DNA of 64,000 bases. It comes from Neptunicoccus cionae. GTDB lineage: Bacteria > Pseudomonadota > Alphaproteobacteria > Rhodobacterales > Rhodobacteraceae. Under the pieces are notes generated by a model that saw only the letters and a list, made by a program, of their open reading frames with translations, made no database searches and was not told where the DNA came from. Positions 1-64,000 of this stretch are shown here, one piece after another. Made by a program: the position numbers and the translations under genes. Where the stretch lies: contig NZ_PKOJ01000006.1 of NCBI RefSeq assembly GCF_002860325.1, positions 62,001-126,000 on the forward strand. Reading direction: 5' to 3'. Within the stretch, counting starts at the first letter, position 1. Each line of letters starts with the position of its first letter.

Positions 1-1170
1 AACGATCAGCTTCATCAGCATCCGCTCGGAGCGGTCCGCCAGAACATGCATCATCGGGCGGAATGCGGCGCTGTAGATGTCTACCTCGCCTTCTTCGCGG
101 GCTTCCTCTTCGGTCTGGCCGACTGTGCCGATTTCCGGTTGGGTGAAGACAGCTGTCGGGATCAGGCCGTGATCCGGGCTTGTTGGGTTGTTCTTGAACA
201 CGGTTTCCACGAACGCCATGCCTTCGCGGATCGCAACCGGCGTCAGTGCCACACGGTCTGTCACATCGCCCACCGCATAGATCGACGGGACAGAAGTGCA
301 GGAATAGGCGTCGACGACGATTTCACCCTTGCGGCCGAGTTTAACACCCACGTCTTCCAGCCCCATATTGGCAGAATGCGGGTTGCGTCCGGTGGCATAA
401 AGCACCTGATCCACAGTGTAGGTCTGATCGTTGTCCGTGCTGACAACAATACCGTCGCCGGTTTGCTCCATCTTGGAGACGTCCGCCCCGACAACCACAT
501 TCACCCCTTTGTTGCGCATTTCTTCCGCAACAAAATCACGCACTTCATTATCAAAGCCGCGCAGGATTTGTTCGCCACGGTAAAGCAGTGTGACCTCAGT
601 GCCCATTCCATTGAGAATACAGGCAAATTCACAGGCAATATAACCGCCTCCAACCACGACAGCGCGTCTTGGCTGCTCTTTCAGGTCGAAAATCTCGTTG
701 GAGGTAATCGCGAGTTCCTTGCCCTCTACGTCCGGCACGAAAGGTGTTCCGCCTGTCGCAACCAGAATGGTCTTGGCGGTGATCACCTCATCGCTGGACA
801 AGGTTACCTCGTGGGGACCGGTTACAATCGCACGGCTGTCATAGAGATTTACACCGGCTGCCTTCAGGTTCTTGTTGTAGATTCCTTCAAGCCGGTCGAT
901 TTCCTTATCCTTGGCGGCAATGAATGTCCCCCAGTCAAACGATGTATCCCCCACGGTCCAGCCAAACCCTTTGGCATCTTCAAAGGCTTCGGAAAACTGC
1001 GAAGCATAGACCATCAGCTTCTTGGGCACACAGCCGCGGATCACGCATGTGCCCCCATAACGGAATTCTTCGGCCAATCCGACCGTTGCCCCTGTTTGCG
1101 CCGCCACACGTGCCGCACGCACCCCGCCCGAGCCGCCACCAATGACGAACAGGTCATAATCAAAAGACAT
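1..1170 (-). CDS. gor: Glutathione-disulfide reductase, C-terminus cut by the window edge
   Basis: FAD-dependent, NADPH-linked reduction of glutathione disulfide in the cytoplasm. The 390 visible codons start MSFDYDLFVIGGGSGG, an FAD dinucleotide motif, followed by the redox-active pair C42/C47 in GTCVIRGCVPKK, which is the glutathione-reductase form of this motif. A second Rossmann motif (VVVGGGYIACEF) near residue 170 binds NADPH, and the ATGRNP and AVGDVT motifs follow. The family is about 450 residues long, so roughly 60 residues of the dimerisation domain, including the catalytic His, lie outside the window. It sits 10 bp downstream of rpiA on the same strand and is probably co-transcribed. 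Assignment to glutathione reductase rather than another flavoprotein disulfide reductase rests on the CVIRGC motif. Confidence 0.93.
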   Translation of the reverse strand, partial: MSFDYDLFVIGGGSGGVRAARVAAQTGATVGLAEEFRYGGTCVIRGCVPKKLMVYASQFSEAFEDAKGFGWTVGDTSFDWGTFIAAKDKEIDRLEGIYNKNLKAAGVNLYDSRAIVTGPHEVTLSSDEVITAKTILVATGGTPFVPDVEGKELAITSNEIFDLKEQPRRAVVVGGGYIACEFACILNGMGTEVTLLYRGEQILRGFDNEVRDFVAEEMRNKGVNVVVGADVSKMEQTGDGIVVSTDNDQTYTVDQVLYATGRNPHSANMGLEDVGVKLGRKGEIVVDAYSCTSVPSIYAVGDVTDRVALTPVAIREGMAFVETVFKNNPTSPDHGLIPTAVFTQPEIGTVGQTEEEAREEGEVDIYSAAFRPMMHVLADRSERMLMKLIV

Positions 1171-1180
1171 AGTAACTTCC

Positions 1181-1969
1181 TTAATCCTCGATGTCGGCGA
1201 ACAGGTTCTCGTTCAGGAGAATATCAATCTGTTCATTCTCGACCGTTCCGTTGTTAATATCACGGACTTCAACGCGACCATCCCCGTGGCCGATCACAAT
1301 GGCGTCAGCGATGTCAAGGAACAGGCCGTTTTCCACAACGCCCGGCACCTGGTTCAGGATCAGCGACAGTTCCCGTGCGTTTTCGATCCGCTTGAGGTGC
1401 AGATCCAGAATATAATGGCCCTCGTCTGTCAGCATCGGTGCATCGTTCTGCAGGCGCAAGGAAACAGCGCTGCCCAAAACGTTCACATTAGACAGGCATT
1501 CCTCAATCAGTTCCTTGGTGGTCTGCCAGCCGAACTTCACCACCTCTACGGGCAGCGGGAAGGCCCCGAGCGTTTCGACGGATTTGCTGGCATCCGAAAT
1601 CACGACCATCTGGTCGCTAGCGGTTGCAACGATTTTTTCCTGCAACAGCGCCCCGCCACCGCCTTTGATCAGGTTAAGATGAGGATCAAACTCATCCGCG
1701 CCGTCGATGGTCAGGTCCAGCCATTTCACTTCGTCGAGGGTGAAAACATCGATCCCGACATCCCGCGCCAGTTGGGCAGTGCGGTTGGATGTGGGAACGG
1801 CCTTGATCTTCAACCCTTCGTCACGCACCAGTTCGCCCAGCATCTTGACCATCCATGCGGCGGTCGATCCGGTTCCCAAGCCGACGCGCATACCGTCGTC
1901 CACGTAATCCACCGCGCGCTTGGCAGCTACGAATTTCGCTTTATCGATGGGAGAGAACTCACTGCTCAT
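1181..1969 (-). CDS. rpiA: Ribose-5-phosphate isomerase A
   Basis: Interconverts ribose 5-phosphate and ribulose 5-phosphate in the pentose phosphate pathway. The 262-residue product carries the RpiA motifs GLGTGSTAAW, TIDGADEFD and IKGGGGALLQEK in order, and its length is close to the family norm of about 220-260. I chose the ATG at 1969 (MSSEFSPIDKAK). The frame stays open to a TTG at 1999, but the extra ten residues are not family-like. It is the first gene of an rpiA-gor pair; the coupling would link pentose phosphate flux, which yields NADPH, with the NADPH-consuming glutathione reductase (inference). Confidence 0.96.
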   Translation of the reverse strand: MSSEFSPIDKAKFVAAKRAVDYVDDGMRVGLGTGSTAAWMVKMLGELVRDEGLKIKAVPTSNRTAQLARDVGIDVFTLDEVKWLDLTIDGADEFDPHLNLIKGGGGALLQEKIVATASDQMVVISDASKSVETLGAFPLPVEVVKFGWQTTKELIEECLSNVNVLGSAVSLRLQNDAPMLTDEGHYILDLHLKRIENARELSLILNQVPGVVENGLFLDIADAIVIGHGDGRVEVRDINNGTVENEQIDILLNENLFADIED

Positions 1970-2172
1970 GACAGGCCCTTTGGTTGTTGTGTCTGGCAAT
2001 TGTATAGGTCTTTATGGCGCCTCCTGCGAGCGGGAATTGGTCGCATTCAACAGTTTTTCGCCCCGTTTTTATCGGCATCCGGTTGTTTGCGGGGTCAGAA
2101 CGTCGGATATGGTGCAGCAACAACGGCTGCAGCGGGCCATTCAGGGAAAAACAGGTAACGGAACGGAATAAA

Positions 2173-3552
2173 ATGTTTCTGAGCATCTTTGAAATCTTCA
2201 AGGTCGGGGTTGGCCCTTCATCTTCCCATACAATGGGGCCAATGACAGCTGCAGGGCAGTTTCTGGAAAAGCTGAAATCCGAAGGGATCAGCGCCAGCAG
2301 TCTTGGCGCCTCCCTGCACGGTTCGCTTGCCTTCACCGGCAAAGGCCACCGGAGCGATCAGGCTGTGGTCCTCGGGCTCGACGGATTTACCCCTGATGAT
2401 TTCGATCCCGATGCGGCTAAAATGGCGGAAGAACGGATTGCCTTGCACAAGACAGTGAAGCCAGCGGGCCATCCGGAATATAAATTCGATCCCGAAGAAG
2501 ACCTTGTTTTCGATTATGAAACCGTCCTGACGGGCCATGCGAACGGGATGAAGTTCTGGGCCAAGGATGAACATGGCGCAATTCTGGTAGAGCAGATTTA
2601 TTACTCTATTGGCGGCGGATTCGTCGCCTCGGCAGAGGAAATGGAGCAGGTGGAAGCCGAACTCGGCGCGGTGCCCCAAGAGGTGCCCTACCCGTTCCGC
2701 AACGCCGACCATATGCTGGCACTGGCCAAGGAAAGCGGCAAGTCTGTCGCACAGATGAAATGGGAAAACGAGCTGATCCGCTCCGGTGCCGAAAACCTGC
2801 ATGAACGGGTGATGCGCATCTGGGAGGTGATGGAACGCTGTATCGACAAAGGTCTGGAAACCGGCGGCATCCTGCCCGGCGGGTTAAACGTAAAGCGCCG
2901 TGCAATGGGGATCCACAGCCAGTTACAAGCAGAACAAGGCAAGAACCTGACCCCGCCCCATGTGATCAACGACTGGATCGCTGCCTATGCGATGGCTGTG
3001 AATGAAGAGAACGCCGCCGGTGGGCAGGTTGTGACAGCCCCCACCAATGGCGCTGCCGGTGTGGTGCCGGCCACCATCCGTTATTATCTGGATCACGTGC
3101 CGACAGCCAAGCGGGAAGACGTTGTCGATTTCCTGCTGACCGCGGCGGCAATTGGCGGGATCATCAAGAACAACGCTTCGATTTCAGGGGCCGAAGTGGG
3201 CTGTCAAGGAGAGGTCGGTTCGGCCTCTGCTATGGCTGCAGCAGGGCTGTGTGCTGTCCTTGGCGGCACACCACAGCAAGTTGAAAACGCAGCAGAAATC
3301 GCCCTTGAGCACCACCTCGGAATGACTTGCGATCCGATCAAGGGGCTAGTGCAGGCCCCCTGTATCGAGCGCAACGGGCTGGGCGCGATCAAGGCGGTCA
3401 GCGCCGCGTCCCTGTCCTTGCGCGGCGACGGGCTGCATCTGGTTTCACTGGATGCCTGCGTGGAAACAATGCGCCAAACCGGACAGGATATGTCGGACAA
3501 ATACAAGGAAACATCGCTGGGCGGGCTGGCTGTTAACCTGCCTGCCTGCTGA
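2173..3552 (+). CDS. sdaA: L-serine ammonia-lyase (L-serine dehydratase), iron-sulfur type
   Basis: Deaminates L-serine to pyruvate and ammonia using a [4Fe-4S] cluster. The 459-residue single-chain enzyme has the N-terminal beta domain ([19 protein letters not shown]) and C-terminal alpha domain fused. [13 protein letters not shown] and the cysteines in [23 protein letters not shown] and QAPCIERN are the expected cluster and active-site segments. The start is the ATG at 2173, preceded by a GGAACGG stretch; the frame is open about 50 codons further upstream, but that part is not family-like. It is divergent from rpiA. I saw no riboswitch in the roughly 200 bp leader. Confidence 0.95.
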
Positions 3553-3565
3553 CGGACACCCTGAG

Positions 3566-4249
3566 CTAATCAGCCTGCAATGCACCGATGACCGCGCCCA
3601 GAAACAGGCGCGGCAACATCACAAGCAGATGTCCGCCGAGCGTTTCAAGGCGCATCTCTCCTCCGGTCGCGGCGTTCGAACTGCCGATCTGTCCGTCGGG
3701 TTGAAAATCCAACCCTTCTACCGGCCAGCGCAACCCCGTGCTGCGGGCTTGCGAACCCGTCAAAGGATGTAGGGAAACACGGGTGCCTGCGGGCAGATCA
3801 ACACTTAATACGGGCGGTGCGCGGAACACGATATCTTCTGCGCCGATCAGGACAATTTTACGATCTGCGTGTTTGCAAAGCCCGTTCAGAACGGCAAGCT
3901 GGTGGTCCAGACGCTTGCCCAAAAAGCCGACTCCGATCACCAAAGGGGCCCGAACCACTGAAAGACACTTCTCGAAATCGGTCGTATTTTGATCTGTCAG
4001 TTCCAGCACCGGAACACCGGCCAGAGGCGCCCCGATTCCCATACGTAAACCGTCCGAAAAACTGTCCATATCACCAATGATCCCAGCGGGTCTGATCCCC
4101 CATTCTGCGGCATGGTTTGCGCCCCCGTCTGCACAGACAAGAAGTGGAGCAAAATCAAGGGATTCTCTGAGATCTGATTCCCGTGCTGCGCCGCCCCCAA
4201 GCAAGGTCACGGAAGAAGCTGTGTGAACAATGCGGCTAAAGTCTTCCAA
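3566..4249 (-). CDS. thiN: Thiamine pyrophosphokinase
   Basis: Transfers pyrophosphate from ATP to thiamine, giving thiamine diphosphate. The 227-residue protein shows the family motifs CADGGANHA, AGIIGDMDS and TDQNTTDFEKC, which bind Mg-ATP and thiamine. The only sensible start is a TTG at 4249, preceded by AGGAA at a normal distance, because the conserved fold begins about a dozen residues in. It converges on sdaA with a 13 bp gap and is divergent from the 4388 gene. No THI-box-like leader was recognised upstream. Family assignment is firm; the TTG start is fairly likely. Confidence 0.9.
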   Translation of the reverse strand: MEDFSRIVHTASSVTLLGGGAARESDLRESLDFAPLLVCADGGANHAAEWGIRPAGIIGDMDSFSDGLRMGIGAPLAGVPVLELTDQNTTDFEKCLSVVRAPLVIGVGFLGKRLDHQLAVLNGLCKHADRKIVLIGAEDIVFRAPPVLSVDLPAGTRVSLHPLTGSQARSTGLRWPVEGLDFQPDGQIGSSNAATGGEMRLETLGGHLLVMLPRLFLGAVIGALQAD

Positions 4250-4387
4250 ATTGGTTCCTAATCGGGTTCAATCCGGCAAGTAACCCGGCGATTCACGAAG
4301 CTTTTAGACTTTTTTTCTAGGGTGAGCCATCGCAAGGTAGTAAATTAACCGTAGTATCAGAGTAGTAACGAGTAGTAGGGTTTTATC

Positions 4388-6055
4388 ATGGAATCGCATC
4401 CAAAAATAATGACAGTGTCCTACGGCACTTTCTCCTGCACGCTGGAAGGATTTGACGATCCTTTCACCACTATGCAGCTCGTCGCCGAATATTTTCGCAA
4501 ACTTGCCCAGAAGGACCGCTACTTCGGGGGCGAACCGCTGAAGCCGGATCACGACGCCCTTCACCAGATTGCGAAAGATGCGAACCCTTACAAAGTTGAT
4601 GCTGAAGTGACTGATACCGGCATCACCCTGCGTAAGGCTGATGTGCTCGACAGCGAAGAAGCCGCGAAACCCGTCCCGCAACACAAACCGGCCGAACCCA
4701 ACCCTGCCCCGTTCCAAACCGATCCTGCTGTAGAAACACCGGCTGCGGAAGACGCTGATCAAACGCCGCTGTTCGCCTCTACCCGCTCCATCTCTGCCAA
4801 ACGTCAGGAACAGGCTGCAAAAGCACCGGTTAAACCGGCACCCCGCACCAAGGAAGATTCGCCTTTCGTTGAAGCCGCCGTGTTCTCTTCCCGTCGCGGA
4901 GCACTGGCGCCTGCGAAATCCGAACCCGCCCTGCCGGCCTCTGCGCTGATTGATGCGGAAGAAGAAAATGAAGAAGATACATTCGCATTTGACGATACAG
5001 AGCTGAACACCTTCGAAGACGAAGCTGAAAACACAGCATCAAAAGAAGCCGAAGCCGAACAGGACCAACTTGCTGCAGAATTGCAGGCTCTGGCCGAAGA
5101 AGAAGCACTGGCCGCTGAGGAAGAGGAAGCCGCACGCTACCGCGAAGATGCAGAAGCTGCTGCCCAAGCTGTGTCGAGCATTCTTGCCGTTGAAAACGCC
5201 GACGAAATCGCGCGTGACGCCATCAAGCGGGAAGAAGAAGCACTGGAACGGCTGCTGGAGACCACAAATTCCAAGCTGGAAACACCTGCCCATTCACGTA
5301 AGTCCAACGCTTTGAAACGGTTGAAAGCCGCTGTCGCAGCGACAGAGGCAGAACGTCGTCTGCGCACACCTCCGAGCCAGACACGCACCGAACGCCCGAC
5401 GGTTCAGGACCTGAAAGTTGATCCGGGCGAATTTAAAAACCGGATGAGCAAGGCACAGCAAGATCACGACGAGGCAGTGCAACTGACCCGCCCCGTCGCC
5501 AAATCCGGAACGCCCCGTGGCCGCAACCCGATCGCAACGCTCATTCTGGGCAAAGACCAGCGTGTCGCCTCAGACGATGCTGCGGAGGCAGCCGATCGCG
5601 TAAAAAAGTCCGCGGCTGATGGCCAAAGCCAGGCCGCTGAATTTATTACCCGCGCGCCCCGGTCCGAAACTTGGGCAGACCCGAAGCCCGATCTGAAAAT
5701 CGTTCGCCCCAGCATGTCAGAGGCTGCGAAAGAAAAGAATAAAGCGCCTGCGGCATCTCAACCGGAAAACGGTTTCGAAGCTTTTGCCCGCAAGATCGGA
5801 GCAAATACCCTGCACGAACTGCTGGAAGCTTCTGCTGCGTACCTCAGCATCGTTGAAAACGAGCCCCGCTTCAGTCAGGAACGGATCATCGAGACCATCG
5901 GTGGCTATATGGAAGAGAACAATATCTCCGAAGATGCAGCCAACCGTTCGTTGAACCGTCTGATGCGCGACGGTCGAATCCTGCGGGTCAAACAGGACAG
6001 CTACACCATTTCCAAATCTGCCCGTCACGGGTTCAAGGACCGGCTCGCCGGCTGA
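4388..6055 (+). CDS. Conserved Glu/Ala-rich protein with C-terminal winged-helix-like segment, function unknown
   Basis: I do not know the function. The 555-residue protein has three parts. Residues 1-95 form a compact conserved N-terminus (KIMTVSYGTFSCTLEGFDDP). Residues 110-300 are low-complexity and acidic, dominated by Glu and Ala with several EEE runs, and likely disordered or coiled coil. Residues 455-555 form an ordered C-terminus ending in a helix-helix-wing-like stretch (NRSLNRLMRDGRILRVKQ). From memory, homologues are frequent in Rhodobacterales and are sometimes mislabelled as chemotaxis protein CheA; I see no histidine-kinase motif. There is no signal peptide or membrane segment, so it is probably cytoplasmic. 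The leader is AT-rich and contains two close AGTAGTA copies. A terminator follows the gene. Confidence 0.75.
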   Translation: MESHPKIMTVSYGTFSCTLEGFDDPFTTMQLVAEYFRKLAQKDRYFGGEPLKPDHDALHQIAKDANPYKVDAEVTDTGITLRKADVLDSEEAAKPVPQHKPAEPNPAPFQTDPAVETPAAEDADQTPLFASTRSISAKRQEQAAKAPVKPAPRTKEDSPFVEAAVFSSRRGALAPAKSEPALPASALIDAEEENEEDTFAFDDTELNTFEDEAENTASKEAEAEQDQLAAELQALAEEEALAAEEEEAARYREDAEAAAQAVSSILAVENADEIARDAIKREEEALERLLETTNSKLETPAHSRKSNALKRLKAAVAATEAERRLRTPPSQTRTERPTVQDLKVDPGEFKNRMSKAQQDHDEAVQLTRPVAKSGTPRGRNPIATLILGKDQRVASDDAAEAADRVKKSAADGQSQAAEFITRAPRSETWADPKPDLKIVRPSMSEAAKEKNKAPAASQPENGFEAFARKIGANTLHELLEASAAYLSIVENEPRFSQERIIETIGGYMEENNISEDAANRSLNRLMRDGRILRVKQDSYTISKSARHGFKDRLAG

Positions 6056-6081
6056 ACCACACAGAGAATTAAAATCTTCCG

Positions 6082-6108
6082 AAACCGCCGGTTCGCGCTG
6101 GCGGTTTT
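6082..6108 (+). terminator. Rho-independent terminator after the 4388-6055 gene
   Basis: Perfect 8 bp inverted repeat AAACCGCC / GGCGGTTT with a 10-base loop, ending in a short T run. It lies 27 bp after the stop codon and 45 bp before the next start, so it separates the Glu-rich gene from the GMC oxidoreductase. Confidence 0.75.
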
Positions 6109-6152
6109 GTCTGTCTTGGTGTTCAAATCTGCACCAAGAGGGGATCTCAGCT

Positions 6153-7781
6153 ATGGACAGTTTCGATTACATCATCGTGGGCGCCGGATCGGCGGGATGC
6201 GTACTGGCCAACAAACTGGGGGCGGACCAGTCCAAATCTGTTCTGGTACTGGAAGCCGGACCACCGGACCGCGATATCATGATCCATATTCCCGCAGGCG
6301 TTTACAGGGCGTGGCGCGATCCGAAAATCAACTGGAACTATCAGACAGAGGCAGACACTGGTCTGGGCGACCGCAGCATTGCCTGCCCGCGCGGGCGGGT
6401 TGTCGGCGGGTCTTCTTCCATAAACTCGATGGTTTACATGCGGGGCCATCCGCTTGACTACGACAGTTGGGCCAAAGACCACGGGCTGGCCGACTGGTCT
6501 TACGCCCATTGCCTGCCCTACTTCAAAGCTGGCGAAACATCAGATCGCGGGGCTGATGCGTGGCGCGGTGGTTCGGGGCCTTTGGGGGTGACAAGAGGCA
6601 GTTATGACAATCCGCTCTATGATGCTTTTCTGGATGCAGGGGAACAGGCCGGACAGGGAAGCTCTGACGATCTGAACGGGTACAATCCCGAAGGCGTGGC
6701 CCGCTTCGATGCGACACGGTGGAACGGGCGGCGGTGTTCTGCTGCGGTGGCCCATCTGCGCCCCGCGCTTGCCCGTGGCAATGTATCACTGATAACGCGG
6801 GCACAAGTGCTGGGGATCACGTTTGAAGGCAGCCGCGCCACTGGCGTAACCTACAGCCGGAACGGGGAACGTCACACGGTCGAATGTGGCGAGGTGATCC
6901 TGTCCGCAGGGGCAATCAATTCCGCGCAGATGCTGCTGCTGGCAGGCATCGGTCCTGCGGAAGACCTGCGCAAACTCGGGATCGACTGTCGGGTCAACCT
7001 TCAGGGCGTCGGGCGCAACCTGATGGACCACCCTACATTCATTCTGCAATTCGAGAGCCTGAAACGTTACCCGATCCATCGCATCAACAATCCATTGCGA
7101 AAGGGTCTGGCGGGGGCATGGTGGCTTTTTACGCGCAAGGGGGCGGCGGCCAGCAATATCTGGGAAGCCGGAGGTCTGGTCCGCTCCAATCGCGACACGC
7201 CCTATCCCAACCTGCAATATCATTTCGGGCCGATGGGGTTTGAATATAACGGCGACGAAATCACGGTTAATCAGGCGTTTTCCTTCCACGTAGACTTACT
7301 ACGCCCTCGCTCCCGTGGCGCTGTCACCTTGGCCAGCGCAAATCCGGCAGACAGACCGCTGATCAAGTTCAATTATCTGGCGGACAGCGCAGACCTTTCG
7401 GAACTGGCGGAAGGTGTTGGAATGGTGCGGGATCTTGTATCGCAAAAGGCCTTTAAAGGTCTGGCGGGCGCGGAACTGTTCGACAGTGGCGCCGCCAACG
7501 ATCGCGCCCAGATTTCTGCTTGGATCAGGCAGAATACGGAGACCGATTTCCACCCATGCGGCACCTGCAAGATGGGCGACGAGCCTGATGCCGTCACGGA
7601 CGATGAAGGCCGTGTCCACGGAACCGAAGGATTGCGGGTTGTGGATGCCTCCCTGATGCCGATGATCCCAAGCGGAAATCTGAATGCGCCGACCCAGATG
7701 ATCGCCGCCAAGATTGCCGATCGCATTTCCGGCACCGAACCGCTCGCCCCGTTTCACGCAAGTTTTGCGTTTCAGTCATGA
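6153..7781 (+). CDS. GMC-family FAD oxidoreductase (choline dehydrogenase-like)
   Basis: Flavin-dependent alcohol oxidation; the substrate is unknown. The 542 residues begin with the FAD motif YIIVGAGSAGCVLANKL, followed by the GMC signature GRVVGGSSSINSMVYMRG and the SAGAINSAQMLLLAGIGP segment. The C-terminal catalytic region is DFHPCGTCKMG and IPSGNLNAPTQM, which supply the His and Asn of the active site. It resembles choline dehydrogenase, but no betaine-aldehyde dehydrogenase, BetI or choline transporter is nearby, so betA would be an over-call. It overlaps the LysE gene by four bases (ATGA), suggesting translational coupling. Confidence 0.88.
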   Translation: MDSFDYIIVGAGSAGCVLANKLGADQSKSVLVLEAGPPDRDIMIHIPAGVYRAWRDPKINWNYQTEADTGLGDRSIACPRGRVVGGSSSINSMVYMRGHPLDYDSWAKDHGLADWSYAHCLPYFKAGETSDRGADAWRGGSGPLGVTRGSYDNPLYDAFLDAGEQAGQGSSDDLNGYNPEGVARFDATRWNGRRCSAAVAHLRPALARGNVSLITRAQVLGITFEGSRATGVTYSRNGERHTVECGEVILSAGAINSAQMLLLAGIGPAEDLRKLGIDCRVNLQGVGRNLMDHPTFILQFESLKRYPIHRINNPLRKGLAGAWWLFTRKGAAASNIWEAGGLVRSNRDTPYPNLQYHFGPMGFEYNGDEITVNQAFSFHVDLLRPRSRGAVTLASANPADRPLIKFNYLADSADLSELAEGVGMVRDLVSQKAFKGLAGAELFDSGAANDRAQISAWIRQNTETDFHPCGTCKMGDEPDAVTDDEGRVHGTEGLRVVDASLMPMIPSGNLNAPTQMIAAKIADRISGTEPLAPFHASFAFQS

Positions 7782-8365
7782 TTACTTTTACCTTTGCCGT
7801 CCTGCTTTTGCTGATCACACCGGGACCGGGTGTTTTGTCTACGGCAGGGCTCGGCGCGGCCTACGGGTTTCGCGCCGGATTGCCTTATGTTGCTGGGCTG
7901 TTTGTGGGCTCTAACCTTGTTTCGCTCGCGGTGGTTTCGGGACTTGCCGCAATTGCGTTCCAGATCAACGGGTTGCGTCTTGCGTTGCTGACACTCTCAA
8001 CGCTCTATCTGCTGTATCTGGCAGCCCGCATCGCGCTGGCAGGTACTAAAATCGCCTTTATCGAGGCGCGCAAGCAACCCGGTTTCTGGGCCGCTGTCAC
8101 GCTTCAGGCGATCAATCCCAAAGCCTATGTGGTCGGAACTACGCTGTTTTCCGGCTTTATCCTCTGGCCCGATGCGTTACTGGCCGAAGTCTTGATCAAG
8201 TTTACGATCATCAACCTGATCTGGGTTCCGGTGCATTTCGGCTGGCTCTGGTCCGGCGCTTCTTTGAAACGGCTGAACCTGCCGCCCGCCAAACAGCGGG
8301 CAATCAATGTTGTGATGGCCATCTCTATGATTGCAGTGGTCGGGCTTGCTGCCCTGTCAGCCTGA
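7778..8365 (+). CDS. LysE/RhtB family amino-acid exporter
   Basis: Inner-membrane efflux of amino acids or related small molecules. The 195-residue protein has about six hydrophobic segments and the family N-terminus LLLLITPGPGVLSTAGLGAAYGF. It is translationally coupled to the GMC oxidoreductase through an ATGA overlap, so the exported compound may relate to that enzyme's product (inference). It is convergent with prfB, 15 bp away, with no obvious terminator between them. Confidence 0.9.
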   Translation: MITFTFAVLLLLITPGPGVLSTAGLGAAYGFRAGLPYVAGLFVGSNLVSLAVVSGLAAIAFQINGLRLALLTLSTLYLLYLAARIALAGTKIAFIEARKQPGFWAAVTLQAINPKAYVVGTTLFSGFILWPDALLAEVLIKFTIINLIWVPVHFGWLWSGASLKRLNLPPAKQRAINVVMAISMIAVVGLAALSA

Positions 8366-8380
8366 CAGAGCGCTGTGCAA

Positions 8381-9508
8381 TCAGCCTTCGCCTTGGGCGT
8401 CCGCGCGGGACATGCCCGCCACATCCTGCGCCAGTACCGCCTCCATAAACGGGGTCAGATCCCCGTCCAGAACACCCTTGGTGTCAGAGGTTTCATAGTT
8501 CGTGCGCAGATCCTTTACCATCTGATATGGTTGAAGAACGTAGGACCGGATCTGGTTGCCCCACCCCGCATCGCCCTTGTTTTCATGGGCTTCGTTGATG
8601 CTGGCGGAACGGCGGTCCAGCTCCATCTGGTAAAGCCGCGACTTCAGCGCTTTCATTGCGATGTCACGGTTCTGGTGCTGGGATTTCTCCGAACTGGTCA
8701 CAACGATGCCTGTCGGGTGGTGGGTAATCCGTACCGCCGAATCCGTGGTGTTTACGTGCTGACCACCGGCCCCGGAGGAACGATACGTATCGATGCGGAT
8801 ATCTGCGGGATTCACTTCAATCTCAATATTGTCGTCCACCACAGGGTAGACCCAGACCGATGTAAACGACGTGTGCCGCTTGGCGGCAGAATCAAACGGA
8901 GAAATCCGCACCAGACGGTGTACGCCACTTTCGGATTTCAGCCAGCCATAGGCATTATGGCCTGAAATCTTGTAAGAAACGGATTTGATCCCTGCTTCAT
9001 CGCCGGGCTGTTCGGACTGGACCTCGACCTTATAGCCCTGTTTTTCCGCCCAACGCACATACATCCGCGCCAGCATAGAGGCCCAGTCACAGCTTTCCGT
9101 ACCCCCTGCCCCTGCGTTGATTTCAAGGAAGGTGTCATTGGCGTCGGCCTCTCCGTCCAGCAGGGCTTCGAGTTCCTTTTGCGCTGCAACCTTAGCCAGT
9201 TTGCGGATCGCCTCTTCGGCTTCGGCAACGACATCGGCATCGTCTTCCATCTCGCCCAATTCGATCAGGTCGAGATTATCCGTCAGTTCCTGTTGCAGCG
9301 AGGTATAAGTCCCCATCGCGTCCACCAGCGCCTGACGTTCGCGCATCAGTTTTTGTGCCTTGTCAGGATCATTCCAAAGATCGGGGTCTTCGGACATGGC
9401 GTTGAATTCTTCCAACCGGTGCCCGGCGGTTTCCCAATCCATGCGTTGCTTCAGCAATTCCAGCGAATTGCCGATATTGGCCGCAATATTCTCGATTTCT
9501 GCACGCAT
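8381..9508 (-). CDS. prfB: Peptide chain release factor 2
   Basis: Recognises UGA and UAA stop codons and triggers peptide release at the ribosome. The 375-residue protein carries GAGGQHVNTTDSAV (the catalytic GGQ loop) and SPFDSAAKRHTSF (the SPF anticodon-like motif of RF2). The frame is continuous from MRAEIENI to the stop, so the programmed +1 frameshift that autoregulates prfB in many bacteria is absent here. The gene lies 67 bp downstream of the aminotransferase on the same strand. Confidence 0.97.
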   Translation of the reverse strand: MRAEIENIAANIGNSLELLKQRMDWETAGHRLEEFNAMSEDPDLWNDPDKAQKLMRERQALVDAMGTYTSLQQELTDNLDLIELGEMEDDADVVAEAEEAIRKLAKVAAQKELEALLDGEADANDTFLEINAGAGGTESCDWASMLARMYVRWAEKQGYKVEVQSEQPGDEAGIKSVSYKISGHNAYGWLKSESGVHRLVRISPFDSAAKRHTSFTSVWVYPVVDDNIEIEVNPADIRIDTYRSSGAGGQHVNTTDSAVRITHHPTGIVVTSSEKSQHQNRDIAMKALKSRLYQMELDRRSASINEAHENKGDAGWGNQIRSYVLQPYQMVKDLRTNYETSDTKGVLDGDLTPFMEAVLAQDVAGMSRADAQGEG

Positions 9509-9575
9509 AACTCGGATGTCCTTGATCTGTCAGGCCGCTAGATACATCTGCACAGGCCATTGGTAAAGTCTGCTG

Positions 9576-10724
9576 TTAGCCCCGTTTCGCCATAAACGCA
9601 GCAAGCCGGTCGAGCCCTGCGCGAATATCAGCGGCCGAGCGGGCATAGGAAAACCGGATCGTCTGGTGCCCGCGTTTGGGGTCAAAATCCAGCCCCGGCG
9701 TAACGGACACACCGGCATCCCGCAGGATTTCGGCGCAAAACGCGGCGCTGTCGTCGCTCCAACGGGTGATATCGGCGTAGACGTAGAACGCCCCGTCCGG
9801 TGGTGCGATCCGGTCAAATCCCATCTTGGGCAGTTCTTCCAGCATCAAACGGCGGTTTTCGGCGTAAACGGCAAAGTTCTCGGTCAGTTCTGCTTCGGCA
9901 TCCATTGCGCCAAGGGCTGCAATCTGGGCGGCATGGGGCGCGCAGATAAACATATTCTGCGCCAGACGTTCCACCGCACGCACGTGGGATTGCGGCACCA
10001 CCATCCAGCCGATCCGCCAGCCTGTCATGGAAAAATATTTCGAGAAAGAGTTGATCACGAACACATCGTCACTGATTTCCAGCGCGGAAACGGCGCGGCC
10101 TTCATACTGGATACCGTGGTAAATCTCGTCAGAGATAAAGGCGATATTCTGCGCGGCGCAGTGGTCCATCAGCTCTTTCAATGCCGGTTTGTCCAGCATC
10201 GTACCCGACGGATTGGCCGGACTGGCCACCAACAGCCCTGCAAGATCAGGCTCTGCTTTCACGTCCTCAAGGCTCGGCTGGTAACGGTTTTCCGCTTGGG
10301 TCTGGATGCCCACAGGCTCCAGCGACAGGGCTTTGAGGATGTTGCGGTAGCTTGGATAGCCAGGCTCTCCGATTGCCACCCGTTCATTCGCATCGAAAAG
10401 CGTGGTGAATGCCAGCGTGAAGGCTGCCGAAGATCCGGCCGTGACAATGATCCGGTCCGGCGACAGGGTCACACCATACCAGTCCTGATATAGTTGCGCG
10501 ATGCGGGCTCGCAGATCGGGACGCCCCAAAGCCACAGTATATCCCATCGGGTCTTTCGCCATTTCAGCCGTCAGCAGATCCCGCGCAGCCTGCGGAGCGG
10601 CGGTTCCGGGCTGGCCCACCTCCATGTGAATGATCGAACGGCCCTTTGCCTCTTCTTTCTGAGCGGCCTCCATCACGTCCATCACAATAAAGGGATCAAC
10701 CGCGCCCCGACTTGAAATCCGCAT
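9576..10724 (-). CDS. PLP-dependent aminotransferase, class I/II
   Basis: Fold-type I aminotransferase of the aspartate aminotransferase superfamily; the amino donor is not known. The 382 residues include GQPGTAAPQAARDLL at the N-terminus, the VASPANPSGTML motif and the PLP lysine in NSFSKYFSMTGWRIGW; RFSYARS near the C-terminus carries the carboxylate-binding Arg. The ATG at 10724 is preceded by AGGAG at 7-base spacing, which favours it over the in-frame ATG at 10745. Divergent from the DsbA-like gene; the 249 bp between them show no other gene. Confidence 0.9.
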   Translation of the reverse strand: MRISSRGAVDPFIVMDVMEAAQKEEAKGRSIIHMEVGQPGTAAPQAARDLLTAEMAKDPMGYTVALGRPDLRARIAQLYQDWYGVTLSPDRIIVTAGSSAAFTLAFTTLFDANERVAIGEPGYPSYRNILKALSLEPVGIQTQAENRYQPSLEDVKAEPDLAGLLVASPANPSGTMLDKPALKELMDHCAAQNIAFISDEIYHGIQYEGRAVSALEISDDVFVINSFSKYFSMTGWRIGWMVVPQSHVRAVERLAQNMFICAPHAAQIAALGAMDAEAELTENFAVYAENRRLMLEELPKMGFDRIAPPDGAFYVYADITRWSDDSAAFCAEILRDAGVSVTPGLDFDPKRGHQTIRFSYARSAADIRAGLDRLAAFMAKRG

Positions 10725-10973
10725 CCTGTCGCTCCTACACTGCATCTTGTTGAGCGCAGTTTGTTTCAGGCGGCGGGTGTGCCGTCAATAGGGCCAAGGG
10801 CAGCGGCAGAGCCCCTCCCTTTTCGGCTTTGGCAACGGGCTGTGTGGAATCGAACTTTCACCGGCCCTCGATTTATGGCAAACGGGCGCTAACGTATCAG
10901 GGTGACGCGCGGAAACCGCGCATCAAACCGCCCGGAGCCAAATTAAAACGGACTAGGAATGATCGGACCTTCC

Positions 10974-11717
10974 ATGAAATCTTTGAAAATCGCCGCCCTG
11001 ATCAGTGCCCTTGCGGTTCCCGCCGTGGCCAGTGATCTGGACAATCTGACGTCCGAAGAGCGGGCCAGCTTTCGGGAAGAGGTCCGCGCCTATCTTCTCG
11101 ACAATCCCGAAGTCCTTCTGGAAGCCATGCAGGTTCTGCGGGACCGTGAACAACAAGCCGAATCGCAGGCAGATGCGCAAATTCTGTCGCAGAATTCGGA
11201 TGAAATCTTCAACGACGGCATCTCTTATGTGGGCGGAAACTTGGACGGGGATATCACCATCGTGGAATTTCTGGATTACCGCTGCGGTTACTGTCGCAAG
11301 GCCCATGCCGATATGGCGAAACTGCTGGAAACTGACGGGAATATCCGCTGGGTTGTTAAGGAATTCCCGATTCTCGGAGCAGACAGCGACGCTTCTTCCC
11401 GCATGGCCATTGCCACGTTGCGCCACTATGGCAACGAAGCCTATCTAACGCTGCATGATATTCTGATGACCTTTCAAGGGCCTGTAAACGCGCAGACCAT
11501 GCCCACTCTTGCGGAGCAGGCAGGGATCGAGTTCGAACCGCTGGTCGAGATCATGGAAAGCCCAGAAGTTTCAGAGCATATTGCCCGCGTCCGCGCACTC
11601 GGCTCCAAGCTGCAAGTGTCAGGAACACCCTCCTTTGTGATCGAAGACACAATCCTGCGCGGTTATCTGCCGTTGCCGGACATGGAAAATATCGTGGCGG
11701 AAGTGCGCGCGCAATAA
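10974..11717 (+). CDS. Periplasmic DsbA-family thiol oxidoreductase (ScsC/Com1-like)
   Basis: Thioredoxin-fold protein that makes or isomerises disulfides in the periplasm. From the ATG at 10974 it has 247 residues, beginning with a signal peptide (MKSLKIAALISALAVPAVAS). Next is a helical N-terminal segment rich in Glu and Leu (residues 22-70), like the ScsC N-domain, then the thioredoxin domain with the redox pair C104-G-Y-C107 and a cis-Pro loop in SGTPSFVIED. The upstream in-frame ATG at 10959 would add MIGPS before the signal peptide, and AGGA lies directly against it, so 10974 is the better start. Whether it is an oxidase or an isomerase cannot be read from sequence. Confidence 0.9.
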   Translation: MKSLKIAALISALAVPAVASDLDNLTSEERASFREEVRAYLLDNPEVLLEAMQVLRDREQQAESQADAQILSQNSDEIFNDGISYVGGNLDGDITIVEFLDYRCGYCRKAHADMAKLLETDGNIRWVVKEFPILGADSDASSRMAIATLRHYGNEAYLTLHDILMTFQGPVNAQTMPTLAEQAGIEFEPLVEIMESPEVSEHIARVRALGSKLQVSGTPSFVIEDTILRGYLPLPDMENIVAEVRAQ

Positions 11718-11833
11718 GCGCCGCACTGCAAGCACACGCCCCCGCACTCTGTGCTTTTATCGCGCAGAGAAACCCCCTATATAGACGGATACGTCTGCAT
11801 TTAGACAGACGCCCACAGGTTAAGGACCCCTTG

Positions 11834-12340
11834 ATGTCAAAAAAACACCAGGACGCCGACGTCGCCTTTATCGAAGCACTTTCTGATCTTGTCAGTGCCA
11901 AAGACCTTGCTGAAATTCAGGTCAAACGGGACTATGACGACAATTCGAGCTTGAACGTGCGCGTTACACGCTACGCAGCGACAACGACAGTATCGGCCCC
12001 GCAACAAGCTTTTGCCGCACCAGCAGCCCCTGCTGCACCAGCCCCCGCACCGGCGGCTTCTGCTGCACCGGCAGCAACAGCGGCCTCCAACGATCCGGCT
12101 GAAGATCCGGGCGCAGTGGCCTCCCCGATGGTTGGCACAGTTTACCTGCAACCCGAACCGGGCGCGCAGCCATTCGTTTCTGTTGGCGCGCAGGTCAGCG
12201 AAGGCCAGACCCTGATGATCGTGGAAGCCATGAAAACCATGAACCAGATCCCCGCGCCGCGCGCTGGCACGATCAAACGCATCCTTGTCGAAGATGGAAG
12301 CGCTGTCGAATTCGGCTCGCCGCTCGTCATCCTCGAATAA
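11834..12340 (+). CDS. accB: Acetyl-CoA carboxylase biotin carboxyl carrier protein
   Basis: Carries the biotin that shuttles carboxylate from AccC to the carboxyltransferase in fatty-acid synthesis. The 168-residue protein has an N-terminal helical part, a Pro/Ala linker (about residues 55-90) and a C-terminal biotinyl domain with the lysine in EAMKTMNQ. I start at the ATG at 11834, although an in-frame TTG precedes it directly. It lies 16 bp before accC, and accB-accC-aat look like one operon. The 116 bp before it presumably carry the promoter; I see a small inverted repeat AGACG/CGTCT there but no clear -35/-10 boxes. Confidence 0.96.
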   Translation: MSKKHQDADVAFIEALSDLVSAKDLAEIQVKRDYDDNSSLNVRVTRYAATTTVSAPQQAFAAPAAPAAPAPAPAASAAPAATAASNDPAEDPGAVASPMVGTVYLQPEPGAQPFVSVGAQVSEGQTLMIVEAMKTMNQIPAPRAGTIKRILVEDGSAVEFGSPLVILE

Positions 12341-12356
12341 TTAAAGGTCGTCGCTT

Positions 12357-13706
12357 ATGTTCTCTAAAGTCCTCATCGCCAATCGGGGTGAAATCGCGCT
12401 GCGCGTCATTCGCGCCTGTCAAGAACTTGGTATCCAGACGGTTGCCGTGCATTCCACTGCCGACAGCGATGCGATGCATGTGCGCATGGCAGACGAGAGC
12501 ATCTGCATCGGCCCGCCTTCCGGTGCGCTCTCCTATCTGAACATCCCTGCAATCATTTCCGCATGCGAAATCACGGGCGCCGAAGCGGTGCATCCGGGAT
12601 ACGGTTTCCTGTCGGAAAATGCGCAGTTTGTTCAGGTTCTGGAAGATCACGGGATCAAGTTTATCGGCCCGACTGCGGAACATATCCGCATCATGGGCGA
12701 CAAGATCACTGCCAAGGACACCATGCGCAAGCTGGGCGTGCCTTGTGTACCGGGATCGGACGGCGGTGTGGATACACTGGAAGAAGCCTATAAGGTTTCT
12801 GACGACATGGGCTTTCCTGTCATCGTCAAAGCGACCGCCGGTGGCGGCGGGCGTGGCATGAAACTGGCCAAGACGCGGAAGGATCTGGAAGACGCCTTCC
12901 ACAACGCCCGCTCAGAAGCCAAGGCCGCCTTTGGCAATGACGAAGTCTACATCGAGAAGTACCTCACCCTGCCCCGCCACATCGAAGTTCAGGTCTTTGG
13001 TGACGGCAAAGGCCGTGCGGTGCATCTGGGGGAACGGGACTGTTCCTTGCAACGCCGCCACCAGAAGGTCTTCGAAGAGGCCCCCGGCCCCTGCATTTCG
13101 CCTGAAATGCGCGCCCGTATCGGTAAGACCTGTGCGGATGCCGTGGCGGACATCAACTATGCGGGTGCCGGCACCATCGAGTTTCTCTATGAAAACGACG
13201 AGTTTTACTTCATCGAAATGAACACCCGTTTGCAGGTAGAGCACCCTGTGACCGAGGCGATTTTCGGTGTCGATCTGGTCAAACAACAGATCCGTGTTGC
13301 CGCCGGCGAGGAAATGACCTTTGTTCAGGACGAGCTCAGCATCAAGGGCCACGCCATCGAGGTGCGGATCAATGCCGAGAAACTGCCAAACTTCAGCCCC
13401 TGTCCCGGAACGATCACCCACTTCCATGCACCGGGCGGTCTGGGGGTACGGATGGATAGCGCGCTTTATGCAGGCTATAAAATCCCGCCCTATTACGACA
13501 GTCTGATTGCAAAGCTGATCGTCACCGGCACCACCCGCGAAGCGACGCTTGCCCGTTTGCACCGCGCCTTGGGGGAACTGATCGTTGACGGTGTGGATAC
13601 CACGATTCCGCTGTTCCACGATCTGTTGCAGGAGCCTGACATCCAGACCGGCGACTATGACATCCACTGGCTGGAAAAATGGCTGGAAGAAAAGAACCCC
13701 GCCTGA
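12357..13706 (+). CDS. accC: Acetyl-CoA carboxylase, biotin carboxylase subunit
   Basis: ATP-dependent carboxylation of biotin on AccB. The 449 residues match the family length. Motifs in order are KVLIANRGEIALRVIRAC, VHPGYGFLSENA, the ATP-grasp glycine loop KATAGGGGRGMKLA, and the catalytic FIEMNTRLQVEHPVTE. It is the middle gene of accB-accC-aat; the next start is only 5 bp past its stop. Confidence 0.97.
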   Translation: MFSKVLIANRGEIALRVIRACQELGIQTVAVHSTADSDAMHVRMADESICIGPPSGALSYLNIPAIISACEITGAEAVHPGYGFLSENAQFVQVLEDHGIKFIGPTAEHIRIMGDKITAKDTMRKLGVPCVPGSDGGVDTLEEAYKVSDDMGFPVIVKATAGGGGRGMKLAKTRKDLEDAFHNARSEAKAAFGNDEVYIEKYLTLPRHIEVQVFGDGKGRAVHLGERDCSLQRRHQKVFEEAPGPCISPEMRARIGKTCADAVADINYAGAGTIEFLYENDEFYFIEMNTRLQVEHPVTEAIFGVDLVKQQIRVAAGEEMTFVQDELSIKGHAIEVRINAEKLPNFSPCPGTITHFHAPGGLGVRMDSALYAGYKIPPYYDSLIAKLIVTGTTREATLARLHRALGELIVDGVDTTIPLFHDLLQEPDIQTGDYDIHWLEKWLEEKNPA

Positions 13707-13710
13707 TCTC

Positions 13711-14340
13711 GTGTCAGATGTAACACCGGAGCTGTTGGTGCGTGCCTATGCCAGCGGGGTTTTCCCGATGGCAGACACCGCTGCCAGCACCGAAATCTAC
13801 TGGGTGGACCCGACCGATCGCGGCATTGTGCCTCTGGTCGGGTTCCACATTTCCCGGTCTCTGGCCAAGGCGATCCGCAAGGAAGACTATTCCGTGCGGA
13901 TCAACAGCAACTTCAGCCTGACGCTTGAACACTGTGCCGACCGTGCGGAAACCTGGATCAACAAGGAAATCTTCAGCCTGTACTGCACCCTTCACGACAT
14001 GGGTCTTGCCCATTCGCTGGAGGTCTGGCGCGGCGACAGGATGATCGGTGGGGTTTACGGCGTCACGCTGGGCGGGGCGTTTTTCGGCGAAAGCATGTTC
14101 TCCAAAGCCACGAACGGATCAAAAATCGCGCTGAGCTATCTGGTACACCGTCTGCGTGCAGGCGGGTTCAACCTGTTTGATACCCAGTTCATCACCAGCC
14201 ATCTGGAAAGCCTTGGTGCGATTGAGATCCCGCGGGAGGACTATCACCAGCGTTTGGGAGAGGCTTTGCAAAAGCATGCAGATTTCACTGCGCCGGACAC
14301 GCCGGATGCCGCGCGATTGCTGGCCGATCTGAAACGATGA
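13711..14340 (+). CDS. aat: Leucyl/phenylalanyl-tRNA--protein transferase
   Basis: Adds Leu or Phe from aminoacyl-tRNA to N-terminal Arg or Lys of proteins, marking them for ClpAP (N-end rule). The GTG at 13711 gives 209 residues starting VSDVTPELLVRAYASGVFPM, which is the family N-terminus. YWVDPTDRGI, GVYGVTLGGAFFGESMFS and FDTQFITSHLESLGA are the family core. No ATG gives a family-like N-terminus, so GTG is used. It is the last gene of accB-accC-aat and converges with the DUF2155 gene. Confidence 0.95.
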   Translation: MSDVTPELLVRAYASGVFPMADTAASTEIYWVDPTDRGIVPLVGFHISRSLAKAIRKEDYSVRINSNFSLTLEHCADRAETWINKEIFSLYCTLHDMGLAHSLEVWRGDRMIGGVYGVTLGGAFFGESMFSKATNGSKIALSYLVHRLRAGGFNLFDTQFITSHLESLGAIEIPREDYHQRLGEALQKHADFTAPDTPDAARLLADLKR

Positions 14341-14359
14341 CGCGACACCGGAAGCCGGG

Positions 14360-14752
14360 TTAATCGCTTCCCTGCTCTGTTGCACCTGCAATCTTGCAGC
14401 GCACAACCCAGACATCATAGCGGGGATGTTCCAGCGCCGACAATGCAGGGCTGGAGGCAATCATCCAGCCCTCGAAGGCGGGATCATTCTCGCGCACATC
14501 ACGGATCACGAGATAAGCAAAGGCATCTGCCGAAATGTTACCAGCCGGATAGCGGCAATCCTTGGCTGCTATCATAAGACGCTCGTAGACGGTGGTGTCA
14601 CCGACAGGCAGATCAATATCCTGCACCTCGCCGGTGATGGTATCAAGCGCACGCAACTGTACGATGTCACCGTTCTTGGTTTTTACCGAACTTTGGGCCA
14701 AGACAACAGCCGGCACCATCACAGCAGCACAAAGGAGCGACAGCAACTTCAT
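14360..14752 (-). CDS. DUF2155 domain-containing exported protein
   Basis: A 130-residue protein with a signal peptide ending near AVVLAQ. The body (LDTITGEVQDIDLPVG, then a segment with DPAFEGWMIASSPALSALEHPRYDVWVVRC) matches the alphaproteobacterial DUF2155 family, whose molecular role is unknown. Two cysteines could form a disulfide. It overlaps mlaD by four bases (ATGA), so an envelope role coupled to lipid trafficking is possible (inference). This gene order with accB-accC-aat and NDUFA12 recurs in Rhodobacterales as far as I recall. Confidence 0.85.
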   Translation of the reverse strand: MKLLSLLCAAVMVPAVVLAQSSVKTKNGDIVQLRALDTITGEVQDIDLPVGDTTVYERLMIAAKDCRYPAGNISADAFAYLVIRDVRENDPAFEGWMIASSPALSALEHPRYDVWVVRCKIAGATEQGSD

Positions 14753-15195
14753 TCAGAAGAGCCGCTCACAAATTTCAGCAGAAGGGAAATCAGGCTGACT
14801 GCACCTTGCGTGTCCAGCAGTTCACCCCCGTCTTCCAGATTGAACTCGGATCCGCCCGGAACGATTTCCACAAAATTCCCGCCAAGCAGGCCCTCGGAAG
14901 CAATCACCACCGAAGAATCGTCAGGAAGGACAATGTCCTTATCCACCGCCAGTGCGGTTTCGGCGCGGAAGGTTTGCGGGTTCAGATCCAGCCCTGTGAC
15001 AGTGCCGATTTTAACACCGGCCAACCGCACATCCGTGCCAAGGGAAATCCCCTCGACAGAGCGGAAAGACGCGTTCACCGTGTAGCTGTCACCGGTGCCC
15101 GAGACGCCAACGGCATTTGCGGCGTAATACAAAAAACCGGTCGCTGCGACCAGTACCACTGCACCGATAGCTGTTTCTGCTGCACTGTTTGCCAT
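14749..15195 (-). CDS. mlaD: MlaD-family outer-membrane lipid asymmetry protein
   Basis: Substrate-binding MCE subunit of a phospholipid transport ABC system, anchored in the inner membrane. The 148-residue protein has one N-terminal membrane helix (residues 8-28) and a single MCE domain (SFRSVEGISLGTDVRLAGVKIG), and it ends in a hydrophobic helix (VSLISLLLKFVSG) typical of MlaD. The partner genes mlaE, mlaF and mlaC are not in the window. The downstream overlapping gene is the DUF2155 protein. Confidence 0.88.
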   Translation of the reverse strand: MANSAAETAIGAVVLVAATGFLYYAANAVGVSGTGDSYTVNASFRSVEGISLGTDVRLAGVKIGTVTGLDLNPQTFRAETALAVDKDIVLPDDSSVVIASEGLLGGNFVEIVPGGSEFNLEDGGELLDTQGAVSLISLLLKFVSGSSE

Positions 15196-15253
15196 AATGG
15201 CCCCCTATTCCAGCGGATGCTGACTGTCAAAACCTGAAGTAACCCGGACGGGT

Positions 15254-15628
15254 TTACTCGGGCTGCCAAGCCTCGTAGTCCGCGCGGTGGGGCGGAGTCG
15301 GAGAGCGCATGCTGCCACTTGGGACATAGGCCAAAGGCGTGCCGGTCAAGTTCTCCAGATGCTCTTTTTCCCATTTCTTACGGGGCAGCGGGGCTTCGGT
15401 CGGTGGCGTTTGATAGGTCTGGTGGAGCCAGCCGTGCCATTCAGGGGAAATCCGGCTTGCTTCGGCCTCGCCGTTGTAGATCACCCAGCGCCGTGTCCCG
15501 TCCTTGTTTTCATAGAACTGGTTTCCCTCGTCATCCGAACCGACTTTGACACCATTGCGCCATGTCCAGAACTGGGTGTTCAGGGTCTGGCCGTTCCACC
15601 ATGTAAACAATCGCAGGATAGAATTCAT
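15254..15628 (-). CDS. NDUFA12-family complex I accessory protein
   Basis: Homologue of the mitochondrial complex I subunit NDUFA12 (B17.2), shared by alphaproteobacteria and mitochondria. The 124-residue protein has the family core [20 protein letters not shown] and HGWLHQTYQ, and ends in a Pro-rich tail. I chose the ATG at 15628; a GTG directly upstream is also in frame. It is upstream of mlaD in the same direction with a 58 bp gap. It is probably bound to NADH dehydrogenase at the inner membrane. Confidence 0.9.
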
Positions 15629-15837
15629 CACGTTACTCTTTTGCTCCTACCGCGTCGGTCGTGGCTGTCTGCCCCTCCGTCCGCAAGCTTTGTCATCTGC
15701 CTTTAATGTCCGAACTACCACAAATTACCGAGTTTGGCTGGGTGGCACCTTACACTTGTCTAGCTGGGCCTTATATGGCCTATTCCGCGCCACGCGTCCA
15801 GCCTTGGAGGCGTGTTTTCAGTCGCAAAGGAAAAGCG

Positions 15838-16494
15838 ATGGCCCTTCTTTCGATCTTTCGTCGTGCGTTGGCAGTTTTTCTGTCAGTTTACCTTGGGACT
15901 GTGGTTTTCATTACCGGCTTCGCCACGCTGCAACCCTTGTGGGAAACGGAACAGCCCAAAGCGGATCTGATCGTTGTTTTGGGGGGTGGCATGTCTGCGG
16001 ATGGTCGCCTGCATCGCTCGACCACTGTGCGGGTGGATCGGGGCATCGCGCTTCATCAGGCGGGGGCTGCGCCGAAAATTCTGTTCACAGGCGGCGCACT
16101 GGTTGAAGGGGCACCGGCAGCAGGCCACCAGATGGCACGGCGGGCCATGGATCAGGGGATCGACGCAGCGGCGATCCTGATAGAAGACCAATCCCACTCC
16201 ACGCTGCAAAACGCGCTGTTCAGCCGAACGGACTGGCAAAATGCCTCGCATATCATACTGGTAACAGAGGGATTTCACCTGCCCCGCAGCTGGGCCAGCT
16301 TCAAAGTTTTCGGAGCAAGAGAAATCACCCTGATCCACGCCCGCAGATTCAGGGGCGATAGCATTAAGGGCGGCGCCATAATGGTGCTGCGGGAATCGCT
16401 GGCCTATTGGTTTAATGCCACACGGTATCTGGTCTGGCAGGCGGCGGGCCTATGGACCGCAAGTGATGCAGAAAGGAACACTCTGCTGTACTAA
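15838..16494 (+). CDS. YdcF/ElyC family protein (DUF218)
   Basis: A 218-residue protein with one N-terminal membrane segment (about residues 8-28), then a DUF218 Rossmann-like domain: DLIVVLGGGMSADGR, RVDRGIALHQ, KILFTGG, and SHSTLQNALFSR. The family includes SanA and ElyC, linked to envelope integrity and polysaccharide metabolism; the chemistry is not firmly known. The ATG at 15838 follows AAAGGA and starts the membrane helix. The frame extends to 15661, but that part is not family-like. Converges on the ABC exporter with a 10 bp gap. Confidence 0.85.
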   Translation: MALLSIFRRALAVFLSVYLGTVVFITGFATLQPLWETEQPKADLIVVLGGGMSADGRLHRSTTVRVDRGIALHQAGAAPKILFTGGALVEGAPAAGHQMARRAMDQGIDAAAILIEDQSHSTLQNALFSRTDWQNASHIILVTEGFHLPRSWASFKVFGAREITLIHARRFRGDSIKGGAIMVLRESLAYWFNATRYLVWQAAGLWTASDAERNTLLY

Positions 16495-16504
16495 GGCGAC
16501 GCGC

Positions 16505-18322
16505 CTATCCGGCAGGTTCGTCGATCAGGTCACCCATACCGGCCGTGAACTGCAAACGGGCCAGACGGGCATAAAGCCCCCCTTCCGCCACCAGCGCATC
16601 ATGGGTGCCCTGCGCCACCACTTTCCCACCATCCAGCACAATAATGCGGTCCGCCCGTTTCACCGTGGCCAGACGATGCGCAACAATAAGTGTTGTTCGA
16701 TCCGCCGACAGACGATCCACTGCCTTCTGCACCGCTTGCTCGCTTTCTGCATCAAGCGCTGACGTGGCCTCGTCCAGCAGCAGAACCGGCGCATCCCGCA
16801 GGATGGCACGGGCAATCGCAATCCGCTGTTTTTGACCGCCCGAAAGCATCACGCCGCGCTCTCCGACAAAGCTGTCATAGCCTTCGGGCAAAGCGGTCAG
16901 GAAACCGTCCGCTGCGGCGGCTTTGGCGGCTTCGATAACTTCGGCGTCGCTGGCATCGGGGCGGCCAAAACGGATGTTTTCCATCGCAGAAGTCGCAAAG
17001 ATCACCGGATCTTGAGGCACGTAGGCAACGAACTGGCGGAAGGCATCACGGCGCAGGTCGGCAATATCCATCCCATCAAGTGTGACACGGCCTGTATCGG
17101 GATCAAAGAAACGAAGCAGCAGCTGGAAAACGGTTGATTTCCCTGCGCCGGAAGGCCCGACCAGCGCCACCGTTTCACCTGCTTTTACATCAAGACTGAA
17201 CCCGTCAAGTGCGGGGGCCTTGGGGCGGGCCGGATAGCGGAATGTCACGCCCTCAAATGCAACCGCCCCCTTGATCGCTGCGGACATCTGCTTTGTATCC
17301 GGCTTATCCTGCACCGGATCTTCCGCGTGAAGCAGCTCGACCAGCCGTTCGGTTGCCCCTGCTGCTCTTTGCAGCTCGCTCCAGATTTCGGAAAGAGCCG
17401 CTACCGAACCGGCAACAAGCACCGCATAAATTACGAATTGCACCAGCGCCCCGGTGCTCATCACATCGGCGCGGACATCCCGCGCACCCATCCACAAAAC
17501 ACCGACAATGCCCGTAAAGATCAGGAAAATCACGATGACGGTCGTCAACGCACGGGCACCAATCCGCTGGCGCGCAGCGTCAAAAGCTTCCTCGGTCAGT
17601 GTATCAAAGCGCGCACGGCTGCGTGTTTCATGGGTAAATGCCTGCACTGTCGTGGCTGCCAGCAGCGTTTCGGAAGCATTACCGGAGCTTTCGGCAATCT
17701 TGTTCTGATTCTCGCGGCTCAACCGGCGCACCCGTCGCCCGAGCACCAGAATCGGCACCAGAACGAACGGCACCAACAACAGAACCGCGCCTGTCAGCTT
17801 GGCGGAGGTGAACATCATAAGGATAAGGCCGCCAAAGAAAATCAGCACATTGCGCAGCGCCACCGACACGGATGATCCGATAACGGACTGGATCAATGTG
17901 GTATCCGTTGTGATCCGGCTGAGAACCTCCCCCGTCATCACCTTGTCAAAAAAGGCGGGGCTCATCCCGATCATTTTGGAATACACTGCCTTGCGGATGT
18001 CTGCGACGACCCGCTCGCCCAATCGGGTGACAAAATAATACCGGAACCCTGTCCCCACCGCCAAAAGACCTGCGATTGCAATCGCTGCACCGAAATACTG
18101 GTCCATCAACTGGGTGGAGCCGGAAGAAAAACCGTCAACCACCCGCCGAACAGCGAGCGGCAGCACCAGCGACAGCGCCGCAGTGACAACCAATGAAAAT
18201 CCCGCGAGGGCAATCATCAGGCGATAGGGTTTTAAAAAAGGGGCAAGCCCGCGCAAGGGTCCGACAGTTTTGGATTTCTCACGGGATTGCGGGTCGGCTG
18301 ACATGCTCTGATCCTGGGCCAT
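16505..18322 (-). CDS. ABC exporter half-transporter, fused membrane and ATPase domains
   Basis: A 605-residue half-transporter of the MsbA/BmrA type. The first 330 residues hold about six membrane helices (TMD), and the C-terminal part is the ATPase, with Walker A GPSGAGKST, signature LSGGQKQRIA and Walker B VLLLDEATSALD, followed by the H-loop VAHRLAT. All ATPase motifs are intact, so it should work as a homodimer. The substrate (lipid, drug or peptide) cannot be read from sequence; no neighbouring gene points to one. Confidence 0.92.
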   Translation of the reverse strand: MAQDQSMSADPQSREKSKTVGPLRGLAPFLKPYRLMIALAGFSLVVTAALSLVLPLAVRRVVDGFSSGSTQLMDQYFGAAIAIAGLLAVGTGFRYYFVTRLGERVVADIRKAVYSKMIGMSPAFFDKVMTGEVLSRITTDTTLIQSVIGSSVSVALRNVLIFFGGLILMMFTSAKLTGAVLLLVPFVLVPILVLGRRVRRLSRENQNKIAESSGNASETLLAATTVQAFTHETRSRARFDTLTEEAFDAARQRIGARALTTVIVIFLIFTGIVGVLWMGARDVRADVMSTGALVQFVIYAVLVAGSVAALSEIWSELQRAAGATERLVELLHAEDPVQDKPDTKQMSAAIKGAVAFEGVTFRYPARPKAPALDGFSLDVKAGETVALVGPSGAGKSTVFQLLLRFFDPDTGRVTLDGMDIADLRRDAFRQFVAYVPQDPVIFATSAMENIRFGRPDASDAEVIEAAKAAAADGFLTALPEGYDSFVGERGVMLSGGQKQRIAIARAILRDAPVLLLDEATSALDAESEQAVQKAVDRLSADRTTLIVAHRLATVKRADRIIVLDGGKVVAQGTHDALVAEGGLYARLARLQFTAGMGDLIDEPAG

Positions 18323-18375
18323 GCATACTCCGGCGGTCCGCAGTTCGCCACCTTAACAGTGTATTAGGGTGGATT

Positions 18376-18449
18376 TGGAGCGGGTAGCGGGAATCGAACC
18401 CGCACCTTAAGCTTGGAAGGCTCTTATGATACCATTTCACCATACCCGC
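18376..18449 (-). tRNA. tRNA-Gly, anticodon UCC
   Basis: On the minus strand the acceptor GCGGGTA pairs with TACCCGC, followed by discriminator T and an encoded CCA. The T arm has GGTTCGAATCC, and the anticodon loop CTTCCAA gives UCC, reading GGA and GGG codons. The length is 74 with CCA. The outermost pair of the anticodon stem looks like A-A, so that stem is four good pairs with one G-U. Confidence 0.95.
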
Positions 18450-18524
18450 GCCGAGTTTCAGGTACTATTTCAAAGCCTGCGGATGGTCAAGAAACAGTTT
18501 GCAGAAAGTCGGGAAATTCCAGCA

Positions 18525-18564
18525 AAAAGAAAAGGCTGCACCCACGCCAACAGATGCAGCCTTT
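18525..18564 (-). terminator. Terminator of the minus-strand oxidoreductase/isomerase operon
   Basis: Perfect 10 bp inverted repeat AAAGGCTGCA / TGCAGCCTTT with a 14-base loop. Read on the minus strand, it is followed by a T-rich tail (TTCTTTTT). It lies 46 bp after the end of the oxidoreductase gene and before the tRNA gene, isolating the two. Confidence 0.8.
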
Positions 18565-18609
18565 CCAACGGGTAATGAAAATTTCTTTAAAAAATGGATT
18601 TTCAGCGCT

Positions 18610-19746
18610 CTAAGGCAAGTCCACCCATGCGGCATTCCGACCGGAAGATCGGACGCAAGCGTCGATAAATTCCACACCTTTCAAGCCGTCCTGAACAGTG
18701 GGGAATACCACCCCTTCGGGCAGTGCGTTCCCGTCCCGCTTGGCAAGAATCGCTTCTGCTGCTTCGTTGTAAATGTTGGCGAATCCTTCGAGATAGCCTT
18801 CCGAATGGCCGGGGGGAATGCGGGAAACCCGTCCTGCCGCTGCACCCGATCCTGCCCCGCCCCGCGTGATCAGGCGCTTTGGCTCTCCAAGAGGTGTGAA
18901 CCACAGATAGTTCGGGTCTTCCTGCGCAAATTCCAGCCCGCCCTTGGTGCCGTAAACCCGCAACCTCAGTGCGTTTTCATTGCCTGGTGAGACTTGAGAA
19001 CTCCACAACATGCCCCGTGCACCACCCTTCCAGCGCAACAATACATGGGCGTTGTCATCCACACGTCGTCCCGCAACAAAACTCTGCATGTCCGCCGAAA
19101 GGGATTCCAGTTCCAGTCCGGTAACAAAGCAAGCGAGGTTATAGGCATGAACACCGATATCTCCGATAGAGCCACCTGCCCCGCTGCGCGCGGGATCGGT
19201 ACGCCAGTCGGCCTGCTTGTTGTGCACTTCCTCTGTCATCCAGTCCTGCGGATATTCCACCTGCACCACGCGAATATCACCCAGATCACCGGCGGCGACC
19301 ATTTCGCGGGCCTGACGCGCCATCGGATAGCCGGTGTAGTTATGGGTCAGTACGAACAGCGCATCAGACGCCTCTGCCGCTTTGACCAGCTTGCGGGCAT
19401 CCGGCAAGGTCGCGGTCAGGGGCTTGTCGCAGATCACATGGATCCCCCGTTTCAGGAATTCCCGCGCTGCGGCGTAATGCACATGGTTCGGCGTTACGAT
19501 CGACACGGCCTCGATCCCGTTCTTCAAACGCGCCTCGCGGATGGCCATTTGCTTGAAATCGTCATAGGTCCGATCCGGCGCAAGGCCAAGTGCCGCGCCG
19601 CTGGCCTGCGCCTTTTCCGGCGTTGAGGATAGCGCACCGGCCACCAGTTCGAATCTGTCGTCAATCCGTGCAGCAATGCGGTGAACCCCGCCAATAAAGG
19701 CATCATTCCCGCCGCCGACCATGCCCAGTCTGATACGTTCCGCCAT
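18610..19746 (-). CDS. Gfo/Idh/MocA family NAD(P)-dependent oxidoreductase
   Basis: A 378-residue sugar or cyclitol dehydrogenase-type protein. The Rossmann start is [32 protein letters not shown] and the lysine of [12 protein letters not shown] are the family catalytic segment; [20 protein letters not shown] is the C-domain His region. The substrate is unknown. The start codon overlaps the stop of the upstream isomerase by one base (TAATG), so the two are coupled. It is the last gene of a three-gene operon with two isomerase-fold proteins; such partners occur in inositol and keto-sugar pathways. Confidence 0.88.
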
Positions 19747-20801
19747 TAGTCTATCCCCAGCATCTTGCGGTTTGCGGCTTCATCCGCGCCCCCGTCTGCG
19801 AAATCGTCAAAGGCCCGTTCGGTTACGCGGATGATATGATCCTTAACGAACTGGGCCCCTTCACGGGCGCCGTCTTCGGGGTGCTTCAGGCAACATTCCC
19901 ATTCCACCACAGCCCAACCGTCAAAATCATGCGCCGCCATTTTGGAAAAGATCGCCGCGAAATCCACCTGCCCGTCCCCGAGCGAGCGGAACCGCCCCGC
20001 GCGGTTGACCCAAGATTGATAGCCCGAATAGACCCCTTGCCGCCCCGTTGGATTAAACTCCGCATCCTTGACGTGAAACATCTTGATCCGGTCTTTGTAA
20101 ATGTCGATGTTGTCAATGTAATCAAGGCACTGCAGCGCGTAATGGGACGGGTCATAGAGCATGTTGCAGCGGGCGTGATTGTCTACCCGCTCCAGAAACA
20201 TCTCGAAAGTAACCCCGTCGTGCAGGTCTTCGCCCGGATGGATTTCATAGCAAATATCAACGCCATTTTCTTCGGCATGATCCAGAATAGGACGCCAGCG
20301 CGCCGCCAGTTCGTCAAAAGCGGTTTCGATCAACCCTTCGGGACGTTGTGGCCACGGATAGACATAGGGCCACGCCAGCGCGCCCGAAAAGGTCGCATGT
20401 GCCGTGATCCCCATGTTGTGAGAGGCGGAAATCGCTTTCTTTACCTGATCCACCGCCCAAGCCTGGCGCGCCTTGGGATCCCCGTGCACAGAAGGATCTG
20501 CAAACCCGTCAAAAGCGGTATCATAGGCGGGATGCACCGCCACAAGCTGGCCCTGCAGGTGGGTTGAAAGTTCCGTCACCTCCACCCCGTTTTCCTGCGC
20601 CTGCCCTTTAAAGGTATCGCAGTAATCCTTTGAAGTGGCCGCCTTTTCCAGATCAATCAGACGTGCATCCCAACTGGGAACCTGCACACCTTTGTAACCG
20701 CAATCAGCCGCCCATTTAGTGATCGCGTCCCAGGAATTAAACGGCGCTTCATCACCTGCAAACTGCGCCAGAAACAGGCCCGGTCCTTTGATGGTTTTCA
20801 T
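19746..20801 (-). CDS. Sugar phosphate isomerase/epimerase (xylose-isomerase-like TIM barrel)
   Basis: A 351-residue protein from the ATG at 20801, which follows GGGAGGAAT at good spacing; the frame stays open to 20834 without further support. Metal-site carboxylates and histidines of the barrel are visible in DICYEIHPGEDLHDG, NMLYDPSHYALQCLDY, KMFHVKDAEF and AVVEWECCLKHPEDGA. The family isomerises or epimerises ketoses, inosose or keto-sugars, usually with a divalent metal. It is the middle gene of the minus-strand operon, 36 bp after the second isomerase and overlapping the oxidoreductase by one base. Confidence 0.85.
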   Translation of the reverse strand: MKTIKGPGLFLAQFAGDEAPFNSWDAITKWAADCGYKGVQVPSWDARLIDLEKAATSKDYCDTFKGQAQENGVEVTELSTHLQGQLVAVHPAYDTAFDGFADPSVHGDPKARQAWAVDQVKKAISASHNMGITAHATFSGALAWPYVYPWPQRPEGLIETAFDELAARWRPILDHAEENGVDICYEIHPGEDLHDGVTFEMFLERVDNHARCNMLYDPSHYALQCLDYIDNIDIYKDRIKMFHVKDAEFNPTGRQGVYSGYQSWVNRAGRFRSLGDGQVDFAAIFSKMAAHDFDGWAVVEWECCLKHPEDGAREGAQFVKDHIIRVTERAFDDFADGGADEAANRKMLGID

Positions 20802-20837
20802 GAGTATTCCTCCCTCGTTCTTCTCATTTCGCAATCT

Positions 20838-21701
20838 TCATTGTGCATTCAGGCCCACCTTCTCCATACAGGCACGAATATGGGCGTAGCCTTCGCGGTA
20901 GACCTGTTCGGGGCTGTCGGCAAAATCACGCCAGACCTTTGTGGCAGCTGCCAGATCGGGCAGACCGCGCCCGAAGGCCTCGATCGTCAGCCAATCGTCA
21001 TAACCGGTTTGCGCGATTGCCTCGAACGTCTCGGCCCAAGGGATGTTCCCCCGCCCCGGCGCGCCACGGTCGTTCTCGGAAATATGAATGTGACTGATCA
21101 CATCGATGTTGCGGGTCAGCGCACCGATCGGGTCGGTTTCCTCGATATTGGCGTGAAACGTGTCGTACATTGCGGTGATATTCGGGTGATTGATTTTGCG
21201 CACATGTCCACAGAGCGCATCCATTGTATTGACCAGATAGCATTCAAAGCGATTCAAAGCTTCCAGCCCCACCACGACTCCGTGACCGGCCGCCAGATCA
21301 CCGAGTTGCCTCTGGGTTTCATGGAAATGACCGATCTCTGCCTCTGTTGGACCTTCACCGCTGAACTGGCCAAGCGTGGAGTGCAGCGGCCCGCTGATCT
21401 GCGTCGCACCCAGCGCTGCCGTGCATTCAAGGGCCCAATCCATAAAATCTAGCCCGGCCTTGCGCGTGGTCGGGTCCGCAGAGATCAGGTTCATTGCCGG
21501 ATCACCCATCGCAGAAACCGCCGTGCGCTCCAATCCAATCCGGTCAAGCATCTTTGCGGTCTTTTGAAAATGCGCTGGTGTGCCTTCAAATACGGGAATC
21601 TCCACCCCGTCGAAGCCGGTTTCCTTAATCGCAGCCAGCAGAGATTCATGCTCCGGGCCGATATGGGTGGTCCACAAGAACATACACATCCCGATTTTCA
21701 T
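20838..21701 (-). CDS. Sugar phosphate isomerase/epimerase, second copy
   Basis: A 287-residue TIM-barrel isomerase/epimerase, first gene of the minus operon. Three ATGs lie in tandem directly after AAGGGG; the third (21701, MKIGMCMFLW) has proper ribosome-binding spacing. Active-site segments are VVGLEALNRFECYLVNT (Glu), TAMYDTFHANIEE (Asp/His), SHIHISENDRGAPGRG and LTIEAFGRGLPDL (second Glu). These resemble the D-tagatose/D-psicose 3-epimerase group, so ketose 3-epimerisation is a reasonable guess but unproven. An operator-like palindrome lies 72 bp upstream. Confidence 0.87.
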   Translation of the reverse strand: MKIGMCMFLWTTHIGPEHESLLAAIKETGFDGVEIPVFEGTPAHFQKTAKMLDRIGLERTAVSAMGDPAMNLISADPTTRKAGLDFMDWALECTAALGATQISGPLHSTLGQFSGEGPTEAEIGHFHETQRQLGDLAAGHGVVVGLEALNRFECYLVNTMDALCGHVRKINHPNITAMYDTFHANIEETDPIGALTRNIDVISHIHISENDRGAPGRGNIPWAETFEAIAQTGYDDWLTIEAFGRGLPDLAAATKVWRDFADSPEQVYREGYAHIRACMEKVGLNAQ

Positions 21702-21772
21702 CATCATCCCCTTGAACCCGTATCTGGCGCGTGCGGGCGCACAAAGCCCGCAGACTCGGCCACATCACAATC

Positions 21773-21783
21773 TGGTCATACCA
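21773..21783. promoter_or_regulatory. GntR/FadR-type operator 1 (TGGTCATACCA)
   Basis: Perfect palindrome TGGT-CAT-ACCA matching the known FadR-subfamily GntR consensus TNGTNNNACNA. It lies 72 bp upstream of the minus-strand isomerase start. The wider 16-mer TCTGGTCATACCAAAT resembles the other copies at 21940, 31725 and 31905. Probably bound by the regulator encoded at 24163. Confidence 0.75.
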
Positions 21784-21939
21784 AATAATACGAGCAGGTC
21801 AAACCGAATTAATAGACGAGTCGCTTTAAAATATCGCCTTTTATCCAATTTTTTATGGGTAATTCCTATCGCAGGACATATTCGAAAGCTAAAAAACCTG
21901 AAAACCAACTCTTGACCAATTGGAAATTACGATGCTATC

Positions 21940-21950
21940 TGGTCTAACCA
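21940..21950. promoter_or_regulatory. GntR/FadR-type operator 2 (TGGTCTAACCA)
   Basis: Second perfect TGGTNNNACCA palindrome, within TCTGGTCTAACCAATT, 79 bp upstream of the plus-strand isomerase start. With operator 1 it would control both arms of the divergent promoter region. The 327 bp between the two starts hold no gene and are AT-rich in the right half (about 21780-21960). Confidence 0.75.
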
Positions 21951-22028
21951 ATTTAAGCACTCCCTTGGCGCAGAACGGAAAAGCGCAGGGGTAATACGGG
22001 TGTGAAACAGACCTTTGGGAGGACAGGA

Positions 22029-22916
22029 ATGCATCTTTCGACACACAACTGGATGCGCGCGGAACCGCTGGAGACGACCGTGCGCCGGATCAAACAATAC
22101 GGCTATGAAAGTATCGAAATTTCGGGCGAGCCGGATCAGTACGATACCAAAGAAACCCGCGCCTTACTGAAAGACACCGGTATGCGGTGCTGGGGCGCTG
22201 TGACGCTTACACTCGGTGATCGCAACCTTGCAGCCAAGGACCAGGTCCAGCGGGAAAAAACTGTAGACTACGTCAAAGCCGTTCTGACGATGGTGTCCGA
22301 ACTGGAAGGTGAGATTATCACGCTGGTGCCTGCCACTGTCGGGAAGGTTGTACCGGACGGAACACCCGAAGAAGAATGGAAATGGGTGGTTGATGCGACA
22401 CGGGAATGCTTCCACCACGCCAAAAAGGTCGGGGTGAAGATCGCTGTAGAACCGTTGAACCGGTTCGAAACCTATCTGTTCAACCGCTGTGCACAGGCAC
22501 TGGCGCTGGCAGATGCGGTCAGCCCGGAATGCGGCGTGTGCCTTGATGCCTTCCACCTCAATATCGAAGAGGACGACATTTACGATGCAATTCGCCTTGC
22601 CAACGATCGTCTGTTTGATTTCCATGTAGCAGACAACAACCGCTTCGCCGCAGGGCTGGGCCACCTAGACTGGCCCAAAATCGTCGGGACGCTGAAGGAA
22701 ATCGGGTATGATGGTGCTCTGACCAATGAGTTCGTGGCTCCGGTAGATCGCACGCCAGCAGCACCCTACCCAGATATGGTAGAGAAAAATCCGGTGGACA
22801 TCTCACCGGAGCAGTTGAAGTTCATCGAGGATCACGGGTCTTCCCTGCTGTCCGAAGATTTCTACGCGCGGCAGATGGAAATCACCGCTGAAACCCTTCT
22901 TCCCTTGATGAAGTAA
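22029..22916 (+). CDS. Sugar phosphate isomerase/epimerase, third copy
   Basis: A 295-residue barrel protein, first gene of the plus-strand arm. The ATG at 22029 (MHLSTHNWMRAEPL) follows GGGAGG at 6-base spacing; a GTG at 22002 is in frame but has no ribosome site. Active-site segments are KIAVEPLNRFETYLFNR, GVCLDAFHLNIEEDD, DFHVADNNRFAAGLGHLDW and GALTNEFVAP, again like the ketose 3-epimerase group but differing from the minus-strand copy (AVEPLNRFETYL against GLEALNRFECYL). It likely acts on the same pathway as the neighbouring dehydratase. Confidence 0.86.
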   Translation: MHLSTHNWMRAEPLETTVRRIKQYGYESIEISGEPDQYDTKETRALLKDTGMRCWGAVTLTLGDRNLAAKDQVQREKTVDYVKAVLTMVSELEGEIITLVPATVGKVVPDGTPEEEWKWVVDATRECFHHAKKVGVKIAVEPLNRFETYLFNRCAQALALADAVSPECGVCLDAFHLNIEEDDIYDAIRLANDRLFDFHVADNNRFAAGLGHLDWPKIVGTLKEIGYDGALTNEFVAPVDRTPAAPYPDMVEKNPVDISPEQLKFIEDHGSSLLSEDFYARQMEITAETLLPLMK

Positions 22917-22935
22917 CCGGGGCTTGCCCTGCAAC

Positions 22936-22968
22936 AGCCGGGCGCGCGGTCTCCCAACGCGCCCGGCT
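22936..22968 (+). other. Strong intercistronic hairpin
   Basis: Perfect 11 bp inverted repeat AGCCGGGCGCG / CGCGCCCGGCT with an 11-base loop, between the third isomerase and the dehydratase gene. No T run follows, so it is more likely an mRNA-stabilising or attenuating element than a full terminator. Confidence 0.7.
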
Positions 22969-22991
22969 CCAAGTAAATCCGAGGACACGTC

Positions 22992-24161
22992 ATGCGCATT
23001 AAGTCGGCTCAGGCCTGGTGGGTGCAGATTCCCATTGAAACCGAACAACAGCATGTCAGCGATTTCGGTCGTCTGCGCACCTTTGATGCGGCAATCCTGA
23101 GGCTGGAGACCGATGACGGCGTCGTTGGTTGGGGCGAAGGTAAGAATGCAGCGGGCAGCGCGGGCAACTACGCCACGCTGGTGCATCTGCTGAACCATGA
23201 ATTCGGGCCGCGCATCATCGGTCGCGATCCAGCGGATGTGTCCGTGATCTGGGAGGATCTGTATAACGGTGTACGGGCCGAAAAATCTGCAATTGCAGGA
23301 CACTCCATGCCCGATTTCGCGCGGCGCGGCATGTCCATTGCCGCCATCAGCGCCATCGACATCGCGCTTTGGGATATTCTCGGGAAATCCGAAGGCAAAC
23401 CTGTCTGGCAGTTACTTGGCGGGCGCAAGGCGGACCGGATGCAGGCCTATGCCTCCGGAGGTTGGGCCGATAAGGACAATATTGGCGAGCAGTTACAATC
23501 CTATATCGACAAAGGCGGTTTCAAGGCTGTGAAGATGCGGGTCGGCGCGATGGACCCCTCCCCGAACGGATCTGCCGAACGGGTACTCGCGGCGCGCAAG
23601 GCTTTGGGGCCGAACGTGGATATTATGGTAGATGCCCATGGCACCTTTCCAGTGGCAGGCGCAAAACGTTTCGCCCACCTGTGCCGCGACGCGGACCTCG
23701 CATGGTTCGAAGAGCCAGTGACAGGCGATGACAAACTGGGAATGGCCGAATTGCGCGCCAGCACACATATTCCCATCGCTGCCGGTGAATCCGAGGCGAC
23801 CCGCTTTGACTTCCGCGATCTCGCAACCTTGCGGTCTGCCGACATATTCCAGCCTGATCCGGCCAATTGTGGCGGTATTTCCGAAGCGATGAAAATCGGA
23901 ACTCTGGCCAGCACCTTCAACCTGCGGCTGGCCCCCCACCTGTGGGCAGGCGCCCCCTGTTTCTTTGCGGGGCTTCAGGTATGCGCGGCCTCTCCAGCGG
24001 CATTCACAGTTGAATTCTCGCTCGGGGCCAATCCGATGATCCATGAATTATCCACAGCGCCGGTCACGGTAAGCGATGGTATGATTGCAATTCCCGAAAC
24101 TCCGGGTATAGGGTTAGATATGAACGAGGCCGCCGTCAGAGCCTACGCAATTCAGGGGTAA
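22992..24161 (+). CDS. Mandelate racemase/muconate lactonizing enzyme family protein, probable sugar-acid dehydratase
   Basis: Enolase-superfamily enzyme of 389 residues. It has the N-terminal capping domain, then a barrel with K-M-R at the end of the second strand (GFKAVKMRVGAMDP), metal ligands Asp in DIMVDAHGTF, Glu in LAWFEEPVTGDD and Glu in PIAAGESEATRFDF, and the His of RLAPHLWAG. The acid-sugar dehydratase and mandelate racemase groups use such a His opposite a Lys. The lysine motif here is KxR rather than KxK. The likely reaction is dehydration of an aldonate or similar acid to a 2-keto-3-deoxy acid; the substrate is unknown. It is followed after one base by the regulator gene. Confidence 0.87.
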   Translation: MRIKSAQAWWVQIPIETEQQHVSDFGRLRTFDAAILRLETDDGVVGWGEGKNAAGSAGNYATLVHLLNHEFGPRIIGRDPADVSVIWEDLYNGVRAEKSAIAGHSMPDFARRGMSIAAISAIDIALWDILGKSEGKPVWQLLGGRKADRMQAYASGGWADKDNIGEQLQSYIDKGGFKAVKMRVGAMDPSPNGSAERVLAARKALGPNVDIMVDAHGTFPVAGAKRFAHLCRDADLAWFEEPVTGDDKLGMAELRASTHIPIAAGESEATRFDFRDLATLRSADIFQPDPANCGGISEAMKIGTLASTFNLRLAPHLWAGAPCFFAGLQVCAASPAAFTVEFSLGANPMIHELSTAPVTVSDGMIAIPETPGIGLDMNEAAVRAYAIQG

Positions 24162-24162
24162 A

Positions 24163-24861
24163 ATGCAGGAAAATCAGTTCCTTCCCACTTTGGCCAGCCA
24201 CCTTTTGAAAGTGGCAAAATCCAACTCGGGCAAAGCGCCCTCAGAGCGGGAACTGGCAGAGCATTTTGAAGTCAGCCGCGGCCAGATCCGTGAGGCACTC
24301 GCCATTCTCGAAGCCATGGAACTGATCGAGCGCCGCGCCAAATCCGGAATTTACGTCAAAGAGAACCAGCACGGGATCGAGCAGATGGCGTTCTACGCCC
24401 GCGCCGGCATTCCGCTGGAACCTCTTCAGATTTACGAAGCCGTGGAAGTGCGGAAAATCCACGAAATCCAGGCCGCAGAACTGGCAGCCGAGCGGGCAAC
24501 GGAAGAAAACTTCGAACGTTTGCGCGAAATCCTCAAAGCCTCGGAAGAGCGGATCGCGGACGGTCAGGGGCTCGCCCGTCTTGACCATGAGTTCCACCTC
24601 GAAATTGTGCGCGCCACGCAGAACTCTATCTTTCACAACATTTGCACTACCTTCTACGTTCTAAGCGAAACCCGCCTGCCGGTATATTTCGAAAAAGAAG
24701 AACGCAGCCGCAAATCCCATGCAGATCACATGCAAATCTTTGACGCCCTTGTGCATCGGGACGGTTCGTTGGCTAAGGCGCTGATGAACTCTCACCTGCG
24801 CAATGCCCGCAGTTACTGGACAGAACTGCTGGAACCATCCGGCGACGACACCTCAAAATAA
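24163..24861 (+). CDS. FadR/GntR-family transcriptional regulator (FCD domain)
   Basis: A 232-residue regulator. The N-terminal winged helix-turn-helix is clear (SERELAEHFEVSRGQIREAL, then LIERRAKSGIYV), followed by a helical FCD ligand domain with Asp and His residues (LDHEFHLEIVRATQN, RKSHADHMQIFDAL, SHLRNARSYW) that usually bind a metal and a carboxylate effector. It starts one base after the dehydratase stop, so it is in the same operon and probably autoregulated. Palindromes of this subfamily's type (TGGTNNNACCA) lie at 21773, 21940 and 31725, upstream of its own operon, the divergent operon and the ABC importer. The effector is likely a sugar acid (inference). Confidence 0.9.
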   Translation: MQENQFLPTLASHLLKVAKSNSGKAPSERELAEHFEVSRGQIREALAILEAMELIERRAKSGIYVKENQHGIEQMAFYARAGIPLEPLQIYEAVEVRKIHEIQAAELAAERATEENFERLREILKASEERIADGQGLARLDHEFHLEIVRATQNSIFHNICTTFYVLSETRLPVYFEKEERSRKSHADHMQIFDALVHRDGSLAKALMNSHLRNARSYWTELLEPSGDDTSK

Positions 24862-24873
24862 CCGGAGCCCGCT

Positions 24874-25860
24874 ATGGCCGAGACCCCATTGATTTTCTCC
24901 ACCCACAGCCTTCATCCTGAAGTTAGCCAGGCACTTGCCAAACTCGGCACGCTGAAGGTGGCTTCTGCACCAACACCCGAAGCAATCTCGGCAGAATCCG
25001 TTGGTGCGAATATTATCATTGTCCGCGCCCCTATTCCGGCGGAAATTGTGACACGTGAACAAGGCCTTATGGCTGCTGTGCGGCATGGTGCAGGGCTGGA
25101 TATGATTCCGATGGAAGATTGCACCAAGGCAGGTGTTATGGTCACAAACGTGCGCGGAGCCAATGCGGTAACAGTGGCAGAGCATGCCATCTGGTCAGCC
25201 ATGTCGCTGCTGCGCAAGAATCCGATGGTCACACGGGACTTGCACGCAGGCGGTTGGGAACACGGCCGCCGCCATTCAGCTACAGGGCGCGAGATATCGG
25301 GCCGGACTCTTGGTATATTGGGGTTTGGCAACATCGGCACGACGCTATCGAATATGGCGCAAAACGGCTTTGGCATGTCTGTGATTTCCCATACCCGTAG
25401 CCCGGACAAGTTGCCAGAAACGGTGGAAGCGGTTTCTCTGCCAGATCTGTTGAAGCGTTCGGACATTCTGGTGCTGAGTTGCCCGCTGACGGAACAAACC
25501 CGCGGCTTGATCGGCAAGGATGCGATCCGGTCCATGAAGCAAGGTGCGATCCTTGTGAATGTTGCGCGGGGTCCTGTCGTGGATGAAGACGCCCTGATCG
25601 AAGCGTTAAAATCGGGTCATCTGGGAGGCGCGTCAATAGATGTGTTTGCACAGCAACCCCTGCCCATAGATCATCCGTTTATGGCTCTTGGGAATGTGGT
25701 TCTGACGCCCCATATGGCAGGGATTACCGAAGAAAGCATGTTACGGCTTGGGCAGAAAGTTACCGAGATAACGGCGCAAATTCTGGCGGGCGAAACACCG
25801 GACAACCTTTGCAATCCGGAAGTTCTCCCGGCCTATAAGGCGCGGTTTCCCGCGCCCTGA
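24874..25860 (+). CDS. D-isomer-specific 2-hydroxyacid dehydrogenase family protein
   Basis: NAD(P)-dependent dehydrogenase of 328 residues. The nucleotide-binding loop is LGILGFGNIGTTLSNMA; the catalytic Arg is in VNVARGPVVDEDALIEAL; the His is in LTPHMAGITEESM. The usual catalytic Glu (DVFxxEP) is Gln here (DVFAQQPLP), as in some related sequences. It is the last gene of the plus arm, 12 bp after the regulator, and could reduce or oxidise a 2-keto acid from the dehydratase step. It is convergent with the importer operon with a 5 bp gap. Confidence 0.87.
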   Translation: MAETPLIFSTHSLHPEVSQALAKLGTLKVASAPTPEAISAESVGANIIIVRAPIPAEIVTREQGLMAAVRHGAGLDMIPMEDCTKAGVMVTNVRGANAVTVAEHAIWSAMSLLRKNPMVTRDLHAGGWEHGRRHSATGREISGRTLGILGFGNIGTTLSNMAQNGFGMSVISHTRSPDKLPETVEAVSLPDLLKRSDILVLSCPLTEQTRGLIGKDAIRSMKQGAILVNVARGPVVDEDALIEALKSGHLGGASIDVFAQQPLPIDHPFMALGNVVLTPHMAGITEESMLRLGQKVTEITAQILAGETPDNLCNPEVLPAYKARFPAP

Positions 25861-25865
25861 TTGTT

Positions 25866-26933
25866 TCAGGCATAAGCCAGATTACGGCCGTTTCGCTGAT
25901 CGAACAGCAGTACTTTATCCGCTTTCCAGCCAAAGCGAACCGCGTCATCCAGCGCGACTTTCATCTGTGCGGAGACTGTCGCGTGCAGACGGTTCTGCCC
26001 CACGTCGATGGTCAGGATTTTGATAACGCCGTGATCTTCCACGTCAAACACACGCCCCTCGACCGGAGCGCCACTTTCCAGCACGAGATCTTCGGGGCGC
26101 ACACCGAATTTGAGCGGCTGCCCTGCGGCGGCACCACCCGCTGTCACGGGCAGGCTGAACCCTTCGCTGATACGGGCTTGTCCGCCCTCCAGCGTGCCGT
26201 CCACTAGGTTCATCGGCGGTGTCCCAACAGAACCGGCCACAAAAGTATTCAAAGGCTTATTGTAGATTTCCGAAGGCGTGCCCACCTGCACCAGCTTGCC
26301 CTTGTTCAATACACCCACCTTGTCGCCCATAGACATGGCCTCTATCTGGTCATGGGTCACAAACACAAAAGTCGCGCCCAGCTCGTTGTGCAGCTTCTTC
26401 AGCTCCACCCGCAACACATCCCGCAGGTTGGCATCAAGGGCTGAAAGCGGCTCGTCCATCAGGAACACGCGGGGTTCGCGCACAATGGCCCGCCCGATCG
26501 AAACGCGTTGCATCTCGCCGCCAGAAAGGCGTTCCACCTTGCGATCCAGCAAACGGGTGATTTGCAGGGTTTCCGCCGCTTTTTCCACTCGCTCCTTGAT
26601 CTGTTCGGGCGTGAAATTCTGAGTACGCGATTTCAGAGGAAACTCCAGATTGCCCCGCACTGTCAGCCGCGGATAGAGCGAGTATTGCTGCAAGACCAGC
26701 GCTACATCCCGCTGCGCCGCATTCCAGTTGGTCGCATCCATCCCATCGATCAGAACCTTGCCGGAATCCGGTACCTCCAACCCTGCAATCACTCGCAGGG
26801 TTGTGGTTTTGCCCGCACCCGTCTGGCCCAGAAGGACGAAAAACTCACCATCCTTGATTTCCAAATCCAGATCGCGCAGCGCACGATTGGGACCAAAGCT
26901 TTTGTTGATCCCCTGAAGTGTAATATCGGCCAT
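25866..26933 (-). CDS. Carbohydrate ABC importer ATPase (MalK/UgpC type), first of two
   Basis: A 355-residue ATPase of the CUT1 sugar importers. Walker A GQTGAGKTTTLR, signature LSGGEMQRVSIG, Walker B VFLMDEPLSALDANLR and H-loop FVTHDQIEAMSM are intact, and the last 120 residues form the TOBE regulatory domain. It is the last gene of the importer operon, and its start overlaps the stop of the sister ATPase by one base (TGATG). With two ATPase genes, the transporter probably uses a heterodimer. Confidence 0.92.
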   Translation of the reverse strand: MADITLQGINKSFGPNRALRDLDLEIKDGEFFVLLGQTGAGKTTTLRVIAGLEVPDSGKVLIDGMDATNWNAAQRDVALVLQQYSLYPRLTVRGNLEFPLKSRTQNFTPEQIKERVEKAAETLQITRLLDRKVERLSGGEMQRVSIGRAIVREPRVFLMDEPLSALDANLRDVLRVELKKLHNELGATFVFVTHDQIEAMSMGDKVGVLNKGKLVQVGTPSEIYNKPLNTFVAGSVGTPPMNLVDGTLEGGQARISEGFSLPVTAGGAAAGQPLKFGVRPEDLVLESGAPVEGRVFDVEDHGVIKILTIDVGQNRLHATVSAQMKVALDDAVRFGWKADKVLLFDQRNGRNLAYA

Positions 26934-28033
26934 CAGTTCGCCCCTCTTAAATTCAAACCGGACGCCCCGTCAAAGAAATGGGCCTGCGCCGGATCAATAT
27001 TCACAAACACCTGCTGGCCTTCCCGCGCGACATAGCCGCTTTCAGTGCGGGCCCGCAGAACAGTTTCCCCAACAAGGACATCCACAATGTCATGGCTGCC
27101 AAGCGGTTCGATGTTACTGGTTTGCGCAAGGAAATACCCCTCTCGTTGCTCGTGGGACAGTAGTACCGCTTCGGGCCGCACGCCGAGCGACACCGCCTGC
27201 CCTGTATTGCGCACATGATTGATCAATTGTTCGGGGAAATGGAAACCGGTCTCGGCCCCTCCGATATGAACCGAAGAATGGCCGTTTACACCGGAAAACT
27301 GCGCCTCGTGAATGTTCATCACCGGACTGCCGACAAATTTCGCCACAAACGCATTGGTTGGATGCAGGTAGACCTCTTCCGGTGCGCCGACCTGTTGCAG
27401 CACGCCATCATGTAAGATCACAATGCGATCTGCCAGCGACATGGCTTCGACCTGGTCGTGGGTCACATAAACCGAAGTCGACCCCCGCGCGATGTGCAGG
27501 CGTTTGATTTCCGCGCGCATCTGCTCGCGCAGCTTGGCATCAAGCACACCGAGCGGTTCGTCCATAAGCAACGCCTTGGGACGCCGCACCAGCGCACGGC
27601 CAATCGCCACACGCTGCATGTCCCCGCCGGACAGCGCGGAAGGTTTGCTATCCAGATGTTCGGTAATTTGCAGAACTTCTGCGACTTCTGTCACCGCCTT
27701 TTCACGGTCAGCCGCGCCCATACGTACGGCGCGCAACGGAAAGGAAATATTCTCGCGCACGGTCATATGCGGGTAGAGCGAGAAGGACTGGAACACAAAG
27801 GCAATATCGCGGTCGGCGGCCTTTTTGTGCTGCATCTCCACCCCGTCGATCAGGATCTGGCCGGAAGTTACAGTCTCCAGCCCCGCAATCGCCCGCAGTG
27901 CCGTTGTCTTACCACCGCCGGACTGGCCGAGCATGACAACAAACTCTCCGTCTTCAATTGTCAGATCCAGATCTTTAAGCACCTGATTGGCGCCGAAAAA
28001 TTTCTGGACATTGCGCATGTCAATCTGTGCCAT
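26933..28033 (-). CDS. Carbohydrate ABC importer ATPase (MalK/UgpC type), second of two
   Basis: A 366-residue ATPase, sister of the downstream gene. Walker A GQSGGGKTTALR, signature LSGGDMQRVAIG, Walker B ALLMDEPLGVLDAKLR and H-loop YVTHDQVEAMSL are present, with a C-terminal TOBE domain. The D-loop reads GVLD where SALD or SNLD is usual, a small asymmetry relative to its partner. TGATG overlaps join it to the genes on both sides. Confidence 0.92.
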   Translation of the reverse strand: MAQIDMRNVQKFFGANQVLKDLDLTIEDGEFVVMLGQSGGGKTTALRAIAGLETVTSGQILIDGVEMQHKKAADRDIAFVFQSFSLYPHMTVRENISFPLRAVRMGAADREKAVTEVAEVLQITEHLDSKPSALSGGDMQRVAIGRALVRRPKALLMDEPLGVLDAKLREQMRAEIKRLHIARGSTSVYVTHDQVEAMSLADRIVILHDGVLQQVGAPEEVYLHPTNAFVAKFVGSPVMNIHEAQFSGVNGHSSVHIGGAETGFHFPEQLINHVRNTGQAVSLGVRPEAVLLSHEQREGYFLAQTSNIEPLGSHDIVDVLVGETVLRARTESGYVAREGQQVFVNIDPAQAHFFDGASGLNLRGAN

Positions 28034-28320
28034 CAGACGATCCCCCCGTCCTTGTAGGTTCCCTTTTCGCGAACGTCGTCAGGCTCATCCCCTTGCAGTT
28101 CCAGCACATCGGCACTTTCCTCGACGAAATCATCCTGCACCGGAGCGTCAGGACTGATTTTCGATGTCACCAGAAAGGCGATCAGTCCGAACAGCGTCAT
28201 GGTCAGCCCGTAGCGGTGAAAAAACTCGCTCCAGGGTTGGCAGAGCGCGATAATCCCGAGGATCATCAGCGTCTGCGCACCGGGGGCCAGAAAGCGGTAG
28301 TTCAGTTCTCGAAAACTCAT
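28033..28320 (-). CDS. Small integral membrane protein of the ABC importer operon
   Basis: A 95-residue protein with two hydrophobic segments (about residues 13-28 and 37-52) and an acidic C-terminal tail rich in Asp and Glu. I do not recognise a named family. It overlaps the upstream permease by four bases (ATGA) and the downstream ATPase by one (TGATG), so it is firmly part of the importer operon. An analogous small membrane gene (DUF2160) accompanies the two-ATPase glycerol importer GlpSTPQV of rhizobia, but the sequence here does not look like it. A transporter accessory subunit is a fair guess. Confidence 0.7.
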   Translation of the reverse strand: MSFRELNYRFLAPGAQTLMILGIIALCQPWSEFFHRYGLTMTLFGLIAFLVTSKISPDAPVQDDFVEESADVLELQGDEPDDVREKGTYKDGGIV

Positions 28321-29279
28321 TTGCGGATTGCTCCAAAGGACATGCCACGCAGCAGGTGATTGCGCAGAAGGAAGGTAAAAATCGCCACGGGGATCAGGAA
28401 CAGGAAAGTCCCTGCCGCAATCACGGTCCAGTCCGGCAGACCGGAACCGACCTGTGACGGAATATAGGGCGGCGCGGTCTGCGCGTTGCGGTTGGTCATG
28501 ATCAGCGCAAAGGCGTATTCATTCCACGCGGTGATGAAACAGAACACCGCAGTCGCTGCCATCCCTGTCAGGGCTTCGGGCAGAACCACTTTGAAGAAGG
28601 CCTGTATGCGGGTGTAGCCATCTACAAGGGCGGCTTCTTCGTATTCGCGGGGGATTTCGTCGATAAATCCCTTCATTATCCAGACCGCAAAGGACAGGTT
28701 GAAGGCAGTATAAAGGATGATCAGGCCCATATGGGTGTCGTTCAACCCAACCACACGGTACATCAGAAACATCGGGATCGCGACCACGACGGGCGGCAGC
28801 ATCCGCGTTGAAAGGATGAAGAACAGCCAGTCATCCTCTCCGGCGACCTTGAAGCGGCTGAACCCGTAGGCTGTCAACGTCCCCATGCCAACCGCCAGTA
28901 TGGTGGAGATCACAGACACAATAAGCGAGTTCTTGAACCGGTCGCCATAGCCGGAGGAGCGAACCTCGCCGGACTTGCGGTTGCGCACGACCTTCTCGCC
29001 ACCGTCATAAACCATTTTCTCCCACCAGGGGGCAGTGTCGTATTCTTCCTGCGTGGGCTGTTCGCGAAGCTGGCTGCGTTTAGTGAACAGTTTCACAAAG
29101 GGCGCAACAGTGGGTTCGTAAACAACGGTCGGCGGAATTGTCGTCGCCAGATTACGGGGTTTGAATGCTGTGGCCGCAATCCAGTAAATCGGGGTCAGCA
29201 TAATAATCAGGGCAACAAACACAGCGGCAATCGCGGTGCGGTTGGTCCATTTTTCTGCAGTCGTCTGAACGCCGGCCAT
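28317..29279 (-). CDS. Carbohydrate ABC importer permease (MalG type)
   Basis: A 320-residue inner-membrane permease with about six membrane segments and the EAA loop (EYEEAALVDGYTRIQAFFKV) that contacts the ATPases. An unusually long, charged periplasmic stretch (about residues 60-115, between the first two helices) is inserted compared with a plain MalG. One base separates it from the partner permease, and it overlaps the small membrane gene by four bases. Confidence 0.92.
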   Translation of the reverse strand: MAGVQTTAEKWTNRTAIAAVFVALIIMLTPIYWIAATAFKPRNLATTIPPTVVYEPTVAPFVKLFTKRSQLREQPTQEEYDTAPWWEKMVYDGGEKVVRNRKSGEVRSSGYGDRFKNSLIVSVISTILAVGMGTLTAYGFSRFKVAGEDDWLFFILSTRMLPPVVVAIPMFLMYRVVGLNDTHMGLIILYTAFNLSFAVWIMKGFIDEIPREYEEAALVDGYTRIQAFFKVVLPEALTGMAATAVFCFITAWNEYAFALIMTNRNAQTAPPYIPSQVGSGLPDWTVIAAGTFLFLIPVAIFTFLLRNHLLRGMSFGAIRK

Positions 29280-29280
29280 A

Positions 29281-30186
29281 TTAACGCGCCTTCACTTTGT
29301 TGAGGTATTTCACATAGATATTGGTAATCGCCACCACCATGATCAGCACGATATAGGCAAATGCCGAAGACATGCCGGTCTGCCATTCCTGAAACGCCAT
29401 CTTGTACAGGCGGATCGCAATCAGTTCTGTTGTGGGCTGGGACGACAGCACATAGGCCAGATCAAAGGTCTTGAAGGCCTCCATCGTGCGGAAGATGATC
29501 GCAATCATCAGGATCGGTGCCACCAGCGGTAAGGTGATGCGGAAAAATGTGTAGATATTGCCTGCACGGTCAATCTCGGCAGCCTCGTACAGATGTTTTG
29601 GCACCGCAGACAGACCCGCCAGTGATAGCAGCATCACAAAGGGCGACCACATCCAGATATCAACAATGGCAATTGCCCAAAGCGCCATATCCGGATCGGC
29701 GAGCCACTCGAACTTACCCAGTCCCAGAAAGTAGTTGATGATCCCGAAGTTCGGATCATAGAGCAGTTTCCAGAACAGCCCAACAACGGCCATGGACAGC
29801 ATCATCGGCAGCAACAGAAGCGTGGTGATCAGCCCTTTGGCGGGAATTGCGCGGTTGAGCAGCATGGCAAGGCCAAAGCCGACAACCACCTGCCCCGTCA
29901 CGGAAATCAGCACGTATTTTGCAGTGATCGAAAAGTTCTTCCAGATAAACGGATCATTCAGCAGGTCGCGGTAGTTTTGCAGACCGACAAATTTCGCCGG
30001 CGCATTTGTCGAGGCGCGGAAATCCGTAAAGGAATAGCCAAGCGAATACAGAAGTGGAAAGATATTGAATATAATCAGAAAGGCGATTGTCGGGATTATA
30101 AACAGGTTGCGGATCGACAGGTCGCTAAGCCCTCTGGAGGCCGCCTGAGAGTTCGGGTCAAGCCGGGTCATATTATTCGTCGGCAC
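29281..30186 (-). CDS. Carbohydrate ABC importer permease (MalF type)
   Basis: A 301-residue permease with six membrane segments and the EAA loop (LYEAAEIDRAGNIYTFFRIT). The likely start is the GTG at 30186, behind AAGGAA at reasonable spacing; an ATG five codons in (30171) has no visible ribosome site. It pairs with the MalG-type permease one base downstream. It is separated from the binding-protein gene by 98 bp with a hairpin. Confidence 0.9.
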   Translation of the reverse strand: MPTNNMTRLDPNSQAASRGLSDLSIRNLFIIPTIAFLIIFNIFPLLYSLGYSFTDFRASTNAPAKFVGLQNYRDLLNDPFIWKNFSITAKYVLISVTGQVVVGFGLAMLLNRAIPAKGLITTLLLLPMMLSMAVVGLFWKLLYDPNFGIINYFLGLGKFEWLADPDMALWAIAIVDIWMWSPFVMLLSLAGLSAVPKHLYEAAEIDRAGNIYTFFRITLPLVAPILMIAIIFRTMEAFKTFDLAYVLSSQPTTELIAIRLYKMAFQEWQTGMSSAFAYIVLIMVVAITNIYVKYLNKVKAR

Positions 30187-30239
30187 GGGGCGTTCCTTCT
30201 TCGCTCGTTCTAATCAAAGGGTCGGTGGTCTGGTAACAA

Positions 30240-30257
30240 GGGGCGCCGCAGCGCCCC
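30240..30257 (-). other. Hairpin between binding protein and permease genes
   Basis: GC-rich inverted repeat GGGGCGC / GCGCCCC with a 4-base loop, 28 bp past the binding-protein stop. There is no strong T run. Hairpins at this place in ABC operons often stabilise the upstream message and lower permease expression (known pattern; inferred here). Confidence 0.6.
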
Positions 30258-30284
30258 CGTTTATCATTCCGAAGGCACGCGGGT

Positions 30285-31595
30285 TTACTGGCCGCGACCG
30301 TATTTCTTGAAGGTGGCTTCCCAGTCAGCCGCCAGCGCATCAAGCGTTTCCTTGGCTGTACCTTCGTCACCCACGATGAACGGATAAAGACGTTGGTTGG
30401 CAGAGGTCAGCAGTTCCGCAAATTCAGGAACAGCCCAGAAGTCCTTCACCTTGAACATGGTCTGGTAAAACGCCTCGTTGTAAGGTGTCGCCTGACGGAA
30501 TTCATCAGATTCAAGCACCGCAGCACTAGCGGTATACCCACCGAGTTCAGCCCAGCGTTTCTGGGTCTCGTCCTTGATGAACCACTCAAGGAAATCCATC
30601 GCCATGTCCTGGTTTTCAGAGTATTTCACGACTGAAATGCCCTGACCGCCAAGCGCGGCAAACTGATCACCGTCCGGTCCGGCCGGATTGGCAAAAAAGC
30701 CGGTATGGGCTGCATGGGGGTTGGTGGCCTCATTCAGAAGAGCGGGGAAAAAGGCGAAATAGTTCATCGACATGGCCACAAGGCCCTCGGTGATCGCCTG
30801 GTTGTTTTCTACAAAGAAAGTCTTGGCCCAGCCCGGAGGCGTGTAGCTGTACAACTTCTTGTAGTTCTCCAGCGCGGCAACTGCCTTGTCACTGTTCACA
30901 TAGCCGTCAACTTCATAGGTTTCAAAGTTGCCCAGTTCCGCACCGTAAGAGAAGATCGCGTTCTCGACTCCCATGACCATCGCATCGTAGCTGTTGTCGG
31001 TATAGATCGCGATGCCGTAGCGGTCTTCGTCGGGGCGGTGGAAGAATTCGGCAATGTCGGTCAGTTCAGCCCATGTTTTTGGCGGGGCAAGATCATAGCC
31101 GTATTTGGCTTTGAACGCTTCCATTTCAGCCGGATCCTCGAACCAGTCCTTGCGGTAAGACCAGCCGACAGCATCGCCTTCGGCAGGAATGGCCCAGTAT
31201 TTGCCTGAGTTTCCGGGATATTCGGCATAATATTTCACCGTTGCCGGCGCCATCACTTCACCCAGATTATGCTCCTTGAAGAAATCCGTCAGATCGACGT
31301 AATGGCCGCCCTCGGAAGCTGCGCCAAGCCATTGGCTATCGCCAACGATCATGTCATAGGCACTGCCACGGGCGTTGAATTCTGTGAAAGCCTTGGTCTG
31401 GAAATCTGCCCATGGCGTCGTTTCCACGGTCACAGAAATACCGGTTTCCTCTTCATACTCGTTAACAAGCTCTTGCAGGAAGTTCGCAGGATCCCACTCG
31501 GCCCAGAAGATCACCAGATCTTCCGCTGCGGCAGATGTCGCCATCAAGGCCGAAAGCGCAGCCCCCGCTAGCATTCCACTTAATTTACGTTTCAT
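30285..31595 (-). CDS. Extracellular solute-binding protein, family 1, of the carbohydrate importer
   Basis: A 436-residue periplasmic binding protein. The ATG at 31595 follows GGGAGGAAAACTA and starts a signal peptide (MKRKLSGMLAGAALSALM, cleavage near AAAED). The mature part has the family 1 layout (YEEETGISVTVETTPWADF, YDMIVGDSQWLGAASEGG) and many aromatic residues that fit a sugar site. The ligand is unknown. It is the first gene of the importer operon; a perfect GntR-type palindrome lies 130 bp upstream. Confidence 0.92.
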   Translation of the reverse strand: MKRKLSGMLAGAALSALMATSAAAEDLVIFWAEWDPANFLQELVNEYEEETGISVTVETTPWADFQTKAFTEFNARGSAYDMIVGDSQWLGAASEGGHYVDLTDFFKEHNLGEVMAPATVKYYAEYPGNSGKYWAIPAEGDAVGWSYRKDWFEDPAEMEAFKAKYGYDLAPPKTWAELTDIAEFFHRPDEDRYGIAIYTDNSYDAMVMGVENAIFSYGAELGNFETYEVDGYVNSDKAVAALENYKKLYSYTPPGWAKTFFVENNQAITEGLVAMSMNYFAFFPALLNEATNPHAAHTGFFANPAGPDGDQFAALGGQGISVVKYSENQDMAMDFLEWFIKDETQKRWAELGGYTASAAVLESDEFRQATPYNEAFYQTMFKVKDFWAVPEFAELLTSANQRLYPFIVGDEGTAKETLDALAADWEATFKKYGRGQ

Positions 31596-31724
31596 TAGTT
31601 TTCCTCCCAAATATGCAGTTTCGTCCGGCTTTGCTGCTGCCGGCCTTAATTCTCCATTTGCCCTGTTCCGCCGCACTCCCATGTACCGGCAACAAACAGG
31701 GGTATTCGTCTCCTGTGTTACTTT

Positions 31725-31735
31725 TGGTAATACCA
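31725..31735. promoter_or_regulatory. GntR/FadR-type operator 3 (TGGTAATACCA)
   Basis: Third perfect TGGTNNNACCA palindrome, within TTTGGTAATACCAGTT, 130 bp upstream of the binding-protein start. It links the importer operon to the regulator at 24163. The 403 bp gap between the divergent starts holds no gene; it also carries an AT-rich palindrome and the imperfect operator 4. Confidence 0.72.
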
Positions 31736-31812
31736 GTTAAGGGATTAAGTCAAGAAATTGTTTTTGATCACCCCCGGCGGCAACTCCGCCTTAAAACACG
31801 GCAAAATACCTA

Positions 31813-31830
31813 TATTTTATTTGTAAAATA
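31813..31830. repeat. AT-rich palindrome in the importer/UPF0261 intergenic region
   Basis: TATTTTA and TAAAATA separated by TTTG, a perfect 7 bp inverted repeat in an AT-rich stretch. It could be a second regulator's site or promoter DNA. No regulator is assigned. Confidence 0.5.
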
Positions 31831-31904
31831 CAATATCACACCACTCCTATCACGTAGTTTCTCAAAAAATAGGGCTTTACGACTCGCTCCGATTTTGCCC
31901 ATTC

Positions 31905-31915
31905 TGGCCGGACCA
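31905..31915. promoter_or_regulatory. Possible GntR/FadR-type operator 4 (TGGCCGGACCA), imperfect
   Basis: Matches TNGTNNNACNA with one mismatch, but the wider TCTGGCCGGACCAGAT has CTGG/CCAG arms and fits the layout of the three perfect copies. It lies 84 bp before the UPF0261 start, the same distance range as the others. Confidence 0.45.
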
Positions 31916-31998
31916 GATTGGATTCACAGGGAAGAAGACACGCGGAACGGGCGTGGCCCTTGCGGGAACTATTCATGGTTGAAACGGGAGGGTTTCAA

Positions 31999-33204
31999 TT
32001 GTCCAAACTTTATCTAGTCGGAACTTTCGACACGAAGTCCGAAGAACTCGATTATCTTGCCGTTCTGCTCCGGCGCGGCGTTCTTCCTGTTGTCACTGTG
32101 GATCTCTCCACCCGCCCTGAAACAGATAGGGCCGATTTCTCTGCCCGTGATGTGGCGGCCTGCCACCCCAAAGGCGCAGAGTACGTTCTTGGCGGCAGCG
32201 ACCGTGGCCATGCGGTTCATGCCATGGGGGAAGCTTTCGCGCGATTCTGTTCCACACGACAGAAAGATATCAGCGCGATAATCGGGATCGGCGGAGGTGG
32301 TGGCAGTGCTATGGTCTGCGAAGGGCTGCGCGCCCTGCCCTACGGCCTTCCGAAAATTCTCGTCAGCACGCTCGCTTCGGGTGATATGGCCCCCTATATC
32401 GGCAGTTCCGATACCATCGTCATCCCGTCCGTAACTGATCTTGCCGGACTGAACCGGCTCAGCCGGAACATCCTGCACAATGCAGCACAAGCCCTGCTCG
32501 GAATGACGGCAAGCCCCTACCTGCGCCCGATTGTCGAAAAGGATTCGCTCGGGCTGTCCATGTTCGGCGTCACCACCCCCTGCGTCACACAGATCACCGC
32601 ACAGATGAAGCAGGTTTACGATTGCGTCGTGTTTCACGCCACCGGCACCGGCGGACGGACATTAGAGAGCTTGCTGGACAGCGGCTATCTGTGCGGGGTC
32701 ATGGATATGACCCTGACGGAAATAGCCGACGAACTGGTGGGCGGCGTTCTCCCTTCCGGTGCAGCGCGGCTTGACGCCGTGGCCCGCGCACGACAGCCTT
32801 GGGTCGGTGCGCCTGGTGCAGTGGATATGGTGAATTTCTGGGCTCCTGAAACCGTGCCGGAGAAATTCGCGGACAGGCTGTTTTACAACCACAACGCCAA
32901 TGTCACGCTGATGCGCACCACGCCGGACGAAAACGAACAGATCGGCGCGTGGATTGCTGCGAAACTGAACAAATGCCGCGGGCCGGTGACATTGCTGATC
33001 CCCGAAGGCGGGGTTTCCGCGCTCGACATCAAAGATGGACCGTTTCACCACCCCGAGGCCAGCGCCGCGCTTTTTGACACGCTTGAAGCGAGATTCAAGC
33101 AAACCGCACAGCGTAAACTCGTCCGCCTGCCCCACCATATCAATGATCCTGCGTTTTCGGCAGCCGCCGTGGACGCTTTCCATTCCCTGCAACAGGACCA
33201 CTAA
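31999..33204 (+). CDS. Tm-1-like ATP-binding protein (UPF0261)
   Basis: A 401-residue protein matching the UPF0261 family, the N-terminal domain of the tomato Tm-1 virus-resistance protein. Motifs include LVGTFDTKSEELDYLAVLL at the start, the glycine loop IIGIGGGGGSAMVCEGLRAL, and FHATGTGGRTLESLL. The natural start appears to be TTG at 31999: GGGAGGG lies six bases before it, and family similarity begins right there. ATGs further upstream lack a ribosome site. In plants and fungi this domain is fused to a PEP-hydrolase-like barrel, and the next gene encodes exactly that. The biochemical function is unknown. Confidence 0.88.
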   Translation: MSKLYLVGTFDTKSEELDYLAVLLRRGVLPVVTVDLSTRPETDRADFSARDVAACHPKGAEYVLGGSDRGHAVHAMGEAFARFCSTRQKDISAIIGIGGGGGSAMVCEGLRALPYGLPKILVSTLASGDMAPYIGSSDTIVIPSVTDLAGLNRLSRNILHNAAQALLGMTASPYLRPIVEKDSLGLSMFGVTTPCVTQITAQMKQVYDCVVFHATGTGGRTLESLLDSGYLCGVMDMTLTEIADELVGGVLPSGAARLDAVARARQPWVGAPGAVDMVNFWAPETVPEKFADRLFYNHNANVTLMRTTPDENEQIGAWIAAKLNKCRGPVTLLIPEGGVSALDIKDGPFHHPEASAALFDTLEARFKQTAQRKLVRLPHHINDPAFSAAAVDAFHSLQQDH

Positions 33205-33207
33205 CCC

Positions 33208-34050
33208 ATGCCCTACATTGACCGCGCTAGTATTCTTGAAAATTTCAATAGGATGATCGCAGAAAACCGCCCCATCATCGGCGGGGGGGCCGGTACCGGC
33301 CTGTCGGCCAAATCCGAAGAAGCCGGCGGCATCGATCTGATTATCATTTATAATTCGGGTCGATACCGCATGGCTGGGCGCGGCTCGGCAGCGGGATTGC
33401 TTGCCTATGGCAATGCAAATGAAATCGTGAAGGAAATGGCCGTCGAAGTCCTGCCCGTCGTTAAACACACGCCGGTTCTGGCGGGGGTAAACGGCACTGA
33501 TCCCTTCATATTGATGCCGCAGTTTCTGGCCGAACTGAAGGCCATGGGCTTTTCCGGTGTCCAGAACTTCCCCACCATCGGGCTATTTGACGGCATGATG
33601 CGCCAAAGCTTTGAGGAAACCGGAATGGGGTTCGGACTGGAAGTGGATATGATCCGGCAGGCCCATGAGACAGACCTGCTGACCACCCCTTATGTGTTCA
33701 ACCCCGACGAGGCCATCGCCATGACCAAGGCCGGCGCAGATATCATCGTGGCCCATATGGGGGTTACAACTGGCGGCGCAATCGGCGCAACTTCGGCCAA
33801 ATCACTGGATGACTGCGTGGCCGAAATAGATGCCATTGCTGCTGCTGCCCGCTCTGTACGCGAGGATGTTATCATCCTGTGCCACGGCGGACCGATCAGC
33901 ATGCCCGATGACGCTGCCTATGTGCTGAAACATTGCGAGTGCTGCCACGGGTTTTACGGCGCCAGCAGCGCCGAACGCCTGCCTGCGGAAACCGCCATCC
34001 GCGACCAGATCAAAGATTTCAAATCCATCGACATTACATCAAAAGGATAA
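33208..34050 (+). CDS. Phosphoenolpyruvate hydrolase family TIM-barrel protein
   Basis: A 280-residue protein of the PEP_hydrolase family, related to the phosphoenolpyruvate mutase/isocitrate lyase barrels and to the C-terminal half of Tm-1. Visible segments are [57 protein letters not shown] and [14 protein letters not shown]. The start is 3 bp after the UPF0261 stop, so the pair is translated together. A C-C or P-C bond lyase or hydrolase activity is plausible from the fold, but the substrate is unknown. Confidence 0.87.
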
Positions 34051-34055
34051 CCCAC

Positions 34056-34484
34056 ATGAGCGAAACCGACAAATATTTCACCTATCCCGATGACGTGGAC
34101 AACTTCGGGTTTGACTGGGGTCGTCTGGCACTGACCACCGCACCGGAAGTAAACGGCGCCTCGCAATTCTCCGCCGGCGTTGTCTTTGTACCACCCGGAC
34201 AGGGCCATTCCCGCCACAACCACCCCGGCGCAGAAGAGATCATCTTTGTGATCAGCGGCACCGGCGAACAGATGGTTGAAGACGAAAGCGGCCATCCCGA
34301 CACTCGCAAGGTCAGCGCAGGTTGTACAATCTTCGTGCCCGAAAGCCGCTTTCATTCGACGCTCAACACCGGCGACGTGCCAATGCAACTGTTCGTGGTC
34401 TATTCCCCCACCGGACCGGAAAAAATGCTGCGGAACGCGCCAGATTTCCGCATCATCGCGAAAGAAGAACTCAAGGCAGGCTGA
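34056..34484 (+). CDS. Small cupin-domain protein
   Basis: A 142-residue single cupin. Metal ligands are seen in PPGQGHSRHNHPGAEEIIF (His, His, Glu) and the later His of PESRFHSTLN. The ATG at 34056 has AAGGA nine bases upstream. Cupins of this size are sugar isomerases, sensors or binding proteins; which applies here cannot be told. It lies 5 bp after the PEP-hydrolase gene and 1 bp before the M24 gene, in one operon. Confidence 0.86.
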   Translation: MSETDKYFTYPDDVDNFGFDWGRLALTTAPEVNGASQFSAGVVFVPPGQGHSRHNHPGAEEIIFVISGTGEQMVEDESGHPDTRKVSAGCTIFVPESRFHSTLNTGDVPMQLFVVYSPTGPEKMLRNAPDFRIIAKEELKAG

Positions 34485-34485
34485 C

Positions 34486-35652
34486 ATGACGAAACCCGAT
34501 CTAGACTACAGTTTTTCCCATCTTGACGATTTGATGGATGATGCAGGGCTTGATGCACTGTTGGTCACGTCGAAACACAACGTCCGCTACCTGCTCGGGG
34601 GCTATCAGTTCATCTTTTTCTCGGCCATGGATGCGATCGGCCACAGCCGGTATCTTCCGGTATTTGTCTACATCAAGGGCGCCGTCGACAAGACCGCCTA
34701 TGTGGGCAACAGGATGGAAGGCGGCGAGCATGAGAACCATCCTTTTTGGCCAGAGCATATCTATACAATGTCATGGACCAGCGTAGATTCCACACAACAG
34801 GCGCTGGAGCATCTGGCGCGAATGGGGGTTAATGCGGGGCGGATCGGGGTGGAACCCTCTTTTCTGCCAATGAACGCCGCAGCGCAAATCGCGCAGGATA
34901 TGCCGCAAGCCACTTTGCACGACGCAACAGCGGTACTGGAAGAGTTGCGTGCAGTGAAAACGGAGCGGGAACTTACACTGCTGCGGCAGGCATCGGAGTC
35001 CATCACCGATGCAATGCAAGCCACCATTCGCGGTGCCAAAGCCGGCGACAGCAAGTTCGAGATTATCGAGCGTCTGCGCCAAGAAGAAACCAGACGCGGG
35101 CTGATGTTTGAATACTGCCTGCTGACTCTAGGCAGCAGCCACAATCGCGCGGCGTCGAACCAGACATGGGCAGAAGGCGAAGTGCTGTCGATTGATTCAG
35201 GCGGCAACCTGGACGGCTATATCGGAGACATCTGCCGCATGGGGGTGCTTGGTACTCCGGACAACGAACTTCAGGATCTTCTTGCCGAAGTAGAGGCCAC
35301 CCAACAGGCCGCTTTCGCCAAAATCCGCGCCGGTGCAACAGGGGCAGAGGTGATCGCCGCCGGAGAAGCCTGCCGCAAAACGCAGAAAAACGCCGCCTGC
35401 ACCGATTTCTTTGCCCACGGCATGGGGCTGATCAGCCACGAAGCACCGTTCCTGATGACAAACCACCCTGTCGCCTATGAAAACCGTGACGCGGATAAAC
35501 CGTTGCGCAGCAACATGATCCTGTCGGTAGAGACCACCATGCTCCACCCCAAAAGGGGCTTTATTAAACTGGAAGACACGCTTTGCGTCAAAGACGACGG
35601 CTATGAATTGTTCGGCAGCGAAGGGCGCGGCTGGACGATCGGAAACAGCTAA
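34486..35652 (+). CDS. M24 family metallopeptidase-like protein (creatinase/Xaa-Pro peptidase fold)
   Basis: A 388-residue protein with an N-terminal creatinase-type domain (residues 1-145) and a pita-bread C-domain. All five metal ligands are in place: D237, D248, H311, E349 and E363. A metal-dependent hydrolase is therefore likely, either Xaa-Pro peptidase or a C-N hydrolase of the creatinase type; the operon context with sugar-catabolic genes favours a small-molecule substrate (inference). It is the last gene of the four-gene operon, followed by a hairpin. Confidence 0.87.
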   Translation: MTKPDLDYSFSHLDDLMDDAGLDALLVTSKHNVRYLLGGYQFIFFSAMDAIGHSRYLPVFVYIKGAVDKTAYVGNRMEGGEHENHPFWPEHIYTMSWTSVDSTQQALEHLARMGVNAGRIGVEPSFLPMNAAAQIAQDMPQATLHDATAVLEELRAVKTERELTLLRQASESITDAMQATIRGAKAGDSKFEIIERLRQEETRRGLMFEYCLLTLGSSHNRAASNQTWAEGEVLSIDSGGNLDGYIGDICRMGVLGTPDNELQDLLAEVEATQQAAFAKIRAGATGAEVIAAGEACRKTQKNAACTDFFAHGMGLISHEAPFLMTNHPVAYENRDADKPLRSNMILSVETTMLHPKRGFIKLEDTLCVKDDGYELFGSEGRGWTIGNS

Positions 35653-35693
35653 GGCCCAAAACGCTCTTTTTGGGAAAAATATCCTCAGGGGGC

Positions 35694-35714
35694 GCGGGGG
35701 CAGAATGCCCCCGC
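35694..35714. terminator. Bidirectional terminator-like hairpin between convergent genes
   Basis: Perfect 9 bp inverted repeat GCGGGGGCA / TGCCCCCGC with a 3-base loop, between the stops of the M24 gene (plus) and the acyl-CoA dehydrogenase (minus). It lacks a T run on either side, so its efficiency is uncertain. Confidence 0.55.
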
Positions 35715-35722
35715 TCAGGGGA

Positions 35723-36883
35723 TCACAGCTCTGATTTACGCTGTTTGATCATATTGCGCGCGATCACAAGCTGCTGGATCTGGGTTGTCCCTTCATAGAT
35801 CCGGAACAGCCGCACATCACGGTAGAACCGTTCGATTGCATATTCAGACATATAGCCCGCCCCACCGTGAATTTGCACCGCGCGGTCCGCAACCCGTCCG
35901 ACCATCTCACTGGCATACATCTTGCAACAGGCCGCATCCGTGGTAACAACTTCGGCGCGGTCCTTGGCGCGGGCGGTTTCCAGCACCATGCAACGGGCGG
36001 CAAAGGCTTCGGCGCGGCTGTCCGCCAGCATGGCCTGAACCAGCTGGAATTCGGCAATCGGCTGGCCGAACTGCTTGCGCTCCATCGCATAATCCAGACT
36101 GTCCGCAATCAACCGCTCTGCCGCGCCGACGCAAACCGCAGAGATATGAAGCCGCCCGCGATCCAGCACCTTCATCGCAGTGCGGAACCCCTGCCCCGTT
36201 CTTTCGCCCAGCACCGCAGAGGCAGGCACGCGGCAGTCCTCAAAGATTACATCACTGGTCAGCGATCCCTGCTGGCCCATCTTTTTATCCACAGGCCCGA
36301 TGCTCAGGCCCGGTGTGCCGGCCTCTACCAAAAAGGCGGTAATACTGCCCTCAGAGTTGTCCGGGTCTTCGGTGCGGGCAAACACAGTGAACAAGCCGGC
36401 ATGGGGCGCATTGGTGATGTAGCGTTTGGTCCCATTCAGGATGAAATCATCCCCGTCGCGCCGTGCCGAGGTACGCAGGGAGCGGGCATCCGAACCGGCC
36501 TCCGCTTCGGTTAGGGCGAAAGAGGCAATCATCTCTCCACTGGCCAGTTTGGGCAGATAGTGCTCTTTTTGCGCATCAGTCCCGTCCATGATCAGCCCCT
36601 GCGACCCGATCCCGTTATTGGTCCCGAGCAGCGAACGGAACGCAGGAGAGGTTTTACCCAACTCGAAAGCCAGATTGACCTCTTCTTCCATATCAAGGCC
36701 CAACCCGCCAAAGGCTTCGGGAATAGAAAGACCGAACAGCCCCAGTTCGCGCATCTCCGCGCGGATGTCTTCCGGGATCGTATTGGTCTCTGCGACCTCG
36801 TCTTCACGGGGCACCAGTCGTTCGCGAACAAAACGTTGCAGCGTGGATTTCAACAGGTCGAAAGTTTCTGGGTCTAGCGCCAT
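35723..36883 (-). CDS. Acyl-CoA dehydrogenase
   Basis: FAD-dependent alpha,beta-dehydrogenation of an acyl-CoA, 386 residues. Motifs are FALTEAEAGSDARSLRTSA (FAD and substrate), GTKRYITNAPHAGLFTVFA, and the C-terminal catalytic Glu in FRIYEGTTQIQQLVIARN. The ATG at 36883 follows GAGGA. Chain-length preference is unknown, and no other beta-oxidation genes are adjacent. Confidence 0.93.
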   Translation of the reverse strand: MALDPETFDLLKSTLQRFVRERLVPREDEVAETNTIPEDIRAEMRELGLFGLSIPEAFGGLGLDMEEEVNLAFELGKTSPAFRSLLGTNNGIGSQGLIMDGTDAQKEHYLPKLASGEMIASFALTEAEAGSDARSLRTSARRDGDDFILNGTKRYITNAPHAGLFTVFARTEDPDNSEGSITAFLVEAGTPGLSIGPVDKKMGQQGSLTSDVIFEDCRVPASAVLGERTGQGFRTAMKVLDRGRLHISAVCVGAAERLIADSLDYAMERKQFGQPIAEFQLVQAMLADSRAEAFAARCMVLETARAKDRAEVVTTDAACCKMYASEMVGRVADRAVQIHGGAGYMSEYAIERFYRDVRLFRIYEGTTQIQQLVIARNMIKQRKSEL

Positions 36884-37012
36884 AGGGTCCTCGGTTGGTC
36901 ACAGTTCGCCGCAGCATCCGGCAGCACAGCGGGTGTAGCACCCCCGCTTCCCGACTGGCCAGAAGTTTGAGCCTGCTCCACGCCCCTGCCGCGAATGACG
37001 CAGCGCCACGCG

Positions 37013-37042
37013 AAAAGCCCGCAGCATCAAGTTGCGGGCTTT
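37013..37042 (-). terminator. Terminator of the DUF992 gene
   Basis: AAAGCCCGCA / TGCGGGCTTT, a perfect 10 bp stem with a short loop, ending in TTTT when read on the minus strand. It lies 30 bp past the DUF992 stop. Confidence 0.8.
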
Positions 37043-37071
37043 GGGGAGGGTTCGATTATTCGGGCGGGAGG

Positions 37072-37608
37072 TTACCCGTCATAATCAAGATTGAATTTTT
37101 CAACGCCAATAGAAGCGCCGATACCGGTTGTGCCCGAGAAAGCGGCCGGTTGCAGGGCAAACGAACGGTCCAAACCACCGATCAGCACGTGGCCACCACC
37201 ACCAGCGCCCAGAGAAGCATCCGCTGTGGCACCTATAAAGTTACCTTCCAGACCACCTGCTTCAAGACCGGATGTCGGTGCAAAGACGTACCATACCATG
37301 GTCTCGACTTTCTCTGCCGTCAGGTCGACACCAACTTTGGTGGCAGTACCTGTGTAGCTCTCTACATTGCCGGTTTCAGCAGAAGTATAGGAACAATCGA
37401 ACTTCGCTTTGGAAAAGACGATCAGGTTTTCACGATCTTCCTGCACGCAGGTCAACTCACCTACCTGCACTTTGTTGTCCCAGTTCAGCGGGGCCTGCAG
37501 TTCGGTCTTTGTGGACGCTTCAGCTGTTCCTTCTTCAGCTACAGCAGCGAACGGCAGAGCTGCGGCCATCAGGGTTGCGGCGGCTGTCTTGGTAAAAGTG
37601 CGTGTCAT
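37072..37608 (-). CDS. DUF992 domain-containing exported protein
   Basis: A 178-residue protein with a signal peptide (MTRTFTKTAAATLMAAALPF, cleavage near AVAEE). The body, VQVGELTCVQEDRENLIVFS and later GVDLTAEKVETMVWYVFAP, matches DUF992, a periplasmic family of unknown role common in alphaproteobacteria. Two cysteines could form a disulfide. The ATG is preceded by AAGGAA. Monocistronic, with its own terminator. Confidence 0.88.
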   Translation of the reverse strand: MTRTFTKTAAATLMAAALPFAAVAEEGTAEASTKTELQAPLNWDNKVQVGELTCVQEDRENLIVFSKAKFDCSYTSAETGNVESYTGTATKVGVDLTAEKVETMVWYVFAPTSGLEAGGLEGNFIGATADASLGAGGGGHVLIGGLDRSFALQPAAFSGTTGIGASIGVEKFNLDYDG

Positions 37609-37866
37609 ATCGTTTCCTTCTTTTTTGCAAATTATCTGCTACAGCGAGGTAACGTGTGCAGCCCCTAAAGGTTCCGAAAGCAGGAGCAAAGAAATTTACA
37701 AAGCAGCTGCGGCAGGCGGAATACCTCCGACTTCAACAGGTGGATTTTAAGTGCTTTCCTTAAACGACCTAATGTGGCATAAGCATTTTGTGAGCCGTAT
37801 TTCACACGTTCCGTTCTTCTTCTTTGTTGCAGACGCCGGTACCGACTTGAGACCCGACTGCACCAA

Positions 37867-37888
37867 ACCACCGCATTCTGTGGGTGGT
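37867..37888 (+). other. Small hairpin in the leader of the cold-shock gene
   Basis: ACCACC / GGTGGT with a 10-base loop, 20 bp upstream of the cspA-type start and just before its AGGAG ribosome site. The 300 bp gap between the DUF992 and cold-shock genes holds no other gene; a leader RNA that controls translation with temperature is possible but unproven. Confidence 0.5.
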
Positions 37889-37908
37889 ATATACTTAGGA
37901 GAATTACG

Positions 37909-38118
37909 ATGGCTAATGGCACCGTAAAATGGTTTAACGCAACTAAAGGTTTTGGCTTTATCGAGCCTGAAGCCGGTGGCGCAGATGTGTTTGTACACAT
38001 TTCTGCTGTTGAACGCGCAGGTCTTTCCGGCCTGAACGACAACGACAAAGTAACATACGAAATCGAACAAGGCCGCGACGGTAAATCCTCCGCAGGCCAA
38101 CTGGCGATGCAAAACTAA
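37909..38118 (+). CDS. Cold-shock domain protein
   Basis: A 69-residue single cold-shock domain that binds single-stranded nucleic acid. RNP1 is KGFGFIEPE and RNP2 is VFVHISAV, both intact. The full family length is present. AGGAG precedes the ATG at good spacing. A long leader and a strong terminator make it a single-gene unit, as usual for csp genes. Confidence 0.96.
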   Translation: MANGTVKWFNATKGFGFIEPEAGGADVFVHISAVERAGLSGLNDNDKVTYEIEQGRDGKSSAGQLAMQN

Positions 38119-38153
38119 ATCGCTTGGGCGGCATTGACTGCCCTATTGGTTTC

Positions 38154-38188
38154 AAACGCCCGCAGATCTGACTTGCGGGCGTTTTTTT
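38154..38188 (+). terminator. Rho-independent terminator of the cold-shock gene
   Basis: Perfect 11 bp inverted repeat AAACGCCCGCA / TGCGGGCGTTT with a 9-base loop, followed by further T residues (a run of seven). It lies 36 bp past the stop codon. Confidence 0.92.
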
Positions 38189-38227
38189 GTGCCGGTCAGT
38201 CTGCGTTCCGACAAAACCGCTTAGGGA

Positions 38228-39319
38228 TCAGCCGACAAATTCAACGCACAGTGCCGTTCCGCCGACATTGGAAGTTTCCCGAAGCTTGCTCCCCAATTGC
38301 GCAGCGGCAGCTGACATAAGCATTTCTCCAAGACCCGTGTCCCGTGTCTCGCCCACCGTCGTATTATTACGACCCACGCCATCATCACGACAGGTCAGCT
38401 TCAAATGGCTGTCGTCCACCCGCTCCAGAATGATATCCACCTGCCCCGAACGGTTATCCGGAAAGGCATGTTTGATCGAATTCGCAAGAAATTCGCTGGC
38501 GATCATGCCGATAGCCGAAGCTTTCTGGGAAACCAGCTGGGTTTCCACGCTTTGCACGTTCACCGCCACATTATCAGGAGCGACGTCTTTCAGTAGCGTG
38601 CCCACCTTTTCAAGATAGCCCCGCGCCTCCAGACTGTTGCTGCCTTCACGCCCCATCAACTCGCTATGCAGGGACGCAACCGATCCAATTCGCCGCTCGA
38701 TCAGGCGCAGCACGTCCAGGGACTGAGGATCTGTAATCTTGCGTGACGCCACACGAGTGATTGAGGCAATGGTCTGAAGTGAGTTCTTGACGCGGTGATC
38801 CATTTCGCTGCGCAGAGCCGCCTCGGTACGCAAACGCTTGCGCAGTTCCAACTGTGTCACGACCTGTTTTGAGAGGGTTTTCAATGCCTGACGCTGGAAA
38901 TCGGTCAACTTGCGGGGTTTTGTATCCAACACACAAAGCGTACCTACCGGCATCCCGTTGGGTGCTACCAGATTGGCCCCCGCATAGAAATTCACCCTCG
39001 GATCGTTGATGTGTAACGGATTATCCACCGTGCGCCGGTCAGCAGACATATCTTCGACTTCCAGATAATCCTGTTCAAGAATGGCGTGCGCGCATACCGA
39101 CTGATCCAACGGCGTCTCTTCCGGCTCGAACCCGACACGCGCCTTGAACCACTGGCGATTGTCATCCACAAGACTGATCAGGGAAACCGGCACATCACAG
39201 ATATTCGAAGCCAGTTCGACAATATCATCAAAATCGACCTCGGCTTCCGTATCAAGAACCTTATAGGCTTGGAGGGTATCAAGGCGTTTATCTTCTTGGG
39301 GGTGCTTGTCTGGTATAAT
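38228..39319 (-). CDS. GAF-domain sensor histidine kinase (HWE/HisKA_2 type), atypical start
   Basis: A soluble sensor kinase with an N-terminal GAF domain (residues 1-160 from 39319) that reads on from FDDIVELASNICDVPVSLIS, then a dimerisation/phosphoacceptor helix with H175 in MDHRVKNSLQTI, and an ATPase domain with N-box EFLANSIKHAF and CRDDGVG. There are no membrane helices. The frame is open and family-like well upstream of the GTG at 39193, back to a stop at 39371-39373, yet this stretch has no ATG, GTG or TTG. The best start is an ATT at 39319 with TGAGGA eight bases before it. If only the GTG is used, the first helix and strand of the GAF domain are lost. The output partner is unknown. 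Confidence 0.8.
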   Translation of the reverse strand: MIPDKHPQEDKRLDTLQAYKVLDTEAEVDFDDIVELASNICDVPVSLISLVDDNRQWFKARVGFEPEETPLDQSVCAHAILEQDYLEVEDMSADRRTVDNPLHINDPRVNFYAGANLVAPNGMPVGTLCVLDTKPRKLTDFQRQALKTLSKQVVTQLELRKRLRTEAALRSEMDHRVKNSLQTIASITRVASRKITDPQSLDVLRLIERRIGSVASLHSELMGREGSNSLEARGYLEKVGTLLKDVAPDNVAVNVQSVETQLVSQKASAIGMIASEFLANSIKHAFPDNRSGQVDIILERVDDSHLKLTCRDDGVGRNNTTVGETRDTGLGEMLMSAAAAQLGSKLRETSNVGGTALCVEFVG

Positions 39320-39538
39320 CGAATTGTTCCTCAGCAGATATTTGGTCTTGGGGCATTGTCGGTCGGCCTTTCAAAGACCATCTAGGCCGCCGACACAATT
39401 CTGCCACAATATTTAGCCTCTTTAAGCAAGAGAAGTACTATTTTCCAGCTTTCCTTCCAAAACCAACTCTCCCATGACGGGCATTTCTAACAGCGTAGGG
39501 GTTGTGTTGAAAGCAAAGCGCCGTCGGAGGCCCCGTGG

Positions 39539-40786
39539 TTAAATCAGGAACTCGGCAATCGCAGCATCATTGGTGATGTCCCGCAAATCAAATCCTTCCG
39601 CATTGATACGACGATCAAGCGCAATGAAGTTTTCGGGATCATCGGTTTCAATCCCGATCATTACCGTTCCGAAGTTGCGGGCAGACTTCTTAAGATATTC
39701 AAAGCGCGCAATATCGTCTTTGGGGCCAAGCAAGCCGAGGAAATCCTTCAAAGCTCCGGGGCGTTGAGGCAGGCGCAGGATGAAATACTTCTTAAGCCCA
39801 AGAAATTTCTGCGCCCGCTCCTTTACCTCCGGCAACCTTTCGAAATCAAAATTGCCACCGGAGGTCACACACACGACCGTTTTACCTTTGATCTGGTCGG
39901 CAATATCGGCCAGCACGTCGATGGATAACGCCCCTGCCGGTTCCAGAACGATTCCTTCGATGTTCAGCATTTCGATCATCGTCGTGCACAGCCGGTCCTC
40001 TGACACAGGATAAACCTGATCTGGTGAACAGTGTTTCAGCGCTTCAAAATTGCGGTCTCCAATCCGTGCAACGGCGGCCCCGTCCACAAAATTATTTACT
40101 TTTGGCAATGTCACTTGTGCCCCCTGCTGCAAGGCAGCCTTCAGGCTTGCCCCGCCGGCCGGTTCGGTGAACACCAGTTCCGGCGCGTCCGTTTTTTCAC
40201 TGTAATATCGAGTGATGCCCGCAGACAGCCCCCCGCCACCAACAGGCAGCACCACCAGATCGGGGCAAACGGACATTTCTTCATCGATTTCCACTGCAAC
40301 TGACGCCTGTCCCTCGATGACATCATCATCGTCAAACGGAGACAGGAAGCGAGCAGATTTTTCCGCACAATAGGCTTGGGCCTGAGCCAGTGTATCGTCG
40401 AAATAATCTCCGCTAAGAATGATTTCCACGTTACTTCCGCCGAAAATACGTGTTTTTTCAATCTTTTGCGCAGGCGTCGTCACTGGCATGAAGATCACGC
40501 CCTGCACGTTGAAATGATTGCAGACAAACGCCATGCCCTGCGCGTGGTTGCCTGCGCTGGCACATACAAAGGTCTTTTGATCGGGGTTCTGGACCAAAGC
40601 CTTGTTCAAAGCATTGAACGCCCCGCGAATTTTGTAGGATCGCACGGGCGAGAGATCTTCCCGCTTGAGGTAAATCTCTGCCTCGTATTTTGCTGACAAA
40701 TGCGCGTTATGCTGCAAGGGGGTCTGTGCAAACAGGCTACGCATCTCTGCGCAGGCCCGCTGTGCCGCGTCGCGAAAATCGCTCAT
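39539..40786 (-). CDS. ilvA: Threonine ammonia-lyase (threonine deaminase)
   Basis: Converts threonine to 2-oxobutyrate and ammonia, the first step to isoleucine. The 415-residue protein has the PLP lysine K52 in SYKIRGAFNAL, the SAGNHAQGMAF loop and the PLP-phosphate glycine loop VLPVGGGGLSAG. The C-terminal 80 residues form one ACT-like regulatory domain (YFILRLPQRPGALKDFLGLL), so feedback control by isoleucine is expected. The 219 bp between it and the kinase hold no further gene. Confidence 0.94.
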   Translation of the reverse strand: MSDFRDAAQRACAEMRSLFAQTPLQHNAHLSAKYEAEIYLKREDLSPVRSYKIRGAFNALNKALVQNPDQKTFVCASAGNHAQGMAFVCNHFNVQGVIFMPVTTPAQKIEKTRIFGGSNVEIILSGDYFDDTLAQAQAYCAEKSARFLSPFDDDDVIEGQASVAVEIDEEMSVCPDLVVLPVGGGGLSAGITRYYSEKTDAPELVFTEPAGGASLKAALQQGAQVTLPKVNNFVDGAAVARIGDRNFEALKHCSPDQVYPVSEDRLCTTMIEMLNIEGIVLEPAGALSIDVLADIADQIKGKTVVCVTSGGNFDFERLPEVKERAQKFLGLKKYFILRLPQRPGALKDFLGLLGPKDDIARFEYLKKSARNFGTVMIGIETDDPENFIALDRRINAEGFDLRDITNDAAIAEFLI

Positions 40787-40870
40787 GATAGCTGTCCTTT
40801 ATCCTGTTCGCGTCTTAGCGCAACAGGGAGTTCAGGGCCAGAGCGGTTCACCCGATCTTGAGCGAGGCCC

Positions 40871-41689
40871 CTATTGGTCGATCCGCGCCGCCATAATCGC
40901 GATGGCCTGCTGATAGACCGTTGCGGCATTCCACTGCTTGATTACAGCGAAATTGGGCTGGCCGGGCTGATACCCCTGCCCCGGTCGCCAGCCTTTCTGA
41001 CGCAGGAAATTCGCGGTCGAGGCCAGCGCATCGGTTTGGTTGTAAAAATCAACGCGCCCGTCGCCGTTGCCGTCCACACCATAGGTCAGCGCGTTGCCGG
41101 GCAAAAACTGGGTATGGCCCAATTCGCCATGTTTAGCCCCTTTGGTATTGGCTGTGATCGCACCGCGGTCCACCAGCTTCAATGCTCCGATAGCATGAGG
41201 TTTGAAAAACTCGGAGCGGCGACAATCATAGGTCAGTGTGGTGATCGCCGATACCACATTTGATTTCCCCATGAACCCGCCGAAACCGGTTTCCATTCCA
41301 TGAATTGCAATGATAACTCCGGCAGGGACACCGTAGATCCGCTCCAGTGCGGAAAACACCTGCGGGTTAGAGGCCTTCCGGCGGCGCCCCTGACTGACGA
41401 TTGTATCAGCCCCGCGAATTTTCATGAACTTGTCTAAGGAGTAGCGAAAGGATTTCTGGTTCCTGTCTGCCGCGATTGTGGAACTCGCATATTGTGCAGC
41501 CGCCAATGCTTGCAAACCGCGCTGTTTTACACCGGCTTTCTGCGCTTCTCGGGCAAACTCGGCCTTCCATGCATTAAAGCCGGCACTGGTATTTCCACAA
41601 GAGGCAGCTATTGCCGGAGCGGCGGCACCAAAGGCCAGCCCGAAGATTGCAGAACGCAGGGACGTCTTGGTAAGAGCGCTAAAATCCAT
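40871..41689 (-). CDS. Lytic murein transglycosylase (MltB/SLT_2 type)
   Basis: Cleaves peptidoglycan glycan strands in the periplasm. The 272-residue product from the ATG at 41689 (behind AGGAAA) has a signal peptide (cleavage near APAIAAS). The catalytic Glu is E133 in IAIHGMETGFGGFMGK, followed by ELGHTQFLPGNALTYGVDGNGDGRVD cut here to its core HTQFLPGNALTYG. No C-terminal peptidoglycan-binding domain is present, unlike the longer members. No lipobox is visible. Confidence 0.9.
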   Translation of the reverse strand: MDFSALTKTSLRSAIFGLAFGAAAPAIAASCGNTSAGFNAWKAEFAREAQKAGVKQRGLQALAAAQYASSTIAADRNQKSFRYSLDKFMKIRGADTIVSQGRRRKASNPQVFSALERIYGVPAGVIIAIHGMETGFGGFMGKSNVVSAITTLTYDCRRSEFFKPHAIGALKLVDRGAITANTKGAKHGELGHTQFLPGNALTYGVDGNGDGRVDFYNQTDALASTANFLRQKGWRPGQGYQPGQPNFAVIKQWNAATVYQQAIAIMAARIDQ

Positions 41690-41786
41690 GAAAACATTTC
41701 CTTTCGGTCTATGTTTCCATAATAGCCCTTGCTCGGAAGCGGGCAAGTTTTTCGTAACCTCAAACGTCTGTTAACGGCGCCGGTGC

Positions 41787-44141
41787 CTACCCCAGATCGA
41801 GATAGATCGCATCTTCAAGCAGTTTCAGATCGGCGTCCGTGTCAACAAACACCCCCTTCAAAAGCACCGCATCTTTGGCGTCATAGCGGATTTCCACACC
41901 ATTTGAAGTTTCCCGGATCTTGTAGGAATCCACGCCAGACAAGTGAACCTCGTCCTTTAACACCTTGAAATCCTTTATGACGTCCTGACCATCGCCACCC
42001 ACAAAAACAAAGCTGTCCGCCCCGCCACCACCTTTCAGTACATCGTTGCCAACACCACCATCCAGCGTGTCAGCGCCTTTGCCGCCAAACAGCTTGTCGG
42101 CCCCGTTTCCACCAAACAGGATATCGCCGCCTCCGCCGCCATTCAACAGGTCACCACCTTTGGCACCTTCGACAACATCACTGCCGGAGCCAGAGACAAT
42201 AATATCATCGCCCTGCCCCCCGTAGATTTCATCGTTACCCTTATAGCCGTAGATCGTATCGTCACCGCTCAGCCCGAAGACAATGTCATCGCCGCGGCTC
42301 ACAGCTTCGCCTTGGGAATCTTCATAGCCACCATTTCCAATCAGATCGTGGCTGGTCGTACCCGAAATGATCCCGTCAGCGGGTTTCGCGCCGATGAAAT
42401 GCTCTGCAGAGAGTTGCGAGGTAGAAACATCCAGCAATGTCAGAGATTTGCGCCCGCCAAGGGAAATCTCGATATCATCCAGCCCTCCATCGCCATCTGC
42501 ATCGACTTTGGACAAATTCGCGGAAATCCCGGCCCAACCGGATAGAACGCCCGTCAAATCGATCCGGTCTTCAGACGCGTTGAAATCGGTGATGACATCC
42601 TGCCCCTTACCGTCGGTGACAAACACGTCGTTCCCCGACCCACCATGGAACTGGTCATAGCTGCGACCGCCGATCAACCGGTCATTGCCGGAGCCGCCAA
42701 ACATATGGTTCACCCCGTTAGAGGCCGTAAGAACATCATTTCCCTGCTGGCCGAACAGAAAGTCGTCTCCGGCCTTACCAATCAGTGAATCATTTCCAAA
42801 ACCACCATAAAGGAAATCATTCGACAGCTTTGTGCCGATCAGTTTGTCATCCCCTTCATAGCCGAATGCAGAGCCGAGCAGTTCTTCCGTGTCAAAAGCG
42901 GCGTCCGCATAATCGCTTTCGTAGGTTTCGTTGCGCAAACGACCTTCGATCAGAGTCGCTTTGATCCGGTCGTCTCCGGCCAGTGCCTTTACGGTTTCTC
43001 CTTGCGAGAACGCGTTCATCCCGTGTGCGTAAGAGTGCTGGTGCAAAAAGCGTAGCGATCCGTCCTGATCAATAACAACGAAATTGGAACCACCAGCTTC
43101 GGCGCCCGGAAACCAGCCGATGCCGATGTCGTTGCTGGCGAACCATTCGTACATGGTGACAAACAGATCGACCACATTGTTGCCGCCCGCAAAATCATCG
43201 ACGACGCCGGTCGCATTTGTTTCGGTAATCAGCACGTCACTGCCTTCAAGCAGTGCAAAATGCTCCTCCAACATATCGGTCAGCTCTTTGGTAGAGGTTG
43301 CGGCGTTCGTGCCAACCCAACCGGGGTAGAGATGGGCAGACCAGATCAGCGCGTCACCGATCGATTTGGAGATATAATCCAGCGCTGTCAGACCGGTTTT
43401 GTCATTCACCACAGTCTTTGAAAGCGTGGAAAAATCACCGGAGTAGCCCCACCCCCCAACCAGAACACGCGCATCGGAACGCGCCTGTATCATGTCGGAA
43501 AGTTCGATCATGTGATCTGCGTAAAGCTTGACGAAATCGGCATAGACGTAGCCGTCACCGCTGCCGTTTTCCTGAACGCTGCGCCGGTAGCCTGCCGGTT
43601 CATTGGCCAGTTCCAACCCGTAAACCGCCTTGGCAATTGCGGGTTGCCCGTCCAGCCAGTCCAGCATGGATGACCAGCCGGATTTCAAATCCTTGAAGTT
43701 TTCTTCCAACGTTTCGTAGGCTTGCGCATTGCTCAGGCTTTCGTGTCCCCAAGGCGAACCGCCGTTACCGATGTTTTGCGCATCGCCACTGCCCAGAACG
43801 AAAGTGATCTCAAACCCCTGTTTCACCGCTTCGTCAAGGAAAGCTTCATATTCGGGATGAAGATCACCGTTCCGGTCAAAAGAGAACTCGTTGAAGAGCA
43901 TCCGCAGGTTATTCACTTCCGGCAGGGACTCCCGCAGTTTTTGTGCAAACTGGCGGGGCTCACCGTCCATCCCCATCGGGATCGTCTGGTATTCGCTCTG
44001 CCAGGTGTAATGTTTCGAATTTTTCGCAACATTCAGTTCGTAGACGGATTTGCCGGTTCCTTTGTCGATCGTCGCCCGGTCAATAGCGATTTGATCCGCA
44101 GCTATCACCTGCAAGTTGATCATGTTCACTTCGGAAGTCAT
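41787..44141 (-). CDS. RTX calcium-binding protein with N-terminal glycosidase-like domain
   Basis: A 784-residue protein, probably secreted by a type I system because it lacks a signal peptide and ends in RTX repeats. Residues 1-390 look like a clan-A glycoside hydrolase barrel, with the acid/base Glu in GLELANEPAG (E181) and the nucleophile Glu in VLITETNATG (E307). Two RTX blocks follow, each ending in a QDVI-DF linker segment, with an EF-hand-like DADGDGGLDDIE between them. I start at the ATG at 44141; a TTG at 44150 is alternative. It is divergent from the EPS genes, like polymer-cutting RTX enzymes such as rhizobial ExsH, so it may trim the polysaccharide made next door (inference). Confidence 0.82.
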   Translation of the reverse strand: MTSEVNMINLQVIAADQIAIDRATIDKGTGKSVYELNVAKNSKHYTWQSEYQTIPMGMDGEPRQFAQKLRESLPEVNNLRMLFNEFSFDRNGDLHPEYEAFLDEAVKQGFEITFVLGSGDAQNIGNGGSPWGHESLSNAQAYETLEENFKDLKSGWSSMLDWLDGQPAIAKAVYGLELANEPAGYRRSVQENGSGDGYVYADFVKLYADHMIELSDMIQARSDARVLVGGWGYSGDFSTLSKTVVNDKTGLTALDYISKSIGDALIWSAHLYPGWVGTNAATSTKELTDMLEEHFALLEGSDVLITETNATGVVDDFAGGNNVVDLFVTMYEWFASNDIGIGWFPGAEAGGSNFVVIDQDGSLRFLHQHSYAHGMNAFSQGETVKALAGDDRIKATLIEGRLRNETYESDYADAAFDTEELLGSAFGYEGDDKLIGTKLSNDFLYGGFGNDSLIGKAGDDFLFGQQGNDVLTASNGVNHMFGGSGNDRLIGGRSYDQFHGGSGNDVFVTDGKGQDVITDFNASEDRIDLTGVLSGWAGISANLSKVDADGDGGLDDIEISLGGRKSLTLLDVSTSQLSAEHFIGAKPADGIISGTTSHDLIGNGGYEDSQGEAVSRGDDIVFGLSGDDTIYGYKGNDEIYGGQGDDIIVSGSGSDVVEGAKGGDLLNGGGGGDILFGGNGADKLFGGKGADTLDGGVGNDVLKGGGGADSFVFVGGDGQDVIKDFKVLKDEVHLSGVDSYKIRETSNGVEIRYDAKDAVLLKGVFVDTDADLKLLEDAIYLDLG
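41991..42383 (-). repeat. RTX nonapeptide block 2
   Basis: Tandem GGxGxDxLx-type calcium-binding repeats (GLSGDDTIY, GYKGNDEIY, GGQGDDIIV, GGNGADKLF, GGKGADTLD, GGVGNDVLK) encoding the C-terminal beta-roll. Confidence 0.88.
42612..42878 (-). repeat. RTX nonapeptide block 1
   Basis: First RTX block (GYEGDDKLI, GGFGNDSLI, GKAGDDFLF, GQQGNDVLT, GGSGNDRLI, GGSGNDVFV), separated from block 2 by about 75 residues without repeats. Confidence 0.88.
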
Positions 44142-44426
44142 CGCACTCAAATCCCTTTACTACACTCACCTGCCGGAAACAGCGCCCGACAGTTAAACCG
44201 GTGTGGAACACGGGCATGATTAAACACCAGGTCCACACGCAGGAAATGACGGATAAAATGGGCAGAATTGCGGCCAAACAAAGTCGATAAAAAATGAAAA
44301 CAGCCCAATTTTACCCAATATTTTGATATAAATCGTAAAAAACCGGATATTTTACGCAAACACGGTTCGCTGCGCTTTTGCGGGTGACAATCAAATTTTG
44401 GAACGATCCATTTCGGGGGACAGGCG
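44142..44426. promoter_or_regulatory. AT-rich divergent promoter region of the two glycosidase-like genes
   Basis: The 285 bp between the divergent starts hold no gene. The stretch around 44270-44360 is clearly AT-rich against its surroundings (ATATTTTGATATAAAT). No operator is assigned. It presumably holds both promoters. Confidence 0.5.
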
Positions 44427-46136
44427 ATGTATCAAATAAAGCGACTGGCTATGGCGCTGGTTCTGGGGGCTTTGGGCAGCCAAGGCCTCGCACAACCCAA
44501 AGTTGGCCCCTCCCTTGCAGTCGCAGCCAATTTCAGTCAGGGTTGGCGGCCGGACATTCTGGATGGCACCGCGACAATTCCCGTCATGGATTTTCGCGAT
44601 ACCGTACACTGGAACGTTGTGGAAAAGGCAAATGGCCGGTTCGACTACCGTAGCTGGAGGGCCGCATTCCCCGGTATCCTGCGGGCCCGCGGATTGGACA
44701 TGAGCCTGTTTGTCAACGCATTCCATCCTGCTTATGACGGCGGTGATACAGCACATACGGAAGCGGCCGTTGCGGCCTTTGGAAACTACGCCGCCCGAAC
44801 CGTGGCGCAATATCCCAACATCCGCTCTGTCGAAGTGGGGAATGAATTTAACGGCAACGATTTTGTCAGCGGTCCCGTGCGCACGCCCGATCTTGAGGCC
44901 AGAGCGGGTTATTACGTGGCCTTGCTGAAAACCGTGTACACGCAGGTTAAGGCGGTAAACCCTGACATTCGCATTGTGGGCGGCGGAGCACATTCCATTC
45001 CCGTGGGGTATCTGGCGATGACGTATGACAAGGGGGCAGCGGCCTACACGGATGCCCTTGCGCTCCATACCTACGACACCCCTCCGGAACATTTAATACG
45101 CCAGATCAATGTATTACGCCGTCTACCGGAAGCGGCATCAAATCCCATCGAAATTACCGAGTTCGGCACACTTGACGTCAACAATGCACCCGGCTTCCTG
45201 CTTCGCAATTATTGCCAGATGGCCCTGTCCGGCGTGGATCGGGCCGTCTGGTATCCGATGCACCCACGGGGCGACGGGCTGGTTCCCGTCGTGGATGATA
45301 CAGGCGCCCCCACAAAGACAGGACTTGCATACAAATTCGCGCAATCGGAATTTGCAGGACTGCCGGTAAAGGCTTTCAATCCGGACCCTTTCACCTATGG
45401 CTGCCTATTCAACCAGCGCAAACTGGTGATCTGGGGAGAACCCCGCACGCTTCGGGTTTCGCCAGCACTTTCAGCATTTACCGGAACAGGGCTGGCTTTG
45501 GATCAGGACGAACTGGCCCTTTCCGCAACTGAACCGCTGATCTTCCTATCAGAACATCCGATCGACCTAACGCGCGACCTGTATTTCGCCCCGCAAACCC
45601 TGTACGCGGATAGTTACCACCAGTTGGAGTTTCCTCTGACCGGTTCTGCACCTGATCAGACAGACTGGCAGAATAGTATACTGTTTGACGGAACCGAACG
45701 CCCGTTTCAAACCATGCCGGGGCAGGAACGACAGGGCGTGCCTTGGGTGCCATACCTCGGACACAGCGATTTTCCGGATCTGCGACTGACTGCGGAGTTC
45801 CTAGTGCCAACCCAGAAGGATGGAAAAGATGTGACTGTGGTTCAGAGCTACACCGCACCCCAAAGCGGACCTGTAGCCATTGACGCACAATGGAAGGTCA
45901 GCGGGAAGAGTGAGGACGGTATACGGTTGACGATCTCTCTGAATGAAACGCCTGTGACCGAGCGCACGATCACAGACAAACTGCACATCAAAGATCGCCA
46001 TATCCTACTGGAAAAAGGTGACAATCTCCGTTTCATGATCGGGCCGAACGGCACCCCTTGGGGAGATTATACAGAACACCGGATCAGGCTTTCAGGTGAA
46101 ATCTCCTCTCACTCCGGAGTGTTGACCGCAGAATAG
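44427..46136 (+). CDS. Secreted glycosidase-like protein of the exopolysaccharide locus
   Basis: A 569-residue exported protein with a signal peptide (residues 1-22, cleavage near GLAQ). Residues 30-330 look like a clan-A glycosidase barrel, with a likely acid/base E140 in SVEVGNEFNG and nucleophile E245 in IEITEFGTLD. The C-terminal 230 residues form a beta-rich domain. I cannot name the glycoside hydrolase family; GH39 or a related group is possible. It faces the RTX glycosidase-like gene divergently, and the polysaccharide genes follow it, which suggests processing of the exported polymer. Confidence 0.75.
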   Translation: MYQIKRLAMALVLGALGSQGLAQPKVGPSLAVAANFSQGWRPDILDGTATIPVMDFRDTVHWNVVEKANGRFDYRSWRAAFPGILRARGLDMSLFVNAFHPAYDGGDTAHTEAAVAAFGNYAARTVAQYPNIRSVEVGNEFNGNDFVSGPVRTPDLEARAGYYVALLKTVYTQVKAVNPDIRIVGGGAHSIPVGYLAMTYDKGAAAYTDALALHTYDTPPEHLIRQINVLRRLPEAASNPIEITEFGTLDVNNAPGFLLRNYCQMALSGVDRAVWYPMHPRGDGLVPVVDDTGAPTKTGLAYKFAQSEFAGLPVKAFNPDPFTYGCLFNQRKLVIWGEPRTLRVSPALSAFTGTGLALDQDELALSATEPLIFLSEHPIDLTRDLYFAPQTLYADSYHQLEFPLTGSAPDQTDWQNSILFDGTERPFQTMPGQERQGVPWVPYLGHSDFPDLRLTAEFLVPTQKDGKDVTVVQSYTAPQSGPVAIDAQWKVSGKSEDGIRLTISLNETPVTERTITDKLHIKDRHILLEKGDNLRFMIGPNGTPWGDYTEHRIRLSGEISSHSGVLTAE

Positions 46137-46250
46137 AAATATCACAGTCACGTTCCCATAGCGGGAATGTCAAAATACCCTCATAATTCCGCCTTTTTTG
46201 CCGCCTAATCGGAATGAAATTTATTCGTACATACCAAAGGTAAAGAGTTC

Positions 46251-47483
46251 ATGAATTGCACGCGGGTGGTTATCATTAACGACTTCAGCCTTGCTCGGGG
46301 CGGAGCGACAGCGCTGGCACTGCTGTCCGCGAAACTGTTCCGCGCACGTGGCGTGCCTGTCACCCTGTTTTGCGGCGATGATGCCCGCCACACGGCCATT
46401 GCGGATCTGGGGGTGGATATTGTTTCTGTGGGCGGAAAACCTTTGCTGGAGCAGGGAAAACTTCATGCAATGGCAAGCGGTCTGTACAATACGCGGGCGA
46501 AATCCGCGCTGGAGCAGTTGATCCGCGACAAAGATACCAAAGATACGATTTATCACGTACACGCATGGTCCCTGATCCTTTCACCAAGTATTTTCAGTGC
46601 GTTGAAACCCGTCGCCCCCCGTGTGGTGATCCATTCCCACGACCAGTTTCTTGCGTGCCCGAACGGGGTGTTTTACGACTTCCAGAAACGTATATCGTGT
46701 GATCGATCCCCGCTTGGTGCGTCCTGTCTGGCGACCCAATGTGACAAGCGGTCATTCCTGCATAAAGGCTGGCGGGTGCTGCGCCAGACCGGCCTTCGCA
46801 GCATCCTGACCGACAAGCATGACTGGGGCGCCGTGGTGGCAATACATCCCAAAATGCAAGATCGGTTATCCACATTCGGATACGGCTCTATGACACTGAA
46901 AACACTCCGCAATCCGGTTCATCCATTCACCGCACAGCGGGTTAAAGCTGAAGAAAACAGCTCGTTTTATTTCGTGGGTCGGATGGAGCCGGACAAGGGC
47001 ATTATCGAACTGGCACATGCCGCCCGAGCGGCAGAAGTACCGCTGGTAACCGTGGGCGAAGGGCCGCTATCCCAGATGTTCCAGACCGAGTTTCCAGAAG
47101 TCCGGCAAGAAGGCTGGTGTGATGCGCCCCGACTGGCAGTTCTGCTGCAAGAAGCCCGCGCTGTTGTGATGCCAAGCCTTTATGCAGAACCCTTTGGCAT
47201 GGTGGCAATAGAAGCGCAGCAAAGCGGCCTTCCTGTGATCATGCCCCACACGGCATTTCTGGCGGAAGAAATCACCAGCCGCGGTTTGGGGCTGGCTTGT
47301 GACGTGCTTGATCCCGTCGATTTCGCCCGCACGTTGATCACAATGAAAGAAATGCCGGCAGAAGATCTGCGCCGGATCAGTGAAACCGCCTATGCCAACG
47401 AGACCCCTTTCGCGATGACACCGCAAGGCTGGGGGGATAGCCTGTTGTCCATGTATGACGCCCTGATTGACAAAGCCGCCTGA
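46251..47483 (+). CDS. Family 4 glycosyltransferase
   Basis: A 410-residue GT-B enzyme transferring a sugar from a nucleotide donor, cytoplasmic side of the membrane. The donor-site Glu motif is in YAEPFGMVAIEAQQSGLPV (E-x7-E), and the fold is seen in VVIINDFSLARGGATAL and FYFVGRMEPDKGI. There is a cluster of four cysteines between residues 135 and 165 (FLACPNG, ISCDRS, ASCLATQCD), perhaps a small metal site. It lies 5 bp before the polymerase gene, in one operon. Confidence 0.87.
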   Translation: MNCTRVVIINDFSLARGGATALALLSAKLFRARGVPVTLFCGDDARHTAIADLGVDIVSVGGKPLLEQGKLHAMASGLYNTRAKSALEQLIRDKDTKDTIYHVHAWSLILSPSIFSALKPVAPRVVIHSHDQFLACPNGVFYDFQKRISCDRSPLGASCLATQCDKRSFLHKGWRVLRQTGLRSILTDKHDWGAVVAIHPKMQDRLSTFGYGSMTLKTLRNPVHPFTAQRVKAEENSSFYFVGRMEPDKGIIELAHAARAAEVPLVTVGEGPLSQMFQTEFPEVRQEGWCDAPRLAVLLQEARAVVMPSLYAEPFGMVAIEAQQSGLPVIMPHTAFLAEEITSRGLGLACDVLDPVDFARTLITMKEMPAEDLRRISETAYANETPFAMTPQGWGDSLLSMYDALIDKAA

Positions 47484-47488
47484 CACAG

Positions 47489-48940
47489 ATGCAGATCGTC
47501 CCGAGCACCCTTCTCGCCCTGCTTCTGGTGGTGATGCTGATGAAACAGGGGCCGCAACGGGGCCTGCACTGGTTTTTCATCATGTCCCCCTTTGGCGCTG
47601 CGGCTGCATTCAATATGCCTGCGGTCGGCGGGGCCTCTATCGGGATCATTGATTTAGGTGCCCTGGTGCTCTTTGCACTGGTTTTTTCAGGCCCCAACGG
47701 ACCGGCAAGGATTGTGGGGACAATGCGATTTGGACAGCCCGGCTTCTATCTGCTGCTGCTGACGCTTTATTGCGTTGTCGCCACCTTGATATTTCCACGG
47801 CTCTTTGCCTATCAGACGGAAGTTTTCGGCATTTCGCGCGCGGACAACAAGACCGAGATCATTTCGGTTTTCCTGCGCCCCACGACCGGCAACATCACGC
47901 AATTATTCCGCCTGATGCTGGATGTGCTGGCATTCTTTGCGGTAGCGACGCTGTTCCGTATCAAGCCGGATTTTGACAAGGTTCTCAAGGCGATGATCGC
48001 TGCAACGGTGGTGAACTTCGCGCTCGGCTGGCTAGATGTCCTGACCTTTGCGGCGGGTGCGCCCGAAATACTCGATCCGATCCGCACGGCAAACTATTCC
48101 ATGCTGGTAGATCACAAAATGGCAGGGCTGAAGCGGATGATCGGCGGCTTTCCCGAAGCGTCCTCTTTCGGTTTTTATACACTCGGTCTGTTCGGCTTCT
48201 GGCTTCGTTATTGGATCTCCGGCCCACCGTCCCGCACAGCGCTCTTCTGTCTGATCGCAACAGGCATTGTCCTGCTCCGCTCGACCTCTTCCTCGACCTA
48301 TGTCGCTGTGGTGGCCCTGCTGCTGGTGATGGGGCTGTTTGCGTTGGTAGACAGCCGCAAGGGGCATGTGCGCAAACAGGCGATGGTTGTGACCCTGATC
48401 GTGTTGCTTGCGGTCTGGCTTTTCGCCATGACGGGCTTTGCCGCTTATCAGTTCCTCGAACCGGTCAGCGATTTTTTTGATACCGTGCTGTTTGACAAGG
48501 CCGATAGCCAGTCCGGCGTGGAACGGATGAGCTGGAACGTACAGGCCTGGCAGAATTTTCTTGATACCAACATGATGGGTGCCGGACTTGGCAGTATCCG
48601 TGCTTCAAACTGGTTTCTGGCCTGTCTGGGGAGCATCGGCATCGCGGGAACTGCGCTTTACCTGTTGTTTCTGGGCGGGTTGTCACGGGCACGCATCCGG
48701 CAGGGTTCAGTGCAGGATACGGCCATATTACACAGTCTTAAAACCGCCTGCCTTGCGCTGGTAATTTCCGCACTGCTGACAACGCCAACACCGGATCTGG
48801 GAATCTTCTTTTTCGTGCTGGCAGGATTGATCACAGGACTTGCCCGCGGGGCTGCTTTAGAATCACTTAAAGAAGCGAAAGAGACCTCTCCTTCCATTGT
48901 TGAGCGAAACGGGACAATCGCGCAGCGCGTTATTCCTTAG
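47489..48940 (+). CDS. Wzy/O-antigen-ligase-like polysaccharide polymerase
   Basis: A 483-residue inner-membrane protein with about ten to twelve hydrophobic segments and a large periplasmic loop (about residues 310-370) that holds the O-antigen-ligase-type segment VERMSWNVQAWQNFLDTNMM with GAGLGS after it. It would join repeat units of the exopolysaccharide on the periplasmic face. The context between a glycosyltransferase and a Wzc homologue supports polymerase rather than LPS ligase. Confidence 0.82.
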   Translation: MQIVPSTLLALLLVVMLMKQGPQRGLHWFFIMSPFGAAAAFNMPAVGGASIGIIDLGALVLFALVFSGPNGPARIVGTMRFGQPGFYLLLLTLYCVVATLIFPRLFAYQTEVFGISRADNKTEIISVFLRPTTGNITQLFRLMLDVLAFFAVATLFRIKPDFDKVLKAMIAATVVNFALGWLDVLTFAAGAPEILDPIRTANYSMLVDHKMAGLKRMIGGFPEASSFGFYTLGLFGFWLRYWISGPPSRTALFCLIATGIVLLRSTSSSTYVAVVALLLVMGLFALVDSRKGHVRKQAMVVTLIVLLAVWLFAMTGFAAYQFLEPVSDFFDTVLFDKADSQSGVERMSWNVQAWQNFLDTNMMGAGLGSIRASNWFLACLGSIGIAGTALYLLFLGGLSRARIRQGSVQDTAILHSLKTACLALVISALLTTPTPDLGIFFFVLAGLITGLARGAALESLKEAKETSPSIVERNGTIAQRVIP

Positions 48941-49062
48941 GTCGGCTTGAGGCAACAATACCCCTTAAAAATAAGGGAAAGTTTGACACAACCCCTTTCA
49001 GGAGGCACACCATAGGCTGTGTTTCCGCGTAAGTAGTTTTGATTAGCGAGTAGGAGATTGTC

Positions 49063-51258
49063 ATGTACAATCGCAAGCCCCCATTTGAGGACGGTTTCTT
49101 CCCGATGAAGCGGATCGGGTCAGATGATCGGGATATGGTTGACCTTAAGCAGCTTGCGCAAATGATCTGGCGGCGACGCAATCTTATCATCCTCTCAACG
49201 CTGGTGTTCGGAGTTCTGGCATATGTGCTCGTCTCCCAGATTACGCCGACTTACAGCGCTGAATCCAAAGTCATGCTCGACCCGCGCAAAAGTCAGGTGA
49301 CAATAGGCGAGGATGTCGTCTCCGATCTCGACATAAACGACCAGCTCGTGCTTTCCGAAGCGGCGGTGATTAAATCCAACCTGCTTATCGAAGAGGTTAT
49401 CGCCGAAATCGGCTTCAGCGGGCTGGCCATCCTTGATCCGGCGCACCAGCCCCCCGGTTTGAAAGACCGCGTGAAAACAGTGGCGCGGGGTTTGGGATTA
49501 ATGAAGACGCCTGAACCGCCGACACCGGAACAGGCGCTGCGCAGCAAGATCGAAACACTGGTCTATGTGATCCGCAAAAACCTCTCCGTGCGGCGCGAAG
49601 GCAAATCCTTCGTCATCAGCATCACAGCCAAAACGGAAAGCCCGCAACTCTCGGCCTTACTGGCCCAGACCATTGCGGAAAAATACATCGAACAGCAGTT
49701 GGAGAACCGCCAGAATGTCGCCAAACAGGCGACCGCATGGATTGAAGAGCGGCTTAAAATCCTGCGCAAGGAACTGGAAGAAGCGCAGGCTGCCGGTGTC
49801 CGCAGCCGGATGGCCAACCTGCAAGCCGACGGCACCAGTTTGCAGGCAATCTCGCAACAATTGTTCGAACTGACAACCAAGCTGTCCGAAGCACAAGGAG
49901 ACCGTACCATTGCAGAGGCAAGCCTCAACCAGCTTGAGGTGATCGTGGCCGAACAGGGAGTCAGAAAGGCCGGCACATTGCTGACCTCCCCCCAGTTGGA
50001 AGTGCTTAACGCCGAACGGGTCAAATTGACCATCGAAGACGGTGTCTGGGCGCGAAATTATGATGCCGAACACCCGTCCCGCAAACGTTTGCGCAGCCAG
50101 ATCGACGTGATCGAGGCAGAGATGGTCGCCGAAGTCGAAAAGATCATCGAGCAGAAAAAGGGCGAAGTGCAACTGGCGCAAGCCCGCGAAAGATCCATCC
50201 AGTCCAATATGGAACAGATGCAGCAACGGATGATTGCGATTTCCACGAACGAACTGGATCAGGAAGAATTGCAACGCAAGGTAAACTCGGCACGGCTGGC
50301 TTATGAACAACTGCTGAACCGCCTGACAGAGACCCGCAGTCAGGAACAGTTGCAAAAAGCGGATGCGCGGATCATCGAACAGGCCACTGTGCCGGGATCG
50401 CCCTCTGCTCCGAAACCCAAACTTATCGCAGTTTTGGGGGCGATGCTTGGCATGGCCGTAGGCTTTGGCGCGACCTTTTATTTGGGGTTTGCCTCAAAAA
50501 GCTACCGCAGCGAAGATGATATTGAAGCGGATACAGGCCTGCCTGTTCTGGCTTCCTTGCAAGCGGGTGAATGGGACAATCCGGTCGACAGTTATCTGGA
50601 CGTGATGTACGCGCCCAACAGCGAATATGCCGAGCGCATCCGCCAGTTGCGCACCTCGGTTCTGATGCATCTGCCTGCGGGTAAAACGCAAAAGATTCTG
50701 GTGACGTCTTCCACACCGGATGAAGGCAAGACGACGACAACACTGAACCTTGCAGCGATGATTGCGAAGACAGGAAAATCCGTGATCCTTGTAGATTGCG
50801 ACCTGCGCCGCTCCGGTCTGGCTGCGCAATTCGGCTGGGATATGAAATTCGGCCTGTCGGACTATCTTGAACGGGCCTGCGATCTGGATCAGGCCGTTTA
50901 TTCGGACACCCACATGCCCTTTGACATCCTGACCTCTAACGGCGCCCATGCGCAAACAGTAGATGCGCTGGGACAGGATAAGCTGGCAGAAATCATGGAC
51001 CTGCTGGAACAAAGCTATGATGTGATCATCATCGACTCGCCGCCGGTTCTGGCGGTGGCTGACGGGCTGATGCTGGCGCGCGCTGTTGATAGTCTGGTGT
51101 TTGTGGTGCGCTGGAATGAAACGCCCAAACAGGCGGTTAAAAAGGCGCTTGGAATGCTCGGAGATGCCCGTGCACGACCCAGCGGTCTGGTCTTTAACAT
51201 GGTGGACCCGAAGGAATATCTAACAGAATTTGTCGGGGGTTACGCCTATGAAGAATAA
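49063..51258 (+). CDS. Polysaccharide biosynthesis tyrosine autokinase (Wzc/ExoP type)
   Basis: A 731-residue fused chain-length regulator and kinase. The N-terminal Wzz domain starts after a membrane helix (residues 45-65); a long coiled-coil stretch (190-400) faces the periplasm; a second helix lies near 455-475; and the C-terminal kinase has a modified Walker A (SSTPDEGKTTTTLNLA), Walker A-prime VDCDLRRSGL and Walker B DVIIIDSPPVLAVADG. The tyrosine tail is short (EYLTEFVGGYAYEE). AGGAG precedes the ATG; a TTGACA lies about 75 bp upstream of the start, but no convincing -10. It overlaps the next glycosyltransferase by 11 bases. Confidence 0.92.
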   Translation: MYNRKPPFEDGFFPMKRIGSDDRDMVDLKQLAQMIWRRRNLIILSTLVFGVLAYVLVSQITPTYSAESKVMLDPRKSQVTIGEDVVSDLDINDQLVLSEAAVIKSNLLIEEVIAEIGFSGLAILDPAHQPPGLKDRVKTVARGLGLMKTPEPPTPEQALRSKIETLVYVIRKNLSVRREGKSFVISITAKTESPQLSALLAQTIAEKYIEQQLENRQNVAKQATAWIEERLKILRKELEEAQAAGVRSRMANLQADGTSLQAISQQLFELTTKLSEAQGDRTIAEASLNQLEVIVAEQGVRKAGTLLTSPQLEVLNAERVKLTIEDGVWARNYDAEHPSRKRLRSQIDVIEAEMVAEVEKIIEQKKGEVQLAQARERSIQSNMEQMQQRMIAISTNELDQEELQRKVNSARLAYEQLLNRLTETRSQEQLQKADARIIEQATVPGSPSAPKPKLIAVLGAMLGMAVGFGATFYLGFASKSYRSEDDIEADTGLPVLASLQAGEWDNPVDSYLDVMYAPNSEYAERIRQLRTSVLMHLPAGKTQKILVTSSTPDEGKTTTTLNLAAMIAKTGKSVILVDCDLRRSGLAAQFGWDMKFGLSDYLERACDLDQAVYSDTHMPFDILTSNGAHAQTVDALGQDKLAEIMDLLEQSYDVIIIDSPPVLAVADGLMLARAVDSLVFVVRWNETPKQAVKKALGMLGDARARPSGLVFNMVDPKEYLTEFVGGYAYEE

Positions 51259-52459
51259 CGGTTTTACACCGCTGCGCGAACAGGCGGACCTTTCGCGCGG
51301 CACGGCATCAGCCCTGTATGCTCCAGCGCGATTGCACACTGTCGGGTCACAGCCCCGCGTGGCAATCATCCATTACTGGTTGGTGGGGATGCGCGGCGGC
51401 GAAAAGGTGCTGGAATCCCTGTGCCGGATGTACCCGCAGGCAGATATTTTCACCCATGTTTACACCCCCGAGACCATCAGCGATCTGATAAATGGTCATA
51501 CGGTCAAAACAACCTCTGTTTCGCGGCTTCCTATGGCAGCGAAAATGTATCAGAAATACCTGCCCTTCATGCCCCGCGCATTAGAGGAGATCGACCTGAC
51601 CGGATATGATCTGGTGATTTCGAGCGAGGCTGGCCCCGCCAAGGGCGTGATCGCGCCACCGGAGGCACCCCATTTGTGCTACTGCCATTCCCCTATGCGG
51701 TACCTTTGGGACCAATATCACACCTATCGCAACGGTGCTGGGGTGATCACACGGGCTCTGATGCCCCATCTGGCCCACGGGTTGCGGTCTTGGGATGTAA
51801 CAAGTGCCGCGCGTGTAGACGGGTTCGTAGCCAACTCAAACCATGTGGCCGCGCGTATCCGCAAATACTGGCGCCGTGACGCCGATGTCGTGCATCCCCC
51901 TGTGGCTGTCGAGGATTTTGCACCGGTTTCCAAAAGCGAAAGAGGCGATTTCTACCTTTGGGCAGGCGAACTGGCATCCTACAAACGCCCCGACATTGCG
52001 ATAGAGGCCTTTCGACATTTGAAAAAGCCGCTGGTCGTGATCGGTGGGCCGGACAAGACGTGGAAAAAGCTGGCCCGCACCGCACCGGATAATGTGACAT
52101 TCCTGGGTAAAGTGCCCTTCCCCGTGCTGAAGGACCATATGGCCCGCTGCAAGGCACTGATCTTTCCTGGAGAAGAGGATTTTGGCATTATTCCGGTCGA
52201 AGTTATGGCCTCGGGCCGCCCTGTGATCGCCTATGGTCGCGGCGGGGCGCTCGATACTGTGCTGGACCGTCAGACAGGCCTTTTGTTTCCGGACTGTTCG
52301 GTGGGAGGACTTGTCGAAGCGGTAGAAACCTTTGAGGCAGAGCAACTGGACGGATTGAACCCGCTTGCATTGACCCGACATGCAGCAAACTTCGATGAAA
52401 CCGCATTTCAGGCGGGCATTGCGCGGAATATTGGCGATCTCGGCTTCGCCCCGCGTTAG
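51248..52459 (+). CDS. Family 4 glycosyltransferase, EPS locus
   Basis: A 403-residue GT-B enzyme; the ATG at 51248 lies inside the end of the autokinase gene (11 base overlap), so it is coupled to it. The donor-site motif is GEEDFGIIPVEVMASGRPV (E-x7-E), with HYWLVGMRGGEKVLE at the N-terminus and CYCHSPMRYLWDQY in the acceptor part, which is the usual pattern of this mannosyltransferase-like group. The donor sugar is unproven. Confidence 0.88.
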   Translation: MKNNGFTPLREQADLSRGTASALYAPARLHTVGSQPRVAIIHYWLVGMRGGEKVLESLCRMYPQADIFTHVYTPETISDLINGHTVKTTSVSRLPMAAKMYQKYLPFMPRALEEIDLTGYDLVISSEAGPAKGVIAPPEAPHLCYCHSPMRYLWDQYHTYRNGAGVITRALMPHLAHGLRSWDVTSAARVDGFVANSNHVAARIRKYWRRDADVVHPPVAVEDFAPVSKSERGDFYLWAGELASYKRPDIAIEAFRHLKKPLVVIGGPDKTWKKLARTAPDNVTFLGKVPFPVLKDHMARCKALIFPGEEDFGIIPVEVMASGRPVIAYGRGGALDTVLDRQTGLLFPDCSVGGLVEAVETFEAEQLDGLNPLALTRHAANFDETAFQAGIARNIGDLGFAPR

Positions 52460-52465
52460 GGGCGT

Positions 52466-54268
52466 TCAGGGCGTTGGCAGTGTAAACAGTTCCACAAAAC
52501 TTTCAGCCCCTGCACCACTGTGCAGTGTGATCTGTGCCATCTGCGGATGGCTTTCCTGATGGGGGTCACCGCCTGTATTCATGTTTCGGGCAAGACGCGG
52601 AAAGCTGCTGCCCGCAACATGCAACCGCAACTTGTGACCGGTTTTGACGCGATAGGCGATATGGCGCAGGGAAACCTCTGCACGGTACCCCTGATCCGGC
52701 TGCATAAGCTCGGGCGCGTCAAAACCGTTCCGGTAACGCAGCCGCAAGGCACCCTCTTGTATCAGTATCGAGCGTCCGTCCGGCCCCACATCCGTCAGCC
52801 GCACGACCAGATCCGTATCCGGAACATTGGTTGAAACATGTAATACAGCCCTGAGCGGTCCGGCAATATCAAGGGGATTTCCGAACGGTTCGCTGGTATA
52901 GATCAAAAGATCTTCCCGCGCCTCCAGCGGGGATTGGTCCAAAGGCCCCGCACGGGAGTCCGGGTCGCCCGTACAACAGATCGCACCGCCAATGGTCGGC
53001 ACCGGATCGGCAGGATCGGACCGGAAGATTCGATCATCTGGTGCCGCGTCAGGTGTGCTGCTTAATGCTTCGCCCCGCAGATAAAGTTTCTGCGCGCGGG
53101 CGGCCCGTGGCGGCCACACCTCTGTGGCGAGCCAGTCGTCGCGGTTGAGCATATACGGCTGAAAAGTTGGCAGGGACGGTTCCACCTGCCCTTTCAGATG
53201 CGCATCCATAAACGATAGGTATATCCCGTCCAAATCGGTTGTACCCTGCGGAGACACCGCCACATCGCCCACACTTCCGTTGTAAAGCGGCCCTGCCATA
53301 TCGCAATGGGTTGCCGGAGCGATCAAGAACCGGCTTTCAGGGCTGTTCTTGCGGATCATGTCAAACAGCTGAAAGCTGAAACCGATGCCGTAATCATACC
53401 ACGTATCTACCATCAGGGTTGGTATATCAAAGCTGTCCTGATCCGAGATATATCCCCAAGCCTTGTGAATTTGAGGATCGTCAAACCCGCTTAACAACTC
53501 TTCAAAGTCCGTGTCATCCGCGCGGTAACGGGAAACTGCCTCTGATACCGGCAGAGTCTGCAACGCTTTCTTGTAGTCTGCGGCCGGAGCGTGCATCAGA
53601 TCACCTATCTTGCCGCCCTGCCCGTGAAACCAGCCGAAACCGGAGGCAAGGTTCAGGATTCCCCCTTCAAAAAACCCGAAAAAACCATAGGCACCTTGCG
53701 CAGTCCCGATTGAGCCGCCGGCCCCCATAGGGATCATCGCGCGGTGGGCGGGGTGGCGTTCTGCGGCCAGCAACACCTGCGCTTCGCCCAGCGCAGAGCA
53801 TCCTATTGTGCCCACACGCGGCAACGCCCAGTCTTGCGCGACAATCCAGTCAAGTGTGGCCACGCCGTCGCCCCGTTCGTTCGGGTATGGTGCGAACACC
53901 CCGCCAGAGCCGTAACGCCCGCGCATGTCCTGCACCACAACAGCGTAATCGTGGGCGGTAAACAGACGAACCCAATGCAGTGCTTCGCCGTATACCCGCT
54001 TACCATAAGGTAGCCGCACCAGAACCACCGGCTTTTGCGCAGCGCCGCCTTCGGGCAGATATATGTCTGTCGCCAGCGTCACACCATCGGGCATTACGAC
54101 CTGATGTTCCTGCACGTCGGTTTCAACCAATAAGCCTGCCGCAAATGCGCGAAACTCCAACATCTGTTTTACAGGGCGCAGAAAGGCGCGGCCTTGTTCC
54201 GTCAAGACCAGAACAGCGGCAAGCAAGGACAACAAGAACGTCAGCCGGATCAGGACGGATTTCAACAT
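52466..54268 (-). CDS. Membrane-anchored CocE/NonD family hydrolase
   Basis: An alpha/beta hydrolase of 600 residues with an N-terminal membrane helix (residues 5-24). The catalytic Ser lies in GTIGCSALGEAQV, the Asp in LMVDTWYDYGIG and the His in LIAPATHCDMAG, and the C-terminal 220 residues are the jelly-roll of X-Pro dipeptidyl-peptidase-type enzymes. The family hydrolyses esters and amides, including acyl-peptides. It is divergent from the PPTase gene and next to the PKS/NRPS operon, so it might cleave, mature or release the product (inference). Only 6 bp separate its end from the EPS glycosyltransferase. Confidence 0.86.
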   Translation of the reverse strand: MLKSVLIRLTFLLSLLAAVLVLTEQGRAFLRPVKQMLEFRAFAAGLLVETDVQEHQVVMPDGVTLATDIYLPEGGAAQKPVVLVRLPYGKRVYGEALHWVRLFTAHDYAVVVQDMRGRYGSGGVFAPYPNERGDGVATLDWIVAQDWALPRVGTIGCSALGEAQVLLAAERHPAHRAMIPMGAGGSIGTAQGAYGFFGFFEGGILNLASGFGWFHGQGGKIGDLMHAPAADYKKALQTLPVSEAVSRYRADDTDFEELLSGFDDPQIHKAWGYISDQDSFDIPTLMVDTWYDYGIGFSFQLFDMIRKNSPESRFLIAPATHCDMAGPLYNGSVGDVAVSPQGTTDLDGIYLSFMDAHLKGQVEPSLPTFQPYMLNRDDWLATEVWPPRAARAQKLYLRGEALSSTPDAAPDDRIFRSDPADPVPTIGGAICCTGDPDSRAGPLDQSPLEAREDLLIYTSEPFGNPLDIAGPLRAVLHVSTNVPDTDLVVRLTDVGPDGRSILIQEGALRLRYRNGFDAPELMQPDQGYRAEVSLRHIAYRVKTGHKLRLHVAGSSFPRLARNMNTGGDPHQESHPQMAQITLHSGAGAESFVELFTLPTP

Positions 54269-54300
54269 AGGCCTGAACCTCTCGACCTGTGGGGGGAGTT

Positions 54301-55008
54301 ATGCCAGTGTCGCCGGAACAGCTGAAGCGACAGGGCAATGCCGGTTTGAATGTGAATATTGATCTTTGGGTCTGGGATCTGGACGCGCGGCAGGATGTTG
54401 ACCTGTCGGTGCTGTGCAACGAAGAACAGCAGCGCGCCGGTAGATTTGTGCAGCCCTTGCACCAAAACCGCTATGCCGTTGGCCGCGCAACGCTGAGACA
54501 TATTCTGGCGCGATACACGGGCATCTCCGCATCGGGACTTGCGTTTGACTATGGGCCAAACGGAAAGCCGTCCCTTTCGGGGGAAGTGTTCTTCAACCTC
54601 AGCCATTCCGAGAACACTGCCGCTCTTGCTGTCACCAAAGGCTGCGATCTCGGGCTCGACATCCAGCATTACCGCCCAGTGGAAACGGACCTTGCGGAAC
54701 GCTTCTTTTCCCTGTCCGAACGAAAAGAACTGGCAGCCATAGGGGCTGAGAGGTTTGCTGACGGGTTCTTCCGGTGCTGGACCCGCAAGGAAGCGGTGTT
54801 GAAAGCCCATGGTGAAGGGCTTTCGGTGGAACTGGACAGTTTTGACGTTACCCTGACACCGGACGCGCCACCACAACTGCTGCGCTACGCACCCGATCCG
54901 TCTTGTGTAGAAAATCTGACTTTGCATCATCTTGATTTCGCACCAGAACTGGTGGGCGCGATTGCCGTATTCAGCCACGCACGCCCTGTTACCATTACAC
55001 GCCGCTGA
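54301..55008 (+). CDS. 4'-phosphopantetheinyl transferase (Sfp type)
   Basis: A 235-residue enzyme that loads phosphopantetheine on carrier proteins. Motifs are NLSHSENTAALAV, GLDIQHYRP (Mg site; the usual middle Glu is Gln) and FRCWTRKEAVLKAHGEGL (Lys, Glu). The start is unclear: the ATG at 54301 is close behind GGGGGGAG, and a GTG at 54289 is possible. It is convergent with the PKS/NRPS operon, whose three visible carrier domains it should activate. Confidence 0.9.
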   Translation: MPVSPEQLKRQGNAGLNVNIDLWVWDLDARQDVDLSVLCNEEQQRAGRFVQPLHQNRYAVGRATLRHILARYTGISASGLAFDYGPNGKPSLSGEVFFNLSHSENTAALAVTKGCDLGLDIQHYRPVETDLAERFFSLSERKELAAIGAERFADGFFRCWTRKEAVLKAHGEGLSVELDSFDVTLTPDAPPQLLRYAPDPSCVENLTLHHLDFAPELVGAIAVFSHARPVTITRR

Positions 55009-55037
55009 CACGGCCTTTAAAGCTGAACCGCCATCGT

Positions 55038-57761
55038 TTAGCGCGCCAGAAAGCTTTCGATTTTTTGCGCCAGCTCTCCGGTGCCACTGATCTGTCCCTT
55101 GACGACGGAAACATCATCAATCGACACAGTCTGTAGATTGTCCCCTGCGATTTTTTCCCAGCCGATAGAGGGTAGGAAGCCCTTACCGGTCGGTGTAATC
55201 CGCGTCACAACGTGGAGGATCGGAAAGTCCAACGGTTCGGGACGGTACACGTTCCGCGCCTGCGAGATATACTCGACAAAGCCTTCCTGTTCGGCTGTCA
55301 TATCCGTTGCGCGCACACGGTCCATAAACCCGAGCTTCGTGGCCATTGTCAGCACACCTGATTTTCGCACGATCCGGTAACTGCCCAGCATGGCTGCCAA
55401 AGACATCCGCCCCTTGCGCACCTGCCGCATCCGGTTGCCCAGCGCATAGAGTTTTTCGCGCCGGCGCTGGATCCGGTCAGCACGGATACCGGCCACATAA
55501 CCGGGCTCCCAGCAATCCTTGATCACCACACCAGTAATTTCGTGCCCTTTGGCTTGTAAGACCCGCGCGGCTTCCAGCGCAATGTTGCCGTGCACACAAG
55601 CCCCGAACAACAGATACGGTCCTTGCGGCTGATGTGCCTCTATGACCTTGGCATATTCGGCGGCAATCTCCAGAAAGCTGCGTTCGGACTGGTCGATGCC
55701 CCGTGTGCCATCAAACAGACGCACACAGACCGACGGACGGCTTTGGCTGAAATGTTCTGAAGCGTTCAGGATCAGGCTGATGTCATTGATCGAGATAATC
55801 TGCTGACCGTCCCCGTCTGTGCGGATCGGTTCGACCCGCCAGTCGGTTTCAACCGCTAGGGCCTGCGGCGCGATCTGAGGTGCAAGATGGGCCACCAGTT
55901 CGGAAACGGTCGGCGACTCGTAAACAGCCGCCACCCCAAGACTGACATTCCACTCCTTGCGGATGCGTGACACCATGCGCACCGCCAGCAGGGAATGCCC
56001 CCCCAACTCGAAGAAGCTGCGATCTGTGGGGATGCTGCGCTGTTCCAGCAAATCCTGCCAGATGGCAATTATCCCTTGTTCCAGATCGTTTTGCGGCTTC
56101 GCTGCTTTGCTTTGCAGCGCAACCACTTGCGCTGGAACGGGCAACTGCGCCTGATCCTGCGGCAAGGTCGCCAGCACGCTAATTCCGGCAAGCGCTGCGT
56201 CTTCGCCCATGGCTGACAGATGCTGCATCAAAATCTGCGGCAGGGTCTCCAGCGCCATCAGGGGTGACGGATTTGCCGTGACATAGCCCCACCGCCCGCG
56301 CGGTTGATCGACCGTTACCGCTTGGGCCACGAAGGGATGGGATTGCAGCGTTTGTGCAATCGGGTCTTCTGGCAAGGTCGAATCTTCCTCAGCTTGTGCA
56401 TTACCTTGCACCAGCGGCAGGTTCCCCAGCGTGAAAGCTCCGGTCTCGAACACATGTGCAAAGCTTTGTTTGATCATTTGCAGCAGGGCTTTGATCGTCT
56501 CTGGCTTATAGAGGTTCGGTGAATATTCGATATTCAAACGCCAGCCGGTTGGACGCCCGATTATGACGATGTCCAGATCGCGCGAGGCCCCCGGAGTGAA
56601 AGTCGGTTTTGAGACCATCGCGAAATCGCCATAGGTTTCATCTTCCATAAATACATGCTGGAGATTGAAGTTCATCGAAATCAGCGGCGCACGAGAGGCA
56701 TCGCGCACAGGATTCACCACCTCGACCAGTTTGGAGAACGGCAGGTTTTGATGAACCAGCGCGCCTTCGACAACGGATTTCGTTTGCGCGACATGGTCTG
56801 CAAAACTCTTGCTCGCACGTGTGGGCAGTCGCAACACCTGGTTGTTGATGAACGGGCCGATCAGCGGTTCCAGCTCCACCTCTTGGCGGCCTGCAATCGG
56901 GGTGCCAAACAACACCTCGTCCGCCCCCGTTACACGGTGCAGCGCAGCCGATGCGACCGCCGCACCGATTACAAAGGGCGAGGTACCGTTAGCCTTGGCC
57001 ACACGTTCCATCGCTTCGGCAAAATCATCCTGCAAGGCGGTATTCAGATAGGAAATTTCAGTATTGCGGGCCTTGGGACGGGGGAAATCCGTCGGCAGTT
57101 CAAAATATGGCGCGTCTTTCATCTGTTCACGCCAATAGGCGGTATCCTCCTCCAGCACACCGGACGCAAGGTACTGTTGCTGCCAGAGGCTGAAATCACC
57201 GTATTGCAGGGGCAGTTCCGGCAGATCAGGCGTTTTTCCGGCGGCAAAGGCAGCGGCGCTGATGCCAATTTCACGCCCCATGACGCCGATTGAATAGCCA
57301 TCATAGATACTGTGGTGAGCGACCGTCAGCAAACGGCCCCGATCAGAAGCCAGCATAACCAGCGTGGCGCGGATCAATCCGGTGTTGGACAGGTCGAACG
57401 GATAACGGGCAACTTCCGCTGCGATCTCTGCCAGACGATCGTCTTGCGCTTTGCCGTGCAGGTCGGAAATGTCGCGCACCTCCAGATCGAAATCCGCATG
57501 GGTCAGCACCTGTTGCACAGGCGTCCCGTCCTTTTCGACAAAGCGCGTGCGCAGGATTTCATGACGCGCGATAACCAAACGGTAGGCCCGCTCCAGATCA
57601 TCAGGCAAAAACCGGCCCTGCACTTCCCAGCTTATGGCCACATTCAGCGCCGGGTTTCCGGGATGCAACTGGTCGAGAAACCAGAACTGCTGCTGGGCGG
57701 TGGACAGCGGAAACTCCGCTACCACCTGTTCGGGTTCAAACTGCGAATTGATAACGTTCAT
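55038..57761 (-). CDS. NRPS termination protein: C domain, A-domain remnant, PCP, degenerate thioesterase
   Basis: A 907-residue protein. Residues 15-450 are a condensation domain with the intact HHxxxDG motif (H149, H150, D154). Residues 472-555 look like only the C-terminal subdomain tail of an adenylation domain (HPFVAQAV at one end, ISVLATLPQ at the other); the catalytic A core is missing. A peptidyl carrier follows with S590 in FELGGHSLLAV. Residues 640-907 are thioesterase-like, but the nucleophile position is C722 (FGACVHGN) and the position of the catalytic His appears to be D883. Its start overlaps the stop of the large synthase by four bases (ATGA), so the two proteins are made together. 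It is the end of the assembly line visible here. Confidence 0.9.
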   Translation of the reverse strand: MNVINSQFEPEQVVAEFPLSTAQQQFWFLDQLHPGNPALNVAISWEVQGRFLPDDLERAYRLVIARHEILRTRFVEKDGTPVQQVLTHADFDLEVRDISDLHGKAQDDRLAEIAAEVARYPFDLSNTGLIRATLVMLASDRGRLLTVAHHSIYDGYSIGVMGREIGISAAAFAAGKTPDLPELPLQYGDFSLWQQQYLASGVLEEDTAYWREQMKDAPYFELPTDFPRPKARNTEISYLNTALQDDFAEAMERVAKANGTSPFVIGAAVASAALHRVTGADEVLFGTPIAGRQEVELEPLIGPFINNQVLRLPTRASKSFADHVAQTKSVVEGALVHQNLPFSKLVEVVNPVRDASRAPLISMNFNLQHVFMEDETYGDFAMVSKPTFTPGASRDLDIVIIGRPTGWRLNIEYSPNLYKPETIKALLQMIKQSFAHVFETGAFTLGNLPLVQGNAQAEEDSTLPEDPIAQTLQSHPFVAQAVTVDQPRGRWGYVTANPSPLMALETLPQILMQHLSAMGEDAALAGISVLATLPQDQAQLPVPAQVVALQSKAAKPQNDLEQGIIAIWQDLLEQRSIPTDRSFFELGGHSLLAVRMVSRIRKEWNVSLGVAAVYESPTVSELVAHLAPQIAPQALAVETDWRVEPIRTDGDGQQIISINDISLILNASEHFSQSRPSVCVRLFDGTRGIDQSERSFLEIAAEYAKVIEAHQPQGPYLLFGACVHGNIALEAARVLQAKGHEITGVVIKDCWEPGYVAGIRADRIQRRREKLYALGNRMRQVRKGRMSLAAMLGSYRIVRKSGVLTMATKLGFMDRVRATDMTAEQEGFVEYISQARNVYRPEPLDFPILHVVTRITPTGKGFLPSIGWEKIAGDNLQTVSIDDVSVVKGQISGTGELAQKIESFLAR
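56097..56348 (-). other. Remnant of an adenylation domain inside the terminal NRPS protein
   Basis: About 84 residues between the C and PCP domains align by eye with the small C-terminal subdomain of an A domain (a HPxVxxAV start and a VLxxLP end), with the catalytic lysine segment lost. No A3, A5 or A7 motif (SGTTGxPKG, GPTE, YRTGD) is present in this protein. Confidence 0.65.
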
Positions 57762-60700
57762 TGGACAATCCCCACACCCCGCCGCGCACCATTGCGGAAG
57801 TCTTTCAATGACGGCGCAGCGGCGACTTTCGGCACATCTGCCCCGACCCGACTGTCTGCGAAGGCAGCGAGCTCTGAAATGCTCGGGTGATCCAGCAGGT
57901 GTTTGGCTTGCAGGTTCAGACCGGCCTCAACCAGACGGGCCGCAATGCGGAAAACCATCAGGGAATCTACACCAAGATCAAACAGTGTGTCTGTGGTCGA
58001 GATCCCCTCTTGCCCCAGCACGTTCGTCCAGATTTCGAGAATTTTCTCTTCAGTCGGAGTCTTTGCAGTTTGGCCGGAGAGCGCGACGGTATCGACAAGG
58101 ATGTCCGGCGCTGTGTCAGGTTCCGGCAGGCTTTTACGATCCAGCTTTCCGTTGGCCGTCTGAGGCAAGGCTTCAAGCATCACATAAGCCTGCGGCACCA
58201 TATAGTTCGGCAGCACCGCACCAAGCGACTGGCGCATGTCTGAGGCGTCCGGCGCGGCACCGTTTTCAGCCACGATATAGGCCACAAGCTGACGATCGCC
58301 GCTGGCACGGGTCTTCACGTCCACTGCTGCCTTATGCACTCCGTCAAGGCTGCGCAGCCGGCTTTCTATTTCACCCAGTTCAATGCGGAATCCGCGCAGT
58401 TTCACCTGCGTATCTATCCGGCCCAGAACCTCTATCGTGCCATCGGCGTTCTTGCGGGCAAGATCGCCCGTACGGTAGAGCCGCTGTGGCGTACCGTTCA
58501 CTGTTACGCTGCGAAATGCCTTACCGGTCAGATCGGGGCGATCCAGATACCCTTTGGCCAGCCCGTCCCCGCCTATATTCAGCTCTCCGGTTACACCGAC
58601 AGGAACCGGCTTGTCGGTGTTATCAAGGATCAAGAGATCGGTATTTGCGATGGCGTGACCGATGGTGATCGGTTCATCTGCCGCAACCTTTGCAACAGCC
58701 GACCAGATCGTGGTTTCAGTCGGACCATACATGTTCCACAGTTCCGCCCCCTGCGACAGCATCCTTGCGGCAAGATCGCGGGGCAGTGGTTCACCGCCCG
58801 CCAGCAGCTTCATGCCAGCTTTTGGCGCGAAGCCCGCATCGAGCACCATATCCCACAGGGTTGGCGTGGCCTGCATGACAGTAATGTCGCCCTGTTCCAA
58901 CCGTTCCACCAGCGCGAAACCGTCCAGAACCTGTTCCTTGCTTGCAATCACGCATTTCGCGCCCACAGCCAGCGGCAAGAAAAGTTCCAGCACTGCGATG
59001 TCAAACATCACGGTGGTAACGGATAGCAGTGTATCCTGCGCCGTAAGACCGGGCTTTTGCGCCATGGAGTTCAGGAAGTTTACCACCGCACGGTGCGGGA
59101 TCTCCACACCCTTCGGTGTTCCGGTCGTTCCCGAGGTAAAGATGATATAGGCACTGTCTTCGGGATCATGGGCCACTGGTGCAGGTGTCGTCCCTGCACG
59201 GGCCTTGAACACGTCAATCAGAACCGCGCCGGTCTCTGCCACATAAGACAGACGCGCGGGCGTGTCAGTGACCACAGCGGCCGCACGGGCGGTTTCAAGG
59301 ATCAGCTTCAGACGGGCTTCGGGCTGGGTCGGGTCCAGTGGCAGATAGGTATGCCCTGCCTTCAGGATCGCCAGCAGTGCCACAACCATATTGACCGAGC
59401 GGTCCATCAACAGGCCGATCCGCTGCCCAGCCCCTGTCACCTGCGCCTGAATATGGGCCGCAAGTGCATCGCTGTCCTGTTGCAGGGCGCGGTAGGTCAC
59501 CTGCCTTGTGTCATCTTCCAGCGCCACAGCATCCGGCGTAGCCAAAGCCATCCGCTCCACCAGAGTCTGGATCATGGCCGAACGGTCATAGTCCTGATAC
59601 CCGTTATCTGCCGCTACCGCCTGTGCCGGCAACGTCAACGACAGGTCCTGCACAGCCTGCTGCGGATTTTCTGAGAGCCCGCGCAAGACCTGTTCCAGAT
59701 GTCCGACCCAACGATCGATAGTAGATCCTTTATAAACTTCGCTGTTGTAATCCACATCCACCCGCAGGCCGTCTCTGGCTTCTACCACATTGAAGAACAT
59801 GTCGAAATTCGACGCGGCTTTCCGGTTCGGGGCGAGCTTTACCGACACCGCTCCCATATCCAGATCTTCCGGCAGGGTTTCCAGATTGAACTGGATTTCC
59901 GTCAGCGGCAGCCGGTTCAATGCCCGTGGCACGTTCAGATCCTGTACCAATGTCCCGAAGGTGTAATCCTGATGCTCAAAGGCATCCATGACGGCGCCGC
60001 TCACCCGCTTCAAATGGGCTGACACCGGTTCTGCCGGATCAAAAGCCGCACGTACCGGCAGGAAATTCACGGCGTGGCCGATCATATGCGGGTTGGCAAG
60101 CTGCGCCTGACCGCCCGTCGGCACACCGATCACCACGTCATTGCTCCCTGACAGACGGCCAAGTGTCATTTGCACGGCAGCAAACAGGGTAGCGAAAAGG
60201 GTGCAGCCCTGTTTCGCACCGGCCTTCCGGGCTGCAACCATCACATCCGCGGGGATGAACCGCGTCAGGGTCGCACCGGCATAACTGCGCCGCTGTGGGC
60301 GCGGATGGTCATGGGGCAGCTCCGGCAGGGCAGGAATATCCTGATATTGCGCGGCCCAGAAGGCGCGGGTTTCGGGGCGTGCTGTACCCTGCTGTTCTGT
60401 ACGGGCATGAGCCGCAAAGGAAGCAGGCACCGGCAGGTCACCGGCCTTACCACCGGTTTCCGCGCGGTAGAATGCTGCGAGTTCTTCGAAGATGATGTTA
60501 TAAGACCAACCGTCACAAATGATGTGATGGGCGTTCAGCACCAATCCGTGATTGCCCTGACCGTTCGTCACCAGACGCGCCCGAACGGGCGGTTTTGCTG
60601 TCAGGTCAAAGGCATAGCGAGCTTCTTCATCCGCAATCCGGTCCAGAACCGCATCTAATGTACCATCAGGTGCCGGAATCTGCTCCACCTCCAAATGGTA

Positions 60701-63700
60701 CGCGGGCCGGACGGTGAAATGAGAGCCGGTTGCATCAAAGTCCGCGCGCAAAGCATCGTGGCGCGCAACAATGCGGTCCAGCGCACGGTTCAGCGCGGCC
60801 ACATCAAGCGGTCCCTCCAGATGCAGCACCGCGCCTTCGTTGAAACAAAGGGAGGCCGCCTCGCCAAGCTGGCTGGTCATCCAGATTTCCCGCTGGCCTT
60901 CGGTGAGGGGAAAGATTTTCCCTGCGTATTCTTCAGCAGAAGGTGCTGCCGGTTGCTCGGTGATCTTGCCCTCACCAAGCAGAATGCCCTGTTCCTGAAG
61001 GGTGCGGACGGCACGCTCGAAACTCTCCGCCACGGCGTTCACTTCGGCATCGCCGTGTTCTGTGGTCAGGAACCCGCAGAACCCGTCCATCAGGTGCACC
61101 CCGTCATAGCGCATCAGCGGATAGAGCAGGCTTGCGCGCGCATCAAATCCGGTGACATTGGGCACGATCCAGCTTGAATGCCCTGTGACCAGTTCCGGCA
61201 GGCCACGGCTGACCAGAAAAGCGTTCATCCGCTTGCGCAACGCAATTGCGCGCGCGGCAGTATCCTTCCACAGACGATCGCCGTGGTTTTCCATATGCTC
61301 CAGCGTGGCATCAATGGCCGCCAGAACCAGCGGATGGCGCACAAAAGTCCCTGCCACATAGGTCGGCGCGACCTCCGGTTTGCTGTCATCGCCATAGGAC
61401 CAGAACCCGCCGTCGAGCGCATCAAGGAAACGCGCATCGCCCGCCAGCACGCCGATGGGCATACCGCCGCCAACAACCTTGCCATAAGTGGCCATATCGC
61501 CTTGAATACCCCATTCGCCCTGCACGCCTTTGGCGTGGGTGCGAAAGCCTGTGACCACCTCGTCAAACACCAAAGCGGCATCGATGTCTTTGGTCAACTT
61601 GCGCAAGGAGCGCACGAATTCAACAGGTTGCACCTCGGGGTGGCGGCTCTGGATCGGTTCGATAATGACCGCCGCAATCTCTTTGGCGTTCTCCTTGATC
61701 CATTCAAGCGAAGTCTCTTCGCCATAAGGCAGCACCACCATATTGGACAGGCTGCTGCGCGGAATACCGGAAGCCAGCGGCAGGGCCGCAGGGGCACCGC
61801 CACGGGATTTCCCCTTGATCAGCACCTCGTCAAACTGGCCGTGATAGTCATTGCCAAAGACGACAACCTTATCACGCCCTGTCACGGATCGCGCCAGCCG
61901 CATGGCAGACATGACCGCCTCAGAGCCGGTGTTGCAGAATGTGACCCGTTCATGTTCCACCATTCGGGCGAAACGTTCAGCCACGGCACCGGCAATTTCC
62001 GATTGCGGCCCGATGGGATAGCCCCGCTCCATCTGCGCCTGCACTGCACGGGTGACAAACTCCGGCGAGTGACCGAAAGCGGTCTGGCCGAAACCGTTCA
62101 CCAGATCAATAAATGTGTTCCCGTCAATATCCCACAGATGCGCCCCTTTCGCGCGATCAGCCACCACCGGAAAGGCCAGTTCCTTCCATTCGGGATGAAA
62201 GCCGGACACTGTGCGCGGGTCCGCATGCACGCGGCGGTATTTCTGGGCGAGCGCTTTGGATTTGGGAAACTTCGCGCTGTAGCGGCTTGCCAGATCACGG
62301 GCAAAGTCCTGTTGTGCGGGTGTCAGCTCCGCGCCTGCAAGGTTCGGTCCACGCCCCACCTTAAAGGCGGCAGGTTTGGCTTTGGCCGGTTCATCGGCTT
62401 CCTCTGGCGTGGCCTGTACCACAGGCGCAACCTGCGGCGCTGTCGGGGTCTGCGCAACCGGTGCGGGCGCCGCCACAGCCGCCTGCTGCGGGATTGAAGA
62501 ACCACCGCCGAGTGCTTGTAGTTGCTGGGCAAAAACTGCCTGCATGGTTTGCATCTGCGCCTGCATTACACCGGCCGCATCCCTGGCCAACGGGGGTGCA
62601 GGCACCGCCGATACAGGCGCCACATCTGCCACCGGAGCGGGAGCAACAACAGCAGCGGGCGTTTCTTCCACTGCGGCAGGCTCAACCGTCTCCGGTGTAT
62701 CGGCGGGCAAGGTCTCGTCCAGTTTGCCCGCCAAATCAGCGATTGTCGGATATTCCGTCAGCAAGCTGCGGAAGGTCAGGGTCACATCATATTTCTGCAA
62801 CAGCGCCTGTGAAACCTGCCCCAGAAACAGGGAATCAAACCCCAGTTCCAGATAGGTCACATTCACGTCGTCAGCGCTCAGATCCTCCCCCGACAGGTCT
62901 GACAACATGGCCAGAAGCTCTCCGCAGAAACGCTCGGTACGGGGAACAGGGGAAACATTTGCATTCATGGTCATGACCGGATCACTCTTTACTGTTTCAC
63001 AAGGAAGGGCCGCAGGTTGGGCCGTTTGGGATTGGGGGACGGTTCGGGTTTGCACCGGTTCGGGCGAAACCCAGTGGCGTTTGCGCTGGAAGGCGTAGCC
63101 CGGCAAGGAGACCCGCCGGTTGCCCCGCGCCCCAGAGAGCGCCCAGTCCACCGGCACCCCCGCGCCCCAGAGTTTTGAAAAGGCGGCAGCCATGGTAATC
63201 TCGTCGTCAGATGTTTGGGTGTGATCTGATAGCGACTGTATTATTCCACCATGGCTGCCGCGCTCCAGAGTCTGCGCAGCAAAAGCTGAAAGCGTGCGTC
63301 CAGCACCTACTTCCAGCAAAATGGCAGCCCTGTCTCGTGTGGCGGTGCGGATGCCCGCCTGAAAATTGACACAGGCCCGCGCCTGTGTGGCCCAATAGGA
63401 CGGATCAACCGCCTGTTCGGGTGTAATCCATTCCCCTGTGACGCAGGACACATAAGGGACTTTCGGTTCGTTCAGGCTGAATGCCATGAATTCACGGGAC
63501 AGGGCCTCTGATACCGGCGCCATCATCGCGGAATGAAACGCGTGGGAGGTATGCAGGCGGCTGGTCGCCAGCCCTGCCCTATCCAGCCGTTCCTTTAGCG
63601 CATCAATCGCATTTTCCGGCCCCGCCACCACCTGCAACTTTGGTGCATTCTGCGCGGCAAGATCGACGTCACCGTTCAGGAAAGGCGTCAACTCGTCCAG

Positions 63701-64000
63701 CGCAGCACGTACCGACAGCATCGCGCCGGACGGCTGATCCTGCATCAACTGACCGCGCTTGGCGATCATCTTCAGTCCGGTTTCAAAATCAAATACACCG
63801 GAGATTGCGGCAGCGGCAAACTCCCCGACCGAATGACCAATCATCGCTGTGGGCTGCACACCTCGGGACTGCCACAACCGCGCGTTTGCATATTGGATCA
63901 GGAACAGTGCAGGTTGCGTCAGTCGCGTATCGCGCAAGGCCCGCGCCGCCACTTCGTCGGACACATCAGAAAGGCAGAGGACTTCGTTAATATCGAGCCC
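57758..64000 (-). CDS. Hybrid PKS/NRPS: (KS outside)-AT-ACP-aminotransferase-C-A(Gly)-PCP, truncated by the window edge
   Basis: The reading frame is open to the right edge; 2080 residues are visible. Numbers count from the codon at 63964. AT 1-300 has the Ser45 motif GHSVGE and HAFH (141-144), typical of malonyl-CoA. ACP has S378 (LGFDSLF). An Ala/Pro linker (420-540) leads to a PLP aminotransferase (545-1000, K829 in TYGKVVGGG) of the glutamate-semialdehyde aminomutase type. C 1013-1450 has HHIICDG (1146-1152). A 1455-1950 has SGTTGTPKG, YGPTETT and YRTGD. PCP has S2001 (LGVDSL). The layout resembles the aminotransferase modules of microcystin McyE and iturin/mycosubtilin synthases, which turn a beta-keto acyl chain into a beta-amino acyl chain before condensation. 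The predicted unit is a beta-amino acyl-glycine. A KS upstream is expected but not visible. Confidence 0.93.
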   Translation of the reverse strand, partial: GLDINEVLCLSDVSDEVAARALRDTRLTQPALFLIQYANARLWQSRGVQPTAMIGHSVGEFAAAAISGVFDFETGLKMIAKRGQLMQDQPSGAMLSVRAALDELTPFLNGDVDLAAQNAPKLQVVAGPENAIDALKERLDRAGLATSRLHTSHAFHSAMMAPVSEALSREFMAFSLNEPKVPYVSCVTGEWITPEQAVDPSYWATQARACVNFQAGIRTATRDRAAILLEVGAGRTLSAFAAQTLERGSHGGIIQSLSDHTQTSDDEITMAAAFSKLWGAGVPVDWALSGARGNRRVSLPGYAFQRKRHWVSPEPVQTRTVPQSQTAQPAALPCETVKSDPVMTMNANVSPVPRTERFCGELLAMLSDLSGEDLSADDVNVTYLELGFDSLFLGQVSQALLQKYDVTLTFRSLLTEYPTIADLAGKLDETLPADTPETVEPAAVEETPAAVVAPAPVADVAPVSAVPAPPLARDAAGVMQAQMQTMQAVFAQQLQALGGGSSIPQQAAVAAPAPVAQTPTAPQVAPVVQATPEEADEPAKAKPAAFKVGRGPNLAGAELTPAQQDFARDLASRYSAKFPKSKALAQKYRRVHADPRTVSGFHPEWKELAFPVVADRAKGAHLWDIDGNTFIDLVNGFGQTAFGHSPEFVTRAVQAQMERGYPIGPQSEIAGAVAERFARMVEHERVTFCNTGSEAVMSAMRLARSVTGRDKVVVFGNDYHGQFDEVLIKGKSRGGAPAALPLASGIPRSSLSNMVVLPYGEETSLEWIKENAKEIAAVIIEPIQSRHPEVQPVEFVRSLRKLTKDIDAALVFDEVVTGFRTHAKGVQGEWGIQGDMATYGKVVGGGMPIGVLAGDARFLDALDGGFWSYGDDSKPEVAPTYVAGTFVRHPLVLAAIDATLEHMENHGDRLWKDTAARAIALRKRMNAFLVSRGLPELVTGHSSWIVPNVTGFDARASLLYPLMRYDGVHLMDGFCGFLTTEHGDAEVNAVAESFERAVRTLQEQGILLGEGKITEQPAAPSAEEYAGKIFPLTEGQREIWMTSQLGEAASLCFNEGAVLHLEGPLDVAALNRALDRIVARHDALRADFDATGSHFTVRPAYHLEVEQIPAPDGTLDAVLDRIADEEARYAFDLTAKPPVRARLVTNGQGNHGLVLNAHHIICDGWSYNIIFEELAAFYRAETGGKAGDLPVPASFAAHARTEQQGTARPETRAFWAAQYQDIPALPELPHDHPRPQRRSYAGATLTRFIPADVMVAARKAGAKQGCTLFATLFAAVQMTLGRLSGSNDVVIGVPTGGQAQLANPHMIGHAVNFLPVRAAFDPAEPVSAHLKRVSGAVMDAFEHQDYTFGTLVQDLNVPRALNRLPLTEIQFNLETLPEDLDMGAVSVKLAPNRKAASNFDMFFNVVEARDGLRVDVDYNSEVYKGSTIDRWVGHLEQVLRGLSENPQQAVQDLSLTLPAQAVAADNGYQDYDRSAMIQTLVERMALATPDAVALEDDTRQVTYRALQQDSDALAAHIQAQVTGAGQRIGLLMDRSVNMVVALLAILKAGHTYLPLDPTQPEARLKLILETARAAAVVTDTPARLSYVAETGAVLIDVFKARAGTTPAPVAHDPEDSAYIIFTSGTTGTPKGVEIPHRAVVNFLNSMAQKPGLTAQDTLLSVTTVMFDIAVLELFLPLAVGAKCVIASKEQVLDGFALVERLEQGDITVMQATPTLWDMVLDAGFAPKAGMKLLAGGEPLPRDLAARMLSQGAELWNMYGPTETTIWSAVAKVAADEPITIGHAIANTDLLILDNTDKPVPVGVTGELNIGGDGLAKGYLDRPDLTGKAFRSVTVNGTPQRLYRTGDLARKNADGTIEVLGRIDTQVKLRGFRIELGEIESRLRSLDGVHKAAVDVKTRASGDRQLVAYIVAENGAAPDASDMRQSLGAVLPNYMVPQAYVMLEALPQTANGKLDRKSLPEPDTAPDILVDTVALSGQTAKTPTEEKILEIWTNVLGQEGISTTDTLFDLGVDSLMVFRIAARLVEAGLNLQAKHLLDHPSISELAAFADSRVGADVPKVAAAPSLKDFRNGARRGVGIVQ

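Follow-up and report, generated by a model that had tools for sequence, protein, structure and literature searches.

P0001, a 907-residue protein encoded in the window (the 64,000-nucleotide stretch of Neptunicoccus cionae DNA analysed here), is confirmed by sequence comparison as a terminal module with the predicted order condensation (C) domain, adenylation (A) domain remnant, peptidyl carrier (PCP) domain and thioesterase-like (TE) domain, and with no adenylation core. It is, by its domain matches and those of its neighbour, the terminal module of a PCP-KS-AT-ACP-AMT-C-A-PCP / C-PCP-TE assembly line, the upstream part of which is a hybrid synthase of 2816 aa that begins with PCP-KS beyond the window. 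Modules of the same cut-down form are found in Rhodobacterales and rhizobia, mostly beside polysaccharide genes, and our tentative preference is for a role in which the chain passes to a free acceptor.

Organization of the terminal module

The features of P0001 and of the neighbouring genes are listed in Table 1. The original prediction of an intact condensation domain with an HHSIYDG motif and an intact carrier serine is borne out by the PF00668 match and by S590 within GGHSLL, and the A core is missing, as had been claimed. A Pfam search of P0001 yields no AMP-binding core (PF00501), 111 residues separate the C match from the PCP match, and none of the six frames of positions 56040-56450 (411 bases) has room for an A core. 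A frameshift or assembly error concealing a full A domain is ruled out by this six-frame check and by the length of L012, a protein from a separate assembly that is 93% identical to P0001 and also 907 residues long, making a frameshift artefact very unlikely. Within the TE domain the best stretch of the Pfam Thioesterase match covers residues 694-765, and the best PDB sequence match is 4zxh (AB3403).

Table 1. Positions in the window of the predicted module features and neighbouring genes.
Feature	Position	Strand	Basis
569-aa protein, relatives in several other loci	44427..46136	+	sub-threshold PF11790 only
Glycosyltransferase	46251..47483	+	PF00534
Probable Wzy-type polymerase	47489..48940	+	PF04932 below cut-off; relatives in other loci
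Wzc-like chain-length determinant / tyrosine autokinase	49063..51258	+	PF02706, PF13807, TIGR01005 (below cut-off)
Glycosyltransferase of adjoining polysaccharide locus	51230..52459	+	PF00534, relatives in other loci
CocE/NonD-type alpha/beta hydrolase	52466..54268	-	PF02129, PF08530, TIGR00976
4'-Phosphopantetheinyl transferase	54289..55008	+	PF01648
Termination module protein P0001, 907 aa, C-(A C-subdomain remnant)-PCP-TE	55038..57761	-	Pfam
Thioesterase-like domain, ~residues 645-905	55047..55829	-	PF00975 partial, PDB sequence matches, alignment of 24
TE aspartate motif KDCWEPG	55500-55520	-	alignment of 24
TE cysteine elbow GACVHG	55587-55604	-	alignment of 24
Peptidyl carrier domain, residues 563-626	55884..56075	-	PF00550
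Carrier serine S590, motif GGHSLL	55992-55994	-	motif position
A-domain C-terminal subdomain remnant, ~residues 470-535	56157..56354	-	family profile and relatives' PF13193 matches
Condensation domain, residues 16-451	56409..57716	-	PF00668, 286.6 bits
C-domain motif HHSIYDG, residues 149-155	57297-57317	-	motif position
Upstream hybrid synthase, in-window AT-ACP-AMT-C-A(Gly-type code)-PCP	57758..63964	-	Pfam, A code

The sequence between the C and PCP domains had been read as the C-terminal tail of an A domain, a claim that holds at the level of the family but falls short in P0001 by itself, where PF13193 scores 13.8 bits (E 0.12), below its 24.5 cut-off and roughly level with an unrelated DUF. 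PF13193 is above its curated cut-off in the linker stretches of all seven relatives tested, and the whole L001 protein gives 22.2 bits, slightly under it. When the family's long linkers are combined in a 14-row profile, hhalign pairs it with C-terminal subdomains of A domains at 98.4% (E 4e-15). As a control we used 50 segments tiled along the upstream hybrid; the top three (94%, 56% and 16%) are those that overlap its A C-terminal subdomain, and the best segment not touching that subdomain reaches 4.3%. The predicted remnant is thus real, though weak in P0001 alone, and an unrelated fold for residues 472-555 is unlikely given the profile match and its control.

A conserved family and its full-length counterpart

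The cut-down module is, as judged from alignment, a conserved family. The comparison covers 24 proteins of Rhodobacterales and rhizobia. They were chosen for their resemblance to P0001, which makes their A-less state partly a matter of construction; G263, a similarity match with an A domain, was left out. The set includes near copies (P0001 and L012, L003 and L035, L061 and L062), and six of the 24 were searched with Pfam over the whole protein. Identity to the P0001 C domain is 41-52% in 21 of 22 relatives (near-identical L012 excluded) and 32% in L042. The linkers between C and PCP are 30-155 residues long and therefore too short for an A core; that of L042, which has a second PCP, is 171. 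The reading frame is open in every member, and the PCP serine, TE cysteine and TE aspartate are each present in 24 of 24 in the alignment. In 23 of 24 the TE elbow has His, Asn or Asp where its last glycine would be, and the C-terminal GWH histidine of the TE, found in 11 of 24, is absent from P0001 and from its clade as a whole (12 of 12 CVHG rows).

Constraint within the module is strongest in the C domain, with dN/dS of 0.06, 0.08 and 0.095 in three close pairs for which the linker gives 0.31, 0.38 and 0.15. For the C, PCP and TE domains three of the four pairs give values of 0.06-0.29; the remaining pair, L001/L033, gives 0.28 for C, 0.64 for the linker, 0.93 for a probably misaligned PCP and 0.37 for TE. 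In the L063/L064 pair dS is high (1.0-2.1). The remnant A subdomain is present in 14 of the 24 members with at least four changes on the tree, and is a decaying leftover that has been lost repeatedly.

A survey for full-length relatives, which returned one counterpart, supports the proposal that the retained tail is what a deletion left of an ancestral full module. In G667, another alphaproteobacterium, the same KS-AT-AMT-C-A hybrid is followed by a full C-A-PCP-TE end module, whose C domain shares a clade with those of the A-less modules (SH-aLRT 100). The tree unites the 25 module C domains in a clade (100) and nests within it a clade of 23 A-less ones (99). Because G667 keeps the same line with a full module, the A-less module most likely descends from a full C-A-PCP-TE ancestor by deletion of the A core, with this one genome as the counterpart. 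G783 and G784 are rejected as further counterparts; they are C-A-PCP-TE-like, but their C identity is only 32%, and the 20 kb fetched around each has no match to KS, AT or AMT.

A class-wide draw also gave G394, an 835-aa C-PCP-TE protein with a Cys elbow, a C domain 22.5% identical and the motif HHLLVDR. A stand-alone A gene lies about 1.4 kb downstream, the 20 kb at this locus has no match to KS or AMT, and the module looks like a separate lineage resembling the trans-loaded type. Among the class-wide TE matches examined, G471 and G527 are A-PCP-TE by Pfam, and G400 and G627 have an A match; TE matches also occur in G673, G731, G650, G425 and G553, and G471 has a second one, of 369 aa. The best C-domain match in each genome, the window's own excepted, has an A match behind C in its locus.

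Proposed acceptor and loading of the terminal module

Three options had been proposed for a module of this kind, namely loading of the carrier in trans, use of an empty carrier, and condensation with a free acceptor; the set of options is correct, and sequence by itself does not decide among them. The reading to which we tentatively incline is the last, with transfer of the chain to a free acceptor, probably a polysaccharide sugar intermediate. The upstream hybrid would yield a beta-amino-acyl-glycine thioester, and the terminal C domain, with no further need of an amino acid on its own PCP, would accept the chain from the upstream PCP and join it to a free amine or hydroxyl, much as glidonin module 13 does with putrescine. 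Given the Wzx/Wzy-type polysaccharide locus in which the genes lie, the acceptor would probably be a sugar intermediate of that polysaccharide, and the PCP and TE may be retained for their part in stability, editing or a subsequent transfer.

The setting recurs. Polysaccharide genes lie near 21 of the 24 family modules, a count that includes self-hits since the queries were the family's own loci, versus none of 10 control NRPS loci, where divergent polysaccharide genes could be missed and two flanks are short (16 and 27 kb); at three of the 24 loci clear polysaccharide genes are lacking. Since the cut-down form is kept in relatives, mostly beside such genes, it may serve an acceptor that is not carrier-bound, possibly a sugar. 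A DegT-type sugar aminotransferase sits beside the module at six rhizobial loci only, and a nearby sugar aminotransferase was rejected as support for an amino sugar, PF01041 being present in 13 of 13 genomes and on the module contig in none. In titles and abstract openings, with partial coverage, we found no report that places an NRPS/PKS line of these groups within a polysaccharide locus.

The condensation motif also bears on the choice. The second His of HHxxxDG is retained in 10 of the 24 terminal modules, P0001 among them, and lost in 14 (HQ in 10), with at least five changes on the tree, whereas the C domain of the upstream hybrid, which faces a carrier-bound acceptor, keeps it in 21 of 21 (Fisher 1.2e-5, kinship ignored). 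The two C domains of the same lines, with G667 as outgroup, thus constitute a natural replicated experiment. An aromatic residue ([FY]) precedes the motif Asp (DG) in 23 of 24 A-less modules and in none of the 32 other C domains. According to one review (PMC11546977), what the second His does is still debated, and mutating it does not always abolish C activity. Loss of this residue favours a free acceptor; P0001 itself has HH, and the universal PCP serine and TE Cys/Asp are more than release by the C domain should need. A fuller version, possible but more doubtful, is that these alphaproteobacterial lines make short beta-amino-acyl-glycine chains that serve as covalent decorations on a Wzx/Wzy polysaccharide instead of being free metabolites, the terminal module being a glycan acyltransferase that accepts a sugar, with the second His dispensable and the aromatic residue marking the changed site. 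If the chain is indeed delivered to a polysaccharide, this would link natural-product assembly lines with surface glycans and imply an unrecognised class of peptide-modified exopolysaccharides in rhizobia and roseobacters.

Trans-loading is somewhat unlikely, but is a serious competitor to a free acceptor and the closest one. The glycine-type A domain of the upstream hybrid would load both its own PCP and that of P0001, an ordinary C-PCP-TE module in which deletion of its own A left the product unchanged. The hybrid A and the terminal A of G667 share the pocket DILQLGMIWK, read by eye (the hybrid code in six hybrids) at assumed positions and with an assumed glycine-type meaning; the same pocket in both would make the G667 terminal A redundant. 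The HH of P0001, the catalytic residues kept throughout the family, and the tolerance of some C domains to second-His mutation (PMC11546977, in part) fit this, and excerpted accounts provide precedents in CmnI, loaded by CmnA-A1 (PMC12400406), and SyrE module 9, served by SyrB1 (PMC8949500). Nevertheless, 14 of 24 terminal C domains have lost the second His, as against 0 of 21 upstream ones, whose acceptor is by code also glycyl. The carrier motifs differ (G[AV]DSL upstream, caught in four of six hybrids; GGHSL in the terminal module, six of six printed), and the stand-alone A gene seen near the distant G394 module has no equivalent in this window.

Use of an empty carrier is less probable still. 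Here the upstream PCP would hand the chain by transthiolation to the empty terminal PCP, and the Cys-TE would then pass it to an acceptor, the C domain being solely a docking and gating platform. This would account for an invariant PCP serine and TE Cys/Asp alongside a variable second His, and Cys nucleophiles occur in TEs that act beyond hydrolysis (ObiF1 and SulM; PMC6668435, PMC11298585, in part); however, the portions of the literature consulted contain no earlier case of a C domain transthiolating a chain onto an empty PCP, and the TE of the P0001 clade lacks the usual C-terminal His.

Loading of the terminal PCP (PCP3) with another amino acid by a stand-alone A domain encoded elsewhere in the genome is highly improbable. 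The genome has 28 AMP-binding matches, and a 944-aa A-PCP protein is encoded on the same contig (C14:298485-299927), but it is about 180 kb away with 30% identity, the next match on the contig (C14:175511, about 50 kb past the hybrid) is barely NRPS-like (E 6.6e-8 to the loading A protein), and a search of the window for the stand-alone domain that the original prediction had envisaged finds the hybrid's A as the sole AMP-binding match. A degenerate, functionless leftover, suggested by the variable motif His and the decaying remnant, is scarcely credible against the open frames in all 24 members and the dN/dS values given above.

Relationship to known systems

The free-acceptor reading has its nearest parallel in module 13 of glidonin synthetase GdnB, compared here through portions of its published description (PMC10587159). 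That module, C13-A*(Asub only)-T-TE, condenses free putrescine, and mutation of the T13 serine abolishes the product in vivo. Both are end-of-line modules with C, an A cut to its C-terminal subdomain, PCP and TE, the reduction in P0001 being recognised through the family profile. They differ in the TE, with two GxSxG motifs in glidonin and one GxCx[HND]G in the P0001 family, and in that the glidonin modules described are NRPS, whereas here we find a PKS-aminotransferase hybrid, a variable second His and a polysaccharide locus.

The other likenesses, again drawn from partial texts, are less complete. SyrE module 9 is a C-T-TE end module without its own A, but it has a dedicated A-T protein (PMC8949500) and this window has none. 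CmnI is an A-less module beside modules whose A could serve it, but it has a conserved HHxxxD, loading by another module's A has been shown, and it is a T-C protein apparently without a TE (PMC12400406). In streptothricin ORF18 the C domain carries HQ instead of HH, as do 10 of the 24 family members though not P0001, and acylates a free aminoglycoside, an amino-sugar acceptor; it is a two-domain C-PCP protein with the motif HQxxxDM, unlike the P0001 family (PMC11546977). The TE resembles those of AB3403, ObiF1 and SulM in its Cys nucleophile, with Asp positioned as in AB3403 (4zxh), and departs from them in the His, Asn or Asp at the elbow and in the missing C-terminal His of the P0001 clade. 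The published C-A*-T-TE precedent, the conserved family and its polysaccharide setting all go beyond the original prediction.

Architecture and ancestry of the terminal module

The original prediction for the terminal module protein P0001 was of an intact condensation (C) domain and carrier protein (PCP) with only the C-terminal tail of an adenylation (A) domain between them. The C-domain motif HHSIYDG (residues 149-155) and the carrier serine S590 are indeed present, Pfam detects no AMP-binding core, and the C-PCP interval is too small for an A core whichever frame is read. A frameshift hiding an A domain is made very unlikely by this short interval in all frames and by the identical length of L012, a relative from a separate assembly with 93% identity to P0001.

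Features of the terminal-module locus and of related loci
Feature	Location	Strand	Remarks
Terminal module P0001	window 55038-57761	minus	907 residues; Pfam Condensation 16-451, PP-binding 563-626, partial Thioesterase match
P0001 thioesterase elbow	window 55587-55604		CVHG
Hybrid synthase	L011:5759-14209, reaching beyond window	minus	2816 aa; upstream of terminal module
Phosphopantetheinyl transferase	window 54289-55008	plus	adjoins terminal module
Open frame	window 54262-55011	minus	249 aa; antisense to the transferase; no Pfam match; probably spurious
CocE/NonD-type hydrolase	window 52466-54268	minus	adjoins terminal module
RTX-type protein	window 41787-44150	minus	787 aa; calcium-binding repeats; edge of polysaccharide locus
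A-PCP protein	L066:229-3063; G000:C14:298485-299927	minus	944 aa; additional C-terminal part
L042 terminal module	L042:4502-7558	minus	C-PCP-PCP-TE; motif HSAAVDG; no A core or remnant
G394 A-less protein	L144:10389-12893	plus	835 aa; C-PCP-TE
G394 stand-alone A gene	14259-15866		about 1.4 kb from C-PCP-TE gene
Pseudanabaena plasmid ABRG53f	L143 1347-31119		three PKS genes and full C-A-PCP-TE NRPS

We compared P0001 with a family of 24 A-less modules, comprising P0001, L012, proteins from 13 genomes of a 394-genome draw from the window's own taxonomic family, and nine of the 17 best plasmid matches. The draw contained 15 genomes with a match (own genome included), and of the other 14 only G263 was left out, because its alignment row includes an A domain and finishes in a reductase-like region; a tenth plasmid match, H10, was excluded because its protein accession is that of H9. 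The single genome of the same genus within the draw gave no match.

The C-PCP linker is long (116-155 residues) in 14 of these proteins and short (30-53 residues) in nine; that of L042 spans 171 residues because it includes a second PCP. When the 14 long linkers were combined into a profile, it matched the C-terminal subdomain of A domains at 98.4%. In a control that placed 50 windows along the hybrid synthase, the top three (94%, 56% and 16%) all overlap its A C-terminal subdomain, the best window outside reaching 4.3%. PF13193 exceeds its cut-off in the linker stretches of 7/7 relatives tested. The predicted tail is thus borne out by the family profile, its control and the relatives, but P0001's own stretch, at 13.8 bits, lies below the PF13193 cut-off, as does L001 in a whole-protein scan (22.2 bits). 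On a tree of 25 terminal modules, presence of the remnant requires at least four changes.

Derivation from a full module had also been proposed, and one C-A-PCP-TE counterpart sharing the terminal-module C clade was found in G667, a genome from a different family of the same class. Its line consists of a loading A-PCP, a KS-AT-AMT-C-A hybrid (KS 58% and AMT 59% identical to the Rhodobacter hybrid) and the full-length protein, which has the C motif HHVVADG, an A domain with NGKIDR and a pocket we take to be glycine-type, and a thioesterase (TE) with a GWCVGG elbow and C-terminal GDHF. Matches to a sugar transferase (37%) and, weakly, to a flippase (26%) occur on the same contig. The C-domain tree places the 25 terminal-module domains in a single clade (SH-aLRT 100) within which 23 A-less domains are nested as a clade (SH-aLRT 99), and the hybrid C domains form a clade apart (SH-aLRT 100). 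Because L042, which has no A core, branches beside G667 on a long branch, one or two losses of the A domain are possible.

The class-wide draw of 385 genomes that yielded G667 also yielded one distant A-less C-PCP-TE protein, in G394. Its C domain is 22.5% identical, with the motif HHLLVDR, and it has a Cys elbow; a stand-alone A gene lies nearby, neither KS nor AMT was found in 20 kb around it, and it probably arose independently as an A-less end module loaded in trans. In the P0001 genome about 50 kb separates the hybrid from the closest other AMP-binding gene. The A-PCP protein, about 180 kb off on the same contig, is a candidate trans-acting activator.

A polysaccharide gene neighbourhood

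The terminal module and hybrid sit inside a Wzx/Wzy-type polysaccharide locus, with Wzc, Wzy-like and glycosyltransferase genes within the window and a sugar transferase and flippase just outside. Self-hits included, 19/24 loci have Wzc-like genes, 16 have an initiating sugar transferase with a strong match and 15 a strong Wzx; polysaccharide genes of any kind were found in 21, several loci ending early at contig or record ends. No polysaccharide gene was found in the G253 locus, a TIGR04325 methyltransferase alone in G346, and in G017 nothing beyond weak matches to a sugar transferase and Wza. When 10 further NRPS loci from the class were searched with the same queries, the sole match was a phosphopantetheinyl transferase, in two of them. 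A gene similar to the adjoining hydrolase lies near the module in 9/24 loci (self-hit included), and the RTX-type protein has a single weak match in the other 23 (G310, 54 bits). The Pseudanabaena plasmid offers a cyanobacterial parallel: its PKS/NRPS line directly adjoins genes annotated as flippase, glycosyltransferase, Wzy and epimerase.

The hybrid begins with a PCP, and therefore the loading A domain present in 17 or more of the remaining loci is missing from this locus as well; judging from the sequence, its starter unit must be supplied in trans. Its A domain has what we take to be a glycine-type code.

Motifs, constraint and how the module may work

The second histidine of HHxxxDG varies among the 24 A-less modules (HH 10, HQ 10, HN 2, HR 1, HS 1), requiring at least five changes on the tree of 25; HH is found in 21/21 hybrid C domains (20 from A-less-module loci, one from G667) and 10/10 other NRPS C domains. 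An aromatic residue immediately precedes DG in 23/24, L042 being the exception, versus 0/32 comparison domains (21 hybrid, 10 other and G667). Of the 22 relatives besides L012 (95%), 21 share 41-52% C-domain identity with P0001, and L042 shares 32%.

These patterns lead us to favor, tentatively and at somewhat less than an even chance, a terminal C domain that transfers the chain to a free acceptor, to which it would join the chain instead of to a carrier-bound amino acid. This would explain why the second histidine varies here but not in the upstream C domain, which by its code faces carrier-bound glycine. Glidonin module 13, of the same architecture as P0001, is a direct precedent, its C domain condensing free putrescine while A*-T serves to stabilize the protein (PMC10587159), and the HQ-type C domain of streptothricin ORF18 acylates a free aminoglycoside (review PMC11546977). 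From gene neighborhood alone we infer that the acceptor may be the polysaccharide.

A free acceptor does not by itself explain the TE, whose Cys and Asp are kept in 24/24. Twelve TE rows have a CVHG elbow, all without C-terminal GWH; 11 have N or D at the elbow position, all retaining GWH; L042 matches neither pattern. The elbow His, which needs two changes on the tree, might replace the lost C-terminal His, and the swap could be the trace of one old split. TE identity to P0001 is 39-62% in other CVHG rows and 17-23% outside that clade.

Charging of the terminal PCP by the neighboring glycine A domain of the hybrid would account for the intact PCP and TE and for the harmless loss of a glycine A domain; we regard it as a serious but less likely rival, and it leaves unexplained why the second histidine varies here and not in an upstream C domain also facing carrier-bound glycine. 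Less likely still is a relay in which the chain would pass via an empty PCP to the Cys-TE. This accounts for the constant Cys and Asp, but the literature consulted offered no precedent for it.

For the pairs P0001/L012, L061/L062 and L063/L064 (dS high in the last), dN/dS is 0.06, 0.08 and 0.095 in the C domain, 0.31, 0.38 and 0.15 in the linker, 0.095, 0.17 and 0.29 in the PCP, and 0.084, 0.14 and 0.16 in the TE. The pair L001/L033 (C 0.28, lowest as elsewhere; linker 0.64; PCP 0.93; TE 0.37) was set aside because its PCP appears misaligned.

A-less modules are already known from SyrE, CmnI and VioI, and the exact C-Asub-T-TE plan from glidonin module 13 (PMC10587159). As far as partial literature searches show, what is new is a conserved A-less family with a full-length counterpart and a polysaccharide setting, together with the contrast in second-histidine constraint and the aromatic signature.
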